From a virus, in IMG/VR virus record IMGVR_UViG_3300017963_000085, positions 1-48,596 of that record: 48,596 bases of DNA; one strand, 5' to 3'. How positions within the stretch are numbered: the stretch's first letter is position 1; the number at the start of each line of letters is the position of its first letter. Of this stretch, positions 1 to 48,596 are shown one piece after another. The translations under genes were made by a program, and so were the position numbers. The notes under the pieces are model-generated. The model was not told where the DNA came from, ran no database searches, and saw nothing but the letters and a program-made list of their open reading frames with translations.

Positions 1-123
1 ATTGTTATACTAGCGTGTGTGCTCGTCGTAGTTTTGTCAGATTCTGCCATTACTATGGCCGGCGTTAGTGCTACCGAGTGGCTGCGAGCGTAGAGTGCGT
101 CGTTGACCATCCATTTGTCACCA
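1..123. repeat. Terminal direct repeat, left copy
   Basis: Bases 1-123 are identical to 48474-48596. This either reflects circular closure of the assembly of a permuted or circular genome, or a short genuine terminal repeat. The repeat contains the first operator-like palindrome (30-54). No gene start lies in it. Confidence 0.95.
30..54. promoter_or_regulatory. Operator-like palindrome, site 1 (left copy)
   Basis: Left half AGTTTTGTCAGA (30-41), centre T, right half TCTGCCATTACT (43-54), which matches the ideal half at 9 of 12 positions. It is the only member with one degenerate half. It sits between the divergent late and early promoters and recurs at 48503-48527 in the terminal repeat. Confidence 0.7.
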
Positions 124-340
124 TACTCCAGAACCTCCCATAACTAATCCTCCTCCGCTCGTAGTGATCTACTCGCACGTTCCCCTAGCTACCGGGGCCT
201 AGTGCGTTACTAGTGGTCACTAACTAGTGATTGTGCGCGCTAGGTGTGCGTGTTTCTACTAGATTGCCGTGGTGGACGCTAGGACGTGAACACACCAGGT
301 CAATAAAAACAACAAGTTACGCACGACCACAAAAAACGTG
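55..340. other. Gene-free control region rich in CTAG
   Basis: No convincing open frame with a ribosome site is visible. The stretch is dense in CTAG tetramers, with a CCCC/GGGG mini-hairpin (182-197) and a direct repeat ACTAGTG (209-215, 223-229) whose intervening CACTA can pair with it. It leads into the first early promoter at 341. The function is probably regulatory; I see nothing more specific. Confidence 0.5.
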
Positions 341-368
341 TTGACATTTTGGGGATACTGTGTATATT
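341..368 (+). promoter_or_regulatory. Early sigma70-like promoter P1
   Basis: TTGACA (341-346), 16-bp spacer, TATATT (363-368) within TGTGTATATTTA. The same 12-mer occurs at the promoters near 1553 and, on the minus strand, 48416. It would give a leader of about 125 nt ahead of the gene at 501. Confidence 0.75.
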
Positions 369-450
369 TATGGGTGTAGGATGAAACACAGACACACCAG
401 TATTAAGAATGATCTTTGACAATCGAATATGGCCTAGGTTGTGGTTGACA

Positions 451-489
451 CTAGTATGTAGTACTCCCAACCATTCATATACATACTAG
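451..489 (+). promoter_or_regulatory. Leader hairpin touching the first RBS
   Basis: CTAGTATGTA (451-460) pairs perfectly with TACATACTAG (480-489) across a 19-nt loop. The ribosome site AGGAG of the gene at 501 occupies 488-492, so the stem captures its first two bases. That arrangement could throttle translation or protect the 5' end. The pairing is seen directly; regulation is inferred. Confidence 0.5.
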
Positions 490-500
490 GAGAAAACCTA

Positions 501-851
501 ATGAATACCAACACAACCGCAACCTATACGTTTACATTCTTCACGAACTCGAACGGTTTCCGCAACAATGTTCCCGTAAAAGTACTATGGGACATTGACG
601 AGGAAACCACTAGGGGACAGGCCGAACTAGAGATAAAGAGAAAAGTTCAGGCCGTTTTGAGGAGTACTAGTCCTCAGAAGATGGAAGAATACTACCAGAT
701 TGGCGCTATGGAATTGAAGTGCAGTACGCTAGTTTCTGGTGATATGTCGGTTGACAAGGCACTAGAAAAGGTTGAGAATGATAGTGCCAACAGATCCGAC
801 AATATAGCGAAATTGGAAGCAATGTTGGCTAGGATGAAGAATAGTGCGTAA
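501..851 (+). CDS. Hypothetical early protein (116 aa)
   Basis: I do not recognise this protein. It is the first gene behind promoter P1 and is closed by a strong terminator at 898-929, so it is a single-gene transcription unit. The N-terminal part is Thr/Asn-rich and beta-like, and the C-terminal third (from about residue 80) is charged and helical. The start ATG follows TAGGAGAAAACCTA, a good ribosome site. A separate strong promoter, hairpin-guarded ribosome site and private terminator suggest a protein needed early at a controlled level. The codons contain several CTAG tetramers, like the surrounding non-coding DNA. Confidence 0.75.
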   Translation: MNTNTTATYTFTFFTNSNGFRNNVPVKVLWDIDEETTRGQAELEIKRKVQAVLRSTSPQKMEEYYQIGAMELKCSTLVSGDMSVDKALEKVENDSANRSDNIAKLEAMLARMKNSA

Positions 852-897
852 CTAGCACAACCGAACTAGTGAAGATCGCAACCTAGGCCGAACTAGT

Positions 898-929
898 CCC
901 GTTAGGAGAGATCCTAGCGGGATTTTTTT
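898..929 (+). terminator. Intrinsic terminator after the first gene
   Basis: CCCGTTAGGA (898-907) pairs with TCCTAGCGGG (912-921), ten pairs with one T-G wobble and a GAGA tetraloop, followed by seven T (923-929). This is a textbook factor-independent terminator, 46 bp after the stop of the gene at 501-851. Confidence 0.93.
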
Positions 930-977
930 GTGCCGTGTGGTGTAGCTAATGACTAATAACTAGCGCCTCGTAACTAT

Positions 978-1191
978 GTGCTCGCACTTCCGCGTGTTAG
1001 CTAACAACGGACCAGCGATAGTATGTGCCTGCACCTTGGTGGCATTAGCTAACAACAGACTAGCGCGCAGTTGTGCCTGCACGTTTGTGCCTAGCAGTGC
1101 ATGGTTATGGCGTTAGCTAGTGCTGGAACGTGCTAACTTGTGCCTGCACAACGCCCAGTTGTACTCGCACCTCCCACGTTTGTGCCTCCAC
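978..1191. repeat. Array of GTGC-NN-GCAC dyads
   Basis: GTGCTCGCAC (978), GTGCCTGCAC (1025, 1073, 1140), GTACTCGCAC (1161) and GTGCCTCCAC (1182) recur at spacings of 47, 48, 67, 21 and 21 bp. The first two units also share TTAGCTAACAAC followed by a GAC/AGCG-like tail. The regular spacing suggests protein-binding iterons. No protein is known to bind them. Confidence 0.5.
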
Positions 1192-1208
1192 GTGCGCTCG
1201 TGGTGCAT

Positions 1209-1233
1209 AGTTATGTCAGATTCTGACGAAACT
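1209..1233. promoter_or_regulatory. Operator-like palindrome, site 2
   Basis: Left half AGTTATGTCAGA (1209-1220), centre T, right half TCTGACGAAACT (1222-1233). It lies inside the large gene-free region, between the GTGC dyad array and the AT-rich core, unlike most copies, which sit at gene junctions. Confidence 0.75.
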
Positions 1234-1267
1234 GGCACACGAACAGGCCGCCAACACACGAGTCTTT

Positions 1268-1447
1268 GTAGGTGTAGGCGCGTAGGCACACCCGGACTCG
1301 CGCACCATTCACCCATTCACGTTCAGTTAGGTCTTAGTCCTACTACTTAAAAAAAATATATAAAATAAGGAGTAGTAACTAACCACTCATAGTGGTGTGC
1401 ATGTGGTGATGGCATGGGTCCACATGTTCCTACGCGCCTACGCCTAC
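1268..1447. other. Candidate replication origin
   Basis: A 22-bp inverted repeat with two mismatches (1268-1289 and 1426-1447; perfect core GTAGGCGCGTAGG) brackets an AT-rich core (about 1348-1370). A smaller dyad TACTAC (1341-1346) / GTAGTA (1372-1377) flanks the core directly. With the dyad array and operator-like palindrome just upstream, the layout resembles an initiator-type origin with iterons and an unwinding element. This is inference from architecture; no initiator gene is recognised nearby. Confidence 0.45.
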
Positions 1448-1490
1448 ATTGGATTGTGTGATCGCCACCTCAACACGCACTAAACCACGA

Positions 1491-1515
1491 CTAATGTGCC
1501 CCTGGAGCACATTAG
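1491..1515. promoter_or_regulatory. Dyad upstream of promoter P2
   Basis: CTAATGTGC (1491-1499) and GCACATTAG (1507-1515) form a perfect 9-bp dyad with a 7-base centre, ending 14 bp before the -35 box at 1530. There is no T-tract, so an activator or operator site is more likely than a terminator. Confidence 0.45.
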
Positions 1516-1529
1516 GGGCCATTAGGGTC

Positions 1530-1558
1530 TTGACAACTGGCCATCGCTTGTGTATATT
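1530..1558 (+). promoter_or_regulatory. Early sigma70-like promoter P2
   Basis: TTGACA (1530-1535), 17-bp spacer, TATATT (1553-1558) within TGTGTATATTTA, matching P1 and the late promoter. It is about 95 bp ahead of the gene at 1653 and probably drives the long run of small early genes. Confidence 0.8.
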
Positions 1559-1652
1559 TAATCATATATAGTAACACGCGCACACGCGCAGGCGCGATTC
1601 ATTACTCTTTATCGCGCAACACATACACACGTAGCTAGGAGAAGAAACCTCC

Positions 1653-2126
1653 ATGAATAAGCAGAACGCCAAACTCATCAAACAGATCCTGGAGATGGCA
1701 GTTTCCATCGACGCTATCGAACAGGAACCTGTGACGGAAGTCGTGGAGAACCTCCACATCTTCCTTCGCAAGAACAGTTTCAAATGGCAACTGGAGAAAT
1801 TAGGACGCCGTTTGGACGAGTTGGAGAAACAGCAGAAAGATCTCGCTAGCATGATTAGCACGTTCGGACTTCTCGGTGGAGCGATAGAGAAAGTCACCGG
1901 CGTGCACTCAGAGATTGCCGCTAGCATACGAGCAGAAATGGCAGTGGCCATCGCACAACTGGATGATGAGTTGCCCACAGATCCTACGCGGGTGCCAGTG
2001 CAAGATAGAGGCGCGGGTGCAGTTCCCATTGACGATCCGGAACCACTTAGCATCGGCAGACCTCCGGTTATTGAAGTTCTGGAATCCGAACTCGTAGAGA
2101 AAGGAGAAGAAGATGAGCAGGTATAG
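1653..2126 (+). CDS. Hypothetical coiled-coil early protein (157 aa)
   Basis: This unrecognised protein opens the main early operon behind promoter P2. Residues about 40-75 are strongly helical and charged with coiled-coil character. The C-terminal third is Pro-rich and acidic and probably disordered. The ATG follows TAGGAGAAGAAACCTCC. The stop overlaps the start of the next small gene by 14 bp, so the two are probably translationally coupled. A helical oligomer with a flexible acidic tail suggests a protein-interaction role, but no function can be assigned. Confidence 0.75.
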   Translation: MNKQNAKLIKQILEMAVSIDAIEQEPVTEVVENLHIFLRKNSFKWQLEKLGRRLDELEKQQKDLASMISTFGLLGGAIEKVTGVHSEIAASIRAEMAVAIAQLDDELPTDPTRVPVQDRGAGAVPIDDPEPLSIGRPPVIEVLESELVEKGEEDEQV

Positions 2127-2286
2127 CACTGGCAACGGTTGCACTAGCACACCCGCCAATTCCCGCAGGGATATTGGTCCTGCGCCGAGAGTGATGACCA
2201 TGACTGAGTATTACGAAGCACGTTTTCCGCACTATCGCGTTGCACTTCGGGTGCATAAGCATATGGAGAAACGCCTCGCCAAGTAA
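2113..2286 (+). CDS. Small basic early protein (57 aa)
   Basis: The ATG at 2113 follows AAAGGAGAAGAAG and overlaps the end of the preceding gene. The product is small and basic, with a Ser/Thr/Asn-rich first half and an amphipathic, positively charged second half containing EYYEARFPHYRVALRVHKH. I do not recognise it. Ribosome site, tight packing and codon pattern support it as a real gene. Confidence 0.65.
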   Translation: MSRYSTGNGCTSTPANSRRDIGPAPRVMTMTEYYEARFPHYRVALRVHKHMEKRLAK

Positions 2287-2320
2287 CTAACCGTCACGCT
2301 GATGACGCCGTAAGGCAGAA

Positions 2321-2362
2321 AGATCAGCCTGGTTGCCGGGAGTACTGGCACTAGGCTGATCT
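2321..2362 (+). promoter_or_regulatory. Long hairpin between early genes
   Basis: AGATCAGCCT (2321-2330) pairs perfectly with AGGCTGATCT (2353-2362) over a 22-nt loop, about 28 nt before the start at 2391. There is no T-run, so this is more likely an mRNA processing or stability element or a protein site than a terminator. Confidence 0.5.
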
Positions 2363-2390
2363 CCGTGACTATTCTCGAAAGGAGATCACG

Positions 2391-2591
2391 ATGACTTGTT
2401 ATAACGCTAACGCCAAGAGTGTCAAACAGGCACTCCAACGTGCAGCCATCGCCCGAGCGTGTGCCGAGAATATCGCTAGTGGCATCGCGCTCAGGACCAT
2501 CGCTCGTGACCAGTACGAGCGTATCCGTTCACACTGGTGGTTTCTCAACTTACCAACCATCGCTCACCCACAGGAGGTCCGCAATGCGTAG
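2391..2591 (+). CDS. Hypothetical early protein (66 aa)
   Basis: The start ATG at 2391 follows GAAAGGAGATCACG, a strong ribosome site. The protein is mostly helical and rich in Ala, Arg and Ile, with an aromatic SHWWFLNL patch near residue 50. No family is recognised. It follows a perfect 10-bp hairpin and overlaps the next gene by 8 bp, which is the usual packing of this early operon. Confidence 0.7.
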   Translation: MTCYNANAKSVKQALQRAAIARACAENIASGIALRTIARDQYERIRSHWWFLNLPTIAHPQEVRNA

Positions 2592-2832
2592 TCGCTACGG
2601 GTCACTCTTAGCCCGACTAGCGCGCCTGGAGAGAAACTACGAACGCGGCTATCTCTCCAAGCACCGTTATAGCCAGATCCGCATGGAGTTGCGCCGGGAA
2701 GTGAAAGAAGAGAAGCGCAAGATGTCCTTGCGTTTCCAACCTAGCATCTCCGAGCGCACCCGTAAACTCATTCGCATCGCTAACCAGGAGAGATCCAATG
2801 ACCGAGTTAACAAAAGAGCAAGAAATGGCTAA
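2584..2832 (+). CDS. Small highly basic early protein (82 aa)
   Basis: The ATG at 2584 is chosen because CAGGAGGTCCGCA lies directly before it; the open frame runs further upstream but without a ribosome site and inside the previous gene. The protein is extremely rich in Arg and Lys and largely helical (LLARLARLERNYERGY). Such composition is typical of nucleic-acid-binding or RNA-polymerase-binding phage peptides, but no family is recognised, so function stays open. Confidence 0.7.
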   Translation: MRSRYGSLLARLARLERNYERGYLSKHRYSQIRMELRREVKEEKRKMSLRFQPSISERTRKLIRIANQERSNDRVNKRARNG

Positions 2833-3205
2833 GCACATCGCTGATGCCGCGCAGTATATCGAAGACCTGGAATCGGCCCTCGATTGTGCGCTGCACGAGG
2901 CCAAGGGCGGTGAGAATCAGGACCATTGGCCCACTACGAACGATGCACTAAGCGGTCCCCGGCGGTTGTTGGACTTCCTCCGGCGTAGGGATCCTGAGAA
3001 ACTCCAGACACGCCTCTACGCATGGCAGGCCCAACGGGACACTCTGTATGCGGAACTCATCGACCTAAGCAATCTCATCTTCACTGGTGCCACCGATGAG
3101 GACAACATGCACACTTGCATCGGCCTATTCATGGGCCTAGACGCATATTGGGAGCAGATGGCGGAGCGCGTGGAACACCTTGTCAAAGAAGCGCCCACAG
3201 AGTAA
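2798..3205 (+). CDS. Hypothetical early protein (135 aa)
   Basis: Start ATG after CAGGAGAGATCCA, overlapping the previous gene by 35 bp. The protein is helical, acidic at both ends and slightly basic in the middle (RRLLDFLRRRDPEKLQTRL). The final segment from about residue 100 is a Met-rich amphipathic helix pair. No family is recognised. The stop codon lies inside an operator-like palindrome (3201-3225), the first clear case of the gene-junction placement repeated elsewhere. Confidence 0.72.
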   Translation: MTELTKEQEMAKHIADAAQYIEDLESALDCALHEAKGGENQDHWPTTNDALSGPRRLLDFLRRRDPEKLQTRLYAWQAQRDTLYAELIDLSNLIFTGATDEDNMHTCIGLFMGLDAYWEQMAERVEHLVKEAPTE

Positions 3206-3225
3206 TGTCAGAATCTGACAAAACT
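3201..3225. promoter_or_regulatory. Operator-like palindrome, site 3
   Basis: Left half AGTAATGTCAGA (3201-3212), centre A, right half TCTGACAAAACT (3214-3225). It overlaps the stop codon of the gene ending at 3205 and lies 73 bp before the next start, with a 10-bp hairpin between. Confidence 0.8.
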
Positions 3226-3240
3226 CACTAACCACCCATC

Positions 3241-3275
3241 GCTAGGTGCGTAGCAACTCCTGCCGCGCACCTAGC
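3241..3275 (+). promoter_or_regulatory. Hairpin downstream of operator site 3
   Basis: GCTAGGTGCG (3241-3250) pairs perfectly with CGCACCTAGC (3266-3275) over a 15-nt loop. Only a weak ATTTA follows, so termination would be poor. It could be a processing or attenuation hairpin ahead of the gene at 3299. Confidence 0.5.
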
Positions 3276-3298
3276 ATTTACTAGCGAGAAAGAAGATC

Positions 3299-3970
3299 AT
3301 GCACAACTCAGAGAACCCACAAGTTCGCGCACGGACTAAGGCCGTCGCGCTAGCCATGTTGGCCCTCTACGACGAGGGCAAACGTGTAGCTACTTCCAAC
3401 GTGATCCAGGCAGTGATCAAAGAAACTCACAACGTCCACCTGGACACGAGAACTATCGGAAAGATCATTAGCAGCATGAAACTCGACATCACTAACGCCG
3501 ATGCCACTCGCCACGGTAACGCGCCGATAGAGTTCATGTTAAACGATCTGGCAGTTGGCAAACTAGGCGAGATCGTGGACTTCTTCAAACAGCAGCACGA
3601 ATTGCCTGATCTCATCAGTGACAATTATCGCGCACAAGCTAAATCGAAGAAGCGCGGCGTAGTAGTTGGATCAGAAGCGGCTGACCGGCGAGTCAGGACA
3701 ATCACTAACAACCTGACTCAGATCGAGAAGCACCTTGATTCGCTCACGCGCACCAGTTCCATAAAGACCAAACAGCCCTGGACCGAAGCTATCAAGATCC
3801 TTCGCCTAGCAGTCGCGGACGTGGAACTTTCGTTGGAAAAGGGCAAACGTGAGGCCCGTTCCGCTAAGATCATGGAGCGCATCAATGCACTCGACGAGGA
3901 CACATTCGTGGCCCTCGAAAACCTACTCATACCGAAGAAGGAGAAAGACAATGGCAGCCAGGAGAGCTAG
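3299..3970 (+). CDS. Hypothetical, possible winged-helix protein (223 aa)
   Basis: The largest protein of the early block. Residues about 10-65 are helical with an RTIGKIISSMKL segment that could be the recognition part of a winged-helix DNA-binding fold. Residues about 125-200 are basic and helical. It follows operator-like site 3, so autoregulation is conceivable, which makes it one of the better candidates for the palindrome-binding protein; that is inference from position and fold impression only. The ribosome site is weak (GAGAAAGAAGATC). The stop overlaps the next gene by 20 bp. Confidence 0.7.
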   Translation: MHNSENPQVRARTKAVALAMLALYDEGKRVATSNVIQAVIKETHNVHLDTRTIGKIISSMKLDITNADATRHGNAPIEFMLNDLAVGKLGEIVDFFKQQHELPDLISDNYRAQAKSKKRGVVVGSEAADRRVRTITNNLTQIEKHLDSLTRTSSIKTKQPWTEAIKILRLAVADVELSLEKGKREARSAKIMERINALDEDTFVALENLLIPKKEKDNGSQES

Positions 3971-4280
3971 TCGCGCCAAGGTCCGCTACCGTAGCGGCAA
4001 CGTTCTGACTACGGAGATCGAAGTCCTCATGAATAACCGCACCATGAGGGACGTGATGGACGCTATCGCTATGCAGCGGACACATCTGCAGTGCTGCATC
4101 AAGGAGGACTACCAGGTTCTCCAGTCAACCGCGATCACTGAGGGTTGGTCCGCTTATGAGATCGCTCGTGTGCGGAAAGGCATAGCGGAGATGGAGGCCT
4201 CATCAGACCGCCTGGCCCAACTCTGGCGGGAACTCCACGATTGCCTCACGTATCACAGGATGCGGAGGAAGGTCCTCTAA
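3951..4280 (+). CDS. Hypothetical early protein (109 aa)
   Basis: The ATG at 3951 is preferred because AAGGAGAAAGACA precedes it; the open frame extends upstream only as an overlap with the previous gene. The N-terminus is very basic (MAARRASRAKVRYRSGN), and the rest is helical and Met-rich with acidic and basic patches. Two adjacent Cys occur near residue 48. No family is recognised. Confidence 0.7.
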   Translation: MAARRASRAKVRYRSGNVLTTEIEVLMNNRTMRDVMDAIAMQRTHLQCCIKEDYQVLQSTAITEGWSAYEIARVRKGIAEMEASSDRLAQLWRELHDCLTYHRMRRKVL

Positions 4281-4281
4281 C

Positions 4282-4593
4282 ATGAACTTGGAAGAGTGGA
4301 AACGGCATAGCCAAGTCCGCGCCTTCCTGGAATCACTCGGCGAGGAGAAGCGCAGAGGATTAGCGCAACTCCTCGTCGATGTGCAGGAGGACGAGGTAAC
4401 TCGCGAAAGGCACCTAGCGGAGGAAGAACTCAACGAGATTGACGAATCCCTCGCGGAGGCTAAGCGTGTGCTAATCGACTTCACCGAGAGGCACATAGGT
4501 GACGATAAGGTCGAAACAGTGATAGGTGCGTTCCTCGGCCTGTCCACATTACTCAACACATTCCGAAGGGAGTTAGAAGATGGCGCTTACTAA
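4282..4593 (+). CDS. Hypothetical acidic helical protein (103 aa)
   Basis: Starts two bases after the previous stop; GGAGGAAGG lies about 10 nt upstream. The product is acidic and almost wholly helical, with a heptad-like central segment (residues about 35-65) predicted to form a coiled coil. No family recognised. It overlaps the SSB-tip gene by 14 bp, so the two are probably co-translated. Confidence 0.72.
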   Translation: MNLEEWKRHSQVRAFLESLGEEKRRGLAQLLVDVQEDEVTRERHLAEEELNEIDESLAEAKRVLIDFTERHIGDDKVETVIGAFLGLSTLLNTFRRELEDGAY

Positions 4594-5050
4594 GAGTATG
4601 ACTATCACTGATGAGCACGGCAGGATCCTCTTCACCGAAGAGCAGGAGCCGCTCAGCTACGACGAAGCGCGCCAGATCCTCTTCCCGCAGATCCTGGAAG
4701 CTATCGACCAGGACAAGAAGATCCTCGCTATCAAGCACTTCCGCACTCTCACCGAGACATCGCTCCGGCAGGCCAAGTGCGCCATCGACCTCGTGTTCCT
4801 GGCGCTCGGCACCACGCAGGAGCACATCGCGGACCTGCAGCGGCACTGCCAGGACAAGCAGGACGCGCTCGAGGATATGAGGAGGCGCATGGACCTCATG
4901 GTGCAGGAGTATATCCACGCACTCCGCGAGAAGGACGAGATCATAGCTAAGCAGAAGGAAACTATCGAGCGCATGGACCAGGAGATCCAGCACCTGTGCC
5001 CAGGCATCACTCCGGAGCAGGACCACGCAGATGATGACTTGCCATTCTAA
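4580..5050 (+). CDS. L7/L12-like coiled-coil protein with SSB-type C-terminal tip (156 aa)
   Basis: Three parts are visible. Residues about 45-74 (KKILAIKHFRTLTETSLRQA onward) resemble the C-terminal domain of ribosomal protein L7/L12, a fold often reused in bacterial proteins. Residues about 78-140 form a charged coiled coil. The last residues, an acidic run ending DDDLPF, closely match the C-terminal tip by which bacterial SSB recruits RecQ, ExoI, PriA, RecO and other partners. The phage's own likely ssDNA-binding protein (14974) ends VVPR and lacks such a tip. I infer that this protein could bind or titrate SSB-partner proteins. Start ATG after AAGGGAGTTAGAAG. Confidence 0.75.
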   Translation: MALTKSMTITDEHGRILFTEEQEPLSYDEARQILFPQILEAIDQDKKILAIKHFRTLTETSLRQAKCAIDLVFLALGTTQEHIADLQRHCQDKQDALEDMRRRMDLMVQEYIHALREKDEIIAKQKETIERMDQEIQHLCPGITPEQDHADDDLPF

Positions 5051-5060
5051 GGAGTCCGTG

Positions 5061-5219
5061 ATGCCCGTAACTAAACGTTTCATCCGTGATGAGGCTAACA
5101 AACTCATCAGCCAACTCGAGGACTGGTTCAACCGTTATGACTTGTTGGACGAGTTCGAGGATTCCATCGACTACATAACTCAGCAACTGGAGGACTGGTA
5201 TGGACGCGAAGAAGAGTGA
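5061..5219 (+). CDS. Small acidic early protein (52 aa)
   Basis: ATG at 5061 follows AAGGAGTCCGTG; an upstream in-frame ATG at 5031 lies inside the previous gene and is less likely. The product is acidic and helical with two similar LEDW motifs (LISQLEDWF and TQQLEDWYG). No family recognised. It overlaps the next gene by 20 bp. Confidence 0.68.
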   Translation: MPVTKRFIRDEANKLISQLEDWFNRYDLLDEFEDSIDYITQQLEDWYGREEE

Positions 5220-5409
5220 AGTCAACAGCAAGATCGAGGAGCTCATGGCGCAGATGGGCGCTAAGGTCACCGCGAACCCTTACGTAGTGTGCCTCGATGA
5301 GGACAGCCGTGTGCCTGGTGGCTCGCGCCTCACGCGGAAGCAGCGGCAGCAGCGCAAGGTCAGGAACACTATGGCCAAGCGCTCACGGAGGACTAACCGT
5401 GGAAGATAA
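5200..5409 (+). CDS. Small protein with basic C-terminus (69 aa)
   Basis: Start ATG after ACTGGAGGACTGGT. The first half is mildly acidic and helical. The last 25 residues are almost all Arg, Lys, Gln and Thr (RKQRQQRKVRN, KRSRRTNRGR), resembling an arginine-rich RNA- or DNA-binding tail. No family is recognised. An antiterminator-like peptide role is possible but purely speculative. Confidence 0.68.
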   Translation: MDAKKSEVNSKIEELMAQMGAKVTANPYVVCLDEDSRVPGGSRLTRKQRQQRKVRNTMAKRSRRTNRGR

Positions 5410-5728
5410 GCCAGAAGAAACCACTGAACAGATGTTGGAGCGCCTCGCAAGCTACCGGCGTATGCTAGCCGGGACTAGGGAGCTCTTAGAGCACATCGTG
5501 GAGTTGGACGCTAATGTGAGCGAGGCACAGTGGCTCCTCCATCGTGACCGAGATGACTTGACGGTCGTACTTACCCGCGCTGAGACTATCATCATGCAGT
5601 ATAAGAAGCGAGCCGCGCAGGAAATGGCTACGCTTAAAGGAGTAATTCAGAATGGACGAGCCACGCCGCCTGGCTATCAGTGTCAGGCTGAGCTTAACGG
5701 AATTAAAGGCCTTACTCAACCACGCTGA
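5399..5728 (+). CDS. Hypothetical helical protein, GTG start (109 aa)
   Basis: The GTG at 5399 is the best start because CGGAGGACTAACC precedes it; the frame is open further upstream without a ribosome site. The product is helical and mixed-charge with leucine-rich heptads (residues about 10-60) and a Gly/Pro-containing C-terminal tail. No family recognised. It overlaps both neighbours, as is usual here. Confidence 0.68.
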   Translation: MEDKPEETTEQMLERLASYRRMLAGTRELLEHIVELDANVSEAQWLLHRDRDDLTVVLTRAETIIMQYKKRAAQEMATLKGVIQNGRATPPGYQCQAELNGIKGLTQPR

Positions 5729-6083
5729 GGACGTGGAGCAGTCTATCCCAGGCCTCCCTATGAGCACCGGCCTGAGGAACATCCTGCTCGCAGTCTTGCA
5801 GGACAACGTGCCTGATTACTACAAGGCCAACCCGCAGGAGTGCCTCGAATGGCTGCAGTCCCACCACTACGGTGTGATGGGGAGTGATAAGAACAAGCGC
5901 GCCGTGATAGCGGAAGTGAACGCGGAGCCTGAGACTGACCAGATCGAAGGTCCTGTGGACCTGCTCGCTAACATGGCTCGTGAAGCCACTACGCGGGAAG
6001 AAGTGGAGGAGGAAGCCCGCCTGATTGATGAACAACTCGACTCCGTGTTCGAGAAGATAGCGAAGGAGAAAAAGCGCAAATGA
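5652..6083 (+). CDS. Hypothetical acidic early protein (143 aa)
   Basis: Start ATG after TAAAGGAGTAATTCAG, overlapping the preceding gene by 77 bp. Residues 1-75 look globular (NVPDYYKANPQECLEWLQSH). From residue about 95 the chain is strongly acidic and helical (REEVEEEARLIDEQLD), ending in a Lys-rich tail. No family is recognised. Confidence 0.72.
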   Translation: MDEPRRLAISVRLSLTELKALLNHAEDVEQSIPGLPMSTGLRNILLAVLQDNVPDYYKANPQECLEWLQSHHYGVMGSDKNKRAVIAEVNAEPETDQIEGPVDLLANMAREATTREEVEEEARLIDEQLDSVFEKIAKEKKRK

Positions 6084-6292
6084 AGAAACTCATCGGTGAC
6101 TTCTGGATGGAACTTTCGTTGCAAGTTGAGGTCCGTGTCAGCTACATGTCTGAGGACGGTGGGTTCCACTACTCCGTGTATCTCCATGAACCTGACTACA
6201 ACGAAGGTGCTTTGGGCCAGGACGTGACGAAGTGGATCACGCCAGCACAGAATGAAAGCATCTGCGAAAGAATCATTGACGAACTAATTTAA
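6080..6292 (+). CDS. Small early protein (70 aa)
   Basis: The ATG overlaps the previous stop as ATGA; GGAGAAAAAGCGCAA supplies the ribosome site. The product is compact and mixed alpha/beta, with aromatic residues in the middle (GGFHYSVYLHEPDY). No family recognised. It is the last gene of the early operon, and a 9-bp dyad covers its stop codon. Confidence 0.7.
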   Translation: MKKLIGDFWMELSLQVEVRVSYMSEDGGFHYSVYLHEPDYNEGALGQDVTKWITPAQNESICERIIDELI

Positions 6293-6309
6293 CCAGGACG
6301 TAAATTAGT
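6283..6309. promoter_or_regulatory. Dyad abutting promoter P3
   Basis: ACTAATTTA (6283-6291) and TAAATTAGT (6301-6309) form a perfect AT-rich 9-bp dyad with a 9-base centre. It ends two bases before the -35 box at 6312, where an activator or repressor would act. No T-run follows, so it is not a convincing terminator. Confidence 0.5.
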
Positions 6310-6311
6310 CC

Positions 6312-6340
6312 TTGACAACTCATCCTTTATTCATTATATT
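6312..6340 (+). promoter_or_regulatory. Sigma70-like promoter P3
   Basis: TTGACA (6312-6317), 17-bp spacer, TATATT (6335-6340). It starts the structured leader of the gene at 6703 and probably serves the replication genes beyond. Unlike P1 and P2 it lacks the TGTG extension before the -10 box. Confidence 0.82.
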
Positions 6341-6702
6341 ATGGGTATGGACGGCATGATCCGCCGAGAGTTAACGCGCAGCTGGCACGCGCTGGCGGGG
6401 ACTTGCTTCCATCTCCTAGTTCTTCACCTTGAAAGGGGGTGATGACTATGTGCAGGCAACCGCGCTATGCTGGCGGAAAACTAACGCCTGCTGCGCACTA
6501 GCGCACATCGTGACTCGCAAAGATACAATAGGTTGAGTGCTTCGGACTGGATAGTCCAGTTCGGGGGAAAGCACTGATTCCTTGGGGAGTATCAGGGCGC
6601 GAGTCCCTACATCATCTTGTGGTGAAACATCGAATCGCTCGGAGGGCTGGGGATAGGCCTCGGCCCTCCACTTCCACACAAGCCATTTAAAAGGAGAACA
6701 CG
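6341..6702 (+). ncRNA. Structured 5' leader (about 350 nt)
   Basis: No sizeable gene lies between promoter P3 and the start at 6703. AGTGCTT (6536-6542) pairs with AAGCACT (6569-6575), enclosing CGGACTGGA (6543-6551) / TCCAGTTCG (6555-6563) with a GGGGA bulge. Further on, GGAGGGC (6641-6647) pairs with GCCCTCC (6663-6669) just ahead of the ribosome site. A 19-codon open frame (6442-6501) precedes the hairpins, so attenuation or RNA-mediated control is possible. I cannot match it to a known riboswitch class. Confidence 0.45.
6442..6501 (+). CDS. Possible leader peptide (19 aa)
   Basis: The ATG at 6442 follows GAAAGGGGGTG, a good ribosome site, and runs 19 codons to a TAG (MTMCRQPRYAGGKLTPAAH). 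It sits in the leader RNA before the main hairpins, where a translated leader peptide could control folding. It is too short to be sure it is expressed. Confidence 0.35.
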   Translation: MTMCRQPRYAGGKLTPAAH

Positions 6703-7083
6703 ATGGCTCAGATCAACGTTACCAGCAATAAGACCAACCGTTCAGTCGAGTTCGAGAAGGACTTCGGAGGAAACCTGGCCGCTGCCGCCGAGATGTTCGG
6801 AGAAGAGGTAGTCTACTCGATCTTCGAGGCGCAGGCGGTGATCCGCTGCCAGGCCGCAGCTCGTAGCACCCTGGACAATCCGGAGAACTCGACCGAAAAG
6901 GCCATCGCTGCTGGGCAGGGCTACACTCCGGGCATCGTCAGGCGCTCTGGTGGTGGCGGCGCGTCCGCTATGACCAAGGTCCTGGCCGCTGTGTCCAAGG
7001 GCTCCCTCTCGAAAGAGCAGGTGCTCGAGTTCCTGCAGAAACTGCAGGCGGCGCAGGCCGAGGAGGAAGCTGCGGGCGAGTAA
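6703..7083 (+). CDS. Hypothetical, probably abundant protein (126 aa)
   Basis: The start follows the module CCATTTAAAAGGAGAA, which also precedes the gene at 9005. The protein has an N-terminal beta/alpha part, an Ala-rich helical middle (residues about 25-65), a Gly-rich linker (RRSGGGGAS) and an acidic helical tail. A near-consensus promoter, a long structured leader and a hairpin after the gene suggest high, regulated expression. The family is not recognised; a nucleoid- or ssDNA-coating role would suit such a gene but nothing in the sequence proves it. Confidence 0.75.
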   Translation: MAQINVTSNKTNRSVEFEKDFGGNLAAAAEMFGEEVVYSIFEAQAVIRCQAAARSTLDNPENSTEKAIAAGQGYTPGIVRRSGGGGASAMTKVLAAVSKGSLSKEQVLEFLQKLQAAQAEEEAAGE

Positions 7084-7121
7084 CACCCGCGCTGAAGAAA
7101 GGAGCCAACGCAGTGACAGCA

Positions 7122-7190
7122 GGGCGTGGTGCTCGGGAAACCCAGTCGGCCTTTACCTCCTTTCACCGACTCCTGGGCACCCGCCCTAAG
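7122..7190 (+). terminator. Large stem-loop, possible terminator
   Basis: GGGCG-T-GGTGC (7122-7132) pairs with GCACC-CGCCC (7177-7186), and an inner stem pairs CCC-AGTCGG (7141-7149) with CCGACT plus GGG (7166-7177). TAAGTTTT follows, and its TTTT is shared with operator-like site 4. It could terminate the unit started at P3. A 27-codon frame from GTG at 7113 with AAGGAG upstream also spans the element, so translation could compete with folding. Confidence 0.45.
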
Positions 7191-7213
7191 TTTTGACAGA
7201 ATCTGACGAAACT
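7189..7213. promoter_or_regulatory. Operator-like palindrome, site 4
   Basis: Left half AGTTTTGACAGA (7189-7200), centre A, right half TCTGACGAAACT (7202-7213), 25 bp before the ligase start. The left half contains TTGACA (7193-7198), and TAAGAT stands 17 bp further (7216-7221), so here the palindrome overlaps a plausible -35 box and a bound protein would repress it. Confidence 0.8.
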
Positions 7214-7238
7214 AATAAGATGACAAAAGGAGGGCCTA

Positions 7239-8141
7239 ATGGCCACTCGCTGTGGTATCATGCTCGCTCGCGTGCTGGACGACAAACTGCTGGCACGTTT
7301 CCCTGAGTGGGTGATAGTCCAACCTAAGCTCGACGGTGATCGCTGCCGTGCGGTGCCTGCACCAGAAGGCTACATGCTTCTGTCCTCGCAAGGCACCCGA
7401 CGAGACTTCGCAGTTCCTCACATCAAGCTGGCTCTCGATGCGCTAGGCAACCAGGTCTGGGGAGTTGATCCGCGTAACTGGCAGATCCTGGACGGTGAGT
7501 TGTATGTGCATGGCGTGAGTCATCAGAAGATCCGCAGCGTGGTCAGTCGGACTGAGAACCTGCACGTTGACTTCGCTAAGATCCGCTACCATGTGTTTGA
7601 CACTATCAGTAGCGAGATCCAGATGAAGCGGTCCGAGCGCCTCATGAAGATCGAGGCACTCGCGCACGCCTTCGATGCCCTTCGCATAGTGCCCACCTTC
7701 AGGACGCCGAACACTAAGGCCAAGATCCTCGAGGCTATGGACCTGTTCCTCGAGCAGGGCTACGAGGGAGTGATCGTGCGGAATCCTTACGGGGACTACA
7801 AAGACTGCGGTCCCAAGGGCGCAAGGCGGAGCAATGACCTGCTCAAACTCAAACCAGTGCAGTCGGGCGAGGGCCTGTGCATAGACCTACTCGAGGCGAT
7901 CTCCATTGATGGAGAGCCGAAGGGTATGCTTGGTGCGTTCCTAGTCAAGTCTGTCCTGAATGGGAAGGAGCAGGTGTTCAAGGTCAGTGCTGGTAAGCTG
8001 GTCCATGCGGAGCGCCTCATGCTCTGGCAGAATCAGAGGCAGGCTGGCGATGTGCAGATCATAGTGCATTATCGCTACCTCACACTCACAGACGACGGCT
8101 TGCCGAGGGAGCCTGTCTGCACTCACGTAGAGGTGCAGTGA
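7239..8141 (+). CDS. ATP-dependent DNA ligase
   Basis: Seals nicks in duplex DNA by ligase adenylation, transfer of AMP to the 5' phosphate, and joining. The nucleotidyltransferase motifs are visible: motif I KLDGDR with the adenylated Lys30, motif III DGEL (85-88), motif IIIa VFDT (119-122), motif IV EGVIVR (176-181) and motif V LLKLKP (201-206). Residues from about 215 form the OB-fold domain. At 300 residues it is a minimal ligase of phage size. Start ATG after AAAAGGAGGGCCTA. It opens the replication and repair block behind operator-like site 4. Confidence 0.93.
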   Translation: MATRCGIMLARVLDDKLLARFPEWVIVQPKLDGDRCRAVPAPEGYMLLSSQGTRRDFAVPHIKLALDALGNQVWGVDPRNWQILDGELYVHGVSHQKIRSVVSRTENLHVDFAKIRYHVFDTISSEIQMKRSERLMKIEALAHAFDALRIVPTFRTPNTKAKILEAMDLFLEQGYEGVIVRNPYGDYKDCGPKGARRSNDLLKLKPVQSGEGLCIDLLEAISIDGEPKGMLGAFLVKSVLNGKEQVFKVSAGKLVHAERLMLWQNQRQAGDVQIIVHYRYLTLTDDGLPREPVCTHVEVQ

Positions 8142-8386
8142 TGGGCGTAGACCTTATGTTCAACCCGCCTGATCAAGGGAGACCTGATCTGGTAAGGCAC
8201 GATGATCCCTGCCGGAACTGTGGGGAGGAGATCATCTATAGAGCGCATCAGTCGAACTCATACGATCACAGTATGGATGATCTCTACTGGTGCGGGACCT
8301 GTGGTGCTCTCACTGTGCAGAACACAGCGCGAGGCACCCTCACTACTTACACAAGGAGAACTCCGAATGAAAGTCAAACTCGCTGA
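8141..8386 (+). CDS. Zinc-ribbon protein (81 aa)
   Basis: Two CxxC pairs (CRNCGEE and WCGTCGA, about 26 residues apart) should bind one zinc ion as a zinc ribbon. Such small phage proteins often touch nucleic acid or RNA polymerase, but no specific family is recognised. The ATG at 8141 overlaps the ligase stop as TGATG; a GTG at 8138 is an alternative. The C-terminus is Thr/Arg-rich and overlaps the next gene by 20 bp. Confidence 0.7.
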   Translation: MGVDLMFNPPDQGRPDLVRHDDPCRNCGEEIIYRAHQSNSYDHSMDDLYWCGTCGALTVQNTARGTLTTYTRRTPNESQTR

Positions 8387-8681
8387 ACTGCTCCTGCGTC
8401 GGAAGGAACTGGAGCAGAAGGTCAAACTCCTGGCTCAGATCGACCAGGATAAACTCCGGCGCACTGAGGTCCGTCGGCAGCAGGTCACGGATACCCTCGA
8501 GGACATCCAGGCCAAGGTGCCCAGGATCACGGCGCAGCAGGTCACGCACTGCTACGACACTCACGCCAAGTGGCTCCGCCTCGTTGACGCTGCGATTCAG
8601 CAGGCCAACTGGACCACGGAACTGGAAGTAGCAGACGACGTAATGTCCACCTACGAAGATCCCTACGTAGAGGACAACTAA
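8367..8681 (+). CDS. DIP1984/septicolysin-like helical protein (104 aa)
   Basis: The ATG at 8367 follows CAAGGAGAACTCCGA; the longer frame upstream overlaps the zinc-ribbon gene and lacks a ribosome site. The protein begins MKVKLAELLLRRKELEQKV and ends with LVDAAIQQANWTTELEV, which resembles the start and the conserved IQxxNWxTxL end of the DIP1984 (DUF6847, septicolysin-type) family of helical-hairpin proteins. Their function is unknown. The gene precedes the tRNA-like region. Confidence 0.7.
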   Translation: MKVKLAELLLRRKELEQKVKLLAQIDQDKLRRTEVRRQQVTDTLEDIQAKVPRITAQQVTHCYDTHAKWLRLVDAAIQQANWTTELEVADDVMSTYEDPYVEDN

Positions 8682-8777
8682 CAAGGTGAGGGAAGGTGTC
8701 GGTGCGCGAAGGCTGAGGTGTGGCCCCGACCTTAAACGGGAGTTCTTTGCGCGAAGGACGTTGCAATTATCACACTG
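8682..8777 (+). other. Structured spacer before the tRNA-like gene
   Basis: No gene. TGCGCGAAGG occurs twice (8703-8712 and 8748-8757). The second copy is part of a perfect hairpin (8742-8748 with 8753-8759, loop GCGC). The first lies in a stem formed by GTCGG and CCGAC. These could be processing signals for the tRNA-like transcript. Confidence 0.4.
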
Positions 8778-8848
8778 TTTCCGATAGAGCAATGGCGAGC
8801 TCACGAGATTATCTCTCGAGGATGCGGGTTCGAGTCCCGCTCGGAGAT
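8778..8848 (+). tRNA. tRNA-like gene, possibly tRNA-Ile(UAU), shortened anticodon arm
   Basis: A nearly complete cloverleaf is visible. The acceptor stem is TTTCCGA (8778-8784) with TCGGAGA (8841-8847). U8 and A9 follow, then the D-arm GAGC / GCTC with loop AATGGCGA (A14, GG and A21 all present), A26, and the T-arm GCGGG / CCCGC with loop TTCGAGT. The anticodon arm is two bases short: CGAGA / TCTCG encloses only TTATC, or a 4-bp stem encloses ATTATCT, giving anticodon UAU after U33. The variable loop is AGGAT. CC follows the discriminator but not CCA. It could read the AUA codons common here, or be a degenerate or mimic tRNA. Confidence 0.65.
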
Positions 8849-9004
8849 CCTGGCATGGATCTGTAGTGAAGTAACTCCGACTAAGAGAACTCCAGAGGGA
8901 GAACATCCGACTGAGCCGACTGTGATAACATCCGACGCCCGAGTAAGATTAGTCCGACTAACCAAGTCTTCGGACGGCACCTTCCCATTTAAAAGGAGAA
9001 AGAG
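8849..9004 (+). other. Leader with TCCGAC repeats
   Basis: No gene between the tRNA-like element and the start at 9005. TCCGAC occurs at 8876, 8906, 8931 and 8953. GTCCGA (8952-8957) pairs with TCGGAC (8970-8975). The segment ends in CCATTTAAAAGGAGAA (8985-9000), the same 16 bases that precede the gene at 6703. Confidence 0.45.
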
Positions 9005-9292
9005 ATGGCAGGCCGGAACCTGTTTGAAAAGTATGGCATAGTGACCAGTCATCTGGATCACTCGCCTGTCGCGCTGTTCCGCAGTGACATGAAGAGTATC
9101 TGCTATCACCTCGAGCACCTCATCGAGCTGACCAACAGGGCAGACATGGAGGACCTGTTCATAGTGGTAGAGAAGAGCCTCAAGAATATCTACATGGACT
9201 GGGTAGCGGAGTCGGACCTGGAGACCTTGGGCCTGGACCCGACCACGAACTACGGCTACGAAGCGCCTGGCGGACATGAGGAGGTGGGCTGA
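9005..9292 (+). CDS. Hypothetical protein (95 aa)
   Basis: Start ATG after TTTAAAAGGAGAAAGAG. Helical and acidic, with a His/Leu-rich central helix (SICYHLEHLIELTN) and a Gly-rich acidic end. No family recognised. The stop overlaps the next start by one base (TGATG), so the two are coupled. It opens a run of small genes in the nucleotide-metabolism part of the block. Confidence 0.72.
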   Translation: MAGRNLFEKYGIVTSHLDHSPVALFRSDMKSICYHLEHLIELTNRADMEDLFIVVEKSLKNIYMDWVAESDLETLGLDPTTNYGYEAPGGHEEVG

Positions 9293-9474
9293 TGCGTATG
9301 ACTCCGGAGATCCGTCAGTTCCTGAACGACCTCGAAATAGATGTGCCTGATGATGTTGCGCTCAAGATCCTGGAGCGCCATACCGAGGATCTCAGGCACG
9401 TAACTACCATCCGCAAAGCATACCTGAAAGGAGAGTATGCAAATGCCACAGGGAAGGATACGAGGGATGCCTAA
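9292..9474 (+). CDS. Small hypothetical protein (60 aa)
   Basis: ATG at 9292 follows GAGGAGGTGGGCTG. The protein is small and helical with an acidic, Pro-containing first half and a basic second half. No family recognised. It overlaps the MazG-like gene by about 32 bp. Confidence 0.65.
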   Translation: MRMTPEIRQFLNDLEIDVPDDVALKILERHTEDLRHVTTIRKAYLKGEYANATGKDTRDA

Positions 9475-9763
9475 TCCCACGCCGCTGGGACTGCTCAGCG
9501 ATGATGTGGATGAGTTTGCTGAGAGCATGAAATGTAAGCTCATCAAGAAGCGTAACTATGGCTACTGGGACTGCCCTGACATCAGCCCGATGTTCCTGTT
9601 CCAGCGCATGGCCGATGAGTTCGCAGAACTAGCTGCTGCTATGGAGCCAGTGAACCTGCTGAACATCAAGAAGGAAGAGGCCGCTCCGATCCTGGAGGAG
9701 GCAGTGGACGTAGCCAACTTTGCCATGATGCTGCACACAGTTGTCAAAAGGAGAGCGAAGTGA
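9443..9763 (+). CDS. MazG-like NTP pyrophosphohydrolase-related protein (106 aa)
   Basis: The helical pattern FQRMADEFAELAAAMEP followed by EEAVDVANFAMML fits the EExxE...ExxD metal-binding arrangement of the all-alpha NTP pyrophosphohydrolase (MazG-like) superfamily, whose phage members hydrolyse nucleoside triphosphates or (p)ppGpp-type targets. The preceding CKLIKKRNYGYWDC segment is typical of small phage members. The ATG at 9443 is preferred (nine bases after AAGGAG); the ATG at 9437 is only three bases away from it. Function by family, not proven. Confidence 0.65.
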   Translation: MPQGRIRGMPNPTPLGLLSDDVDEFAESMKCKLIKKRNYGYWDCPDISPMFLFQRMADEFAELAAAMEPVNLLNIKKEEAAPILEEAVDVANFAMMLHTVVKRRAK

Positions 9764-10020
9764 TGGCTTGCCCCAAGTGTGACCACACCATGCAGTTGCT
9801 CCTGATCAGACACCTTCCGCAGGTCTCCACCGCAGTCTACTGGTGCCCTCGTTGTGGCTCCGTCAGACTCGAGGAGCAAGCCGAGGTCAAAGGACAGGAA
9901 GCCCTGCGCGTCGAGAAGTGGGACTACTCCCCTACCTATCACGGCTTCGATCACTGGCACCCGCGTGAGGGGCTCGGTGAGCGTGCCCTTAAAGCGTTAC
10001 GAGCAGAAAGGGAAACGTAA
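9763..10020 (+). CDS. Zinc-ribbon protein (85 aa)
   Basis: Two CxxC pairs (CPKC and CPRC, about 23 residues apart) form a probable zinc ribbon in the first 35 residues, followed by a charged region and a His/Trp-rich stretch (YHGFDHWHPREG). The ATG at 9763 after AAAAGGAGAGCGAAGTG is preferred over a GTG one codon earlier. No specific family. The stop overlaps the next start as TAATG. Confidence 0.68.
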   Translation: MACPKCDHTMQLLLIRHLPQVSTAVYWCPRCGSVRLEEQAEVKGQEALRVEKWDYSPTYHGFDHWHPREGLGERALKALRAERET

Positions 10021-10325
10021 TGGCTCAGATGCTTATGCTTGAGAAAACCCTCGATGATGGGGACGTAGTTCATGCTGCCTACGACCCTGACGATGGGCAG
10101 TTGTGGCTCTGCACTGATCTGTTCACTAGCCCAGTGATGGCTATGGCTGCGTATGACAACGTGAAAATGCTGTCCCTCGGTGACAGGCATTACTTCAGGA
10201 GCGAATACATCCTCGACGACCTGCTGGTTGGGAACTCCGGCAGGGATCAGATGGTAGCGTTCGCTGATGAGGCACGCCGACAGGCCCTCAAGGTCCTAGC
10301 TGAAGAGGAGGCGGAAGATGCCTGA
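10020..10325 (+). CDS. Hypothetical acidic protein (101 aa)
   Basis: Start shared with the previous stop (TAATG) behind AAAGGGAAACGTA. The protein is acidic with an Asp-rich N-terminal half (DDGDVVHAAYDPDDGQLWL), a mixed middle, and an Ala/Glu helical tail. No family recognised. It overlaps the next gene by 8 bp. Confidence 0.7.
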   Translation: MAQMLMLEKTLDDGDVVHAAYDPDDGQLWLCTDLFTSPVMAMAAYDNVKMLSLGDRHYFRSEYILDDLLVGNSGRDQMVAFADEARRQALKVLAEEEAEDA

Positions 10326-10686
10326 CATGCGTAGCTTAGACGAGCACTGGGACAAGGTGCGGAAGGCTATCCACATCAGTAAGCTAAGCGACAAGCGGAT
10401 GACTGTAGCTGGCACCGATGCCACACTGTATGTGGGTGAGCTGTATCTCGGCTACACGCACCTGGTCACGGACCACTACATCGAGCAGCTAAAGGTGGAC
10501 ATCAGGAAAGAGATCGAGGATGACATCAGGGCAGAGATCTTTGACTGGCTCTACGGGCCTCTGCGTGGGCATCTCTACCACCTCCGGCACTCAGTCATGA
10601 GGAACCAGGCGGCGGCATTTCGTGGGCAGACTGACATAGAACTCCTCGACCCACAATTCGAGGCGCTCTATCCACCTACCCGTTAA
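10318..10686 (+). CDS. Hypothetical protein (122 aa)
   Basis: ATG after GAGGAGGCGGAAG. Mixed alpha/beta with a central acidic helix (KVDIRKEIEDDIRAEIFDWL) and a His/Arg-rich segment after it (RGHLYHLRHSVMRNQ). No family recognised. Located among small genes between the MazG-like protein and the Cas4/RecB-like nuclease. Confidence 0.72.
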   Translation: MPDMRSLDEHWDKVRKAIHISKLSDKRMTVAGTDATLYVGELYLGYTHLVTDHYIEQLKVDIRKEIEDDIRAEIFDWLYGPLRGHLYHLRHSVMRNQAAAFRGQTDIELLDPQFEALYPPTR

Positions 10687-10718
10687 CTTTACCTAAGGAC
10701 GAGCCAACAGGAGACTAT

Positions 10719-11057
10719 ATGGCCAAGGTGTTTATCGTCAACGACTCGGGGCATGACTACAGCGCCGCCGAGAAATTTGGTGAGCTAGTTCCTCTGAGCA
10801 CTGGGACGGTGAACAAATATCACTTGACCAAGATGCTCCGGACCTTCGAGCCTCTCATGAAGGATAGCTCGCCCGATGACTACATACTTCAGAGTGGGCC
10901 TAGCGTGATGAACTGCATCGCGTGTGCCTACTTCGCATCAGTCCACGGACAGCTGAACCTGCTCATCTTCCGCTTGGAAGGCAACGGCAAGCAGCGTTAC
11001 GTAGTCCGTCGGTTAACCTTCCCAAGGAGGCCTAATGGACAGAAAGAAAGCATATGA
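10719..11057 (+). CDS. Hypothetical protein (112 aa)
   Basis: ATG after AACAGGAGACTAT. The sequence suggests an alpha/beta fold (MAKVFIVNDSGHDYSAAEKF at the start, LNLLIFRLEG near residue 85). The first strand, ending in an NDSGHDY turn, resembles the opening of several phage proteins of unknown role. No family can be named. It overlaps the following membrane peptide by 23 bp. Confidence 0.7.
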   Translation: MAKVFIVNDSGHDYSAAEKFGELVPLSTGTVNKYHLTKMLRTFEPLMKDSSPDDYILQSGPSVMNCIACAYFASVHGQLNLLIFRLEGNGKQRYVVRRLTFPRRPNGQKESI

Positions 11058-11142
11058 ACTAGCACTAGCTTTCATCGTCGTGATGGTCGTGCTGCCTATC
11101 TTCATCACCTTAGTCGCAGTCCTAATCACGGAGATATGGTGA
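11035..11142 (+). CDS. Small single-pass membrane peptide (35 aa)
   Basis: ATG at 11035 follows CAAGGAGGCCTA, an excellent ribosome site. The 35 residues consist of a basic start (MDRKKAYEL) and one long hydrophobic helix (about residues 10-32, FIVVMVVLPIFITLVAVL) ending EIW. It is probably an inner-membrane peptide with the positive end in the cytoplasm. Its place among early/replication genes argues against a lysis holin. Its role is unknown. Confidence 0.65.
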   Translation: MDRKKAYELALAFIVVMVVLPIFITLVAVLITEIW

Positions 11143-11155
11143 TGGAGGTAGGCGC

Positions 11156-11362
11156 ATGGCTAAGAAACCTAAGCCACCGCCGACGAAGTACTGGGCCTAC
11201 ACCATTGCTTACGAGAATGGAGTCACGGCGGTGAGAGCACACAGTGGGAGCATTGCCTCTCTATTCATAAGATGTCACAATGAGAAGCGAGCGCCTCTGC
11301 TCGTTATGGAGTTGGAAGAGGATGAGTACTTGGCACTCGCCTCAGAACTGGAGGAAGAATAA
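11156..11362 (+). CDS. Small hypothetical protein (68 aa)
   Basis: ATG after ATGGAGGTAGGCGC. The start is Lys/Pro-rich (MAKKPKPPPTKYW), followed by a short beta-like domain and a strongly acidic end (MELEEDEYLALASELEEE). No family recognised. It ends one base before the nuclease gene. Confidence 0.68.
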   Translation: MAKKPKPPPTKYWAYTIAYENGVTAVRAHSGSIASLFIRCHNEKRAPLLVMELEEDEYLALASELEEE

Positions 11363-11363
11363 T

Positions 11364-12338
11364 ATGATCCCTGAGCACGACACATGGCGCGTCCTAGACG
11401 CCAGCAAAATCCAGGAGTTCATGCGTTGCCCTCGTCGTTACTTCTACCGCTATGTCCTCGGGTGGGAGAGCAGTCAGACCAGCGTGGACCTGGTGTTCGG
11501 GTCCGCTTGGCATGAGGCGATGGAGGTCCTGCTGGAGAGAGGCTACTCTCAGAGTGTTGTAGCCGACGCCTATCTCCGTTTCGAGGCAATCTATCGCTCC
11601 GTCCTGGAGCCTGAGATGGACCTGCAAAACGCACCTAAGATCCCGAGCAATGCTATGAGGGCACTCGCGCGATACATTACCTTCTGGGCTAATGACCATC
11701 AGGACTACGAAGTCCTCCACGTGGAAGTGGCCGGCTCAGTCCTGATCTCAGACCGGAAGCCCCTCTTCTTCAAGATAGACGCTATCATGAAGGAGAAATC
11801 CACAGGCAGTATCTTCGCCTTAGAGCACAAGACCACAGGTTCCCTCAGCCCTCGCTGGGTGAATCAGTGGAGACAGAAGTTCCAACTCGGTGTCTACACT
11901 CACGCGCTCTACTGCCTGTTCGATCCTGACACAGTAACCGGCGTGACTGTCAACGGAGTGCAGATCACTAATCCTCCGCAGATGAAGCAGGATGGAACTC
12001 CCTACGCCAACAGTCGGGACATAGAGTTCAAGCGTGTCCCCGTTCGCTTGTCCAGGGATCGCATGGCTGACTGGCTCGACACGGCGGAGTTCTACTTCGA
12101 CTGGATTCAAAGCGAGCATGAGAACCTGGACATGTCCTCGCCTGATGAGCCCACACTCCGGGCGTTCCCTAAGTGCACCGAGTCCTGCGGGGACTTCTAC
12201 GGGTGTCCCTTCATAGACTACTGCACTACATATGCGAACCCTCTGCGAGTGGCAGACAGTCCTCCGATGGGCTACACAGTGAACTACTGGGATCCTCGCA
12301 CGAAGCAGGAAACCGCAAAGGAGGTGATGAACCTATGA
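11364..12338 (+). CDS. Cas4/RecB-type PD-(D/E)XK exonuclease with Fe-S cysteines
   Basis: Predicted to degrade or resect DNA ends for recombination or replication. Core residues are visible: RCPRRYFYRY with Cys22, GSAWHEAME (His50, Glu51), KIDAI (Asp139) and EHKTT (Glu154, Lys156). A C-terminal cluster Cys271, Cys275, Cys281 and Cys287 together with Cys22 matches the iron-sulphur staple of the AddB/Cas4/RecB-like family. The ATG at 11364 lies behind GGAGGAAGAATAAT; the open frame extends upstream but overlaps another gene. A Sak4-like ATPase lies 1 kb downstream, a typical pairing in phage recombination. Confidence 0.88.
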   Translation: MIPEHDTWRVLDASKIQEFMRCPRRYFYRYVLGWESSQTSVDLVFGSAWHEAMEVLLERGYSQSVVADAYLRFEAIYRSVLEPEMDLQNAPKIPSNAMRALARYITFWANDHQDYEVLHVEVAGSVLISDRKPLFFKIDAIMKEKSTGSIFALEHKTTGSLSPRWVNQWRQKFQLGVYTHALYCLFDPDTVTGVTVNGVQITNPPQMKQDGTPYANSRDIEFKRVPVRLSRDRMADWLDTAEFYFDWIQSEHENLDMSSPDEPTLRAFPKCTESCGDFYGCPFIDYCTTYANPLRVADSPPMGYTVNYWDPRTKQETAKEVMNL

Positions 12339-12562
12339 GCAGCACCCGAAGCAATCTGAGGAGGAAGGATGTAGTCGATTTACTCAAGGCCTCTTGGCAG
12401 ACTCTGAACGAACAGACATTCTATCGCGTCGGAGACTGGAAGGAGAAATGCCGTAAGGCTCTTGAAGACATCTTCCGCTTTTCCGACGCACTGGATAACT
12501 GGGATGAGGACAACGATCCTGAAAGATTTGACAGATGCAAAGTTTGTGGAAGTGTTAGGTAG
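12335..12562 (+). CDS. Small protein with C-terminal CxxC (75 aa)
   Basis: The ATG at 12335 overlaps the nuclease stop as ATGA, behind AAAGGAGGTGATGAACCT. Basic and helical for 50 residues, then acidic (DNWDEDNDPERFD), ending CKVCGSVR. A single CxxC at the tip is unusual; it could complete a zinc site only as a dimer. No family recognised. It overlaps the next frame by 59 bp, which is long for this genome. Confidence 0.62.
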   Translation: MSSTRSNLRRKDVVDLLKASWQTLNEQTFYRVGDWKEKCRKALEDIFRFSDALDNWDEDNDPERFDRCKVCGSVR

Positions 12563-12695
12563 ACTCCTCGAAGCAGGTGCTATGCCCGACACGTTAGTGC
12601 GAACCTCCGCTGGTCTGACCTATATGGAGTGGCCAGAGGGAAAGCTGATCCAAGCAGAACTTGAACTCGTAACAAGGAGTAATAAAGCTAAATGA
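12504..12695 (+). CDS. Small hypothetical protein (63 aa)
   Basis: The ATG at 12504 has no clear ribosome site; a TTG at 12462 is an alternative. The segment DLTDAKFVEVLGRLLEAGAM looks like a genuine amphipathic helix, and the rest is beta-like (LTYMEWPEGKLIQAELELV). It may be translated by coupling with the overlapping gene upstream. No family recognised. Confidence 0.55.
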   Translation: MRTTILKDLTDAKFVEVLGRLLEAGAMPDTLVRTSAGLTYMEWPEGKLIQAELELVTRSNKAK

Positions 12696-13012
12696 ACAGG
12701 AAGGAGTTACTGGAACTCCACTCCCACATGAGCAAGCAGGCCAAGGCCATCATGGTCCTGAAGAACCAGGACTATGCTAATGAGACTGACCCGTTTAAGA
12801 ACTTCCGCGCAGCACAATTCTTAGGCGTGGACCCAGGCATTGCCCTGCTCATGCGAGTGATGGACAAGATTAGTCGGCTGGTTACTTACTGGGAAACTGG
12901 TGGGCAACTAAAGGCGGAGAGCGTGGAGGACGCCGAGCTTGACATAATCAACTACGTCATCCTTCACGCAGGACTAAGAGGTCATGAATGTCCACCAAGT
13001 AGTGGATCGTAA
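12692..13012 (+). CDS. DUF1599-like protein (106 aa)
   Basis: The pattern LKNQDYANETDPFKNFRAA, then GIALLMRVMDKISRL and a late acidic helix ending DIINYVIL, fits the DUF1599 family found in phages and thought to belong to the all-alpha NTP pyrophosphohydrolase-like group. A role in the nucleotide pool is therefore likely but not proven. Start overlaps the previous stop as ATGA, with AAGGAGTAATAAAGCTA upstream. Confidence 0.68.
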   Translation: MNRKELLELHSHMSKQAKAIMVLKNQDYANETDPFKNFRAAQFLGVDPGIALLMRVMDKISRLVTYWETGGQLKAESVEDAELDIINYVILHAGLRGHECPPSSGS

Positions 13013-13247
13013 CATCTATGCGGCTGCGGCTGCCGCTAAGATCAGGGATCCTGACAAGACTATGGTTGTGGTCGAGTGCGAAGTGGAGGCCTACCAAGTG
13101 GGCAACCAGATCGCTATGAAGATCATCGACCCTACTATCAGTTGGGTTGGGCTACCTGAAATCGTGGACCCTGGAGTCTCCCTCACCTTTGTGCTGGGAT
13201 CTGTGCTCCAGTCTATTTCACCTCAACAAGGAGGTCATCGTGGCTAA
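12984..13247 (+). CDS. Hypothetical protein (87 aa)
   Basis: ATG at 12984 with a weak AGAGGTC ribosome site, overlapping the DUF1599-like gene by 29 bp. An Ala-rich helix (NIYAAAAAAKIRD) is followed by beta strands (KTMVVVECEVEAYQV). No family recognised. Confidence 0.62.
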   Translation: MNVHQVVDRNIYAAAAAAKIRDPDKTMVVVECEVEAYQVGNQIAMKIIDPTISWVGLPEIVDPGVSLTFVLGSVLQSISPQQGGHRG

Positions 13248-13455
13248 GGGTGTCTCGTTCACCTGTGATATCCCTCGTGTGATAGTCAATCCACAAGGGC
13301 AGCGGGTGCGTGTTACCTTCCGTGAGATGGAGGAGATTGAGCTCATGGAACTTCTGTCCGGTGCAGTTAACGCATTTAATCGCTTGCTCCAGAAGCGAGA
13401 AGAAGAGCGTGAGTTGGCGCTCGACGAGGCGGCTAATGCAAAAACCCAACTTTGA
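13240..13455 (+). CDS. Small coiled-coil protein, GTG start (71 aa)
   Basis: GTG at 13240 follows CAAGGAGGTCATC. Residues 1-30 are beta-like; residues 30-65 form an acidic helix with coiled-coil heptads (REEMEEIEL-like segment, then LLQKREEERELALDEAA). No family recognised. It overlaps the Sak4-like ATPase by 20 bp, suggesting co-translation, so a partner role to that ATPase is possible. Confidence 0.65.
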   Translation: MAKGVSFTCDIPRVIVNPQGQRVRVTFREMEEIELMELLSGAVNAFNRLLQKREEERELALDEAANAKTQL

Positions 13456-14248
13456 GAAGGTCGCGGAGCGTGCGCGTCAGGCTCGTGAGGCCTATCAAGA
13501 GAAGGGTCGCACCGGGAAGGCGAACGTGCTGGTCTACGGAGACTTCGGAACAGGGAAGACTACGTTCATCAGCACAGCGCCGAAGCCGATCTGGATTCAC
13601 TCGTTCGATCCAGGCGGCACAACAACCGCTTGCCTTCAACCGCTCATCGAGAAAGGTGACGTGATTGTTACTGATTTCAGCGGTGACAGTTTCCGTGACG
13701 CTCGTATGTTTGTTGAGTGGGAGAAGGAGTTCCGGTCGATGAAGTCTGACGGTGTGTTCCAGTTCCTCGGAACCTACTGCATAGACTCCCTCACCAAGTG
13801 GGCGGACGCTATGATGAATCAGATAGTAAAGAAAGGAGGGATGAAGAACGACGGCATACCTCAGCCGCGTGACTATCTGATACAGCAGATGACAACTGTG
13901 GACTACCTGGGCATCATCTGCGACCTTCCGTGTAACTTCATCTGCACTGGCCACGTCGGGCTGAATAAGGATGAGGTCACCGGGAAGTTGGAAACGGGAC
14001 TGTTGCTTGCTGGACAGTTGAGCAACAAGGTCCCACTAGTGTTCGATGAGAAGTGGCTCACCCGAGTCGAGGGTAAGAGTGATGTTCGTTACATCCTTCA
14101 AACCCGTAATGATGGCTACTACAAAGCCGAAACACGAATGGGAGGAGGTATCTTCGAACAGTTCGAGGAACCAAACTTCAAAGCTCTGTTGAGAAAGGCA
14201 GGAAGAAATGCAGCAGCCGAGGACAAAGAAAGCTTATCCGCCGCCTAA
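13436..14248 (+). CDS. Sak4-like RecA-fold ATPase (270 aa)
   Basis: A phage nucleotide-binding protein of the AAA_24/Sak4 type. Family members are RecA-like single-strand annealing or recombination proteins that work with an SSB. Walker A is GDFGTGKTT (35-43). Walker B is YCIDSLT (114-120). Length about 270 residues is normal for the family. The ATG at 13436 lies within GGCTAATGC; the ribosome site is poor, so coupling to the previous gene is likely. Neighbours fit the job: Cas4/RecB-like nuclease upstream, DnaQ-like exonuclease and probable ssDNA-binding protein downstream. Confidence 0.8.
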   Translation: MQKPNFEKVAERARQAREAYQEKGRTGKANVLVYGDFGTGKTTFISTAPKPIWIHSFDPGGTTTACLQPLIEKGDVIVTDFSGDSFRDARMFVEWEKEFRSMKSDGVFQFLGTYCIDSLTKWADAMMNQIVKKGGMKNDGIPQPRDYLIQQMTTVDYLGIICDLPCNFICTGHVGLNKDEVTGKLETGLLLAGQLSNKVPLVFDEKWLTRVEGKSDVRYILQTRNDGYYKAETRMGGGIFEQFEEPNFKALLRKAGRNAAAEDKESLSAA

Positions 14249-14855
14249 CCGGGATCCTATCCTGGTCTTCGCTGACGTGGAGACTACAGGGTTAAACTCC
14301 TACCGGAACGGGATCTGGCAGGTAAGTTTCTGCATAGTCGACACGCGCTTCGAGAAGGACACTTGGTTTGACATGAGAGTCAAGCCGTTCCCTGATGATG
14401 AGTGGGATGATAAGGCTATAGAGCTAAGTGGGATCACACCAGCTGATGCTAAGTCCTTCAGCGATCCTATCGGAGCCTATCAGCGGATCATCAACATCTT
14501 CTCGGAACATGTAGATCGTTATAACTACATGGACAAGATGACCTTCTTAGGCTGGAACGCGGAGTTCGACGAGGCTATGTTGCGTGAGTGGTGGAAGAAG
14601 TGCGACCTGAAGGAAGGCGTATACTTCGGCTCCTGGTTCCACATGCCGCCGATAGATGTAGCAGGCCTCGCGCACCTGGTCCTGCTTCGAGATCGCCTCA
14701 AACGCGAAGGTCCTGAGAACTTCCAACTCGGAACCGTCGCTAAGTATCTCGGTGTCGAGGTGGACGAGGAGTGCCTTCACGATTCCCTCTACGATGTGGA
14801 ACTCACGCGCGAGATCTACAACGTAGTCACTCGTAGGATGAAAGGTGGTGAGTAA
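14208..14855 (+). CDS. DnaQ-type 3'-5' exonuclease (215 aa)
   Basis: A DEDDh exonuclease. Motif Exo I is FADVETTGL (Asp23, Glu25), Exo II is GWNAEFDEAML (Asp121), and Exo III is HDSLYDVELT (His191, Asp196). It should remove nucleotides from 3' ends as a proofreading, trimming or recombination nuclease. It is separate from the exonuclease domain within the polymerase. Start ATG after AAAGGCAGGAAGAA, overlapping the Sak4-like gene by 41 bp. Confidence 0.9.
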   Translation: MQQPRTKKAYPPPNRDPILVFADVETTGLNSYRNGIWQVSFCIVDTRFEKDTWFDMRVKPFPDDEWDDKAIELSGITPADAKSFSDPIGAYQRIINIFSEHVDRYNYMDKMTFLGWNAEFDEAMLREWWKKCDLKEGVYFGSWFHMPPIDVAGLAHLVLLRDRLKREGPENFQLGTVAKYLGVEVDEECLHDSLYDVELTREIYNVVTRRMKGGE

Positions 14856-14921
14856 TTTCTAACTGCGCGCTAGCCCTCCGCGCTGTAAAAAATAGTGGGC
14901 AACCACTGAAACAAGGTAATG

Positions 14922-14946
14922 AGTTTCGGCAGAATCTGTCAAAACT
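14922..14946. promoter_or_regulatory. Operator-like palindrome, site 5
   Basis: Left half AGTTTCGGCAGA (14922-14933), centre A, right half TCTGTCAAAACT (14935-14946), 27 bp before the start at 14974. The outer bases pair perfectly while position 8 of the halves does not, which argues for protein binding rather than an RNA stem. Confidence 0.8.
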
Positions 14947-14973
14947 CCCACGCTCAAACAACGGAGAGTTAAA

Positions 14974-15384
14974 ATGAGCGAAATGACTGGCAGCATCCTC
15001 GACATGAACTTCGACGACGTTTACGATTTTGAGACCTTGCCCGATAGCAGCGAGGCTCAACTCCGCGTAACCGCCGCTGAGGTTTATCGCAAGGAAGGTG
15101 GCACCCGGAGCAATCTGCACATCACCTTCGACGACCCGAGCAATGATAGGGTCCAGGACATCCACCTCTACATGGGCCTCCCCATCGAGGACGATGAGCC
15201 GAAGAGGGTGAACAAGATGAAGCTCCGGATCAAGGCCTTCTACGAAGCGGTCGGTGCTGACATGAGTGGTCCCATCGAACTGCAGGATCTGATCGGTGAG
15301 ACACTCACGGCCATCATCGGAGAAGAGGATGATTCCGAGTACGGGAAGAGAAACTTCATCCGCTCCTTCGTCGTGCCGCGCTAA
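14974..15384 (+). CDS. Probable ssDNA-binding protein (136 aa)
   Basis: An acidic, beta-rich protein with an N-terminal MNFDDVYDFETLPD segment and strands about residues 28-65, resembling the DUF669-type proteins that serve as phage ssDNA-binding proteins next to Sak4. Assignment rests mostly on context: Sak4 and exonuclease just upstream, own terminator downstream, operator-like site upstream. Start ATG after ACGGAGAGTTAAA. It lacks the acidic DDDLPF-type tail of bacterial SSB; that tail is found on the protein at 4580 instead. Confidence 0.6.
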   Translation: MSEMTGSILDMNFDDVYDFETLPDSSEAQLRVTAAEVYRKEGGTRSNLHITFDDPSNDRVQDIHLYMGLPIEDDEPKRVNKMKLRIKAFYEAVGADMSGPIELQDLIGETLTAIIGEEDDSEYGKRNFIRSFVVPR

Positions 15385-15394
15385 GCGGTTCACT

Positions 15395-15431
15395 GGGCAG
15401 GGCCGCTCCCATAGGGCCTTGCCCTCTTTCT
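15395..15431 (+). terminator. Intrinsic terminator after the ssDNA-binding gene
   Basis: GGGCAGGGCC (15395-15404) pairs with GGCCTTGCCC (15415-15424), ten pairs with one G-T wobble, followed by the T-rich TCTTTCT. A moderate intrinsic terminator 11 bp after the stop at 15384. Confidence 0.65.
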
Positions 15432-15444
15432 GCTTGGAGGCCAC

Positions 15445-15720
15445 ATGAGACACCGAGTGCAGTTTGATTGCGAAGAGGGATTGTTCCACGACCTCAACGC
15501 CCTGATACCGCGTGGTGTTAAGCGGTTCGTCCTCGAGTGTGTCTGCCAAGCTTTAGTTGACAAGCTGAAGAGTGGCAATCGCACTGATATCCTTTCGGAG
15601 GTGATGAGGAAGCGCTTTGCCTTCGATGACATGCTAAGCATGGAGATGCTAGATGGACTTAAAAGATCTGAAGCAGAGCGTGAGCGACATGTCGAACGAG
15701 GAGTTACTGGATCTCCTTAA
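15445..15720 (+). CDS. Hypothetical protein (91 aa)
   Basis: ATG after CTTGGAGGCCAC. Residues 1-60 look like a short ribbon-helix-helix-type or helical DNA-binding fold (VQFDCEEGLFHDLNALIPRG, then RFVLECVCQALVDKL); that is an impression, not a match. The end overlaps the next gene by 68 bp. It may belong with the ParB-like gene two positions downstream. Confidence 0.65.
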   Translation: MRHRVQFDCEEGLFHDLNALIPRGVKRFVLECVCQALVDKLKSGNRTDILSEVMRKRFAFDDMLSMEMLDGLKRSEAERERHVERGVTGSP

Positions 15721-15859
15721 TGACATACGCGCTAATCGTAGAAAACCAGCAGAGAAGGCTCCCGCCAAGCGGACGGCTCAGCCTACGAAGAAGGTCGAAG
15801 CGGCTCTCGAGTCCCTGACTGCCGACGACATCGCCAAACTCATAGAGGCCCTTTCATGA
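15653..15859 (+). CDS. Small helical protein with Lys/Pro-rich linker (68 aa)
   Basis: ATG at 15653 behind ATGGAGATGCTAG. An N-terminal acidic helix pair (MSNEELLDLLNDIRAN), a basic Pro/Ala/Lys linker (RKPAEKAPAKRTAQPTKK) and a C-terminal acidic helix. The linker resembles flexible DNA-contacting tails. It overlaps the ParB-methyltransferase start by 4 bp (ATGA), so the two are coupled. Confidence 0.68.
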   Translation: MDLKDLKQSVSDMSNEELLDLLNDIRANRRKPAEKAPAKRTAQPTKKVEAALESLTADDIAKLIEALS

Positions 15860-17196
15860 TTGAGTCGACGCTACTACAAATACCACTCAAAGAGATCGAC
15901 ATGGGGCCAAGGTATCGTAAGGACTACCACGATGTCGAACAGCTAGCCGAGTCGATCCGAGAGAAAGGGGTGATCTCACCCATTGCAGTAATGGACCGTC
16001 GGCCAAGTGGAAAGCCATACCTCCTCCTGGCTGGCGGTCGGCGCTTTGTGGCTGCCGCTATCGCAGAGTTAGAAACCATCCCCTGCAATGTCTACCCTGA
16101 GGTGGACGAGCTAACGCAGAGGCAGATCGAACTCTACGAAAACATCCACCGTGAGCAGATGACTTACGTAGAAGAGGCTGAACTCACGGATGAGATAATG
16201 AGGTTGGAGGAAGCTAAACATGGCAAAGGCACTCGAGGCCCTGGAATGGGAGCAACCATCACTAAGACCGCTCACCTCCTGGGAAAAAGCCGAGCGCTGG
16301 TTCGTGACGAACTGGACTTGGCTCAAGCGTTTAAGGAGATGCCCGAGCTTAAGGAGAAGAAGAATAAAACGGAAGCTATCAAAGCGCTCCGTAAAGCTCA
16401 GGAGGATGTAGTTCGTGAGGAGCTAGCACGACGCCTGGAGACTGGTGTCCACAAAGGCGACACGGACATAGCCAGGAAGAACCTCATGAACGCTTACGTC
16501 GTGGGTGACTTCTTCGAGAAGGCCAAGGAGATACCTGCTGGCCAGTTCCACTTGGCCGAGATAGATCCACCTTACGGCATTGACCTCAAGGACATAAAGC
16601 GCAAACAGTATGAGCAGGTCACGGTGGACTATAATGAAGTCCCTGTGGAGGATTATAAGGACTTCATGCGTAACGTGTTCGCAGAGTGCTACCGGGTGCT
16701 GAAGGACAATGCCTGGCTCATCTGCTGGTTCGCGCCTCACCCCTGGTGGGAAACTATCCGGCAGGAGATCACCCGCGCTGGCTTCACGCTCTTCGCAGTG
16801 CCTGGGATCTGGTATAAGTCAGACAGTCCCAGCCAAACGAATCAGCCGAAGAAGCGTCTGGCCAGTAACTGGGAGCCCTTCTTCTACGCTTTCAAGGGTG
16901 ATCCAGTGATACAGAAACAAGGTCGGGCGAATGTGTATCCTTATCCTAAGGTCGTGCTGACGGATAAGACTCACCCGACGGAGCGCCCTGTCGAGCTGAT
17001 CGAGGCTATCCTCGGGACGTTCGTGACTGGCGGCTCACGTATCATAGTGCCTTTCGCCGGGAGTGGAAACACTCTCCTCGCTGCGTCGAACCTTAGTCTT
17101 CAGGCTGTCGGCTTCGATTTGACGAAGATATATAAGGATCGCTACGTCATAAAGGTAGCCGAACAGGAGCCTGGGAAGTATAGGAGCTACCGATGA
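15856..17196 (+). CDS. ParB-like nuclease/CTPase domain fused to DNA methyltransferase (446 aa)
   Basis: Residues 1-115 form a ParB/Srx-type N-terminal domain with the arginine box GGRRFVAA (60-67) and ENIHREQM (95-102). Residues about 125-190 are a helical ParB-type helix-turn-helix region. Residues about 205-446 are a beta-class DNA methyltransferase: catalytic DPPY (237-240) precedes the AdoMet-binding FAGSGNT (400-406). DPPY suggests N6-adenine or N4-cytosine methylation. The fusion is known from phages and mobile elements; it probably places methylation at specific sites or protects phage DNA. No cognate restriction enzyme is present. Confidence 0.88.
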   Translation: MIESTLLQIPLKEIDMGPRYRKDYHDVEQLAESIREKGVISPIAVMDRRPSGKPYLLLAGGRRFVAAAIAELETIPCNVYPEVDELTQRQIELYENIHREQMTYVEEAELTDEIMRLEEAKHGKGTRGPGMGATITKTAHLLGKSRALVRDELDLAQAFKEMPELKEKKNKTEAIKALRKAQEDVVREELARRLETGVHKGDTDIARKNLMNAYVVGDFFEKAKEIPAGQFHLAEIDPPYGIDLKDIKRKQYEQVTVDYNEVPVEDYKDFMRNVFAECYRVLKDNAWLICWFAPHPWWETIRQEITRAGFTLFAVPGIWYKSDSPSQTNQPKKRLASNWEPFFYAFKGDPVIQKQGRANVYPYPKVVLTDKTHPTERPVELIEAILGTFVTGGSRIIVPFAGSGNTLLAASNLSLQAVGFDLTKIYKDRYVIKVAEQEPGKYRSYR

Positions 17197-17681
17197 TACA
17201 AGAACAGGAGCCTCTCAAGGAGGAGCAGAGAGGTCCTTATGTAGGAAAGCTCACTGTGGAAGTAGAACTAGACGCGGCTACTCGGATGAAGTTCCAATCC
17301 GAGGGCCAAGTCAAAATAGCCACGATGCTTCAGTTCTACTCCCGCGTGACAGGGATTGCCAACCAGTTAGGCCTGCAAGGGAGGGTGATCAATCACCTTG
17401 ATATTCACCAGCCCCTCGTCCCGTATAGGCAAACGGGAGAGTTAACCTTTCAGGAGGTGAGCAATGGACAACTTAAGAAACTCCGTAGAGAGGCTCAAGA
17501 CCAAGCCCGGCACCAACTTCGCCAGGGCTACAGAGATCACGGAGCTGACGACCGCGATGTTAGCTCACCTGGCGAAACACGCGAAGCTGATGAAACTCCA
17601 GAATCGCAAGGACCCAGGGAATCCCATAACAGTCCTGGCGATCAGCTTATCCTCCCGTTCGCTCCTGACAAAAGCGATTGA
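17193..17681 (+). CDS. Hypothetical protein (162 aa)
   Basis: ATG overlaps the methyltransferase stop (ATGA) behind TAGGAGCTACCG. Residues 1-90 look genuinely coded (KLTVEVELDAATRMKFQ, then YSRVTGIANQLGLQG). Residues from about 91 are a low-complexity Gln/Arg/Glu/Ser-rich tail that overlaps another well-supported gene for 218 bp, so the tail may be disordered or shaped by the overlapping frame. No family recognised. Confidence 0.65.
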   Translation: MIQEQEPLKEEQRGPYVGKLTVEVELDAATRMKFQSEGQVKIATMLQFYSRVTGIANQLGLQGRVINHLDIHQPLVPYRQTGELTFQEVSNGQLKKLRREAQDQARHQLRQGYRDHGADDRDVSSPGETREADETPESQGPRESHNSPGDQLILPFAPDKSD

Positions 17682-17787
17682 GGAGATACGCCAGCGCAGC
17701 ATAGAACTGAGTGTCAATCTGCCAAGGCATGTGCCAGAGCACCGGCAAGTTTTGTCAGAATCTGGCGAAACTCAGGGGAAGGAATAG
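17464..17787 (+). CDS. Hypothetical helical protein overlapping its neighbour (107 aa)
   Basis: ATG at 17464 follows TCAGGAGGTGAGCA, one of the best ribosome sites in the window, so it is kept despite the 218-bp overlap with the previous frame. The product is basic and helical (TELTTAMLAHLAKHAKLMKL). Its last residues are encoded by operator-like site 6 (17748-17772). No family recognised. Confidence 0.65.
   Translation: MDNLRNSVERLKTKPGTNFARATEITELTTAMLAHLAKHAKLMKLQNRKDPGNPITVLAISLSSRSLLTKAIEEIRQRSIELSVNLPRHVPEHRQVLSESGETQGKE
17748..17772. promoter_or_regulatory. Operator-like palindrome, site 6
   Basis: Left half AGTTTTGTCAGA (17748-17759), centre A, right half TCTGGCGAAACT (17761-17772). 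It lies within the last codons of the gene ending at 17787 and 17 bp before the start at 17790, so it again marks a gene junction. Confidence 0.8.
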
Positions 17788-17789
17788 CT

Positions 17790-18131
17790 ATGGATGGCTT
17801 CCACATCATAGCGGCAGTCCTGGCAGGCGGTGTGATCAGCGCTTACGTGCTGCGCTCCCATCTGGCTGCTGCCCATCAGCTGGTCCAATCCAGCACAGCA
17901 CAGCTCGTCGATATGCGGAATAAAATAGAGGAGGCTTACGCTCTTATCGACACCCTGCGTGAGGAGTGCAGACAGACTCGGAAGCATGTGGATCACCACC
18001 TCACGATCAGGGACAATCAGCTCAACAAACGCGCGGAGGCCATAGACAAAGTGCTCGTAGAGCAAGGCACCCGCATTATCCAACTGGAGAAGAAGAATGG
18101 ACGCTATGACAATCAGCACCCTGACAGTTAG
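17790..18131 (+). CDS. Membrane-anchored coiled-coil protein 1 (113 aa)
   Basis: One N-terminal hydrophobic segment (residues about 4-20, FHIIAAVLAGGVISAYVL) followed by a long helix with heptads (about 30-105). ATG after GGGAAGGAATAGCT, just behind operator-like site 6. It overlaps a second protein of the same architecture by 35 bp. Spanins or holins would sit with lysis genes in the late block, so a role in tethering replication to the membrane is more attractive; the phi29 p16.7 protein offers an analogy, not homology. Confidence 0.7.
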   Translation: MDGFHIIAAVLAGGVISAYVLRSHLAAAHQLVQSSTAQLVDMRNKIEEAYALIDTLREECRQTRKHVDHHLTIRDNQLNKRAEAIDKVLVEQGTRIIQLEKKNGRYDNQHPDS

Positions 18132-18501
18132 TGGCGGCGTTGCAGGTGGAGGCGGCTTGATCGCTTACATCTGGAGGCGCTTCCGCCAAGCGAAGGCTGA
18201 GCGTGATGCCCTCGCTATGCGCACCAGTGTCCTCGAGACTCGCATGGACGCTATGGCCTCCTGCTGTGATGAGGTCAAGCAGCTCATTGCAGACGAGCAC
18301 AAGTATGCTCATGATGGTCTGGACACTGCACAGTGGGCCATGCAGCAACTCATCGAGCGGGTCGAGAGGCTGGAGCAGCGTGTGACTGACAACCGCACAT
18401 ACTCGGAACAGGGCCTCGACGCTGCACAGGTCACGGTCCAAGGTGTCATCGACCAGATAGACATGCTTCGGGACCGCATCGAGGAACTGGAGAACGCCTA
18501 A
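18097..18501 (+). CDS. Membrane-anchored coiled-coil protein 2 (134 aa)
   Basis: N-terminal Gly-rich hydrophobic segment (residues about 8-26, LTVSGGVAGGGGLIAYIW), basic RRFRQAKAER stop-transfer, then heptad repeats to the C-terminus (RVERLEQRV; MLRDRIEELENA). ATG after TGGAGAAGAAGA. It shares its architecture with the previous protein, and the two may form a hetero-oligomer. Immediately followed by the nucleotide and DNA polymerase genes. Confidence 0.7.
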   Translation: MDAMTISTLTVSGGVAGGGGLIAYIWRRFRQAKAERDALAMRTSVLETRMDAMASCCDEVKQLIADEHKYAHDGLDTAQWAMQQLIERVERLEQRVTDNRTYSEQGLDAAQVTVQGVIDQIDMLRDRIEELENA

Positions 18502-18842
18502 TGTCCAAGCCACTTATCTACGTGGCTGGGCCTTACACTAAGCCAGACCCTGCCATCAACGTAGCTAATGCGATGATGGTGGGGCACTGGCTTATGTCCA
18601 ATGGCGCTTATGTCATAGTGCCACATCTCAGCCACTTCATGCACATACAGCAGTCCCGCCGCTACAGGGAATGGCTCGATCAGGACAAGGCCATTCTCAC
18701 TCGCTGCGATGGACTCTACCTGATTCCCGGCGAGAGTCCTGGGGCAGATGAGGAGGTCGAGTTAGCACACCAGCTCGACCTGCCTGTATTCACAAACGAC
18801 GATGAGTTTCGTGACTGGCTATCTCACGTATGGAGGCACTAA
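18501..18842 (+). CDS. DUF4406 / nucleoside deoxyribosyltransferase-like protein (113 aa)
   Basis: The start KPLIYVAGPYTKPDPAINVANA and the later LTRCDGLYLIPGESPGADEEVELA match the DUF4406 group within the nucleoside 2-deoxyribosyltransferase-like Rossmann superfamily, which acts on nucleosides or nucleotides. The conserved AGPYT loop, Asp of RCDG and Glu of GADEEV are present. It probably acts in nucleotide salvage or base handling and fits the neighbouring uracil-DNA glycosylase domain. ATG overlaps the previous stop (TAATG). Confidence 0.75.
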   Translation: MSKPLIYVAGPYTKPDPAINVANAMMVGHWLMSNGAYVIVPHLSHFMHIQQSRRYREWLDQDKAILTRCDGLYLIPGESPGADEEVELAHQLDLPVFTNDDEFRDWLSHVWRH

Positions 18843-19616
18843 ATGCCATACTTTGAAGGGCCTCTTGACTGTCGCATTGCCTTAATTGGGGAGGCTCCTG
18901 GAGAAACTGAGCACCGTATGCAGCGGCCATTCGTGGGGCGTAGTGGGCAACTGCTCACCAAGCTCCTCGACCGCGTTGGCATAGAGCGACAGGCCTGCTA
19001 CATCGACAACGTTTTCCAGGAGCACCCGCCAGGCAATAACATAGTGCCCTGGCTAGACCTCAGTAAGAAATACGCAGTCGAGACTAAGATGTTCCTCAAC
19101 CATCAGGAGGGACTAAAGAACCGCCTGGCCTCATGCCGCGCTAACGTCCTGGTGGCTGTGGGCAACGTGAGTCTCTATGCCCTCACGGGCCTTAGACAAA
19201 TCACCAAGCGTCGAGGGTCCATCCTGGAAAGCACCCTCCTCCCTGGTAGGAAGGTCATCCCTATCATCCACCCGAGTGCGGCGCTGCGCCAATACACGGA
19301 CACTCACCTCATCGCCCACGACTTACGCCGAGCCGTGGACGAGAGCTTCTCCGAGGACATCAACCTCCTCGACCGGGAGCTAATCACGGAGCCGTCGTAT
19401 AGGGAGACTCTTGACTTCATTGAGGACTGTCGCAATGGAGGTCATGAGTTTGTCGCTTACGATATTGAGGTTACACGTGGTGAGGTATCGCATCTTTCCC
19501 TTGCACCTCACGCAAGCAGGGCCATCTGTATTCCCTTCTTGTTCGAGGGAAAGAACTACTTCGTGCCTGACCAGGAGGCGCGTATGGAGGGAGATTGCGG
19601 GACTCCTCGAGGATGA
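18843..19616 (+). CDS. Uracil-DNA glycosylase plus exonuclease start; 5' part of frameshifted DNA polymerase
   Basis: Residues 1-165 form a family 4/5-like uracil-DNA glycosylase: GEAPG (16-20), PFVGRSGQLL (29-38) and the catalytic-loop HPSAA (143-147). The four Fe-S cysteines of family 4 are not all present. Residues 200-225 begin a DnaQ exonuclease: AYDIEV with Asp207 and Glu209 is Exo I. The frame then stops at 19616, while Exo II continues in the +1 frame. The natural product is therefore probably an 801-residue UDG-Exo-Pol fusion, an arrangement recalling SPO1-type polymerases. ATG after TGGAGGCACTAA. Confidence 0.82.
   Translation: MPYFEGPLDCRIALIGEAPGETEHRMQRPFVGRSGQLLTKLLDRVGIERQACYIDNVFQEHPPGNNIVPWLDLSKKYAVETKMFLNHQEGLKNRLASCRANVLVAVGNVSLYALTGLRQITKRRGSILESTLLPGRKVIPIIHPSAALRQYTDTHLIAHDLRRAVDESFSEDINLLDRELITEPSYRETLDFIEDCRNGGHEFVAYDIEVTRGEVSHLSLAPHASRAICIPFLFEGKNYFVPDQEARMEGDCGTPRG
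19573..19590 (+). other. Candidate +1 frameshift site in the DNA polymerase
   Basis: A perfect Shine-Dalgarno AGGAGG (19573-19578) stands five bases before ATG GAG GGA (19584-19592). Skipping one base at about 19587 joins the exonuclease halves in frame. A Shine-Dalgarno close behind the decoding site is the known stimulator of +1 shifting in prfB. A one-base assembly insertion in the GGG run is the competing explanation. Confidence 0.5.
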
Positions 19617-21249
19617 GTCTATCCCGAAGGTAGGACAGAACCTCTCCTTCGACGCCACGTTCCTCTTTAGGCGCTTCGGCATACGCTCGCGCCCACTCGA
19701 CGATACGATGATCGCTCAGGCCATCATCTTCCCTGACTTCCCCAAGGGCCTCGATTTCATCCAGTCTATGTACTGCGATGGGGAGCCTTACTATAAGGAC
19801 GATGGGAAGGAGTGGTTCAAGTACTCTGACGGTGAGAAGAACTTCCGGATCTACTCCGCGAAGGACTCCGCTATGGTCGCTCAGATCTGGCCCAGGCAGC
19901 AGAAGGATCTGCATACTCAGGGCAACTGGGAAACCTACCTCCGTCAGAGGGGACTGCTCGAAGCCCTAGTGTTCATCGGCGAGAAGGGCATACGCATGGA
20001 CACTCACGGGCTAATCACGTCCGCTAAGATGGCGGAGGAGAAGATAGTTGAACTCGAGCGAGAACTACGAGAGATCGTCGGAGATGATACATTTAACTGG
20101 CGAAGCGTTGTTCAGCTTAAAAAATATTTCTATGGAACCCTCGGGCTACGTAAATATACAAGGCGTGGGGCTGTTACTACGGACGACAAAGCCCTTAAAC
20201 GGATGGCAACTAAAGGCGTTCGGGAAGCTTCCATCCTCCTTGAGCTTAGACATATCTCGAAGCTCCATGGAACTTACTATACCATGCAACTGGACACTGA
20301 TGAGCGGCTCAGGTGCTCCTTCAATCCAGTTGGCACTAAACAAGGGAGAATTAGTAGCTCTAAAACGATTTTTGGCACTGGTGGAAACCTGCAGAATCAG
20401 CCTCCAGATATGAAGAAACTCATGCTGGCTGACCCTGACTACGTGGTCTTTAGTATGGACCTGAGCCAGGCTGAGAACCGCGTCGTAGGCTTCATCGCGC
20501 CAGAGCCTAAGATGATTCAAGCCTTCGAAGCAGGCACAGACATTCACAGACAAACCGCCGCTATGATCTACGGCGTTAAGATGGAGGATGTGACAAGTGA
20601 ACAACGAGACTGGGGTAAGCGTGCCAATCACGGACTTAATTATGATCTTGGATATAAGTCCTTCGCCATGTACTACCAGATTCCTGAGCCAGAGGCTTCT
20701 TTTCTTGTGGAGCGATACCACTCTATCTACCCAGGGGTCAGGCAGTGGCACTCCCAAATCCAGCACGCCCTCGGACAGAATCGCACACTGACAAATCTGT
20801 TCGGGCGTAGGCGTGTGTTCATGGATCGCTGGGGCCATGACTTGTTCAAGGAGGCCTACTCCTACATCCCTCAGTCTACCGTTGCTGAGATGATGAACCA
20901 GTGGGGCTTCCGCTACATCTATGAGCACCAGGACTTGTTCAAGCAAGTTGAACTCCTGAACACAGTCCATGACTCCGTGATCTTCCAGATCCCGAGGTCT
21001 GCTGGCTGGAACTATATGGCTCAGGCGGTCATGCAGATTAAGGAGAGTCTGGAGCAACCTTTAACTGTCAACGGGATGACCTTCAACGTCCCAGTCGACA
21101 CGAAGGTCGGCTATAACCTGGACGAGAAAGGGATGTTTGAAATCAAAGCTAAGGCCTTGAAGGACAAGAGCGCTGAGGACCTGGCGTTTATGCTTCGGGC
21201 ATGGGAGGAAACAAGTGGAACTCAAACGGCAACTGGAGGATTGGATTGA
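19588..21249 (+). CDS. polA: Family A DNA polymerase, exonuclease II/III and polymerase domains (3' part)
   Basis: Continues the exonuclease in the +1 frame. Exo II is KVGQNLSFDATFL and Exo III is IYSAKDSAM. Polymerase motif A is FSMDLSQAENRVVG, the O-helix (motif B) is RDWGKRANHGLNYDLGYKS, and motif C is LNTVHDSVIF. At the position equal to E. coli Phe762 there is His, and the motif C Glu is replaced by Ser. The frame is open back to a TTG at 19411, but that upstream translation has no domain similarity, so 19588 marks where meaningful coding begins. It is the replicative polymerase of this phage. No independent start is convincing. Confidence 0.88.
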   Translation, partial: REIAGLLEDESIPKVGQNLSFDATFLFRRFGIRSRPLDDTMIAQAIIFPDFPKGLDFIQSMYCDGEPYYKDDGKEWFKYSDGEKNFRIYSAKDSAMVAQIWPRQQKDLHTQGNWETYLRQRGLLEALVFIGEKGIRMDTHGLITSAKMAEEKIVELERELREIVGDDTFNWRSVVQLKKYFYGTLGLRKYTRRGAVTTDDKALKRMATKGVREASILLELRHISKLHGTYYTMQLDTDERLRCSFNPVGTKQGRISSSKTIFGTGGNLQNQPPDMKKLMLADPDYVVFSMDLSQAENRVVGFIAPEPKMIQAFEAGTDIHRQTAAMIYGVKMEDVTSEQRDWGKRANHGLNYDLGYKSFAMYYQIPEPEASFLVERYHSIYPGVRQWHSQIQHALGQNRTLTNLFGRRRVFMDRWGHDLFKEAYSYIPQSTVAEMMNQWGFRYIYEHQDLFKQVELLNTVHDSVIFQIPRSAGWNYMAQAVMQIKESLEQPLTVNGMTFNVPVDTKVGYNLDEKGMFEIKAKALKDKSAEDLAFMLRAWEETSGTQTATGGLD

Positions 21250-22534
21250 CGGGTTCATGAGTTGGACCGTGAGCACTGAACCTCCCAGACTGTATCGGAA
21301 GTGGGTGGCTGTGAGCACTATCGCAGCGGCCCTTGGACGGCGGTGTTGTTATCACCTCGGCCACTTGATATTCTATCCGAACTTCTACGTGGTCCTCGTG
21401 GGTCCGCCTGCTGCTCGTAAGGGCACAGCGATGGGACTCGGTCGGCACCTCGGAGATGAGGCTGGAATAATCTACGCGCCGAGCAAAGCCACTGTCCAAG
21501 CCTTGGTGGACATGATGAAGTCAAACACAGACATGAGCACGAATGAGTCCGGCACTACACAGTTTAACGCCTCCGTCAATATAAACGCGCCGGAATTAAC
21601 TGTGTTCCTGGGATATAACCAGCAGGACCTTCTGTCTCATCTCTGTGACTGGTTCGACTGTCCATCTATCTACCGATACAAAACGATCAACAGGGGCGAG
21701 GAGACTCTCAACCAGGTATGGGTGAATCTCCTGGGTGCGACGACTCCCTCACTCCTGCGCACTAGTCTTCCTGAAGAGACAGTCGGTGGCGGTCTGGCTA
21801 GCCGAGTTATCTTCGTGTTTGAGGAAGACAAGGAACGTATGATAGTTATTCCTGGCGTCCCGAATGAGAAGCGGTCTGCAAAGGAGATCGAGGAAGTCCT
21901 GGCTGATCTTAAGATAGGCGAGAGAAAGCTGGTCCACGATCTGAACCAGATGAAGACCCTTAGTGGCCAGTTTCGCTTCGGGCCAGATGTCAACGATGGC
22001 TATTATAACTTCCGTGCGGAGAGTGAACTATGGGTGCCTAAGCATCCGAAGCTCTCTTGGTATAAGGGACGTAGGCCAGGCCACGTGCTCAAACTCGCTA
22101 TGGTATTCTCGGCAGCTCGGAGCAACAGCATGATTATCTCCAGCGAAGATCTCCAGGATGCCATAGACCTGTTAGCTGAGACTGAGCTCAAGATGCCCAG
22201 GACCTACGCAGGTGTTGGGCAGAACCCTCTGTCTCACATCATGGAGGATATGAAGGATCACCTTAGGGTGGTCAAGGTCGCTAGTATTAGGCAACTCGTT
22301 GAGCGATATCAGAGTGATATAACGCTCGAGGAAACACGGCGAGTCATCCAAACCCTCGGTGTCATGAGGTTAATAAAGTTCGACGCCCATAACGAAGTTG
22401 CTTACTGGGCCGAAGAAGGAGATACTAAAAATGTCGCAGGACAACGCGGAGCAAATACTCCGAGCCCTCCGAAAGGCGGGAAAGATAACAGAACAGGACA
22501 TAGCAGCAGTTGGAGTAATAAGCCCGTTGATTAA
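21215..22534 (+). CDS. DUF3987-type replicative helicase/ATPase (439 aa)
   Basis: Residues 55-75 contain FYVVLVGPPAARKGT, a Walker-A-like loop of the DUF3987 family (primase-associated phage helicases). KASIRQLVERYQ-like winged-helix features follow near residue 355, and the end is Ser/Pro/Gly-rich. The GTG at 21215 lies behind GGGAGGAAACAA and overlaps the polymerase by 35 bp. Probably the replicative DNA helicase. No separate primase is seen; I cannot tell whether this protein or the host provides it. Confidence 0.78.
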   Translation: MELKRQLEDWIDGFMSWTVSTEPPRLYRKWVAVSTIAAALGRRCCYHLGHLIFYPNFYVVLVGPPAARKGTAMGLGRHLGDEAGIIYAPSKATVQALVDMMKSNTDMSTNESGTTQFNASVNINAPELTVFLGYNQQDLLSHLCDWFDCPSIYRYKTINRGEETLNQVWVNLLGATTPSLLRTSLPEETVGGGLASRVIFVFEEDKERMIVIPGVPNEKRSAKEIEEVLADLKIGERKLVHDLNQMKTLSGQFRFGPDVNDGYYNFRAESELWVPKHPKLSWYKGRRPGHVLKLAMVFSAARSNSMIISSEDLQDAIDLLAETELKMPRTYAGVGQNPLSHIMEDMKDHLRVVKVASIRQLVERYQSDITLEETRRVIQTLGVMRLIKFDAHNEVAYWAEEGDTKNVAGQRGANTPSPPKGGKDNRTGHSSSWSNKPVD

Positions 22535-23072
22535 GAAGGCTGCTATGGTCATTCACACAACTTGGTGTCCTCACAACCATGACAGTGAGTGTGGTTGGGA
22601 AGCTGAAGAGCAGGTAACCTTGGATGGCAGTGACATATGGACAAGGCCTGCTCACCAGTACTGGCTGAGGCTCACCAATAACTTCATGGATCGGCTGGAC
22701 ATCACGAGTGAGCGGTTCTCGCAAGCTTACCGGGACGCTACACGTATACTGAAAAAGGAGTCAGACCAGGTTGTTACCCTGATCCGACTCCTTGTCAGTC
22801 GTAATACGTTCTGGAAGTTTATCGACGAGACACCCGAAGCTCACGCAGGCCCCGAGCTCGCATCACTCGGTGAACCCGACGAACTAGACGATCAATTCGC
22901 AGAAGCTTTTGCTCGTCTGAAAGCCGCTGGAAACCCGGAGCTTGGATCAGCCGAGACAGAGACTCCTTCGTCTGAGCGCCGTAAGCCATCGCATAGCGAT
23001 GATACATCTCAGGCGGCATCGTCACACTCTGACCATCAATCTCAAACTTCTGAGAAGGAAGGCCAGGCATAG
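22431..23072 (+). CDS. Hypothetical protein ending in antisense overlap (213 aa)
   Basis: ATG at 22431 after AAGGAGATACTAAAA, overlapping the helicase tail by 104 bp. Residues 1-50 contain a helix-rich LRALRKAGKITEQDIAAVGV segment, then WCPHNHDSECGW, a Cys/His group. From residue about 130 the coding overlaps the minus-strand giant gene by 254 bp and becomes Ser/Thr/Glu-rich and low in complexity. It is the last gene of the rightward block and no terminator separates it from the opposing late block. No family recognised. Confidence 0.68.
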   Translation: MSQDNAEQILRALRKAGKITEQDIAAVGVISPLIKKAAMVIHTTWCPHNHDSECGWEAEEQVTLDGSDIWTRPAHQYWLRLTNNFMDRLDITSERFSQAYRDATRILKKESDQVVTLIRLLVSRNTFWKFIDETPEAHAGPELASLGEPDELDDQFAEAFARLKAAGNPELGSAETETPSSERRKPSHSDDTSQAASSHSDHQSQTSEKEGQA

Positions 23073-26000
23073 CGTCGAGCCGCGCTAGCTCCTCTTCAAC
23101 GGGGTCCAGGTCCGGGGTTGACCACTTAAGCGGAAGCCACTGGCGGAGGGCATTACCAGGTATGGTAATCTCCTCTCCAAAGGCATCCACTCGTGGAAAG
23201 CCCCGGTCCTGTTCCTCAAACACTGCCGAGTCCCACGGAAGAGTCTGCGCGAGTTCGCTCACCCACCCAGTTCTTTCACGAACCTTAGCCTCCTCTGGCC
23301 CACCAGCAAATGCAAACTTCGCTTCCCACGCACGGCTGAGGGAACGGAAGAAACTACTCGCAGGCACCAAGCTGGCCGGGATCCTCTCCAGAGTTCTCTT
23401 CGCACCTTCCCCGATGTTAGGCTTAAAGAGCCTCTCCACATTCTCCGCGTAAGTGCTGGCGATAAGATTCTCATAGACTCCGTTGGCCAGCTGGAGCATA
23501 GTCTGCACCATGACGTTCTCGTCCTCTTCCACCTCAGGATTCGTGAACGCCTGCCAGGCAGTTGCTATGCTGCTGATCACAGTGTTCAGGGGCTCGACCC
23601 TGTTATAACTAACCCATGTCCCGCCCATCCAGCTAGGCATCCTAATCGCATAAGGGATCTTCCCTTGCTGATAGAAGGCCGCGCGCTTGGTCGGACTCTC
23701 AGGCACGTTGGTCGTGATGTCATCACTATCAAACATGAGCATCAAGATAGTTGCAAGCACCGTGCCCTCGAACTGCCTGGCCAGGAGCTCCACGTCTGCT
23801 TCCCGTAAGCGCTGCCGATTGGCTACTGCACCGAGTCCCGGTGTCATCTCGATCCCACGCTTAAAGATGTTCGTTAGCGTGTTCACAAACGGCACCACGA
23901 GGCGACCGGCCTGGAACGGCAATTTATCCCGCCAGTGCATCACGAACCGCGCTGTGCGCCCTGGGCGGTCGTTGAACGTTGCCATTGCCGCGAAGTCCCT
24001 AGCCTGCTGGACAAGCTTCTTAGGCGGGTGCGCGAGAATGTCCCTCATAGGCTTGCCGGTCTTTCGGCTTTCCCTATACGCCAGCGAGTTCATCTGTGCA
24101 TCAAAGGCTAGCGTCCTGAAGTAAACATCCATAGCGAACAGGGCGTTGCCAGGGAACGAGACTATCGGTGCGACTTTCCGGAGCGCTGCATGAGGACTCC
24201 TTGCGAAGGCTCTCCGCGCACTCCCCATGTCGATAGCGAACTTGCTCGCTATATCAGGCATCGTGCGGCCCTTGAGGGTCTCCCGAACCAGGTGGGTTTC
24301 CTTCACCTCCTGCCGGCCACGCTTCAAGCCAGCCAAGAACGGTGCGACTTCCTCGAAGAACACCTGCCGTTCCTTCCCACGGATAGTCGGGAATACCCAC
24401 TGCAGGGCCTTCGCTACGAGGTTGTTACTGGAGCCGGCCTTCGTCAACGCCCTATCAATCGTGGCCTGGACGTAGCGATCAGGAACCTGATGCGCCAACC
24501 ACATAGCGTTGTTCCCTACATTCACCAAGTGCGTCGGGACACCTGAGAGCCAGCCGTTCATCACATACTCCCAGAAGTAATCCGAAGCGCGAGGATCCTT
24601 CAGCCTCTTGTTAAAGTCCTGCACAAGTGCTTCATTATTAATTCCACCAGTGTCCAGGAGCACACTCAGTTCCTGCAACTCCGCCGTCGTGAGCCTCCGA
24701 TTGAGATTCTGCACTGCCTTAATCACTGCAGTCGGTCCAGCGTTCACGTTCATGCTCTGCAGGGCTCTACCAGCGAACCGGCTCAGGTCACCGAGCAGGC
24801 GGAGTTCCTTATGCAGCTCCGTGTCCAGCGCCTCCAACTGCACGTCGGCGTTCTTACCAGTCATCTCGACCATCCCCTCGACTCTTGCGATCTCCTCAAA
24901 GATCTTCTTGAAGCGAAGGTTGGCTTTGATTCTCAGGGCCAGCATCCCATGTATACTGATCCGTCCACCACCTCTGCCGAACTCCCTCTGAATACGCTGC
25001 AGGGTCTTAGGCTTCGTGAGAATGTCCAGGGCCCTGGCGTGAAGCTGCGCACTGGTCAACGCCTCAGCTTCCAGTTCCGCTGCGTCCACACCTTCCACCG
25101 CGAAATCAAGCTCATGCAGGATCTCATTATGCTTGATGTTCACACGGAAGGGACTAACCGGCTCATCAGCATCGGAGTACTTAAATGTCCCAGGCTGCCG
25201 GCTCTCGTTGATCTCACTCGAACCCTTATGATAAATGTCACTCAGGTGCTTCGCTGCCGCCCGAGGCTCCAGTGCCAGGTTCTGATCTATGTGCTTAGCA
25301 AGACGCGCATTAAGTGCATGAATCACATCCTCAGCCAGGACATCCCTCCCTCGCCAAGAAGCATACTTAACACGAGCCGCATGCCATAGGTCATGAATCC
25401 AGTTCACGAACCTGGCCCATGTGCTTTCGCTCGCTTTGATCTGTCGGGCTGCGAAGTAATCCCCTACCATGTCCGAGAGGGTTTCTTCCGCCAGGTGGTC
25501 CTGAATTGCCTGCTGCTGTTGGTCAGGCGTTAGGCCAGCTGGAACGGCCTGAGCCGCAGTAGCTGCCCTCGCAGCCTGTTCTTTCTGCGTCCTGGACACA
25601 TCCACCATCTTAGCTATCTCGAGGCCTTGCTGAACCAGCGGGTGATTCTTACCCATTAGCTCAATCAGTCTATGCGTCGCCTCGTGGCCGATGTGAGAGA
25701 AGTTAGCATCCCGGCTGAACCAGACTTCTCCAGTCCGCGTATTCACAACTGCGTTCTTCTTCCTGCCATCAGGTCCAGTGATCTGCCCACCAGTCCAGTG
25801 CACTGTCGAGAAGAAGCCATTCTTGACCAGGATGTTCGTGAGCCTATGGCGCTGGAGGATCGAAGGCTCCCGGCTCTGAATCTCAGCGGGAGACATGAAG
25901 CTCACACCGTCAACACTATAGCCGAAGGACTCCAGGCCTCCATAGCGCGTGGAGTACTGGAACGCGTCCTCCTCATTCTGATCGTAACCCTCAGGCGTTT

Positions 26001-28197
26001 CGTTCAGATCCTCAGGAATAAACGTGCGCCGAGTGTCAAGGTCAGACATCTTGAGCTCACTAATGTCCTTCCCAAGAGCATCAGCTATGGCCTGCAGCTC
26101 AGCGGGATTCTGTCCATAGGACTGTTCCACTGTAAAGGGCAGACCGCCAGCTTCATGCTCCGCTTTATTTGCCTCTATAATATCCCGGTTCAGGTTAAGC
26201 CTACGGTCCCGAGCTTCAGTAGGCGTAATACCTTCCGCTTCCGCTGCTGCTATATCTGCGCCACTAACCCCAGGCGCTACACGCCGAGGCCGCGGACGAG
26301 TTTCCCCAGTCTGTTCCGTGACTGTAGCCTGCCTCTCACGCTGCCGACGATCACGCTCACGACGCTGCTCCAGGCCCTGCAGATACTTCTCATACCGAGC
26401 AAGCTCCGTGGGAGTCATGGCCCCTAAGGTCTCTTTCCCAATAGCTCCGCCTCTGCGCTTCCTCCGCTGGTTCGGACGGAGAACAGTTTTCTCCAGGGCT
26501 TGAACCTCCTCACGCAGCGTCCGAATCTCCTGTCGAGTCTCCGCTCTCCTGGCCCTCTCCTCGGCTGAGCTATACCGCCTGGGTCTGATGTTCCTGCCTC
26601 GGGATCTCTGGTTCAGGTAGAAGAGCAAACCATCACCAGTCACATCCCCAGGGTTCACCATAGTCCACTGCGTATGCAGCTCCGCCATTGCCTCGTCGTA
26701 AGCCGCCATAGTTTTCTTCGGCTCACGACCTTGGGCAAACTGTGCTTCCAACCTAGCAGCCGCCGCGTTAGCAGCATCGAGAGCCAACTCAATAGACTCA
26801 TTGGACTCCCATTGTGCAGCAGGGCCACCCTCAGAGAGAATGATTCGGGAGGTCGGAAGCTCAACCGTGGGACCACTTGCCTCGGCACGAACCACTGTGC
26901 GGGGCTGCCCATCAGGTCCACGAACTTCCTCAACCTCTTGCTCTCCACCGATCTCGACTGTAGGAGCAGGCAACAGATAAGTGGTGCTCTTAGCCTCCGC
27001 CAGGAGAGGGATCGGCTGAGGCTGGATCTGCTCCCTAATCTGCTCTTCCGCCGTGGCAGTTATCTGCGGTAGTAGAAGAACTTCCTGGTCAGCCTGTAAA
27101 TCAGGCATGTTCTCAGGATTCTCTCCGAACATCACGTTGTAGAACTTGACCTGCCTCATATGCCTTTGGAGGTCCTCAAGAACAGAGGGATCTCCAGTGG
27201 CTCTCCATCGTGCCTCGAAGGAGTCTATGACCTTATTCGTAACCTCCCCATGAGCGAGCTTATCTGTCTCCTCTCTAGCCCGCTCGAAGATCATGCGGTC
27301 CTCACGTAGCCCACGCCGATACTTCGGGGCGAGCTTGAGCGTGGTTAGCAGGCCACCACCAAGGGCACCTCCAAGAGCCGCCATCCCGACGCCTTCCGTC
27401 AGGGCCTGCTCTGAATCGGTGAAGTACTTATGCAGCGCGTTGGCCAGGAGTTCCTGCGTGCCTTCCTCCGCACCTTCACCGAGCATCAACTGCGCCATGC
27501 TACGGGCACCCTGGCCCAGCTTACCACCGAGAAAGTCAAATCCGATCTTCCTCAACACTCCCGGTGTAACGTTCTTAAGGGCCGGAGCTAGGATCTTATT
27601 GATCTTAGTCCACCCGAGGCCAGCACCTACAGCTCCAGATCCAACCGTCTGGACGAACTCATTAAACGGGTCAGCGGCTTCCTCGGGATGAGCTTGCCGG
27701 TATTCGTGTATCCGCTTACGGGCAGATCCGCTGCTTTGCAACCCGTAGTGCGCGACCACAGCCCAAGCTGTATAAGGGCCACCAAGTAATGCAACAGCGC
27801 TCGGAACAATACTTCCGACGACACCACCGGCGAACTCACTGGCTCCTCCGACAGTTTCGTATTGATGCTCCTGCGCGAATCTTTGGGCTTCCTCGAACTC
27901 TCCCACGAGGGAGTAGTAGTCCGAAACGGTCTGCACACCGGAGTTATAAGCGGACTTGAAAAAGTTCTCAATAGCTCCGATCTCATCATTAGGATCCTCT
28001 GGCTGCGGCCCAAGAGAGGAGAGGAAGTTACTCTTCACCCTCTCTTGTTGGTCAGGTCTAAGGGCCTGGAAACCTTTCTCTTTAGCAATGTGCCCGTCGA
28101 AGAAGTTCGAGGCGACCCTGCTCTTATCTTCATGGCTCAGTGCTTGGAATCCAGGCTCTTGAAGGATCCTTTCCCAGGGGTCGACGAGGAGTGGCAT
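22819..28197 (-). CDS. Giant internal virion protein with HEATH metallopeptidase motif (1792 aa)
   Basis: Probably an ejection protein stored in the head and delivered with DNA, as in other podoviruses. Visible parts: repeats GFQALSHEDKSRV (about 16-28) and GFQALRPDQQERV (about 42-54); a Gly-zipper hydrophobic region (about 120-290); HEATH (838-842) with downstream EETLSDMV, a gluzincin-type zinc-protease arrangement; and a region from about 1180 resembling LPD38-type polyvalent phage proteins. A third GFQRLSDEQK copy lies near the C-terminus. The protease could act on peptidoglycan-linked or host proteins during entry. Last gene of the late block; ATG after TAAGGAGAACACT. Confidence 0.8.
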   Translation of the reverse strand: MPLLVDPWERILQEPGFQALSHEDKSRVASNFFDGHIAKEKGFQALRPDQQERVKSNFLSSLGPQPEDPNDEIGAIENFFKSAYNSGVQTVSDYYSLVGEFEEAQRFAQEHQYETVGGASEFAGGVVGSIVPSAVALLGGPYTAWAVVAHYGLQSSGSARKRIHEYRQAHPEEAADPFNEFVQTVGSGAVGAGLGWTKINKILAPALKNVTPGVLRKIGFDFLGGKLGQGARSMAQLMLGEGAEEGTQELLANALHKYFTDSEQALTEGVGMAALGGALGGGLLTTLKLAPKYRRGLREDRMIFERAREETDKLAHGEVTNKVIDSFEARWRATGDPSVLEDLQRHMRQVKFYNVMFGENPENMPDLQADQEVLLLPQITATAEEQIREQIQPQPIPLLAEAKSTTYLLPAPTVEIGGEQEVEEVRGPDGQPRTVVRAEASGPTVELPTSRIILSEGGPAAQWESNESIELALDAANAAAARLEAQFAQGREPKKTMAAYDEAMAELHTQWTMVNPGDVTGDGLLFYLNQRSRGRNIRPRRYSSAEERARRAETRQEIRTLREEVQALEKTVLRPNQRRKRRGGAIGKETLGAMTPTELARYEKYLQGLEQRRERDRRQRERQATVTEQTGETRPRPRRVAPGVSGADIAAAEAEGITPTEARDRRLNLNRDIIEANKAEHEAGGLPFTVEQSYGQNPAELQAIADALGKDISELKMSDLDTRRTFIPEDLNETPEGYDQNEEDAFQYSTRYGGLESFGYSVDGVSFMSPAEIQSREPSILQRHRLTNILVKNGFFSTVHWTGGQITGPDGRKKNAVVNTRTGEVWFSRDANFSHIGHEATHRLIELMGKNHPLVQQGLEIAKMVDVSRTQKEQAARAATAAQAVPAGLTPDQQQQAIQDHLAEETLSDMVGDYFAARQIKASESTWARFVNWIHDLWHAARVKYASWRGRDVLAEDVIHALNARLAKHIDQNLALEPRAAAKHLSDIYHKGSSEINESRQPGTFKYSDADEPVSPFRVNIKHNEILHELDFAVEGVDAAELEAEALTSAQLHARALDILTKPKTLQRIQREFGRGGGRISIHGMLALRIKANLRFKKIFEEIARVEGMVEMTGKNADVQLEALDTELHKELRLLGDLSRFAGRALQSMNVNAGPTAVIKAVQNLNRRLTTAELQELSVLLDTGGINNEALVQDFNKRLKDPRASDYFWEYVMNGWLSGVPTHLVNVGNNAMWLAHQVPDRYVQATIDRALTKAGSSNNLVAKALQWVFPTIRGKERQVFFEEVAPFLAGLKRGRQEVKETHLVRETLKGRTMPDIASKFAIDMGSARRAFARSPHAALRKVAPIVSFPGNALFAMDVYFRTLAFDAQMNSLAYRESRKTGKPMRDILAHPPKKLVQQARDFAAMATFNDRPGRTARFVMHWRDKLPFQAGRLVVPFVNTLTNIFKRGIEMTPGLGAVANRQRLREADVELLARQFEGTVLATILMLMFDSDDITTNVPESPTKRAAFYQQGKIPYAIRMPSWMGGTWVSYNRVEPLNTVISSIATAWQAFTNPEVEEDENVMVQTMLQLANGVYENLIASTYAENVERLFKPNIGEGAKRTLERIPASLVPASSFFRSLSRAWEAKFAFAGGPEEAKVRERTGWVSELAQTLPWDSAVFEEQDRGFPRVDAFGEEITIPGNALRQWLPLKWSTPDLDPVEEELARLDAMPGLPSQKFEIDGQSVTMPPEMYHRYAMAYGAQTKESLSRLIQAPGFQRLSDEQKLLRIDRLVRRVHRVMRARGLRELRVSRR

Positions 28198-28207
28198 AGT
28201 GTTCTCC

Positions 28208-29371
28208 TTATCGTGAACGAGTGGTTTCAGACACAGTAGGAGTCGGCTGGTTACTACGGCGAGCTAGCAGAGGCATGAGGATCGGCGCTATCTCGCTGAT
28301 GTCATTGCCCTGCTGAAACATGGCGTAGCCCAGGAGCTCCACTGGATCATTGGGATTGTAAGGGTTGCCAGCCTTCTTAGGCCCATACATGGTATCGAGC
28401 TGAGCCTGACTAACACCCTTGGTTCCTTCCTGCACACCTGCGCCACCGGCCCGAGGCACGTTGATTCCAGCCGCCCACTTGAGCCAGGTCTCACCCTGCA
28501 TCTGGTCAGCCATCTCGCCAAGGCCGTTAGCGCGCAGTGCATCCTCAAAAACAATAGCTAGTTCTTCTGGCGTAGAGATTTCGGTCTTGAAGGAGGACAC
28601 GGTGCGAAGGGCAGCGTTATACTTAGCCAGCTGCTCAACGTCTTTCCCGACCTGGGCTTCGATAGCCTTCAGGCGGCCACCGATCTCCTTATCAATCTCC
28701 AACATCCTGTTCTGATGCTTCTGGTTCTCGAGTTCTATATCCTCCACGCCACGCTGTTTAATCTGCTCAATAGTCTGTGTGCCCTGCGCCGCGAGTAACT
28801 CCTTCTGGCGCTCAGTAGCACCCTTGAAATCTGCACTGCCAGGCTCGATACCAGCTTCCCGAGCCATGCCAGCCAGCACCTCATCCGACAGGCCAGCCTC
28901 TGCACCTTCCCGAATGTTAGCCAGGGCCTTAGCACGCCGTTCGAGCTCCGCGCCCTGTGATTCCTCCAGTCTCTTCTCTCGCTCAAACCGACGCCGCTGA
29001 GCACGCTCTGTCAAGCTCTCAATCTGTTCTACGTCCTCCGCTCCGAGGCCAGTCAGATCCTCAGGCGTGAGCTCCTCCCCGGCCAGACTTCGCGCAAGGG
29101 CATTGCGGATGCGCGTGTCCCTTGCACCCTCTACAGCCACAGCACCCAGGCGCGCACCAATACCTTCCGGCTGAATGGCTTGAGCGACCTGACCCAGGAG
29201 ACTAGCGATAGTTAAATCCCGCTGGCTACCACGACCTAGAGCGGCTGGTGCCGTTGTGCTGGTAGTAGTCCTCGACCCAGGAAGATTATTCCCTGGGCCT
29301 CGCGGGACAGTAGGAAGACCTGCTTCTGAGGGCAGGCCAGTCCCACTTATTATATTCGACAACATAGTCAT
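28208..29371 (-). CDS. Internal virion protein candidate (387 aa)
   Basis: A helical, charged protein with long coiled-coil stretches (about residues 120-260) and a Gly/Pro/Thr-rich start. It lies between two other probable ejection proteins, which suggests the middle component of a three-protein ejection set like that of T7-type phages; there is no sequence match I can name. ATG after GGAGAGCAACC, just behind operator-like site 7. Ends 10 bp before the giant gene. Confidence 0.65.
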   Translation of the reverse strand: MTMLSNIISGTGLPSEAGLPTVPRGPGNNLPGSRTTTSTTAPAALGRGSQRDLTIASLLGQVAQAIQPEGIGARLGAVAVEGARDTRIRNALARSLAGEELTPEDLTGLGAEDVEQIESLTERAQRRRFEREKRLEESQGAELERRAKALANIREGAEAGLSDEVLAGMAREAGIEPGSADFKGATERQKELLAAQGTQTIEQIKQRGVEDIELENQKHQNRMLEIDKEIGGRLKAIEAQVGKDVEQLAKYNAALRTVSSFKTEISTPEELAIVFEDALRANGLGEMADQMQGETWLKWAAGINVPRAGGAGVQEGTKGVSQAQLDTMYGPKKAGNPYNPNDPVELLGYAMFQQGNDISEIAPILMPLLARRSNQPTPTVSETTRSR

Positions 29372-29384
29372 GGTTGCTCTCCTA

Positions 29385-29409
29385 AGTTTTGTCAGATTCT
29401 GTCAAAACT
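29385..29409. promoter_or_regulatory. Operator-like palindrome, site 7
   Basis: Left half AGTTTTGTCAGA (29385-29396), centre T, right half TCTGTCAAAACT (29398-29409). On the minus strand its first AG is part of the TAG stop of the gene at 29408-30586, and it ends 13 bp before the next start at 29371. Confidence 0.85.
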
Positions 29410-30586
29410 ATTCAAAATATCCCGCAGCGCCTCCACCAATGAGGCCAATACCTCCGCCTATAAGCGCGCCCCAGCCTCCACCAACTTTCGATCCGATGAG
29501 GGCTCCAGTAGCCGCACCACCGAGGGCACCACTCATCGTGCTCGACGCCCTGCTAGGCTTAGCCGCAGTAGGCACGACAGAGCCACTTATAGCGCTCATG
29601 ACATTAGCACCCTGTTGGAATAGCTCCAGGTCCCAGTTCTGTCCCTTCACATCAATGTCCAGATCCTGCTGATACTGGTCATTATAGGCAACGATGTTAG
29701 CACTGGAGACCTGCCTCTGATACTCTACGAGCTGCCCTTCCGAGGCCACGCGCATCCTGTTCTGATCCGTCATGAGCCTAGTGGCTTCCAGAATATACTG
29801 GTTCTTCAGCTGCTCTTCCTGCAAGTGCACCTGGGCCTTAGTAGCCAAGTGCGCTTGGGCCACTGACCGGAAGGCTTCAATGAAGGCTGACACACCCTCA
29901 CGATTCAGCGGGACAACAAACTCACTTTCCCAGATGGCCAGCCTGTCGTCGTATCCACGCTGCAGCTGCGCCATGCCTATGATAAAGGCACTGGTATTTA
30001 CTGCCGTCGCGTCGGCCATAGGTCCAGTGAACTGCGCCACGCCAGCCAGGTGATCCCGCTTAGCACGAATCTCAAAGCCTGTCCGAGCCCGCTCAATAAC
30101 CTGTTCATAGCTCACAGTCCCTGCCGCCGCGATTGCGTCAGCGACAACCTGACTCGCATTAAGCCGGGCCTGGGAGATGATACTCGAGATGGCACTGTCC
30201 ACATCCAGTGTATCCAGATCACCTGCAGCGCTGCTATCTGCCTGTCCAAGCCAGCCGACTACATCACCGTCAGGGTCAAGATTCCCTACGCTAGTGATGA
30301 AGTCATCCAGCTCCGTTTGCATGACAGTGAGATCCTCCTCTGGATCATAGGAACTCACACCGTCAAACGGATTCCCACCTGCATCCGTAATCCCCTTCTC
30401 CAGAATATACCGGAGGACAGACGGATTATCCGCATAGTCATTGTCGGTGGACAGGTTAGTCGTTGCCTCCCAGTTAGCCGGCGTCGACTCTGCATCCTTA
30501 CCGAGCAATATGAGGCTATGGGAGTGCTTCAGGTGTTCCACCATATCAGTGGCTGCACCACCGTGGCTTGCTCCGCCTCCACTCAT
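29408..30586 (-). CDS. Internal virion protein with C-terminal glycine zipper (392 aa)
   Basis: Largely helical (Gln/Ala-rich around residues 180-330) and ending in a glycine-zipper membrane segment (GALGGAATGALIGSKVGGGW, then GALIGGGIGLIGGGAAGYF, residues about 352-391). Such tails let phage ejection proteins insert into the host membrane and form a channel. ATG after TGGAGGTTTAAG. Its stop codon abuts operator-like site 7. Family similarity is by architecture only. Confidence 0.7.
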   Translation of the reverse strand: MSGGGASHGGAATDMVEHLKHSHSLILLGKDAESTPANWEATTNLSTDNDYADNPSVLRYILEKGITDAGGNPFDGVSSYDPEEDLTVMQTELDDFITSVGNLDPDGDVVGWLGQADSSAAGDLDTLDVDSAISSIISQARLNASQVVADAIAAAGTVSYEQVIERARTGFEIRAKRDHLAGVAQFTGPMADATAVNTSAFIIGMAQLQRGYDDRLAIWESEFVVPLNREGVSAFIEAFRSVAQAHLATKAQVHLQEEQLKNQYILEATRLMTDQNRMRVASEGQLVEYQRQVSSANIVAYNDQYQQDLDIDVKGQNWDLELFQQGANVMSAISGSVVPTAAKPSRASSTMSGALGGAATGALIGSKVGGGWGALIGGGIGLIGGGAAGYFE

Positions 30587-30587
30587 C

Positions 30588-31040
30588 TTAAACCTCCAGT
30601 GTGATAAGGCGTGTATCCGTGTCCCCTCCGAGTAGTCTAACCACTTCCACGATCCTAGGCACTCGTGTATACGCTACGATCTGGTGGCAGTTTTCTGCTC
30701 GGGCGAACTTCCTCAAACACGCCAGGCCATCTCGCCAAAGTTCCTCCGAAATAAGGCTGTAGCCATAGAGTGCGTAGATCAATAAGTTCCTTGCGCCAGT
30801 CCCTATGTCCTTCCAGATGGTTGTGATTACGAAGGCCTTTGTATCATAAGTGGCCTCTGGGCCCTCACCTTTTTGCTCCACCAGAACCCAGACGTGTAAC
30901 CTCCCCATCAGGAGATTCTCGAGGAACTGCGTCATATTCGCCTGTTCGGACTGAGCCAAGGGCGGCACAGCTGCCTGCACCGCTGCCTTGATGTCCTCCC
31001 AGTAGCGTGTGATTTGGTCAGGAAACAGCTTCAGCAGCAC
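30588..31040 (-). CDS. GNAT-like virion-associated protein (150 aa)
   Basis: Reads like a GNAT acetyltransferase fold: a central beta-alpha pattern with HVWVLVEQKGEGPEATYDTK, ALYGYSLISEELWRDGLACL and CHQIVAYTRVPRIVEVVRLL. GNAT-like small proteins occur beside internal virion genes in T7-type phages (gp13), where they serve structure rather than catalysis. GTG start after GAGGCTTAACAA, overlapping the propeller gene by 23 bp. The acetyl-CoA P-loop is not clear, so activity is doubtful. Confidence 0.6.
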   Translation of the reverse strand: MLLKLFPDQITRYWEDIKAAVQAAVPPLAQSEQANMTQFLENLLMGRLHVWVLVEQKGEGPEATYDTKAFVITTIWKDIGTGARNLLIYALYGYSLISEELWRDGLACLRKFARAENCHQIVAYTRVPRIVEVVRLLGGDTDTRLITLEV

Positions 31041-32559
31041 TTGTTAAGCCTCGCACAGTTCGGCGTCCAACGGCCTGCCACTTCACATTAACATAGTCCA
31101 GTTGGAAACCTGAGTTACCAGATATGATGGAGCGGACGACGACTCGAAACTCCACTGCAGTCATCTGGATACGAGCGAAGCCCTGTGGGTTAACCAGCAC
31201 CCAAGGAGAGCGGCTCCACGAATCGTCCTTCTCGTATCGGTAATCCACTGCCACCTCGATGTCCTTACTCGCAGTAGCCTCCGCACCAACTTCCACTGTG
31301 GTTATCGTCTTGAGGTCACGGACTCGAAAGTCCAGGACCTCTGTGTTAGCTATATAATACGTGTCACTCGTTGTAGTAGTGACCGCGAAAGAGTCATCAT
31401 GGTAAGGAACAATTTCCGTAGGGACCTGGTAACTCTTTCCAAGCCCTTGGTCCGTAAGCACGTAGTCGAACTCCGCACTCCCGGTGTAGCCAGCGAGATG
31501 AAACTCATTCTCGAGGCTATCGTAGGAGACAACAAACTCTTCCCCGATACCAGCGCTGAGATACTCACGATAGCCACGCCTTTGTAGTTCAAGACCTCCG
31601 GAGAGAGTCCAGACTTCTCCTGTTGCGTCAATGAAGGCGTGAGCATCCCTACTACCCCCGGCGGCACTACGTGAGGCAATCCCGAACCTTGCGATAGGGA
31701 TAATGCCGAAGGAGTTAACAGGGCTGGTAATGGGCCTAAGGAACGCAATCCCTCGATCTCCATAGACTACGACTCCATCGCCAAGCGGTAGAACTCTGTA
31801 AACACTCCCCTTCCATGGCATCGGGGCGAAACCTGCTTCATTCCTCTCGAAGATGTCGAGCCACCTGTCGTCGTCGGGTGGGTCGAAGGGCCAAAGGGCA
31901 TCACCTCCTCCGATCGAGCTCCAGAAAACGAACTGACTTCCCACTTCTTCTTGACTGCTATAGTCAATTTGGATGGGCGCTTGCGTGAGCCATTTCTCGA
32001 AGTGGGCTGACCACTCACTAGACCAAAGATCCGTAGGCGAGAAGCCACCATAGATTATCCGTCCTTTGTGTGCTGTTACCGAGTTAACGGCGACGGAGCT
32101 AACGCGGTTTCTCCTCGTCTGCCCAAACATCGCCTCGCTATTGTCACGAACAAGTAAGTCCACTCCATTCGTGTATATGCCGCCATTCAACCCCTCGGTG
32201 AAATGCCAAGGTCCGCCTCCCGTTAGAGTGGCAGCGGTAGCTGGATCGTCGAAGCTGACAAACGTGAGGGCGCTTCCAACGGTCCAGGGATCGGCGCTGT
32301 CGTCTACTGCGTTGATCGTAGTCTCCCCGAGCAACAGCACCTGACTCTGTTCTATGGCCAACTGGGGAAAGGGCCACGTGTCATATTGTGAAGCGGAGAA
32401 TGGCTCCTGCAGGTCGTTAGTCGGACGAAGGCCCACGGCGAGCGGCTTTAGTCCTGTAGACTCTGCCAGGAAGCCACGCCCGTAGCCTCGACCCATCCGG
32501 TTAGTCGGATTGAGTCCACGCTGGTAGGCCTCCTCGACCGGCAGGTCATACTCCTTCAT
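31018..32559 (-). CDS. Beta-rich tail stopper/propeller protein (513 aa)
   Basis: Repeating beta units (VVVYGDRGIAFLRP, DAHAFIDATGEVWTLSGG, ENEFHLAGYTGSAEFDYV) indicate a beta-propeller; such proteins plug the tail nozzle of short-tailed phages (P22 gp10-like accessory). It sits between connector and internal-protein genes, the expected place. ATG follows GAGGAGTTAGCTA and overlaps the preceding small gene by 14 bp. No catalytic motif is seen. Confidence 0.68.
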   Translation of the reverse strand: MKEYDLPVEEAYQRGLNPTNRMGRGYGRGFLAESTGLKPLAVGLRPTNDLQEPFSASQYDTWPFPQLAIEQSQVLLLGETTINAVDDSADPWTVGSALTFVSFDDPATAATLTGGGPWHFTEGLNGGIYTNGVDLLVRDNSEAMFGQTRRNRVSSVAVNSVTAHKGRIIYGGFSPTDLWSSEWSAHFEKWLTQAPIQIDYSSQEEVGSQFVFWSSIGGGDALWPFDPPDDDRWLDIFERNEAGFAPMPWKGSVYRVLPLGDGVVVYGDRGIAFLRPITSPVNSFGIIPIARFGIASRSAAGGSRDAHAFIDATGEVWTLSGGLELQRRGYREYLSAGIGEEFVVSYDSLENEFHLAGYTGSAEFDYVLTDQGLGKSYQVPTEIVPYHDDSFAVTTTTSDTYYIANTEVLDFRVRDLKTITTVEVGAEATASKDIEVAVDYRYEKDDSWSRSPWVLVNPQGFARIQMTAVEFRVVVRSIISGNSGFQLDYVNVKWQAVGRRTVRGLTSAAEAVS

Positions 32560-32743
32560 TAGCTAACTCCTCTTCAATTTCTTCCTTCGGGAACCTTGGA
32601 GGCTCAATGGGGCGGCTCTCCTCGGCTTGTTCACGTCGAGCCCGAGCTGCTCGAGCTCTGTCAGCGAACATTGCTTTTCTTGCTCGCGCTTTTTGCTCGT
32701 TTTGTTTTCTGGCTTTTTCACTTCTATATGGCCTCTTCATCAT
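32546..32743 (-). CDS. Small basic protein (65 aa)
   Basis: The ATG at 32743 follows GGAGGGCTAGTCCC; the second ATG at 32740 is an alternative. Extremely rich in Arg, Lys, Ala and Glu in one helix (residues 5-45), then a Pro-rich and acidic end. Perhaps a small connector or DNA-binding packaging aid; not recognised. Confidence 0.6.
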   Translation of the reverse strand: MMKRPYRSEKARKQNEQKARARKAMFADRARAARARREQAEESRPIEPPRFPKEEIEEELANEGV

Positions 32744-32747
32744 GGGA

Positions 32748-33443
32748 CTAGCCCTCCATCTGGGAGGACTCCTCGGCTTCAGCATCAGCAGTATCTCTGT
32801 CGATGCCGGTGAGAATGTCCTCGATCATTGCCCTGTAGTCCTGCACACCCTGAGTATTCCGATAGAACCCCTCGAGTGAAAGCAGACTCGCGAGGACAAG
32901 CACGTCTGGATACTCAGTGACCCAGAAGTTATCATCGGTGTTGTTCTCCAGCTTTGCTTGATGAAAGCGTCCGAAGACACTCGCCGTGATAGCCGAGTCA
33001 GTGGGCGGCATGATGATGACCCGCTTGAGATTACTGTTCAGCCCACTGGCTTTCTGCTGAGGAGACCTATGCGCCACGTAGCTCGACCAGTACTTCGGCG
33101 TCCCGCTGGTAGTGCTTCCCAACTTCGGATAGTTCTGGAAGATCCAGTCCATCGGGCGTTTAATCAGCTCGTTCTGTTCACTATCTGAGTCCAGAAAGTA
33201 AACAGCCCTGGGCACACGGAGCAGCTGCATATCTATCTGCCACTGATCGGCAGTCATAGCGAGCTGATGCTCCTGGGTAGACGCCAGATGTTCCTGGTGC
33301 AAGTCCAACCAGCGGGAGCCTGCATTGATGAACCAGTCCGCGCCGTTGTCCGTATCGAAGGACACAACGCTGGTCGTGGCTAGGTCCCAACGCCCACTCA
33401 GCGTGATAAATTGCTGCCTTATTTCCAGTAGATCATCAGCCAT
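32748..33443 (-). CDS. Head-tail connector or tail-adaptor protein candidate (231 aa)
   Basis: Opening MADDLLEIRQQFITLSGRWDL and a mixed helical/beta body suggest a head-completion or adaptor protein of the kind placed after the capsid gene in short-tailed phages; no exact family named. ATG after GGAGTGCCCTA and overlapping the previous gene's end by one base. The C-terminal 35 residues are helical and acidic. Confidence 0.62.
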   Translation of the reverse strand: MADDLLEIRQQFITLSGRWDLATTSVVSFDTDNGADWFINAGSRWLDLHQEHLASTQEHQLAMTADQWQIDMQLLRVPRAVYFLDSDSEQNELIKRPMDWIFQNYPKLGSTTSGTPKYWSSYVAHRSPQQKASGLNSNLKRVIIMPPTDSAITASVFGRFHQAKLENNTDDNFWVTEYPDVLVLASLLSLEGFYRNTQGVQDYRAMIEDILTGIDRDTADAEAEESSQMEG

Positions 33444-33652
33444 TAGGGCACTCCATAGTATTTGTTATACGCCTCGATTACCTCTTCCAACTGTCCTCGA
33501 CACACTTGAAAGCCTCTGGACGCACCACAGAGGTAGACAGTAAAGCACCGCTCATCATTGTCTGATACCTCAATGCACTCAATGTGCCTCATAGCCACAA
33601 TGATAGTGTGGCCATGATCTCTTAACTCCAGCACATCTTCTATCCCTGGCAT
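33443..33652 (-). CDS. Small hypothetical protein (69 aa)
   Basis: The ATG at 33652 follows AAAAGGAGCCACGCT; a TTG at 33694 lies inside the capsid-gene hairpin and is rejected. Beta-like and small (GHTIIVAMRHIECIEVSDND), with an acidic helix at the end. Not recognised. It sits directly after the capsid gene and its hairpin. Confidence 0.65.
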   Translation of the reverse strand: MPGIEDVLELRDHGHTIIVAMRHIECIEVSDNDERCFTVYLCGASRGFQVCRGQLEEVIEAYNKYYGVP

Positions 33653-33672
33653 AGCGTGGCTCCTTTTAAAGT

Positions 33673-33706
33673 GGGAGGGAGAACCGCGAGGCAAGTCCTC
33701 CCTCCC
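33673..33706 (-). terminator. Stem-loop downstream of the capsid gene
   Basis: On the minus strand GGGAGGGAGGA (33706-33696) pairs with TTCTCCCTCCC (33683-33673), 11 pairs with one wobble and a 12-nt loop; only TTT follows. It lies between the capsid gene and the next, so it is probably a partial terminator or an mRNA-stabilising hairpin that raises capsid mRNA. Confidence 0.55.
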
Positions 33707-33742
33707 TGCTAGCCCAGGCCCTCCAGCTAGACTAGCTATCTG

Positions 33743-35035
33743 TTACGGGTTGTCCTGGCCAATGCCGTTGAGATAACCCATCGTTTCGGGGAAGTGGACT
33801 TCGAGGCCACCCTCGGTGAGCCACTCTTCCTGCTTCCCGTCAACACCAGTCGCACCGCCCTGATCCCACAGCTTGTCAGGTTTGAACATGGTGTCCGTGA
33901 CATACTTGAACCTGAGGTTAGTCGGGTCCAGGATCACCATGCTGTTCCTATTGGTGGTTTCGTAGGAGAACAGCGGGTGAGTCTTCAGAGTGACCATGCC
34001 GAAGGGCGTAGTCCACTCGACGACCTGAATACCAAAGGCCGCTTCCCGAACAGCGATGTTGTAAGCACCAGTGTTCAGGACGAGATTCTGAATCCCCAGG
34101 AGCGCACCGCTTCCGCACAGGGCCAGACGCTCAGTCCCACCGTAGCGGAAGATCTCCTCGAAGTGCTCATTCAGCCACTGCACACCGGAAGCCAGCCAGG
34201 TGGTTCCGTCGTAGGCAGTAGCCGGGTCGGTCACGAAGTCCTGAACCGTGCCATACTCTTTGATGTAGCTGAGCAGACCACGAGTCGAGTACTCCGGTTT
34301 CCCATTGGCTCCGTTGCCCGTCGACTGGATGCCCCACAGGAAGGCCTTCTCCATCTCGATGGAGTGCTGCTCCAGCGCATCGCGCTTGGCTTCCTGGTAA
34401 GCATCCTCGGTGCGGAGCTTGGTCTCCATCAGAGTTCGGGACAGATCCAGGCTATTGCGGAAGATCTGCGTGTAGTTGCTGAACTCCGTCGGAGTCTGGG
34501 CGATGGCCTCTGGCCGAGTTCCGCCCATAGGGTTCATGTTACCGATGATGAGGATGGTATCAACGTCACTCAGACCGTTGGTAGCATCGTTGTCATCGTT
34601 CTCCAGGAGGGTGACGGTCAGGTAGGAGCTAGCTCCATTCTGGACCACCGCATCCACCTTCGCAACCACATCGACGTTGTAGTTGCTGGCGTCCCTCAGC
34701 AGGACCTGATGGCCCTGACGAAACAGCTTCGAATCCGCTTCCGCCATCTTGACGTAGCGGGTATCACCACTGACACTTGCGTCGTCGACTGCGGTGGACA
34801 GCAGTGCGTCGTCGTAAATACCAGTCACGGCAGCACGCTGCGTGGTCAGCGTTTTGGTCCACCAGTGGAAGTGGGGATCGCTGACTTTCTCACTACGCAT
34901 AAGCGCGGTGAGAGCCGTCAACGGAGCCATTCCATTGGGGAACAGGCGCAGGATACCAGCGCGCCAACTCTCAGCCCTCTCGTTAGAGGTCAGATCACCC
35001 GTAGCTCTAAGGCCTACGAAATACGAATCAGCCAT
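33743..35035 (-). CDS. Major capsid protein, SU10/DUF5309-type (430 aa)
   Basis: Residues about 30-60 and 180-250 carry the helical and Met/Gln-rich pattern of the SU10/DUF5309 major capsid family (FRNSLDLSRTLMETKLRTED, then SIEMEKAFLWGIQ). The HK97-type fold is expected; length near 430 residues is typical. Preceded by the scaffold and four beta-rich genes. ATG after TAGGAGTAAGTTAAA. The antisense strand has a 424-codon open frame through this gene, which is a composition artefact. Confidence 0.85.
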   Translation of the reverse strand: MADSYFVGLRATGDLTSNERAESWRAGILRLFPNGMAPLTALTALMRSEKVSDPHFHWWTKTLTTQRAAVTGIYDDALLSTAVDDASVSGDTRYVKMAEADSKLFRQGHQVLLRDASNYNVDVVAKVDAVVQNGASSYLTVTLLENDDNDATNGLSDVDTILIIGNMNPMGGTRPEAIAQTPTEFSNYTQIFRNSLDLSRTLMETKLRTEDAYQEAKRDALEQHSIEMEKAFLWGIQSTGNGANGKPEYSTRGLLSYIKEYGTVQDFVTDPATAYDGTTWLASGVQWLNEHFEEIFRYGGTERLALCGSGALLGIQNLVLNTGAYNIAVREAAFGIQVVEWTTPFGMVTLKTHPLFSYETTNRNSMVILDPTNLRFKYVTDTMFKPDKLWDQGGATGVDGKQEEWLTEGGLEVHFPETMGYLNGIGQDNP

Positions 35036-35047
35036 TTTAACTTACTC

Positions 35048-35848
35048 CTAAGCGTTGGCAGGCCGTAGCGACACGACCTGGAAAAAGTCGATTGACAGGA
35101 TCAGGGTGCCTGTTGCTCCGCGTGTAATGCCTGCGAAGAATGGCTCGATGCCTATACCTGTCGGGATGGTGGTAGTGACTGTGTCGATCAGCGTCCGGTC
35201 CAGATACATAAAGACATTACCGCTACCGTCATAGTGGAACGCCAATTCGTGCCACTGCCCGGCGGTTAGCGTGGACCCTGTAGCTGCAGTCTCCGTAGTC
35301 CCACTGTTGTTCTTGACTATCGTGCCTACAGCCCCGTTGGTGCTCTCACCGATGACGAAGAAAACTCCGTTCGGGTCGGCACTGAAGGGATTGGTGGTAG
35401 TCGCCCCAAGTCCACAGCGAACATGGAAGTTGGAGAGACTCACCAAGTGAACACGCATAGTCACCCAGTAGGGCCGCGAAGACGCTAGGTTACAAACGCC
35501 ATCGACATCAAGCTGCCAGATAGCTCCATCGCCCTGGGCCGTGTCATCCGTAGCGAAGTTCAACTCCCCGTTGAGGGAGTAATTCGCGCTGATAACGGGT
35601 CCAGCACTCAATCCGTTACCGATGTCAGTTTTCTTCCAACCTCCTACGTCTGTCCCACTCACCTCGTAGCGATAGAAGTCATCACGCCAGTATGAGAAGG
35701 CCATCGGGTCCATCCACGTAGGAAGCCCTTGCATCGGTCCAGAAAAAGGAGGAACTACCAGCTTGCCTTGCTGAACTGCTGTAAGCGAATCAGCAGGAGT
35801 CAAGCCAGCCACTAGCCCTTGCGATGCAAAAGGTTTAAGAGAAGGCAT
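35048..35848 (-). CDS. Lectin-like beta-sandwich virion protein (266 aa)
   Basis: The body has LamG/concanavalin-like strands (NYSLNGELNFATDDTAQG, RPYWVTMRVHLVSL, NVFMYLDRTLIDTVTTTIP). A short helical N-terminal arm precedes them. Placed just before the capsid gene in transcription order, so a head-decoration or fibre role is probable. ATG after CGGAGGACACT. Sugar binding is possible but no site can be read. Confidence 0.6.
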   Translation of the reverse strand: MPSLKPFASQGLVAGLTPADSLTAVQQGKLVVPPFSGPMQGLPTWMDPMAFSYWRDDFYRYEVSGTDVGGWKKTDIGNGLSAGPVISANYSLNGELNFATDDTAQGDGAIWQLDVDGVCNLASSRPYWVTMRVHLVSLSNFHVRCGLGATTTNPFSADPNGVFFVIGESTNGAVGTIVKNNSGTTETAATGSTLTAGQWHELAFHYDGSGNVFMYLDRTLIDTVTTTIPTGIGIEPFFAGITRGATGTLILSIDFFQVVSLRPANA

Positions 35849-35868
35849 AGTGTCCTCCGGTTAAAGGG

Positions 35869-36219
35869 TTAGGCGATGGCGTTCTGGAGCTGCCACCACT
35901 GAATCCCGTCGCTGTAGAGGCAGACACGATCATTGTCTGCATCCATATCCAGGTCGGTCCAGACATCACTATCATCGTTGTAGTCCGCCACAGCAACCTG
36001 CGCAGTGTCTGCAACAGTAACGCTGATAGTGAAGATGAGTCCCGCTGCCTTTCCGACCGGCGGAAGGGTAAGGGTCCAGGTATCAGAGCCACTAACACTG
36101 ATCCTGATGGCCCGATCCTGCAAAGTGATCTGATAGTCCTCATTCGTGAGGAATACCGTCTGGCTTCTGCGGGGATTCTGACCGACCTCCGCAAAATCTT
36201 TGTTCGTGACTTGAGTCAT
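35869..36219 (-). CDS. Beta-rich structural protein (116 aa)
   Basis: Beta strands dominate (DYQITLQDRAIRISVSGSDT, WTLTLPPVGKAAGLIFTISV). The motif TLTLPP followed by GKAAGLIFTI recalls small trimeric tail-fibre or decoration domains. ATG after AGAGGAGTTTAGAA. The second of four beta-rich genes between scaffold and capsid; no family can be stated. Confidence 0.6.
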   Translation of the reverse strand: MTQVTNKDFAEVGQNPRRSQTVFLTNEDYQITLQDRAIRISVSGSDTWTLTLPPVGKAAGLIFTISVTVADTAQVAVADYNDDSDVWTDLDMDADNDRVCLYSDGIQWWQLQNAIA

Positions 36220-36239
36220 TTCTAAACTCCTCTATGCAC

Positions 36240-36785
36240 TTACGCAGTGCGTGTGATTTCGATTTGAACGCGACAGCTTGCAGCAGAGCCTCCCGGTGTG
36301 CTGGGATAGACCCTGATATACTCAGCCGCCGCAACAGCGTTGTTTGGCTCGGACGAGGGGATAGCCCCGCTGTCGTCAATGTCTCCAGCCGCGCTACCCG
36401 AGTATGCTATGGTGATGTCATAGGACCCGCCTATGTCAGTTCCACCGTCAACGTTGGTTGAGAGCACTGCATCACTCGTCCCCAACGCGCTGAGTAGCAC
36501 TGTCCTAACGCGGCTTACATAACCGGCACCATCACTTGGGACCACGACGTAGCAGCCTGTCGCTGCGTTCAGTGCATCTATCTCCTCCTCGAGGACATAG
36601 GTTGAGCTGAACGTCCCTGATATACTGCCACCCACGATAAGGTCCCCATCGAACACGGCGTCCTTCGAGACGTATAGAGTGCCATTGATAAGCACATCGT
36701 CCGAGAACTCCACGTCCTTCGTGAACGCGGTCTTAGTATCCAGCGTTACAATCCCCGCACGAGCGAGTTCACCCTCTATTGCCAT
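36240..36785 (-). CDS. Beta-rich structural protein (181 aa)
   Basis: N-terminal DVEFSDDVLINGTLYVSKDA and DGDLIVGGSISG resemble the repeating short strands of phage fibre and decoration proteins, where successive turns of a triple-stranded beta-helix read as 'dvlINGtLyV'. The rest is beta-sandwich-like and Ala/Gly/Ser-rich. ATG after TAAGGAGAAATAGTC. Shares the vxINGxLxV pattern with the next gene. Confidence 0.6.
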   Translation of the reverse strand: MAIEGELARAGIVTLDTKTAFTKDVEFSDDVLINGTLYVSKDAVFDGDLIVGGSISGTFSSTYVLEEEIDALNAATGCYVVVPSDGAGYVSRVRTVLLSALGTSDAVLSTNVDGGTDIGGSYDITIAYSGSAAGDIDDSGAIPSSEPNNAVAAAEYIRVYPSTPGGSAASCRVQIEITRTA

Positions 36786-36797
36786 GACTATTTCTCC

Positions 36798-37400
36798 TTA
36801 CGACTCGGCTGCGGGAAGGATCTCAATAATGACTGTGCAATCGTTGCCGACGGTAGTTCCCAGCGGCACCGTTTCCAGCCACCTAACATCACCACGAGAC
36901 ACTCGTCTGAGCTGCTCTTCGATAGGGTTAGTAGGCCCACCAACGAGAGTTGTAGAGTCAACCTCACCAGCCGCTATCGCTCCAGGCCCTACTGTGATCG
37001 GATTCTCACATCGCTGACCAGCGCCATCAGTGAGATAAATAACCAACTCATCTGACGGTCCAGCCTCAGCCTGATAATACACCGAGTACATATTGTAGAT
37101 GTTTCCATCTGCAGCTACGCGAAACGGGATAAGGTCCGGTAGGCCAGTATCGTTAATACGAACAGCCTGATAGACATTCTTATCACTCGCAATGCCCAGC
37201 TCCTTCAGGATACCCGGCGAGGTGACTGTGAGACTCCCATTGATAGTCACGTCGGACTCACAGACCAGACTGCCATCTCCTATATCAAAGTTATAGGAGT
37301 TATCCGATCCAGCGGACAGGAAGTGACAGAAGTCAGTGAAGATCAGCCTATCAACAGTAGACCTAATCCCCTCTGCCCTCAGTCTAGTGCTCGATGCCAT
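36798..37400 (-). CDS. Beta-rich structural protein (200 aa)
   Basis: Contains SLVCESDVTINGSLTVTSPG, the same 'vtINGsLtV' turn as the neighbouring 181-residue protein, followed by a longer beta-sandwich region with a Pro/Gly/Ala-rich loop about residue 130. The similarity suggests a duplicated fibre or decoration module. ATG after CAGGAGATACTA. Located directly after the scaffold gene. Confidence 0.6.
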   Translation of the reverse strand: MASSTRLRAEGIRSTVDRLIFTDFCHFLSAGSDNSYNFDIGDGSLVCESDVTINGSLTVTSPGILKELGIASDKNVYQAVRINDTGLPDLIPFRVAADGNIYNMYSVYYQAEAGPSDELVIYLTDGAGQRCENPITVGPGAIAAGEVDSTTLVGGPTNPIEEQLRRVSRGDVRWLETVPLGTTVGNDCTVIIEILPAAES

Positions 37401-37418
37401 TAGTATCTCCTGTGTGAC

Positions 37419-38375
37419 TTAGCGGCCTGCGCTCGCCATTGCAGCGATCTCAGCAGCTATGCCACCCGGTTTACGAGGCTGTGTGCGACTCCTACTCCCA
37501 TCAGGTATAGACGGCCCTTTTCTCCTCGACTTGCTCTTAGGCTTGCCTTTACGTCCTTGGCGCTGAGTCATACCCAGGCTCTTACGGACTATCGTGGCAG
37601 TCTCGCTAAGAAGGTCAGGATAGCTCATGTCCGGATTCTTAGCCATGAGCTGTTGGAACTCCAAGGCCACATATCGTCTCACAGGCAGCAAGTCCTCATT
37701 TGCGCGGAAGAAGTCATCGACCATCTTCTGCTGGGCGGACTCGTGCGATACCTGACGCTGCACTACTTGAGGGATGCGTTTGAGCACAGCCTCATATGTA
37801 AACTCAATCGCATCTTTCCTAACTGCATTAAGCAGTTTATTCAGTGCATCCTTACTCTCCAGCGCGGCGTCGTAAGAAGCATCGTCGACGAGCTGGACTT
37901 CCTTTATATCCAAAGCTTGTGGCTCCGGATCTAAGTCTTCTTGCCTAGGCGGACTGGTATCGGACTGCTTATCAATGGTCCGCTTTAGCGCTTCATTCTC
38001 CCGACGGAGGCGATCAAGTTCCGTGCCGTCAGCGTCATCCTCTTCCTCCTCCTCCTCTTCCTCTTCTTCCTCTTCCCCAGCATCTTCCTCTTCCTCTTCG
38101 CCTTCGTCCGCTTCTTCTCCCTCTTCTTCCTCCTCGTCTACGTCGTCTGCTTCTTCGTCGGAGGTTTCTTCTTCGGATTCCTCCTCGTCTTGTGCCCCAT
38201 CGGAGTCGAGTTCCTCGCTCCCTTCGGCACCTGATTCGGCTTCTGGCCGCACGTCATCTTCGGCATCTTCAGCCTCCTTAGGAGGTTCGGCAGTCCCAAG
38301 CATAGCCTGGATCTGCTCATCTACGGTTCTGTCCCTCGGCTGTTCTGCGTTCGTATTCCCTTGTTCGTTCGGCAT
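37419..38375 (-). CDS. Scaffolding protein candidate (318 aa)
   Basis: An extremely acidic Glu/Asp run (about residues 50-116) precedes a coiled coil and a basic, Lys/Arg/Pro-rich C-terminus, the bipolar pattern of head scaffolding proteins that bind capsid protein by the C-terminal end. The DNA is a TCC-rich tract (38041-38160). Located between portal and capsid genes, the usual scaffold place. ATG after GGAGATAGAAG. It may include a protease-sensitive region; none is recognised. Confidence 0.75.
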   Translation of the reverse strand: MPNEQGNTNAEQPRDRTVDEQIQAMLGTAEPPKEAEDAEDDVRPEAESGAEGSEELDSDGAQDEEESEEETSDEEADDVDEEEEEGEEADEGEEEEEDAGEEEEEEEEEEEEDDADGTELDRLRRENEALKRTIDKQSDTSPPRQEDLDPEPQALDIKEVQLVDDASYDAALESKDALNKLLNAVRKDAIEFTYEAVLKRIPQVVQRQVSHESAQQKMVDDFFRANEDLLPVRRYVALEFQQLMAKNPDMSYPDLLSETATIVRKSLGMTQRQGRKGKPKSKSRRKGPSIPDGSRSRTQPRKPGGIAAEIAAMASAGR

Positions 38376-38745
38376 CTTCTATCTCCATCTGTTTCTGCCG
38401 AGCCAGGCGCTCGGGCATTTCGAGCATAGTGCGAATTTGAAAAAGCTCACCTTGCGTGTTGGCGATGAAGGCGATGTAGTTCATCGGATCGTAGTGCTGC
38501 TCATCGCCATTCGTTTCCAGGATGTCTCTGCGGGACATTAGGCTGTAAAGCAACCTCCGCTTGATGTCTTGCCAAGCAGTGGTCTTAGCCATATCGCGCA
38601 GATCCTGAGGGCTGGAGTGTATCTCCGGCTCCTTCCGTTCATCCTGAGGTGGTCCGAACTCGTAGGCAGCCTGAGCCTGTTCACTCAGATACTGCTCTTC
38701 GACTTCATCCAGTAATTCCTCCGATGTTTTCGGCTTCTCGTCCAC
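38317..38745 (-). CDS. Hypothetical helical protein, GTG start (142 aa)
   Basis: GTG at 38745 follows AAGGAGAAACTG; the frame continues upstream through the portal gene but has no ribosome site there. Acidic N-terminal helices (SEELLDEVEEQYLSEQAQAA) and a basic Arg/Glu-rich end. Overlaps the portal end by 41 bp and the scaffold start by 59 bp. Perhaps a scaffold-associated or packaging protein; not recognised. Confidence 0.66.
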   Translation of the reverse strand: MDEKPKTSEELLDEVEEQYLSEQAQAAYEFGPPQDERKEPEIHSSPQDLRDMAKTTAWQDIKRRLLYSLMSRRDILETNGDEQHYDPMNYIAFIANTQGELFQIRTMLEMPERLARQKQMEIEDAERTREYERRTAEGQNRR

Positions 38746-40735
38746 CAGTTTCTCCTTGTGGTAAGGGAACGAGGTTTCCTCGCTCACGTTCCCTGAGTGC
38801 TTCCTCGTCGGAGATGACCTGCGCGTTGAGCTGCCTCCGCCGAAAGTCTTGCGTGTTCTTAGCTCCGGCGAGTTTAGCCCAGTGTTCAAATATCCGCACT
38901 ACGTCGAACTCCTGGAGGAGGGCTTCGTTCTGGCTGATGTTAATAAACATCTGTGACCAGAGCTGCGGATCACCGCTGTTAGGCAGTGAACCGTCGTTTA
39001 CCAGGACATCATAGCGCACCAGAAGGTCCTCTGGACTCGCCATGACTTCTGCAATGCTAGGATCCTCAACGCCCAGGATACGCCTGAGATCCTCTTCGTG
39101 CCTGCCCTTAAGAGCCACCCATGTTTCCTCAGTCATGAACTGCTGGGTGTTAGAGGCGTATTGCTCGCCCATATCCTGGAAGAACATAATACCAGCGAGG
39201 CGCGCTATCCGCTCGATCCGGTTGAGGGCTGCCATCCGAGTGTCACGGAACTCCGTAGCGCTGACACGCTCACTCGTCCGACGCTGAACACCTTGAAGGC
39301 CGTCCGTAGCGCCAGAGAAATTTTGTATGAGCTGCTGTAGGAAGGCGGCATCTTGGATGTTCCCCCTCGTAAGGTCGTCTACCCGCAGCTGCTCAATCGC
39401 GTTCTGAACACCTCTACCCCATGCCCTCTTCCGTAGACGGATGTGCTTCCCAGGGCCTGGGTTCCTGAGGTCATTCAGGTTAACCATCTCGGGATCAACT
39501 ACAAACATATTATTCACAGACTTACGCTGGTTAGCTATCATGATGTTGTAGAGAAAGTTAACCAGGTGCTGCATCCCGTAGACGTTTTCCAGCGAACTAA
39601 TCGGACTCGCTGAGTATCCGTCGAAAGTCGGTGCAAAGGACAAAAAGGGCAACATACCGTGGTCGTAGTCCAGAGGCTGCGCCGTGATGACTACAGAGTC
39701 AGCCGTCACTCCGAAGAACCACCACTCAGGATACTCCCTGTTCCCGATCTTCCACTCAGCTGGGATGATATTCACAGCCATGTAGATCGTATCAGCACGA
39801 TTGCGATAAGGACCTTCGTTGCCGTCAGTCCAGACGCCATCCTTGTCCCTCTTGCTATTGTCTCCTCCCAGGTGCGACCGACCATCCTCGAGGAGCTGCA
39901 CATACTTCCCGTTGAAGAACTGACTGTCCAGGCGCTCACGGCCCAGGAGCTCCATCGTATTCTCACGCCTGATGAAGCCGAAATACTCTCCACGCTGGAG
40001 ATCATGAGGGCTGACACTAACGTCAGGGAACATGCTGTAAGGATCTATATTATGCAGGACGTTCCCTTCAAACTTCACATACTCCTGCCGTTCACGATCA
40101 CTCCCAGTCTTGAAGAAACCAGCCAGCTGGGAGAAGAATCCATCAGCTCTGGCTACCTGCCTATGCGCTGTGCGCGTGGTCCAGACAGGTTGTGCCGCAG
40201 CCACTCCGTAAACCATACCATCCCTGAACAGCGTATGCAACCCTAGGCCGAGTTTAGCCTTTCGACTGTTGACCATTATCACGTGCTCCATTACCGCAGC
40301 ACCGAGCTTGTCCTCTGGTCCAGTGCCTTCAAACTTCAACACCGGCTCATCGAGGAAAGCCGTGACAAGGTAAGAGAGCATGGTGTCCAGCACGGCCTGG
40401 CTCACCGGCACTACTATGGAGATCGGCTTATTAGGGTCGTCGTTCTGCAGGGAATCTCCTTTGAAATCCTTGTCGTATTCCGACAGAGGAATATAAGATG
40501 TAAGCTGCTCATCCAGCTTTTCCCAGGCCGGATAGCGCCTCGACATCTCGTCCCTAGCCAACTGCGCCCGAGCCATGACCTCATCCCTGATAAGATCATG
40601 TGCTGGATCGCCTGGCCGTAGTTTGACCCCACGCGGGTAGTCGTACTTGAAGCTCGCTTTCCGGAACTTCTCCTGGCCCCTGGCCCTAGGAAAACCACCG
40701 CTGTCGTGGGCTCGTGGTAATAGCGTGATAGGCAT
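38705..40735 (-). CDS. Portal protein (676 aa)
   Basis: The dodecameric portal forms the DNA gate at one head vertex. Length near 676 residues and position after the large terminase fit a podoviral portal. Typical helical/loop segments include ARAQLARDEMSRRYPAWEKL near the start and the long central region with QNAIEQLRVDDLTRGNIQDA. ATG at 40735 after CGGGGAATACATAA, 15 bp below operator-like site 8. Confidence 0.78.
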   Translation of the reverse strand: MPITLLPRAHDSGGFPRARGQEKFRKASFKYDYPRGVKLRPGDPAHDLIRDEVMARAQLARDEMSRRYPAWEKLDEQLTSYIPLSEYDKDFKGDSLQNDDPNKPISIVVPVSQAVLDTMLSYLVTAFLDEPVLKFEGTGPEDKLGAAVMEHVIMVNSRKAKLGLGLHTLFRDGMVYGVAAAQPVWTTRTAHRQVARADGFFSQLAGFFKTGSDRERQEYVKFEGNVLHNIDPYSMFPDVSVSPHDLQRGEYFGFIRRENTMELLGRERLDSQFFNGKYVQLLEDGRSHLGGDNSKRDKDGVWTDGNEGPYRNRADTIYMAVNIIPAEWKIGNREYPEWWFFGVTADSVVITAQPLDYDHGMLPFLSFAPTFDGYSASPISSLENVYGMQHLVNFLYNIMIANQRKSVNNMFVVDPEMVNLNDLRNPGPGKHIRLRKRAWGRGVQNAIEQLRVDDLTRGNIQDAAFLQQLIQNFSGATDGLQGVQRRTSERVSATEFRDTRMAALNRIERIARLAGIMFFQDMGEQYASNTQQFMTEETWVALKGRHEEDLRRILGVEDPSIAEVMASPEDLLVRYDVLVNDGSLPNSGDPQLWSQMFINISQNEALLQEFDVVRIFEHWAKLAGAKNTQDFRRRQLNAQVISDEEALRERERGNLVPLPQGETGGREAENIGGITG

Positions 40736-40750
40736 TTATGTATTCCCCGT

Positions 40751-40775
40751 AGTTTTGTCAGAATCTGTCAAAACT
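40751..40775. promoter_or_regulatory. Operator-like palindrome, site 8
   Basis: Left half AGTTTTGTCAGA (40751-40762), centre A, right half TCTGTCAAAACT (40764-40775). It is identical to site 7 except for the centre base. On the minus strand it starts on the last base of the terminase TAA stop and ends 15 bp before the portal start. Confidence 0.85.
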
Positions 40776-42331
40776 TAGATGAATGTCCCGATGAGTTCAG
40801 TCCGCTCATCCTCATCATAGTCCAGTTCATCGTATTCCGCTTCAATGGCGGCTGGATCCTCTTCGTTATCTATCGGGCCGAGGAACCTTTCGCCTTCCTC
40901 CATAGCGAAGATGATGCCACTAACCGCATCAATCGCATCCCACTGCTCTGGCTTGGGCCACATCATGAGGTTCTTCTCTAAGCCACCGCACGTTGCGGAG
41001 TTGTGGAACACCAACTTGTTGCGATAAAGTGGAATCATTCCACCGCTTCGCCGAGGCCCACGCTTACCTTCGCGGGGCTTCACCTCGACGATGTGATAGT
41101 GCTTCCCTCGACGGATCATCTCATCCCTGATAGGCCACATCAGATACTCATGCAAGCCGGTGACTTCTGGCGCAAGGACCATTGCGTTCCACCGCTCAGC
41201 CATGTCGAACATCTCTTGAAGGTGGGAGTGCGGATCGAACTTACCGGTAACGATCTCCCTGATATATAGTTTATTATTGCGGCGATTTACAGTTACAGCA
41301 GCCAGTGCAGTCTCCGCACTCCCTTCCCTCATGGTTCGAGCAGGGTCCGAAAGCACCACAGTTTCCAGGTCAAAAGGCTTTGCGCCCTGCTCTTTCCAAA
41401 ACTCTGGACTCTCCTCATAAGATTGGAAGTATTCTTCCTTAAAGCCCTGCTCTTCCAGCGCGATGGGAATGTTCCTATACTCCATGTAAAACAGCCCAAG
41501 GTCACCGTTCTGCCTAAACTCATCAGCCAGCGCCCTGACCTGCTCATCACTCATGAAGTCTGGCCAGTTGCTGTGATAATTGTCATCGCAGATTTCGTAG
41601 CGCACTGAGTGCCAAGACTTATCACGCAGTAAGCGGTTAAGCAAACTCTGCTCATGCAAAATGGTTCCTATGACAATTATACGCCAAGTGTTACTGCCGC
41701 GATCAACTGAGTTAATAACCGCACTGTTAAACCACTTCCACAACTTCTCCCTCTGCTCCTCACTCTCCACGCTCTCGTCGTCCTCCAAGTCGTCGATAAC
41801 GAAGAGATCAGGACGTTGGGACCTATACTTCCTTCCACGTATCTGCTGCCCAGCGCCACGCGGCCTGACCTTACAGCCAGTGCTCGTGACCCACTCCTTC
41901 ATCCCGAAAGGATCCTTTCTATCCTCGGGCTGGAGTTTTCCAAAAAGAACCCTGATAAGGTCGTTAGTGACCAGTTCATCCTTCAGGTCGTCCGCCTGCT
42001 CTATTGCTGCGTCTGCAGTGGCACTGACCGGAATGATGTGCTTACTGTCCCTGAACAATATCCGCTTGGCCGGGAAAGACAAGTTAAAGAGGCTGGTCTT
42101 GCCGAAGCCACGCGGTGCAGCTATGGCCACCTTCTGAAGACTATCATCGTCCAGGATCCTGCACAGATCCTTATGCAGGCTGGACCAAGGCCTAAAGAAG
42201 ACCTCAGGGAAGAAAGTCTTCGAGAAGAAGGCGGTATCGTTGTGACACTCCGCCATCATCTGGAAGAGCTCATCCATGTTGCCCAGACCTAAGGCATCAA
42301 GAATTGGCCCAGCATCCTCTTCACGTATCAA
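40775..42331 (-). CDS. Terminase large subunit (518 aa)
   Basis: The DNA-packaging motor. Walker A is APRGFGKT (72-79) and Walker B is LFVIDD (176-181) in the ATPase half. The RNase H-like nuclease half begins at TVVLSDPA with Asp329; AVTVNRRNNKLYIREIVTG and a late acidic residue complete its fold. The TTG at 42331 overlaps the previous stop (TTGA) behind GGAAGGGGAACAAGAG; a downstream ATG at residue 19 is possible. Its likely small subunit is 5 kb upstream. Confidence 0.9.
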   Translation of the reverse strand: MIREEDAGPILDALGLGNMDELFQMMAECHNDTAFFSKTFFPEVFFRPWSSLHKDLCRILDDDSLQKVAIAAPRGFGKTSLFNLSFPAKRILFRDSKHIIPVSATADAAIEQADDLKDELVTNDLIRVLFGKLQPEDRKDPFGMKEWVTSTGCKVRPRGAGQQIRGRKYRSQRPDLFVIDDLEDDESVESEEQREKLWKWFNSAVINSVDRGSNTWRIIVIGTILHEQSLLNRLLRDKSWHSVRYEICDDNYHSNWPDFMSDEQVRALADEFRQNGDLGLFYMEYRNIPIALEEQGFKEEYFQSYEESPEFWKEQGAKPFDLETVVLSDPARTMREGSAETALAAVTVNRRNNKLYIREIVTGKFDPHSHLQEMFDMAERWNAMVLAPEVTGLHEYLMWPIRDEMIRRGKHYHIVEVKPREGKRGPRRSGGMIPLYRNKLVFHNSATCGGLEKNLMMWPKPEQWDAIDAVSGIIFAMEEGERFLGPIDNEEDPAAIEAEYDELDYDEDERTELIGTFI

Positions 42332-42486
42332 CTCTTGTTCCCCTTCCGTGTGCTCTTTCGGATAGTTCGATTTCCCTTATAACCACTTGCGTAGGCTGCC
42401 TGACCTACTTCCTCTGCCTTCTTCTTAGTATCAAACGGACCTTTCGAGCCCCAGTACCACTTACCGTTCCGCTTATGAACAGGCAT
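42328..42486 (-). CDS. Small basic protein (52 aa)
   Basis: MPVHKRNGKWYWGSKGPFDT start, then a Lys/Ala-rich helix and an Arg/Lys-rich end. The KWYWGSKGPFDTKKKAEEVG pattern resembles an AP2/arm-type DNA-binding unit seen in small phage proteins located near terminase. ATG follows CAAGGAGATAGAG. Overlaps the large terminase start by 4 bp. Possibly a packaging helper. Confidence 0.66.
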   Translation of the reverse strand: MPVHKRNGKWYWGSKGPFDTKKKAEEVGQAAYASGYKGNRTIRKSTRKGNKS

Positions 42487-42488
42487 CT

Positions 42489-42875
42489 CTATCTCCTTGG
42501 GCCAGGCCCAGGTAAGTCAGTAATCTCGAAGTGCCCTGGATCAAAGGGATACGTCCAGAAGCCTCCCCAGCGTAAGGTCACACCGACCTCGTAAGATGCC
42601 TCAAAGATATACCCTGCCAGGATGCAGAATCGAGGGACATTATGCCAGTCAATCGGATAAGGTGCGAGGTCAAAGGCCAGGCTTGGCAACACATTATGCT
42701 TGCCCTCTTTAACAGAACTTGCCCCACTCTCGTAGGCAATCTTCTGCATCTCCAATGGCCTATAACCCTCCAGGACCGAGAAGTCGAAACGCTTTATGGT
42801 CAGGGTAGCGATTTCGACAAGCCTAGGGTCGCATGTTGCTAGCGCAGTCTTCGACCTCGCCCCGAAGTGTGGCAT
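42489..42875 (-). CDS. M15-family endolysin (L-alanyl-D-glutamate peptidase) (128 aa)
   Basis: Cleaves the peptide of peptidoglycan to release progeny. Zinc ligands and neighbours fit the M15 family: GKH (His60), AFD (Asp69) and DPGHFE (Asp112, His115). The opening HFGARSKTALATCDPRLVEI and DFSVLEGYRPLEMQ match the T5-type endolysins. The ATG at 42875 overlaps the previous stop (TAATG); a TTG at 42902 is less likely. No signal peptide, so release depends on a holin. Confidence 0.85.
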   Translation of the reverse strand: MPHFGARSKTALATCDPRLVEIATLTIKRFDFSVLEGYRPLEMQKIAYESGASSVKEGKHNVLPSLAFDLAPYPIDWHNVPRFCILAGYIFEASYEVGVTLRWGGFWTYPFDPGHFEITDLPGPGPRR

Positions 42876-43180
42876 TAACTCGACGCTCCGATTGACTCCC
42901 AACTCACACCGTCAGTCACGGCTGTGTTGAGAATGTTAATGATCCTGTCCGTGACTGTATCGCCAGTGCACTCATCCAGGTCTGCCGGCCCAGTTTTCTG
43001 ACACGGCCCTGCGCCGTCGAACAGCTCATCCAGCGTGATCTCCCGCTCTGCCTGAGCCAGACCCTGGTTCTTCATCTGCGTGTCCAGCAACTCTCCTTGG
43101 TCGTTCAAGCGGATGAGTTCCTGAACCATGATGAGGACGCGCTGGAGTTTCGCCCTGCGTGTTGAAAAACTATCCGCCAT
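42875..43180 (-). CDS. Hypothetical late protein (101 aa)
   Basis: Helical, basic first 45 residues (RRAKLQRVLIMVQELIRLN) with an acidic second half containing two Cys (CQKTGPADLDEC). ATG overlaps the previous gene by 11 bp. No family recognised; sits between the fibre and endolysin genes. Confidence 0.64.
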   Translation of the reverse strand: MADSFSTRRAKLQRVLIMVQELIRLNDQGELLDTQMKNQGLAQAEREITLDELFDGAGPCQKTGPADLDECTGDTVTDRIINILNTAVTDGVSWESIGASS

Positions 43181-43484
43181 GTTTGTGTAATCTCCTTTGT
43201 TCCGTTTCTAAGTATCCAATGATTCTCCTGCGGTCCTTGCTATTCCCCGCAAACGCTATGGCAAAGTCCCCATCACTTAAGGTCTCAATCACCACTGTAT
43301 CCCCATCAGCCGCGTAAGAGGAGCCGACGATCACAACTGTATCGTCATCCGTGGTCCCTATGATCTCGAGTAGATCAGGGCCAACGTCTGGCTCATCCTG
43401 CACATCTTGCTCCAGGAGGATCTTGTCTCCAGTTTCAAGGAGAACATAATCCCCTGTCTCGAGCAACAACTTATCAGTAGCCAT
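43170..43484 (-). CDS. Small repeat-start structural protein (104 aa)
   Basis: The N-terminus contains the repeated strand motif KLLLETGDYVLLETGDKILL, which recurs in short phage tail or decoration proteins. A strand-rich acidic middle follows (DDDTVVIVGSSYAADGDTVV). ATG overlaps the previous stop (TAATG). The direct function is unknown. Confidence 0.62.
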   Translation of the reverse strand: MATDKLLLETGDYVLLETGDKILLEQDVQDEPDVGPDLLEIIGTTDDDTVVIVGSSYAADGDTVVIETLSDGDFAIAFAGNSKDRRRIIGYLETEQRRLHKHGG

Positions 43485-44221
43485 TAGGTCGGGGCTAACC
43501 TTACGCAGAAGAGACTACCATAAGCGGCTGTAATGGTCTTACTCGCGCCATTAGGCTGGGCTCTTAGGTCCAGGTCAACGGGCTGACTCGTCACATCATA
43601 GATACCGTAGTTGCCTGCGTTCCCAACATCTCCACCAGTTCCTATAGTCCGCTGCCCAACAGCCGCCTGCACGAGCGTCCCACCGATGTGAGGCGCTATT
43701 AGCCATATCACATTACCTGTGCCGCCGAAGCTCAGGTTCCAGAAGAACCAGTAGATCCCAGTGCGATTAATAGTGATCTTGTCATTCGCATAGTCTACGG
43801 AGATGTTCGCACTGCTATTCCCATCCGCCGTAAACTGCGTAATCTTAGTATACCCGCCTGAGGACATTGACTGGCCTGAGGCATTGGCGTAAATGTAAAT
43901 CTGCCCATAGTCCAGATTAGCTACTGCCGCTTGCAACGTTACAATGTCAGCGGCGTTCGTCGCTATATCCGCTGCGTTCGTAGCAATGTCTGCGACGTTG
44001 GTAGCTATATCCGCAGCATTTGTAGCTATGTCCGCTGTATTGTCGGAAATGTCACTGACCAGGGTGGCCTTCCCTATGTCAGTCTCTATCTGAGTAATAA
44101 GGTTCGACCAGGCGATCTTCTTGTTGACTGGCGAGCCGCTCGGATCATCGACCTTATGCATCAGGTCATCCGAGCTCATGGCGGTGTCAACGGCTAGTCC
44201 TGTAATCTTCGTATCAGCCAT
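43484..44221 (-). CDS. Tail fibre / receptor-binding protein with C1q-like head (245 aa)
   Basis: Residues about 1-45 are a short anchor, 55-95 an array of heptads (IATNAAD repeated, encoded by 21-bp DNA repeats) forming a trimeric coiled coil, and about 105-245 a C1q/TNF-like beta-sandwich head (YTKITQFTADGNSSANISVD, TINRTGIYWFFWNLSFGG). Such a stalk-and-head layout is typical of a receptor-binding fibre. ATG overlaps the previous stop (TAATG). Confidence 0.72.
   Translation of the reverse strand: MADTKITGLAVDTAMSSDDLMHKVDDPSGSPVNKKIAWSNLITQIETDIGKATLVSDISDNTADIATNAADIATNVADIATNAADIATNAADIVTLQAAVANLDYGQIYIYANASGQSMSSGGYTKITQFTADGNSSANISVDYANDKITINRTGIYWFFWNLSFGGTGNVIWLIAPHIGGTLVQAAVGQRTIGTGGDVGNAGNYGIYDVTSQPVDLDLRAQPNGASKTITAAYGSLFCVRLAPT
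43953..44036. repeat. Four 21-bp in-frame repeats in the fibre gene
   Basis: Units begin at 43953, 43974, 43995 and 44016 and encode the heptad IATNAAD on the minus strand. Small base changes between units show that they have drifted. Length change by slippage could alter stalk length. Confidence 0.75.
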
Positions 44222-44592
44222 TAGCGCGTCACCTCCTTCGCCAGGAACACATTGCCATAAAGCACCCTGAACGTGTTAAGCACATTCGAGATCTCTACAT
44301 CATAGACCGCAGTTGTAAAGTCCAGGGCAGCCGTTACGGCCCTTGAGATCTGAAGACCAAAGGTTCTCAGGGCGCCACCTTCCGAGAACACTATATTTCC
44401 GCTGGGCGTATTCGTACTTCCTTCATACGACCCAGTGAGGATCACAGTACTACTATCTATCGTGGGCCTAATGTCCATCTCAAAGTCCAGGTCAGTCAAA
44501 TTAACGGCTGTCCCGGCCTTATTGGTCCACTTAAACGTGACCTCGAAGGAAGCGCCCTGCTCTATAATTATGTCATATCGGGCTGCTCTCAT
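44221..44592 (-). CDS. Beta-rich tail-associated protein (123 aa)
   Basis: The opening RYDIIIEQGASFEVTFKWTN and the later VNLTDLDFEMDIRPTIDSST belong to a widely seen phage pattern (EQGxxFxxxFxW...VDLTgyxxxmxIRp) of a small beta-sandwich protein beside tail fibres. It probably contributes to the baseplate or fibre attachment. ATG overlaps the previous stop (TAATG). Confidence 0.66.
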   Translation of the reverse strand: MRAARYDIIIEQGASFEVTFKWTNKAGTAVNLTDLDFEMDIRPTIDSSTVILTGSYEGSTNTPSGNIVFSEGGALRTFGLQISRAVTAALDFTTAVYDVEISNVLNTFRVLYGNVFLAKEVTR

Positions 44593-44948
44593 TAGTCGTC
44601 CTCAGCTTGTCGTATCAAATACTGTATCCCAGCCTTTATCTCCGCTGATTCCCTTTTAACAGTTTCTAAGTCCTCCTGCATCCTATCTACCCGCCCCGCT
44701 AAGTTCTGCCGAAACTCGTCAAAGGTCTCACGCGAAACATGGCCTGGGTGCAAGCCCTTCTCGTGGAGTTGGATCTCTTCCTTCGCCACGGATCTAATCT
44801 CTACCTGCACCTCTGATCTACGCTCCATCGCGTAGGTGAAGACGATCCAGGCGCCGCCGAGCAGTGCTACTATCAGCGCTACGACGACGCCTATCCCGAG
44901 TTTACTATTACGAAGATCAGGCATATCGACCTCCTCGGTCCCACCCAT
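44592..44948 (-). CDS. Membrane-anchored coiled-coil protein, possible holin/spanin-type (118 aa)
   Basis: A single hydrophobic segment (about residues 15-37, LGIGVVVALIVALLGGAWIV) and a long charged coiled coil to the end. The ATG at 44948 follows AGGAGCGAGGATC; an alternative ATG at 44924 has the stronger GAGGAGGTCGAT. It lies in the late block about 1.7 kb upstream of the endolysin in transcription, so a lysis function is possible, but the architecture also matches the two early membrane proteins at 17.8-18.5 kb. Confidence 0.6.
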   Translation of the reverse strand: MGGTEEVDMPDLRNSKLGIGVVVALIVALLGGAWIVFTYAMERRSEVQVEIRSVAKEEIQLHEKGLHPGHVSRETFDEFRQNLAGRVDRMQEDLETVKRESAEIKAGIQYLIRQAEDD

Positions 44949-44959
44949 GATCCTCGCTC

Positions 44960-45133
44960 CTAGCTTTTACGCCGCAATACAGTCCGTGCCAGCACGTCTT
45001 TGACAATCTTAAGGAGATCATCGTCACCCTTCCAAGGCGTCTTCTGGACTATAATGTCAGCCATAGCCAGGATCAAGGCTATGCGTTCCAGGCTTAGAGG
45101 ATCTATGCCTAGGATGTTCAATGCAGTGTCCAT
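44960..45133 (-). CDS. Small helical late protein (57 aa)
   Basis: ATG at 45133 follows TAGGAGACCTC, and the frame ends TAG at 44960. Residues 1-30 are hydrophobic and helical (LSLERIALILAMADIIVQK), followed by a charged tail (KGDDDLLKIVKDVLARTVLRRKS). It may associate with a membrane and could be the holin of the neighbouring endolysin; no family recognised. Fits exactly between the two adjacent genes. Confidence 0.62.
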   Translation of the reverse strand: MDTALNILGIDPLSLERIALILAMADIIVQKTPWKGDDDLLKIVKDVLARTVLRRKS

Positions 45134-45141
45134 GAGGTCTC

Positions 45142-47034
45142 CTATTGCTTGAAGAAGTTAATGAGCCCGTCCAGCGTGCCTTCCTCCTCAGCTCGCTGGT
45201 AGTGAAATTCCTCCAGCCTATCTATCCTCTGGTTAGTTTCCTGTATCGCTTGGATGAGGATGGGCACGAACTTAGAATACTCAATCGTCAGGACCTTCTC
45301 ACCCTGCGTATACTCAATCTCCTTCACATACTCAGGAAAGATCTCCAAGAGATCCTGAGCGATGAGGCCTACATCATGCTGGCCACCATCACCGATCCTG
45401 GTAAACTGCTTCACCCTGAGGGCCCTGACCTTCCCGAGCACTTCCTCTGCTTTGGTGATATTCTCCTTGAGCCTCTCATCCGAGATAGCCCCGTAGGAGT
45501 TGTCATCATTCACTACATCACCGTCACTGTAGACGATAAACCGGGGAGCTGTGTTATCCTCAGCATGGATGAACCAGCTCGTGTTATCATCTGGCGCAGC
45601 TTCGGTGAAGTTCAGGTCCAGGTTATAAATGGTGTTGGAGCCAGGCGTATAAGGGTTCGAGAACACTACGAGAGGCGTAGCACTCGGCGCATCGGACCAA
45701 GCGAGCTTGATACTGTTATCTATGCGAATCCCACCCTTAAACACCGTGGAGTCCCAGAAGGTCCACTGGGCATTGATGTTCTGAGCGGAGTTACCAAACG
45801 TAGGCTTATGAGCGTTCCAGTCCGCATTACGCTCATCACGCCAGCGCGCAAGGACGTTATTGCTATTAGCACTGTAATGCCCAAGCGTGACGTAGAGATA
45901 GTCATTATACTCTATCATCGCGCTACACATAGGCGGCGTAATTTCAGGACCAACGTCCGTATTACTGTAACGCTCATCAGGATATAGCCTTTCTATCTGG
46001 CTATTCCCGACTGTTGCGGAAGGGCCGAAGCCCAGGTAGAGGATACCCTTATACTCAAAAAGGCTCTTAATACGCTCCTCAGAGGTGTTGACAACCCAGG
46101 CTTCTATACCCGCGAAGGTGATGTCATTCCACCTAGCAAGATCACCCTCATTAGCAGATTCGCCGGTGCCTATGTAAAGGTGGTCATTATAGTTGACCAT
46201 ACTAAAGGCACTGCGGCCAAGTCCACCTTGGTCATACCAACCTGTCCCATCATTAATGATGAAGTTGTCATTCCAGGTGGTGTTGCTCGTAACGGCTGCG
46301 ACGAGAATCCCCTCATGCACAATGCCGCTGTAGGAGTCCCTCCAGGTGCCACCAAGCTCCGTCGCTGCGTCGAAGGACACTGCCCAGCTTGACCCATCTT
46401 TAGAGGAAAGAATATAAGCTGATCCGCCAGCATCCTTCGCACCAGCAAAGAGACTATCGTCGTAGGCAACTATCCACCTGATTGCATCCTCAACCGACGG
46501 TGCGTGAACCTCAGTCCATGTGCCTGCGGGATCAGTGCATCGGTAGATGTAACCTTCGCTAACATCACCCATGCCTGCGTAGAGATACCCACCGTAGTTG
46601 AACAACACCTCAGCCCACATGCTGGCCCAGGTCTTGACCTGCGTAAGCGTTATACCATCCCAGGACCAGATAGCTCCACCACCGGAGGACGTAACTACGG
46701 AGATATAAAGGATACCGTTATACACCTCCATGTCGGGATACCACTTAACACCGCTGGAGTCATTAACGATATACTCCCAGTCCGTTTGCGGATAAATAAG
46801 CTCTCCCGTAATGATCTTCCCGGCTGCGATGGTATCAGGTATGTCATCCCAACTGGAGTCCTGAATAACCTGGATCACAGTGTCCCTGATGCCGCTCAGG
46901 TCCACGGCGGTCGAGGTCACTGCCGCATCGTTCTTCCAGGCACCTCGCTGGTTGAACTGGGCCGGCGCTTCGGACATCCACGCCAGAGTGATGCCCAGCA
47001 GAAGCCCACTGAGGAGAAATGCTTTAAGTCTCAT
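45142..47034 (-). CDS. Secreted beta-propeller protein with S74 chaperone domain (630 aa)
   Basis: N-terminal MRLKAFLLSGLLLGITLAW then MSEAPA-Q is a convincing Sec signal peptide with an A-x-A cleavage site before Gln. Residues about 95-415 hold seven similar units (YNGILYIS, YGGYLYAG, YDDSLFAG, HEGILVAA, YNDHLYIG, YKGILYLG, YNDYLYVT), a seven-bladed propeller. Residues about 510-620 are an S74 intramolecular chaperone with ISDERLKENI, catalytic Ser518 and Lys523. S74 proteins are normally phage fibres or spikes made in the cytoplasm; a signal peptide is odd. ATG after TAGGAGGCCAAC. Confidence 0.85.
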   Translation of the reverse strand: MRLKAFLLSGLLLGITLAWMSEAPAQFNQRGAWKNDAAVTSTAVDLSGIRDTVIQVIQDSSWDDIPDTIAAGKIITGELIYPQTDWEYIVNDSSGVKWYPDMEVYNGILYISVVTSSGGGAIWSWDGITLTQVKTWASMWAEVLFNYGGYLYAGMGDVSEGYIYRCTDPAGTWTEVHAPSVEDAIRWIVAYDDSLFAGAKDAGGSAYILSSKDGSSWAVSFDAATELGGTWRDSYSGIVHEGILVAAVTSNTTWNDNFIINDGTGWYDQGGLGRSAFSMVNYNDHLYIGTGESANEGDLARWNDITFAGIEAWVVNTSEERIKSLFEYKGILYLGFGPSATVGNSQIERLYPDERYSNTDVGPEITPPMCSAMIEYNDYLYVTLGHYSANSNNVLARWRDERNADWNAHKPTFGNSAQNINAQWTFWDSTVFKGGIRIDNSIKLAWSDAPSATPLVVFSNPYTPGSNTIYNLDLNFTEAAPDDNTSWFIHAEDNTAPRFIVYSDGDVVNDDNSYGAISDERLKENITKAEEVLGKVRALRVKQFTRIGDGGQHDVGLIAQDLLEIFPEYVKEIEYTQGEKVLTIEYSKFVPILIQAIQETNQRIDRLEEFHYQRAEEEGTLDGLINFFKQ

Positions 47035-47043
47035 GTTGGCCTC

Positions 47044-47496
47044 CTACCAGTTAAAGATGACGCGGGCACTGTCAATAGTCACCGACGTCACAGTGGGTGC
47101 GCTGGAAAACACAGGGAGCACTACATCACAGGCCGGAAGATTAAGGGACCAGACCACATGGCTCACCTCCGTGACCCTCAGCGTATCACACTGGGCCAGG
47201 AGGAAGTCATCAACGTCTGGACCTATCTTCGTGCCGCAGTACATCTCAGCCAGCACAGACCCTGTGTTAAACGTGCCGTTCGCTGCGAAAGCGATGGTGG
47301 TCCACTTGGCCGGCCTGAACCAGTGGAAGGTATCACTGGCCGTGCTCGCCGTGGCAATGTTCAGCACACTATCTGTGCCCACCGCGTTGAGGCGGTAGAT
47401 CATATTGGTCGTGACCTTATCCTGCAACGGATTGGTCTGCGCCCAAGCCACAGCCACGAGTGCGATCAGAGTGAAAAGGGCAATGAGTTTCCTCAT
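47044..47496 (-). CDS. Secreted beta-rich protein (150 aa)
   Basis: MRKLIALFTLIALVAVAWA-Q is a classic Sec signal peptide (basic n-region, hydrophobic core, A-W-A before Gln). The mature part is beta-rich (FNTGSVLAEMYCGTKIGPD, then TVTSVTIDSARVIFNW) with two Cys (about residues 87 and 103) that could form a disulphide outside the cytoplasm. ATG after AGGAGACAGACTC. It overlaps the small-terminase candidate by 4 bp and precedes the other secreted protein, so they form a pair. Confidence 0.78.
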   Translation of the reverse strand: MRKLIALFTLIALVAVAWAQTNPLQDKVTTNMIYRLNAVGTDSVLNIATASTASDTFHWFRPAKWTTIAFAANGTFNTGSVLAEMYCGTKIGPDVDDFLLAQCDTLRVTEVSHVVWSLNLPACDVVLPVFSSAPTVTSVTIDSARVIFNW

Positions 47497-47984
47497 GAGT
47501 CTGTCTCCTCTACTACTTCAGCCTCGACAGCTTCGCGCCTGCCGTGGGCCAGGTTTTTGATACGCTCAAGTGCTTCCGCGTCCAAGTACGCAACTGCGTG
47601 GCGACCTTCTACCTTCTGAATCTTGCCGTAGCCCGCTCTGTCAAGAAGGTCCTGAGCTACCTGGGCGCGGAGCTTGGCATCTTGGGTGAGCTCTCCATCC
47701 CGCATCTGCTCCAGGATACGGAGACTCTTCCCAGCGTCTTTCTTCATCTGTCCGATTACATCGACAGCCTCATCATCCGCCGCGTCCCGAAGGACAGCCA
47801 TCTTCTCCTGGAAAACTGGGCTGTTCCGCACATCGGAGACATTCTGAGGCGTGCATCCGAGGACCTCTGCGACCTCCTTATTCGTGTAGCCGAGGAGGAG
47901 CAGGCGCGCCATTTGGTGATGCCTTTCCCACATGTGCTGAAGCGTATACTTCCGTTCGGAGGGCGGCTTAGGGACTCTAGCCAT
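47493..47984 (-). CDS. Terminase small subunit candidate / HTH protein (163 aa)
   Basis: A helix-turn-helix (residues about 28-55, LLLGYTNKEVAEVLGCTPQN and VSDVR) is followed by a helical dimerisation-type body and an acidic end (EAVEAEVVEETDS). DNA-recognising small terminases have this pattern, and it starts the late block; however, the large subunit is 5 kb downstream, which is uncommon. A regulator of the palindromes is the alternative. ATG after GGGAGACCACA, just behind operator-like site 9. Confidence 0.62.
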   Translation of the reverse strand: MARVPKPPSERKYTLQHMWERHHQMARLLLLGYTNKEVAEVLGCTPQNVSDVRNSPVFQEKMAVLRDAADDEAVDVIGQMKKDAGKSLRILEQMRDGELTQDAKLRAQVAQDLLDRAGYGKIQKVEGRHAVAYLDAEALERIKNLAHGRREAVEAEVVEETDS

Positions 47985-47995
47985 TGTGGTCTCCC

Positions 47996-48020
47996 AGTTT
48001 CGTCAGATTCTAGCGAAACT
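47996..48020. promoter_or_regulatory. Operator-like palindrome, site 9
   Basis: Left half AGTTTCGTCAGA (47996-48007), centre T, right half TCTAGCGAAACT (48009-48020). On the minus strand it begins on the last base of the previous gene's TGA stop and ends 11 bp before the next start at 47984. Confidence 0.82.
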
Positions 48021-48352
48021 CATGAAAGCGCTGGGAGGATGGCCTCGGGCACCGGAAGCTTACCGCGGAAGTTAAGAGAGTCCTTCGCCAGGAGCACAGA
48101 GCCAGGCGGACGAAAAGCCGCAAACTCCACCCGCGCCGTGATGGGCTTAGGTAGCGAATTGCCGGCCTTAGCTTGACGCCAGCAGTGCTCCAAGGTCCCC
48201 AGCTGTCTGTTCGCTCGACCGCGCTCTTGGGAGAGCACGATCACAGAGTCGAAAGACTCCAGGGCCAGGGCGAGAAACTCGAAACATCCTCTGGTAGGCT
48301 GTCCGTTTGCCAGGAGGACCTGCTCCTCCACAGCGAGGATTTTATCAGCCAT
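48020..48352 (-). CDS. Hypothetical first late protein (110 aa)
   Basis: The ATG at 48352 follows CTCGGAGAACGAAC; the frame is open further to 48583 through the promoter but has no ribosome site there. Beta-rich start (MADKILAVEEQVLLANGQPT) and a basic middle (SQERGRANRQLGTLEHCWRQ). First gene behind the late promoter. No family recognised; a head-decoration or regulatory role cannot be chosen. Confidence 0.68.
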   Translation of the reverse strand: MADKILAVEEQVLLANGQPTRGCFEFLALALESFDSVIVLSQERGRANRQLGTLEHCWRQAKAGNSLPKPITARVEFAAFRPPGSVLLAKDSLNFRGKLPVPEAILPALS

Positions 48353-48415
48353 GTTCGTTCTCCGAGTTAGGTGAAAGCGAGCCAACGGGTGACAGCTCCC
48401 GTGATCCTTTCTATA

Positions 48416-48444
48416 AATATACACAGATTGGGTGCAGTTGTCAA
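48416..48444 (-). promoter_or_regulatory. Late sigma70-like promoter P4 (leftward)
   Basis: On the minus strand TTGACA (48444-48439), 17-bp spacer, TATATT (48421-48416), again within TGTGTATATTTA as in P1 and P2. It would start transcription of the whole leftward late block about 65 bp ahead of the gene at 48352. Because it looks like an ordinary sigma70 promoter, late timing must come from repression or other control. Confidence 0.82.
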
Positions 48445-48473
48445 GGAGAAAATTGACTCGTCGATGGGCAGGA

Positions 48474-48596
48474 ATTGTTATACTAGCGTGTGTGCTCGTC
48501 GTAGTTTTGTCAGATTCTGCCATTACTATGGCCGGCGTTAGTGCTACCGAGTGGCTGCGAGCGTAGAGTGCGTCGTTGACCATCCATTTGTCACCA
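48474..48596. repeat. Terminal direct repeat, right copy
   Basis: Exact second copy of bases 1-123. Removing it gives a unit genome of about 48,473 bp. It lies upstream of both the leftward late promoter (48416-48444) and the rightward early promoter (341-368), so in circular form it sits in the divergent control region. Confidence 0.95.
48503..48527. promoter_or_regulatory. Operator-like palindrome, site 1 (right copy)
   Basis: Same site as 30-54, seen in the right terminal repeat. It lies 59 bp upstream of the -35 element of the leftward late promoter (48439-48444), so in the circular genome a bound protein could touch control of both arms. Confidence 0.65.

Follow-up and report, generated by a model that had tools for sequence, protein, structure and literature searches.

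The window, meaning the whole 48,596-base stretch analysed here, is one record of an uncultivated bacterial virus of the short-tailed type, in which the late block (terminase, portal, major head and internal virion proteins) lies on the minus strand. Within this block, two open reading frames on the minus strand, encoding proteins of 150 and 630 amino acids, are located between the genes for the small and large terminase subunits in a tightly packed series (Table 1). The gene directly upstream, previously put forward as a small-terminase candidate, keeps that assignment by its match to phrog_2538, and its stop overlaps the start of the 150-aa gene, which is itself followed after nine bases by the 630-aa gene; the next gene begins eight bases beyond the end of the latter. 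The focal genes adjoin lysis genes (the endolysin and small membrane proteins). The sole strong promoter-like site on the minus strand stands ahead of the whole block, and a consensus search found no promoter immediately before the two focal genes, which would thus be expressed with the late operon. An autonomous moron with its own promoter and terminator was considered and is unsupported, as the gene junctions are packed and no promoter lies directly upstream. Elsewhere in the window, matches to DNA polymerase are split between overlapping frames at 18843-19616 and 19411-21249, which match successive parts of phrog_17 and possibly reflect a frameshift, a split gene or an assembly error. The frame at 15856-17196 encodes a DNA methyltransferase fused to a ParB-like nuclease domain, and that at 22819-28197 a 1,792-aa internal virion protein that weakly matches, over residues 124-300, the phrog_2206 family of virion RNA polymerases (E 7.8e-6).

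Table 1. Features of the late block around the focal gene pair (positions within the window).
Feature	Position	Strand	Match or basis
Promoter-like TTGACA-N17-TATATT, ahead of the whole block	48416-48444	-	consensus match only
Terminase small subunit, directly upstream of the pair	47493-47984	-	phrog_2538, E 3.1e-7
150-aa protein; predicted cleavable signal peptide, mature part beta-rich by eye	47044-47496	-	no known family
630-aa protein; predicted signal peptide 1-25, seven propeller-type repeats ~105-410, fibre tip ~455-517, S74 518-~610, C-terminal coiled coil	45142-47034	-	
57-aa small hydrophobic protein, candidate lysis gene	44960-45133	-	sequence; phrog_402, E 0.018 only
118-aa protein, N-terminal membrane helix and coiled coil, weakly spanin-like	44592-44948	-	phrog_1152 (Rz-like), E 0.015, weak
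245-aa fibre-like protein without leader, candidate virion fibre	43484-44221	-	blastp 4e-8 to L181; phrog_17481 (minor tail), E 0.0027
Endolysin, same block	42489-42902	-	phrog_465, E 7.8e-29
Terminase large subunit (TerL), query for finding relatives	40775-42331	-	phrog_38, E 1e-71

Both focal proteins begin with a leader, MRKLIALFTLIALVAVAWA^QTN in the 150-aa protein and MRLKAFLLSGLLLGITLAWMSEAPA^QF in the 630-aa protein, each composed of a basic n-region, an uncharged hydrophobic stretch and an A-x-A site ahead of Gln, with cleavage predicted after residue 19 (AWA^QT) or 17 in the former and at APA^Q in the latter. Under a consensus heuristic scorer, not SignalP, the same scores were reached in 15/20000 and 5/20000 shuffles of the two proteins, respectively, which bears out the sequence-only reading that had described both as textbook signal peptides. 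In the rest of the window the same scorer found one further convincing gene with a putative cleavable signal peptide, and this exception is the N-terminal membrane anchor of the 118-aa protein (GGA^W). The same reading had conceded that true starts downstream of the hydrophobic leaders would undo it; the leader ATG of each gene is, however, the only start with a good ribosome site (GAGGA and AGGAGG), the site being absent or weak at later in-frame starts, including the ATG at codon 20 of the 630-aa protein, so that the true starts are most probably those that include the leaders. By the heuristic scorer and the start analysis together, both N-termini have the features of Sec type I signal peptides (n-, h- and c-regions, A-x-A, an uncharged h-region and a true start), and Sec export of both proteins from the leader ATGs in the late operon is well supported as a prediction.

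The S74 domain of the 630-aa protein scores well above the curated cut-off (Pfam PF13884, residues 518-571, E 9.1e-14; 51.9 bits against 22), and its catalytic residues S518, D519 and K523 (SDxxxK) are invariant, so the intramolecular chaperone proposed earlier stands. A profile search with this protein led to phage fibres and MyRF, and the predicted structure of the S74 part, the only usable part of the model, matches the MyRF ICA domain; a PDB sequence search returned chance matches only. Six of the seven ~45-residue propeller-type repeats beat all 300 shuffles when held out. AlphaFold run without a deep alignment gave no confident fold for the propeller region, nor for the 150-aa protein (pLDDT 40). 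The first 440 residues had no match among 50,697 phage records at E<=10, and no known virion-attachment N-terminus was matched there; an anchor-like motif was found instead in the 245-aa fibre-like protein. Scanning of viral contigs with the single S74 protein or the 150-aa protein found no relative. The fibre tip, in turn, is a sequence common to viral fibres (roughly 35-47% identity to viral tips) and is phage-type, not bacterial-type.

It is unusual for a viral S74 protein to bear a leader. No leader was present on any of 53 intact viral S74 proteins from 80 contigs, nor on any of 17 viral S74 proteins in a second sample found with another motif, where the single scorer hit (L302, 94 aa) was dismissed on inspection, its predicted site overlying the S74 motif. 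By contrast, in 297 genomes from the phylum of a groundwater deltaproteobacterial MAG, 17/21 complete S74 open reading frames carried leaders (one phylum sampled). The contrast between none of ~70 viral and 17/21 bacterial proteins therefore suggests that the leader belongs to the secreted-bacterial S74 form, and, as judged from its sequence, the 630-aa protein is a chimera of secreted-bacterial leader architecture on a phage-type tip. That phage-type tip weakens the notion that the S74 gene came from a host, with the leader as its mark. The earlier premise that export would be a dead end for S74 fibres is wrong in general, as most of the sampled bacterial S74 proteins appear to be secreted and so are the mosaic adhesive trimers (MAT) of Bdellovibrio (PMC10769870). 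Among cellular genomes, a Candidatus Portnoybacteria MAG (L091, 420-kb contig) has a 4,602-aa open frame with four S74 matches, the best of which is the closest bacterial match to the window tip (47%); such a giant multi-S74 protein in a CPR genome is odd.

The window terminase is 83-84% identical to that of a single other contig, L002, whose sequence starts within the same slot, and the nearest annotated phage by terminase is Desulfofustis phage LS06-2018-MD01 (35%), for which the CRISPR-predicted host is Desulfofustis sp. PB-SRB1 (PMC10370329). A three-way terminase alignment gave 50 loci, in which 24/216 genes of at least 200 aa bore leaders as against 2/172 in unrelated viral contigs under the same scorer. 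Spikes, fibres and lectins with signal peptides stand next to TerL in these relatives, and fibre-like and lectin-like neighbours with leaders lie downstream of the terminase in L112, L119, L121, L122, L125 and L155, that of L119 being tail-fibre-like (phrog_24210, E 1.2e-10). One family of exported spikes has a ~300-aa N-module in common, with a conserved neck (GIWTDSRAY) after the leader, followed by divergent beta-helix or other ends. A scan with this module gave 37 loci, with a leader on 34 of the 37 modules scored; of the remaining three, L172 has a leader visible by eye, in L180 the leader lies in a neighbouring frame, and L181 lacks one. The leader-bearing spikes include 29 that are distinct below 90% identity, and their leaders persist despite divergence (mean identity 33% in the leader and 45% in the mature part). 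When one full member was compared with the phage collection, nothing matched. Bacterial homologues of the neck mostly carry leaders and mostly lie in glycan-synthesis loci, with two in prophage-like clusters (gene identities by eye).

The window pair is not homologous to these spikes, the profile of their mature N-module having no match in the window, and the nearest informative TerL relatives of the window, L102 and L148, have no leader-bearing protein of at least 200 aa; the link between the window and the exported spikes is thus one of analogy and position. On the TerL tree the window falls in a six-row clade in which no other slot checked has a leader-bearing protein of at least 200 aa, so the window leaders were probably gained separately, as far as cut contigs let this be judged. 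Inheritance of exported proteins throughout the clade is weakened, their distribution on the TerL tree being patchy (11 changes against a shuffled mean of 13.0, with 50/500 shuffles as low), a patchiness that arises in part from contigs that cover one side of TerL only, from the 5' truncation of the L101 protein upstream of TerL and from the start of L002 inside the slot. Between TerS and TerL, L117, L118, L121, L128 and L130 have a recurring ~320-350-aa gene, starting MxxKLSVIISNRNDxxMLxVTIRSC and glycosyltransferase-like by eye, which shares the slot with exported spikes. Small lipoprotein-like genes, candidate outer-membrane spanins, adjoin exported proteins after TerS in L112, L117 and L128 and at 36101-36688 in L003, and the slot and the lysis cassette would thus coincide. 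In L215 and L182, leader-bearing beta-helix spikes occupy head or tail-fibre positions of Mu-like or contractile-tailed (pro)phages (identities by eye), so the trait may cross phage types.

The spike necks also bear on how leaders relate to virion attachment. The neck of L181 is 44% identical to that of L182 over 192 residues (E 6e-34), and in L181 it follows an anchor-like N-terminus and no leader, whereas in L182 it follows a leader; the L181 N-terminus in turn resembles that of the leaderless 245-aa fibre of the window. Because the same neck follows either, the leader and the virion-anchor-like N-terminus look like interchangeable alternatives, and leader versus anchor could serve as a simple rule for sorting spike genes in metagenomes.

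Taken together, these data permit a model in which the focal pair are late, Sec-exported envelope proteins that act as non-virion adhesins or a shield and are not ordinary fibres assembled in the cytoplasm, a reading to which we give about even credence. In textbooks, tail spikes and fibres are made in the cytoplasm. This model proposes that both proteins are translated from their leader ATGs in the late operon with cleavable Sec signal peptides, the step with the best support. Once exported, the 630-aa protein would, on family and bacterial precedent, trimerise via S74, cut itself at S518 and free the chaperone, leaving a trimeric adhesin composed of the propeller and the phage-type fibre tip. 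In a host with two membranes, the products would gather in the periplasm, since no outer-membrane anchor, C-terminal sorting signal or lipobox is seen in them, and would be freed with the virions at lysis. In the periplasm or after release, or else on the cell surface, the propeller or tip may then bind the host receptor or a surface glycan and so hinder re-adsorption of progeny to debris, or superinfection. The fibre of the virion itself would then be a different protein, with the leaderless 245-aa protein and its anchor-like N-terminus as the candidate. A receptor decoy, a superinfection block and assembly outside the membrane are all possible roles that look alike in sequence. However, the leader-bearing spikes pair conserved N-modules with variable C-termini, as the receptor-binding proteins of virions also do, and they occupy tail-fibre positions in other phages (L182, L215). 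A recurring set of spikes and fibres with conserved Sec leaders, in which leader and virion-anchor-like N-terminus are apparent alternatives ahead of one neck, would mean that some phages use adhesins as secreted weapons or shields, or assemble adhesins outside the cytoplasm.

That counterpoint leads to a reading in which the exported proteins are receptor-binding parts of the virion that fold, trimerise or form disulphides in the periplasm and join the virions as the inner membrane fails at lysis. A fibre tip with S74 is the architecture of a virion fibre, and it is in keeping with this reading that, close to TerL, leaders occur on each of several neighbouring genes of fibre, lectin and spike type (L112, L121, L122, L125, L155) and on the tail-fibre-like protein of L119, and that the spikes vary at the C-terminus behind a conserved N-module. 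We nonetheless consider it unlikely, as the literature searched gave no known tailed phage assembled in this way, the leader and the anchor-like N-terminus look mutually exclusive (L181 versus L182), and the window has a separate leaderless fibre. Its lineage-wide form, in which an uncultivated phage lineage with podovirus-type virion genes would Sec-export its receptor-binding apparatus of spikes, fibres and lectins, mature it in the periplasm and join it to virions only at lysis, the window contributing the propeller-S74 fibre and its small partner, is a shade more doubtful still.

Equally, the pair could be cargo, a host-derived or host-like secreted adhesin or glycan enzyme expressed on the surface before lysis for superinfection exclusion or surface change. 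In bacterial genomes it is normal for S74 proteins and beta-helix necks to be secreted, glycosyltransferase-like genes encoded by relatives occupy the same slot (by eye), and Lom (PMC12309495), Bdellovibrio MAT (PMC10769870) and Pantoea WceF (PMC7949094) are precedents. However, no outer-membrane export or anchor signal was seen in the products, the apparent lack of an own promoter points to late-operon expression, and the tip is phage-type, so that this reading, too, seems improbable. Finally, the hydrophobic N-termini could be uncleaved helices of virion proteins, or the true products could start downstream, as cleavage rests on heuristics. This is very unlikely given good ribosome sites at the first ATGs only, the retention of leader character by 29 distinct spikes while the leader sequence diverges, and the absence of leaders from the ~70 control viral S74 proteins.

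Compared with known systems, the envelope-adhesin model has partial counterparts in both phages and bacteria. Phage S74 fibres (the T5 L-shaped fibre, 8hqz; the K1F endosialidase, 3gw6; cyanophage and pelagiphage fibres) share the S74 chaperone and tip with the window protein; those sampled lack a leader, however, and the propeller body of the window protein is matchless among the phage records searched. In a literature search that covered subscription journals thinly, no phage tail spike or S74 fibre with a Sec leader was reported. Lambda Lom (PMC12309495) is, with others whose genes lie amid those for tail fibres, a precedent for a phage-encoded envelope protein and, like the window protein, has a signal peptide and is encoded within the fibre region, but Lom is a small outer-membrane beta-barrel whereas the window protein is fibre-like and predicted to be soluble. 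The Pantoea stewartii WceF protein, a tailspike-fold EPS hydrolase with a Tat leader (PMC7949094), resembles the exported spikes of the relatives in joining a tailspike fold to an export leader; it is, however, bacterial, Tat-dependent and part of an EPS operon, and, as far as tested, shares no homology with the window pair. A further likeness is to the mosaic adhesive trimers of Bdellovibrio bacteriovorus, which combine a signal peptide with a working S74 (PMC10769870), their S74 subgroup having, like the window protein, a signal peptide, an elongated adhesin and a C-terminal self-cleaving S74 with SDxxxK. The MAT proteins are bacterial and ~1000 aa long, their leader is followed by a conserved beta-rich domain of ~130 aa, and their description includes no propeller, whereas the window protein is encoded in a phage late operon and its tip is of the phage type; membership is not claimed, as the repeat body of the window protein starts at about residue 105. 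Secreted bacterial S74 and tailspike-like proteins are thus already known from the literature searched.
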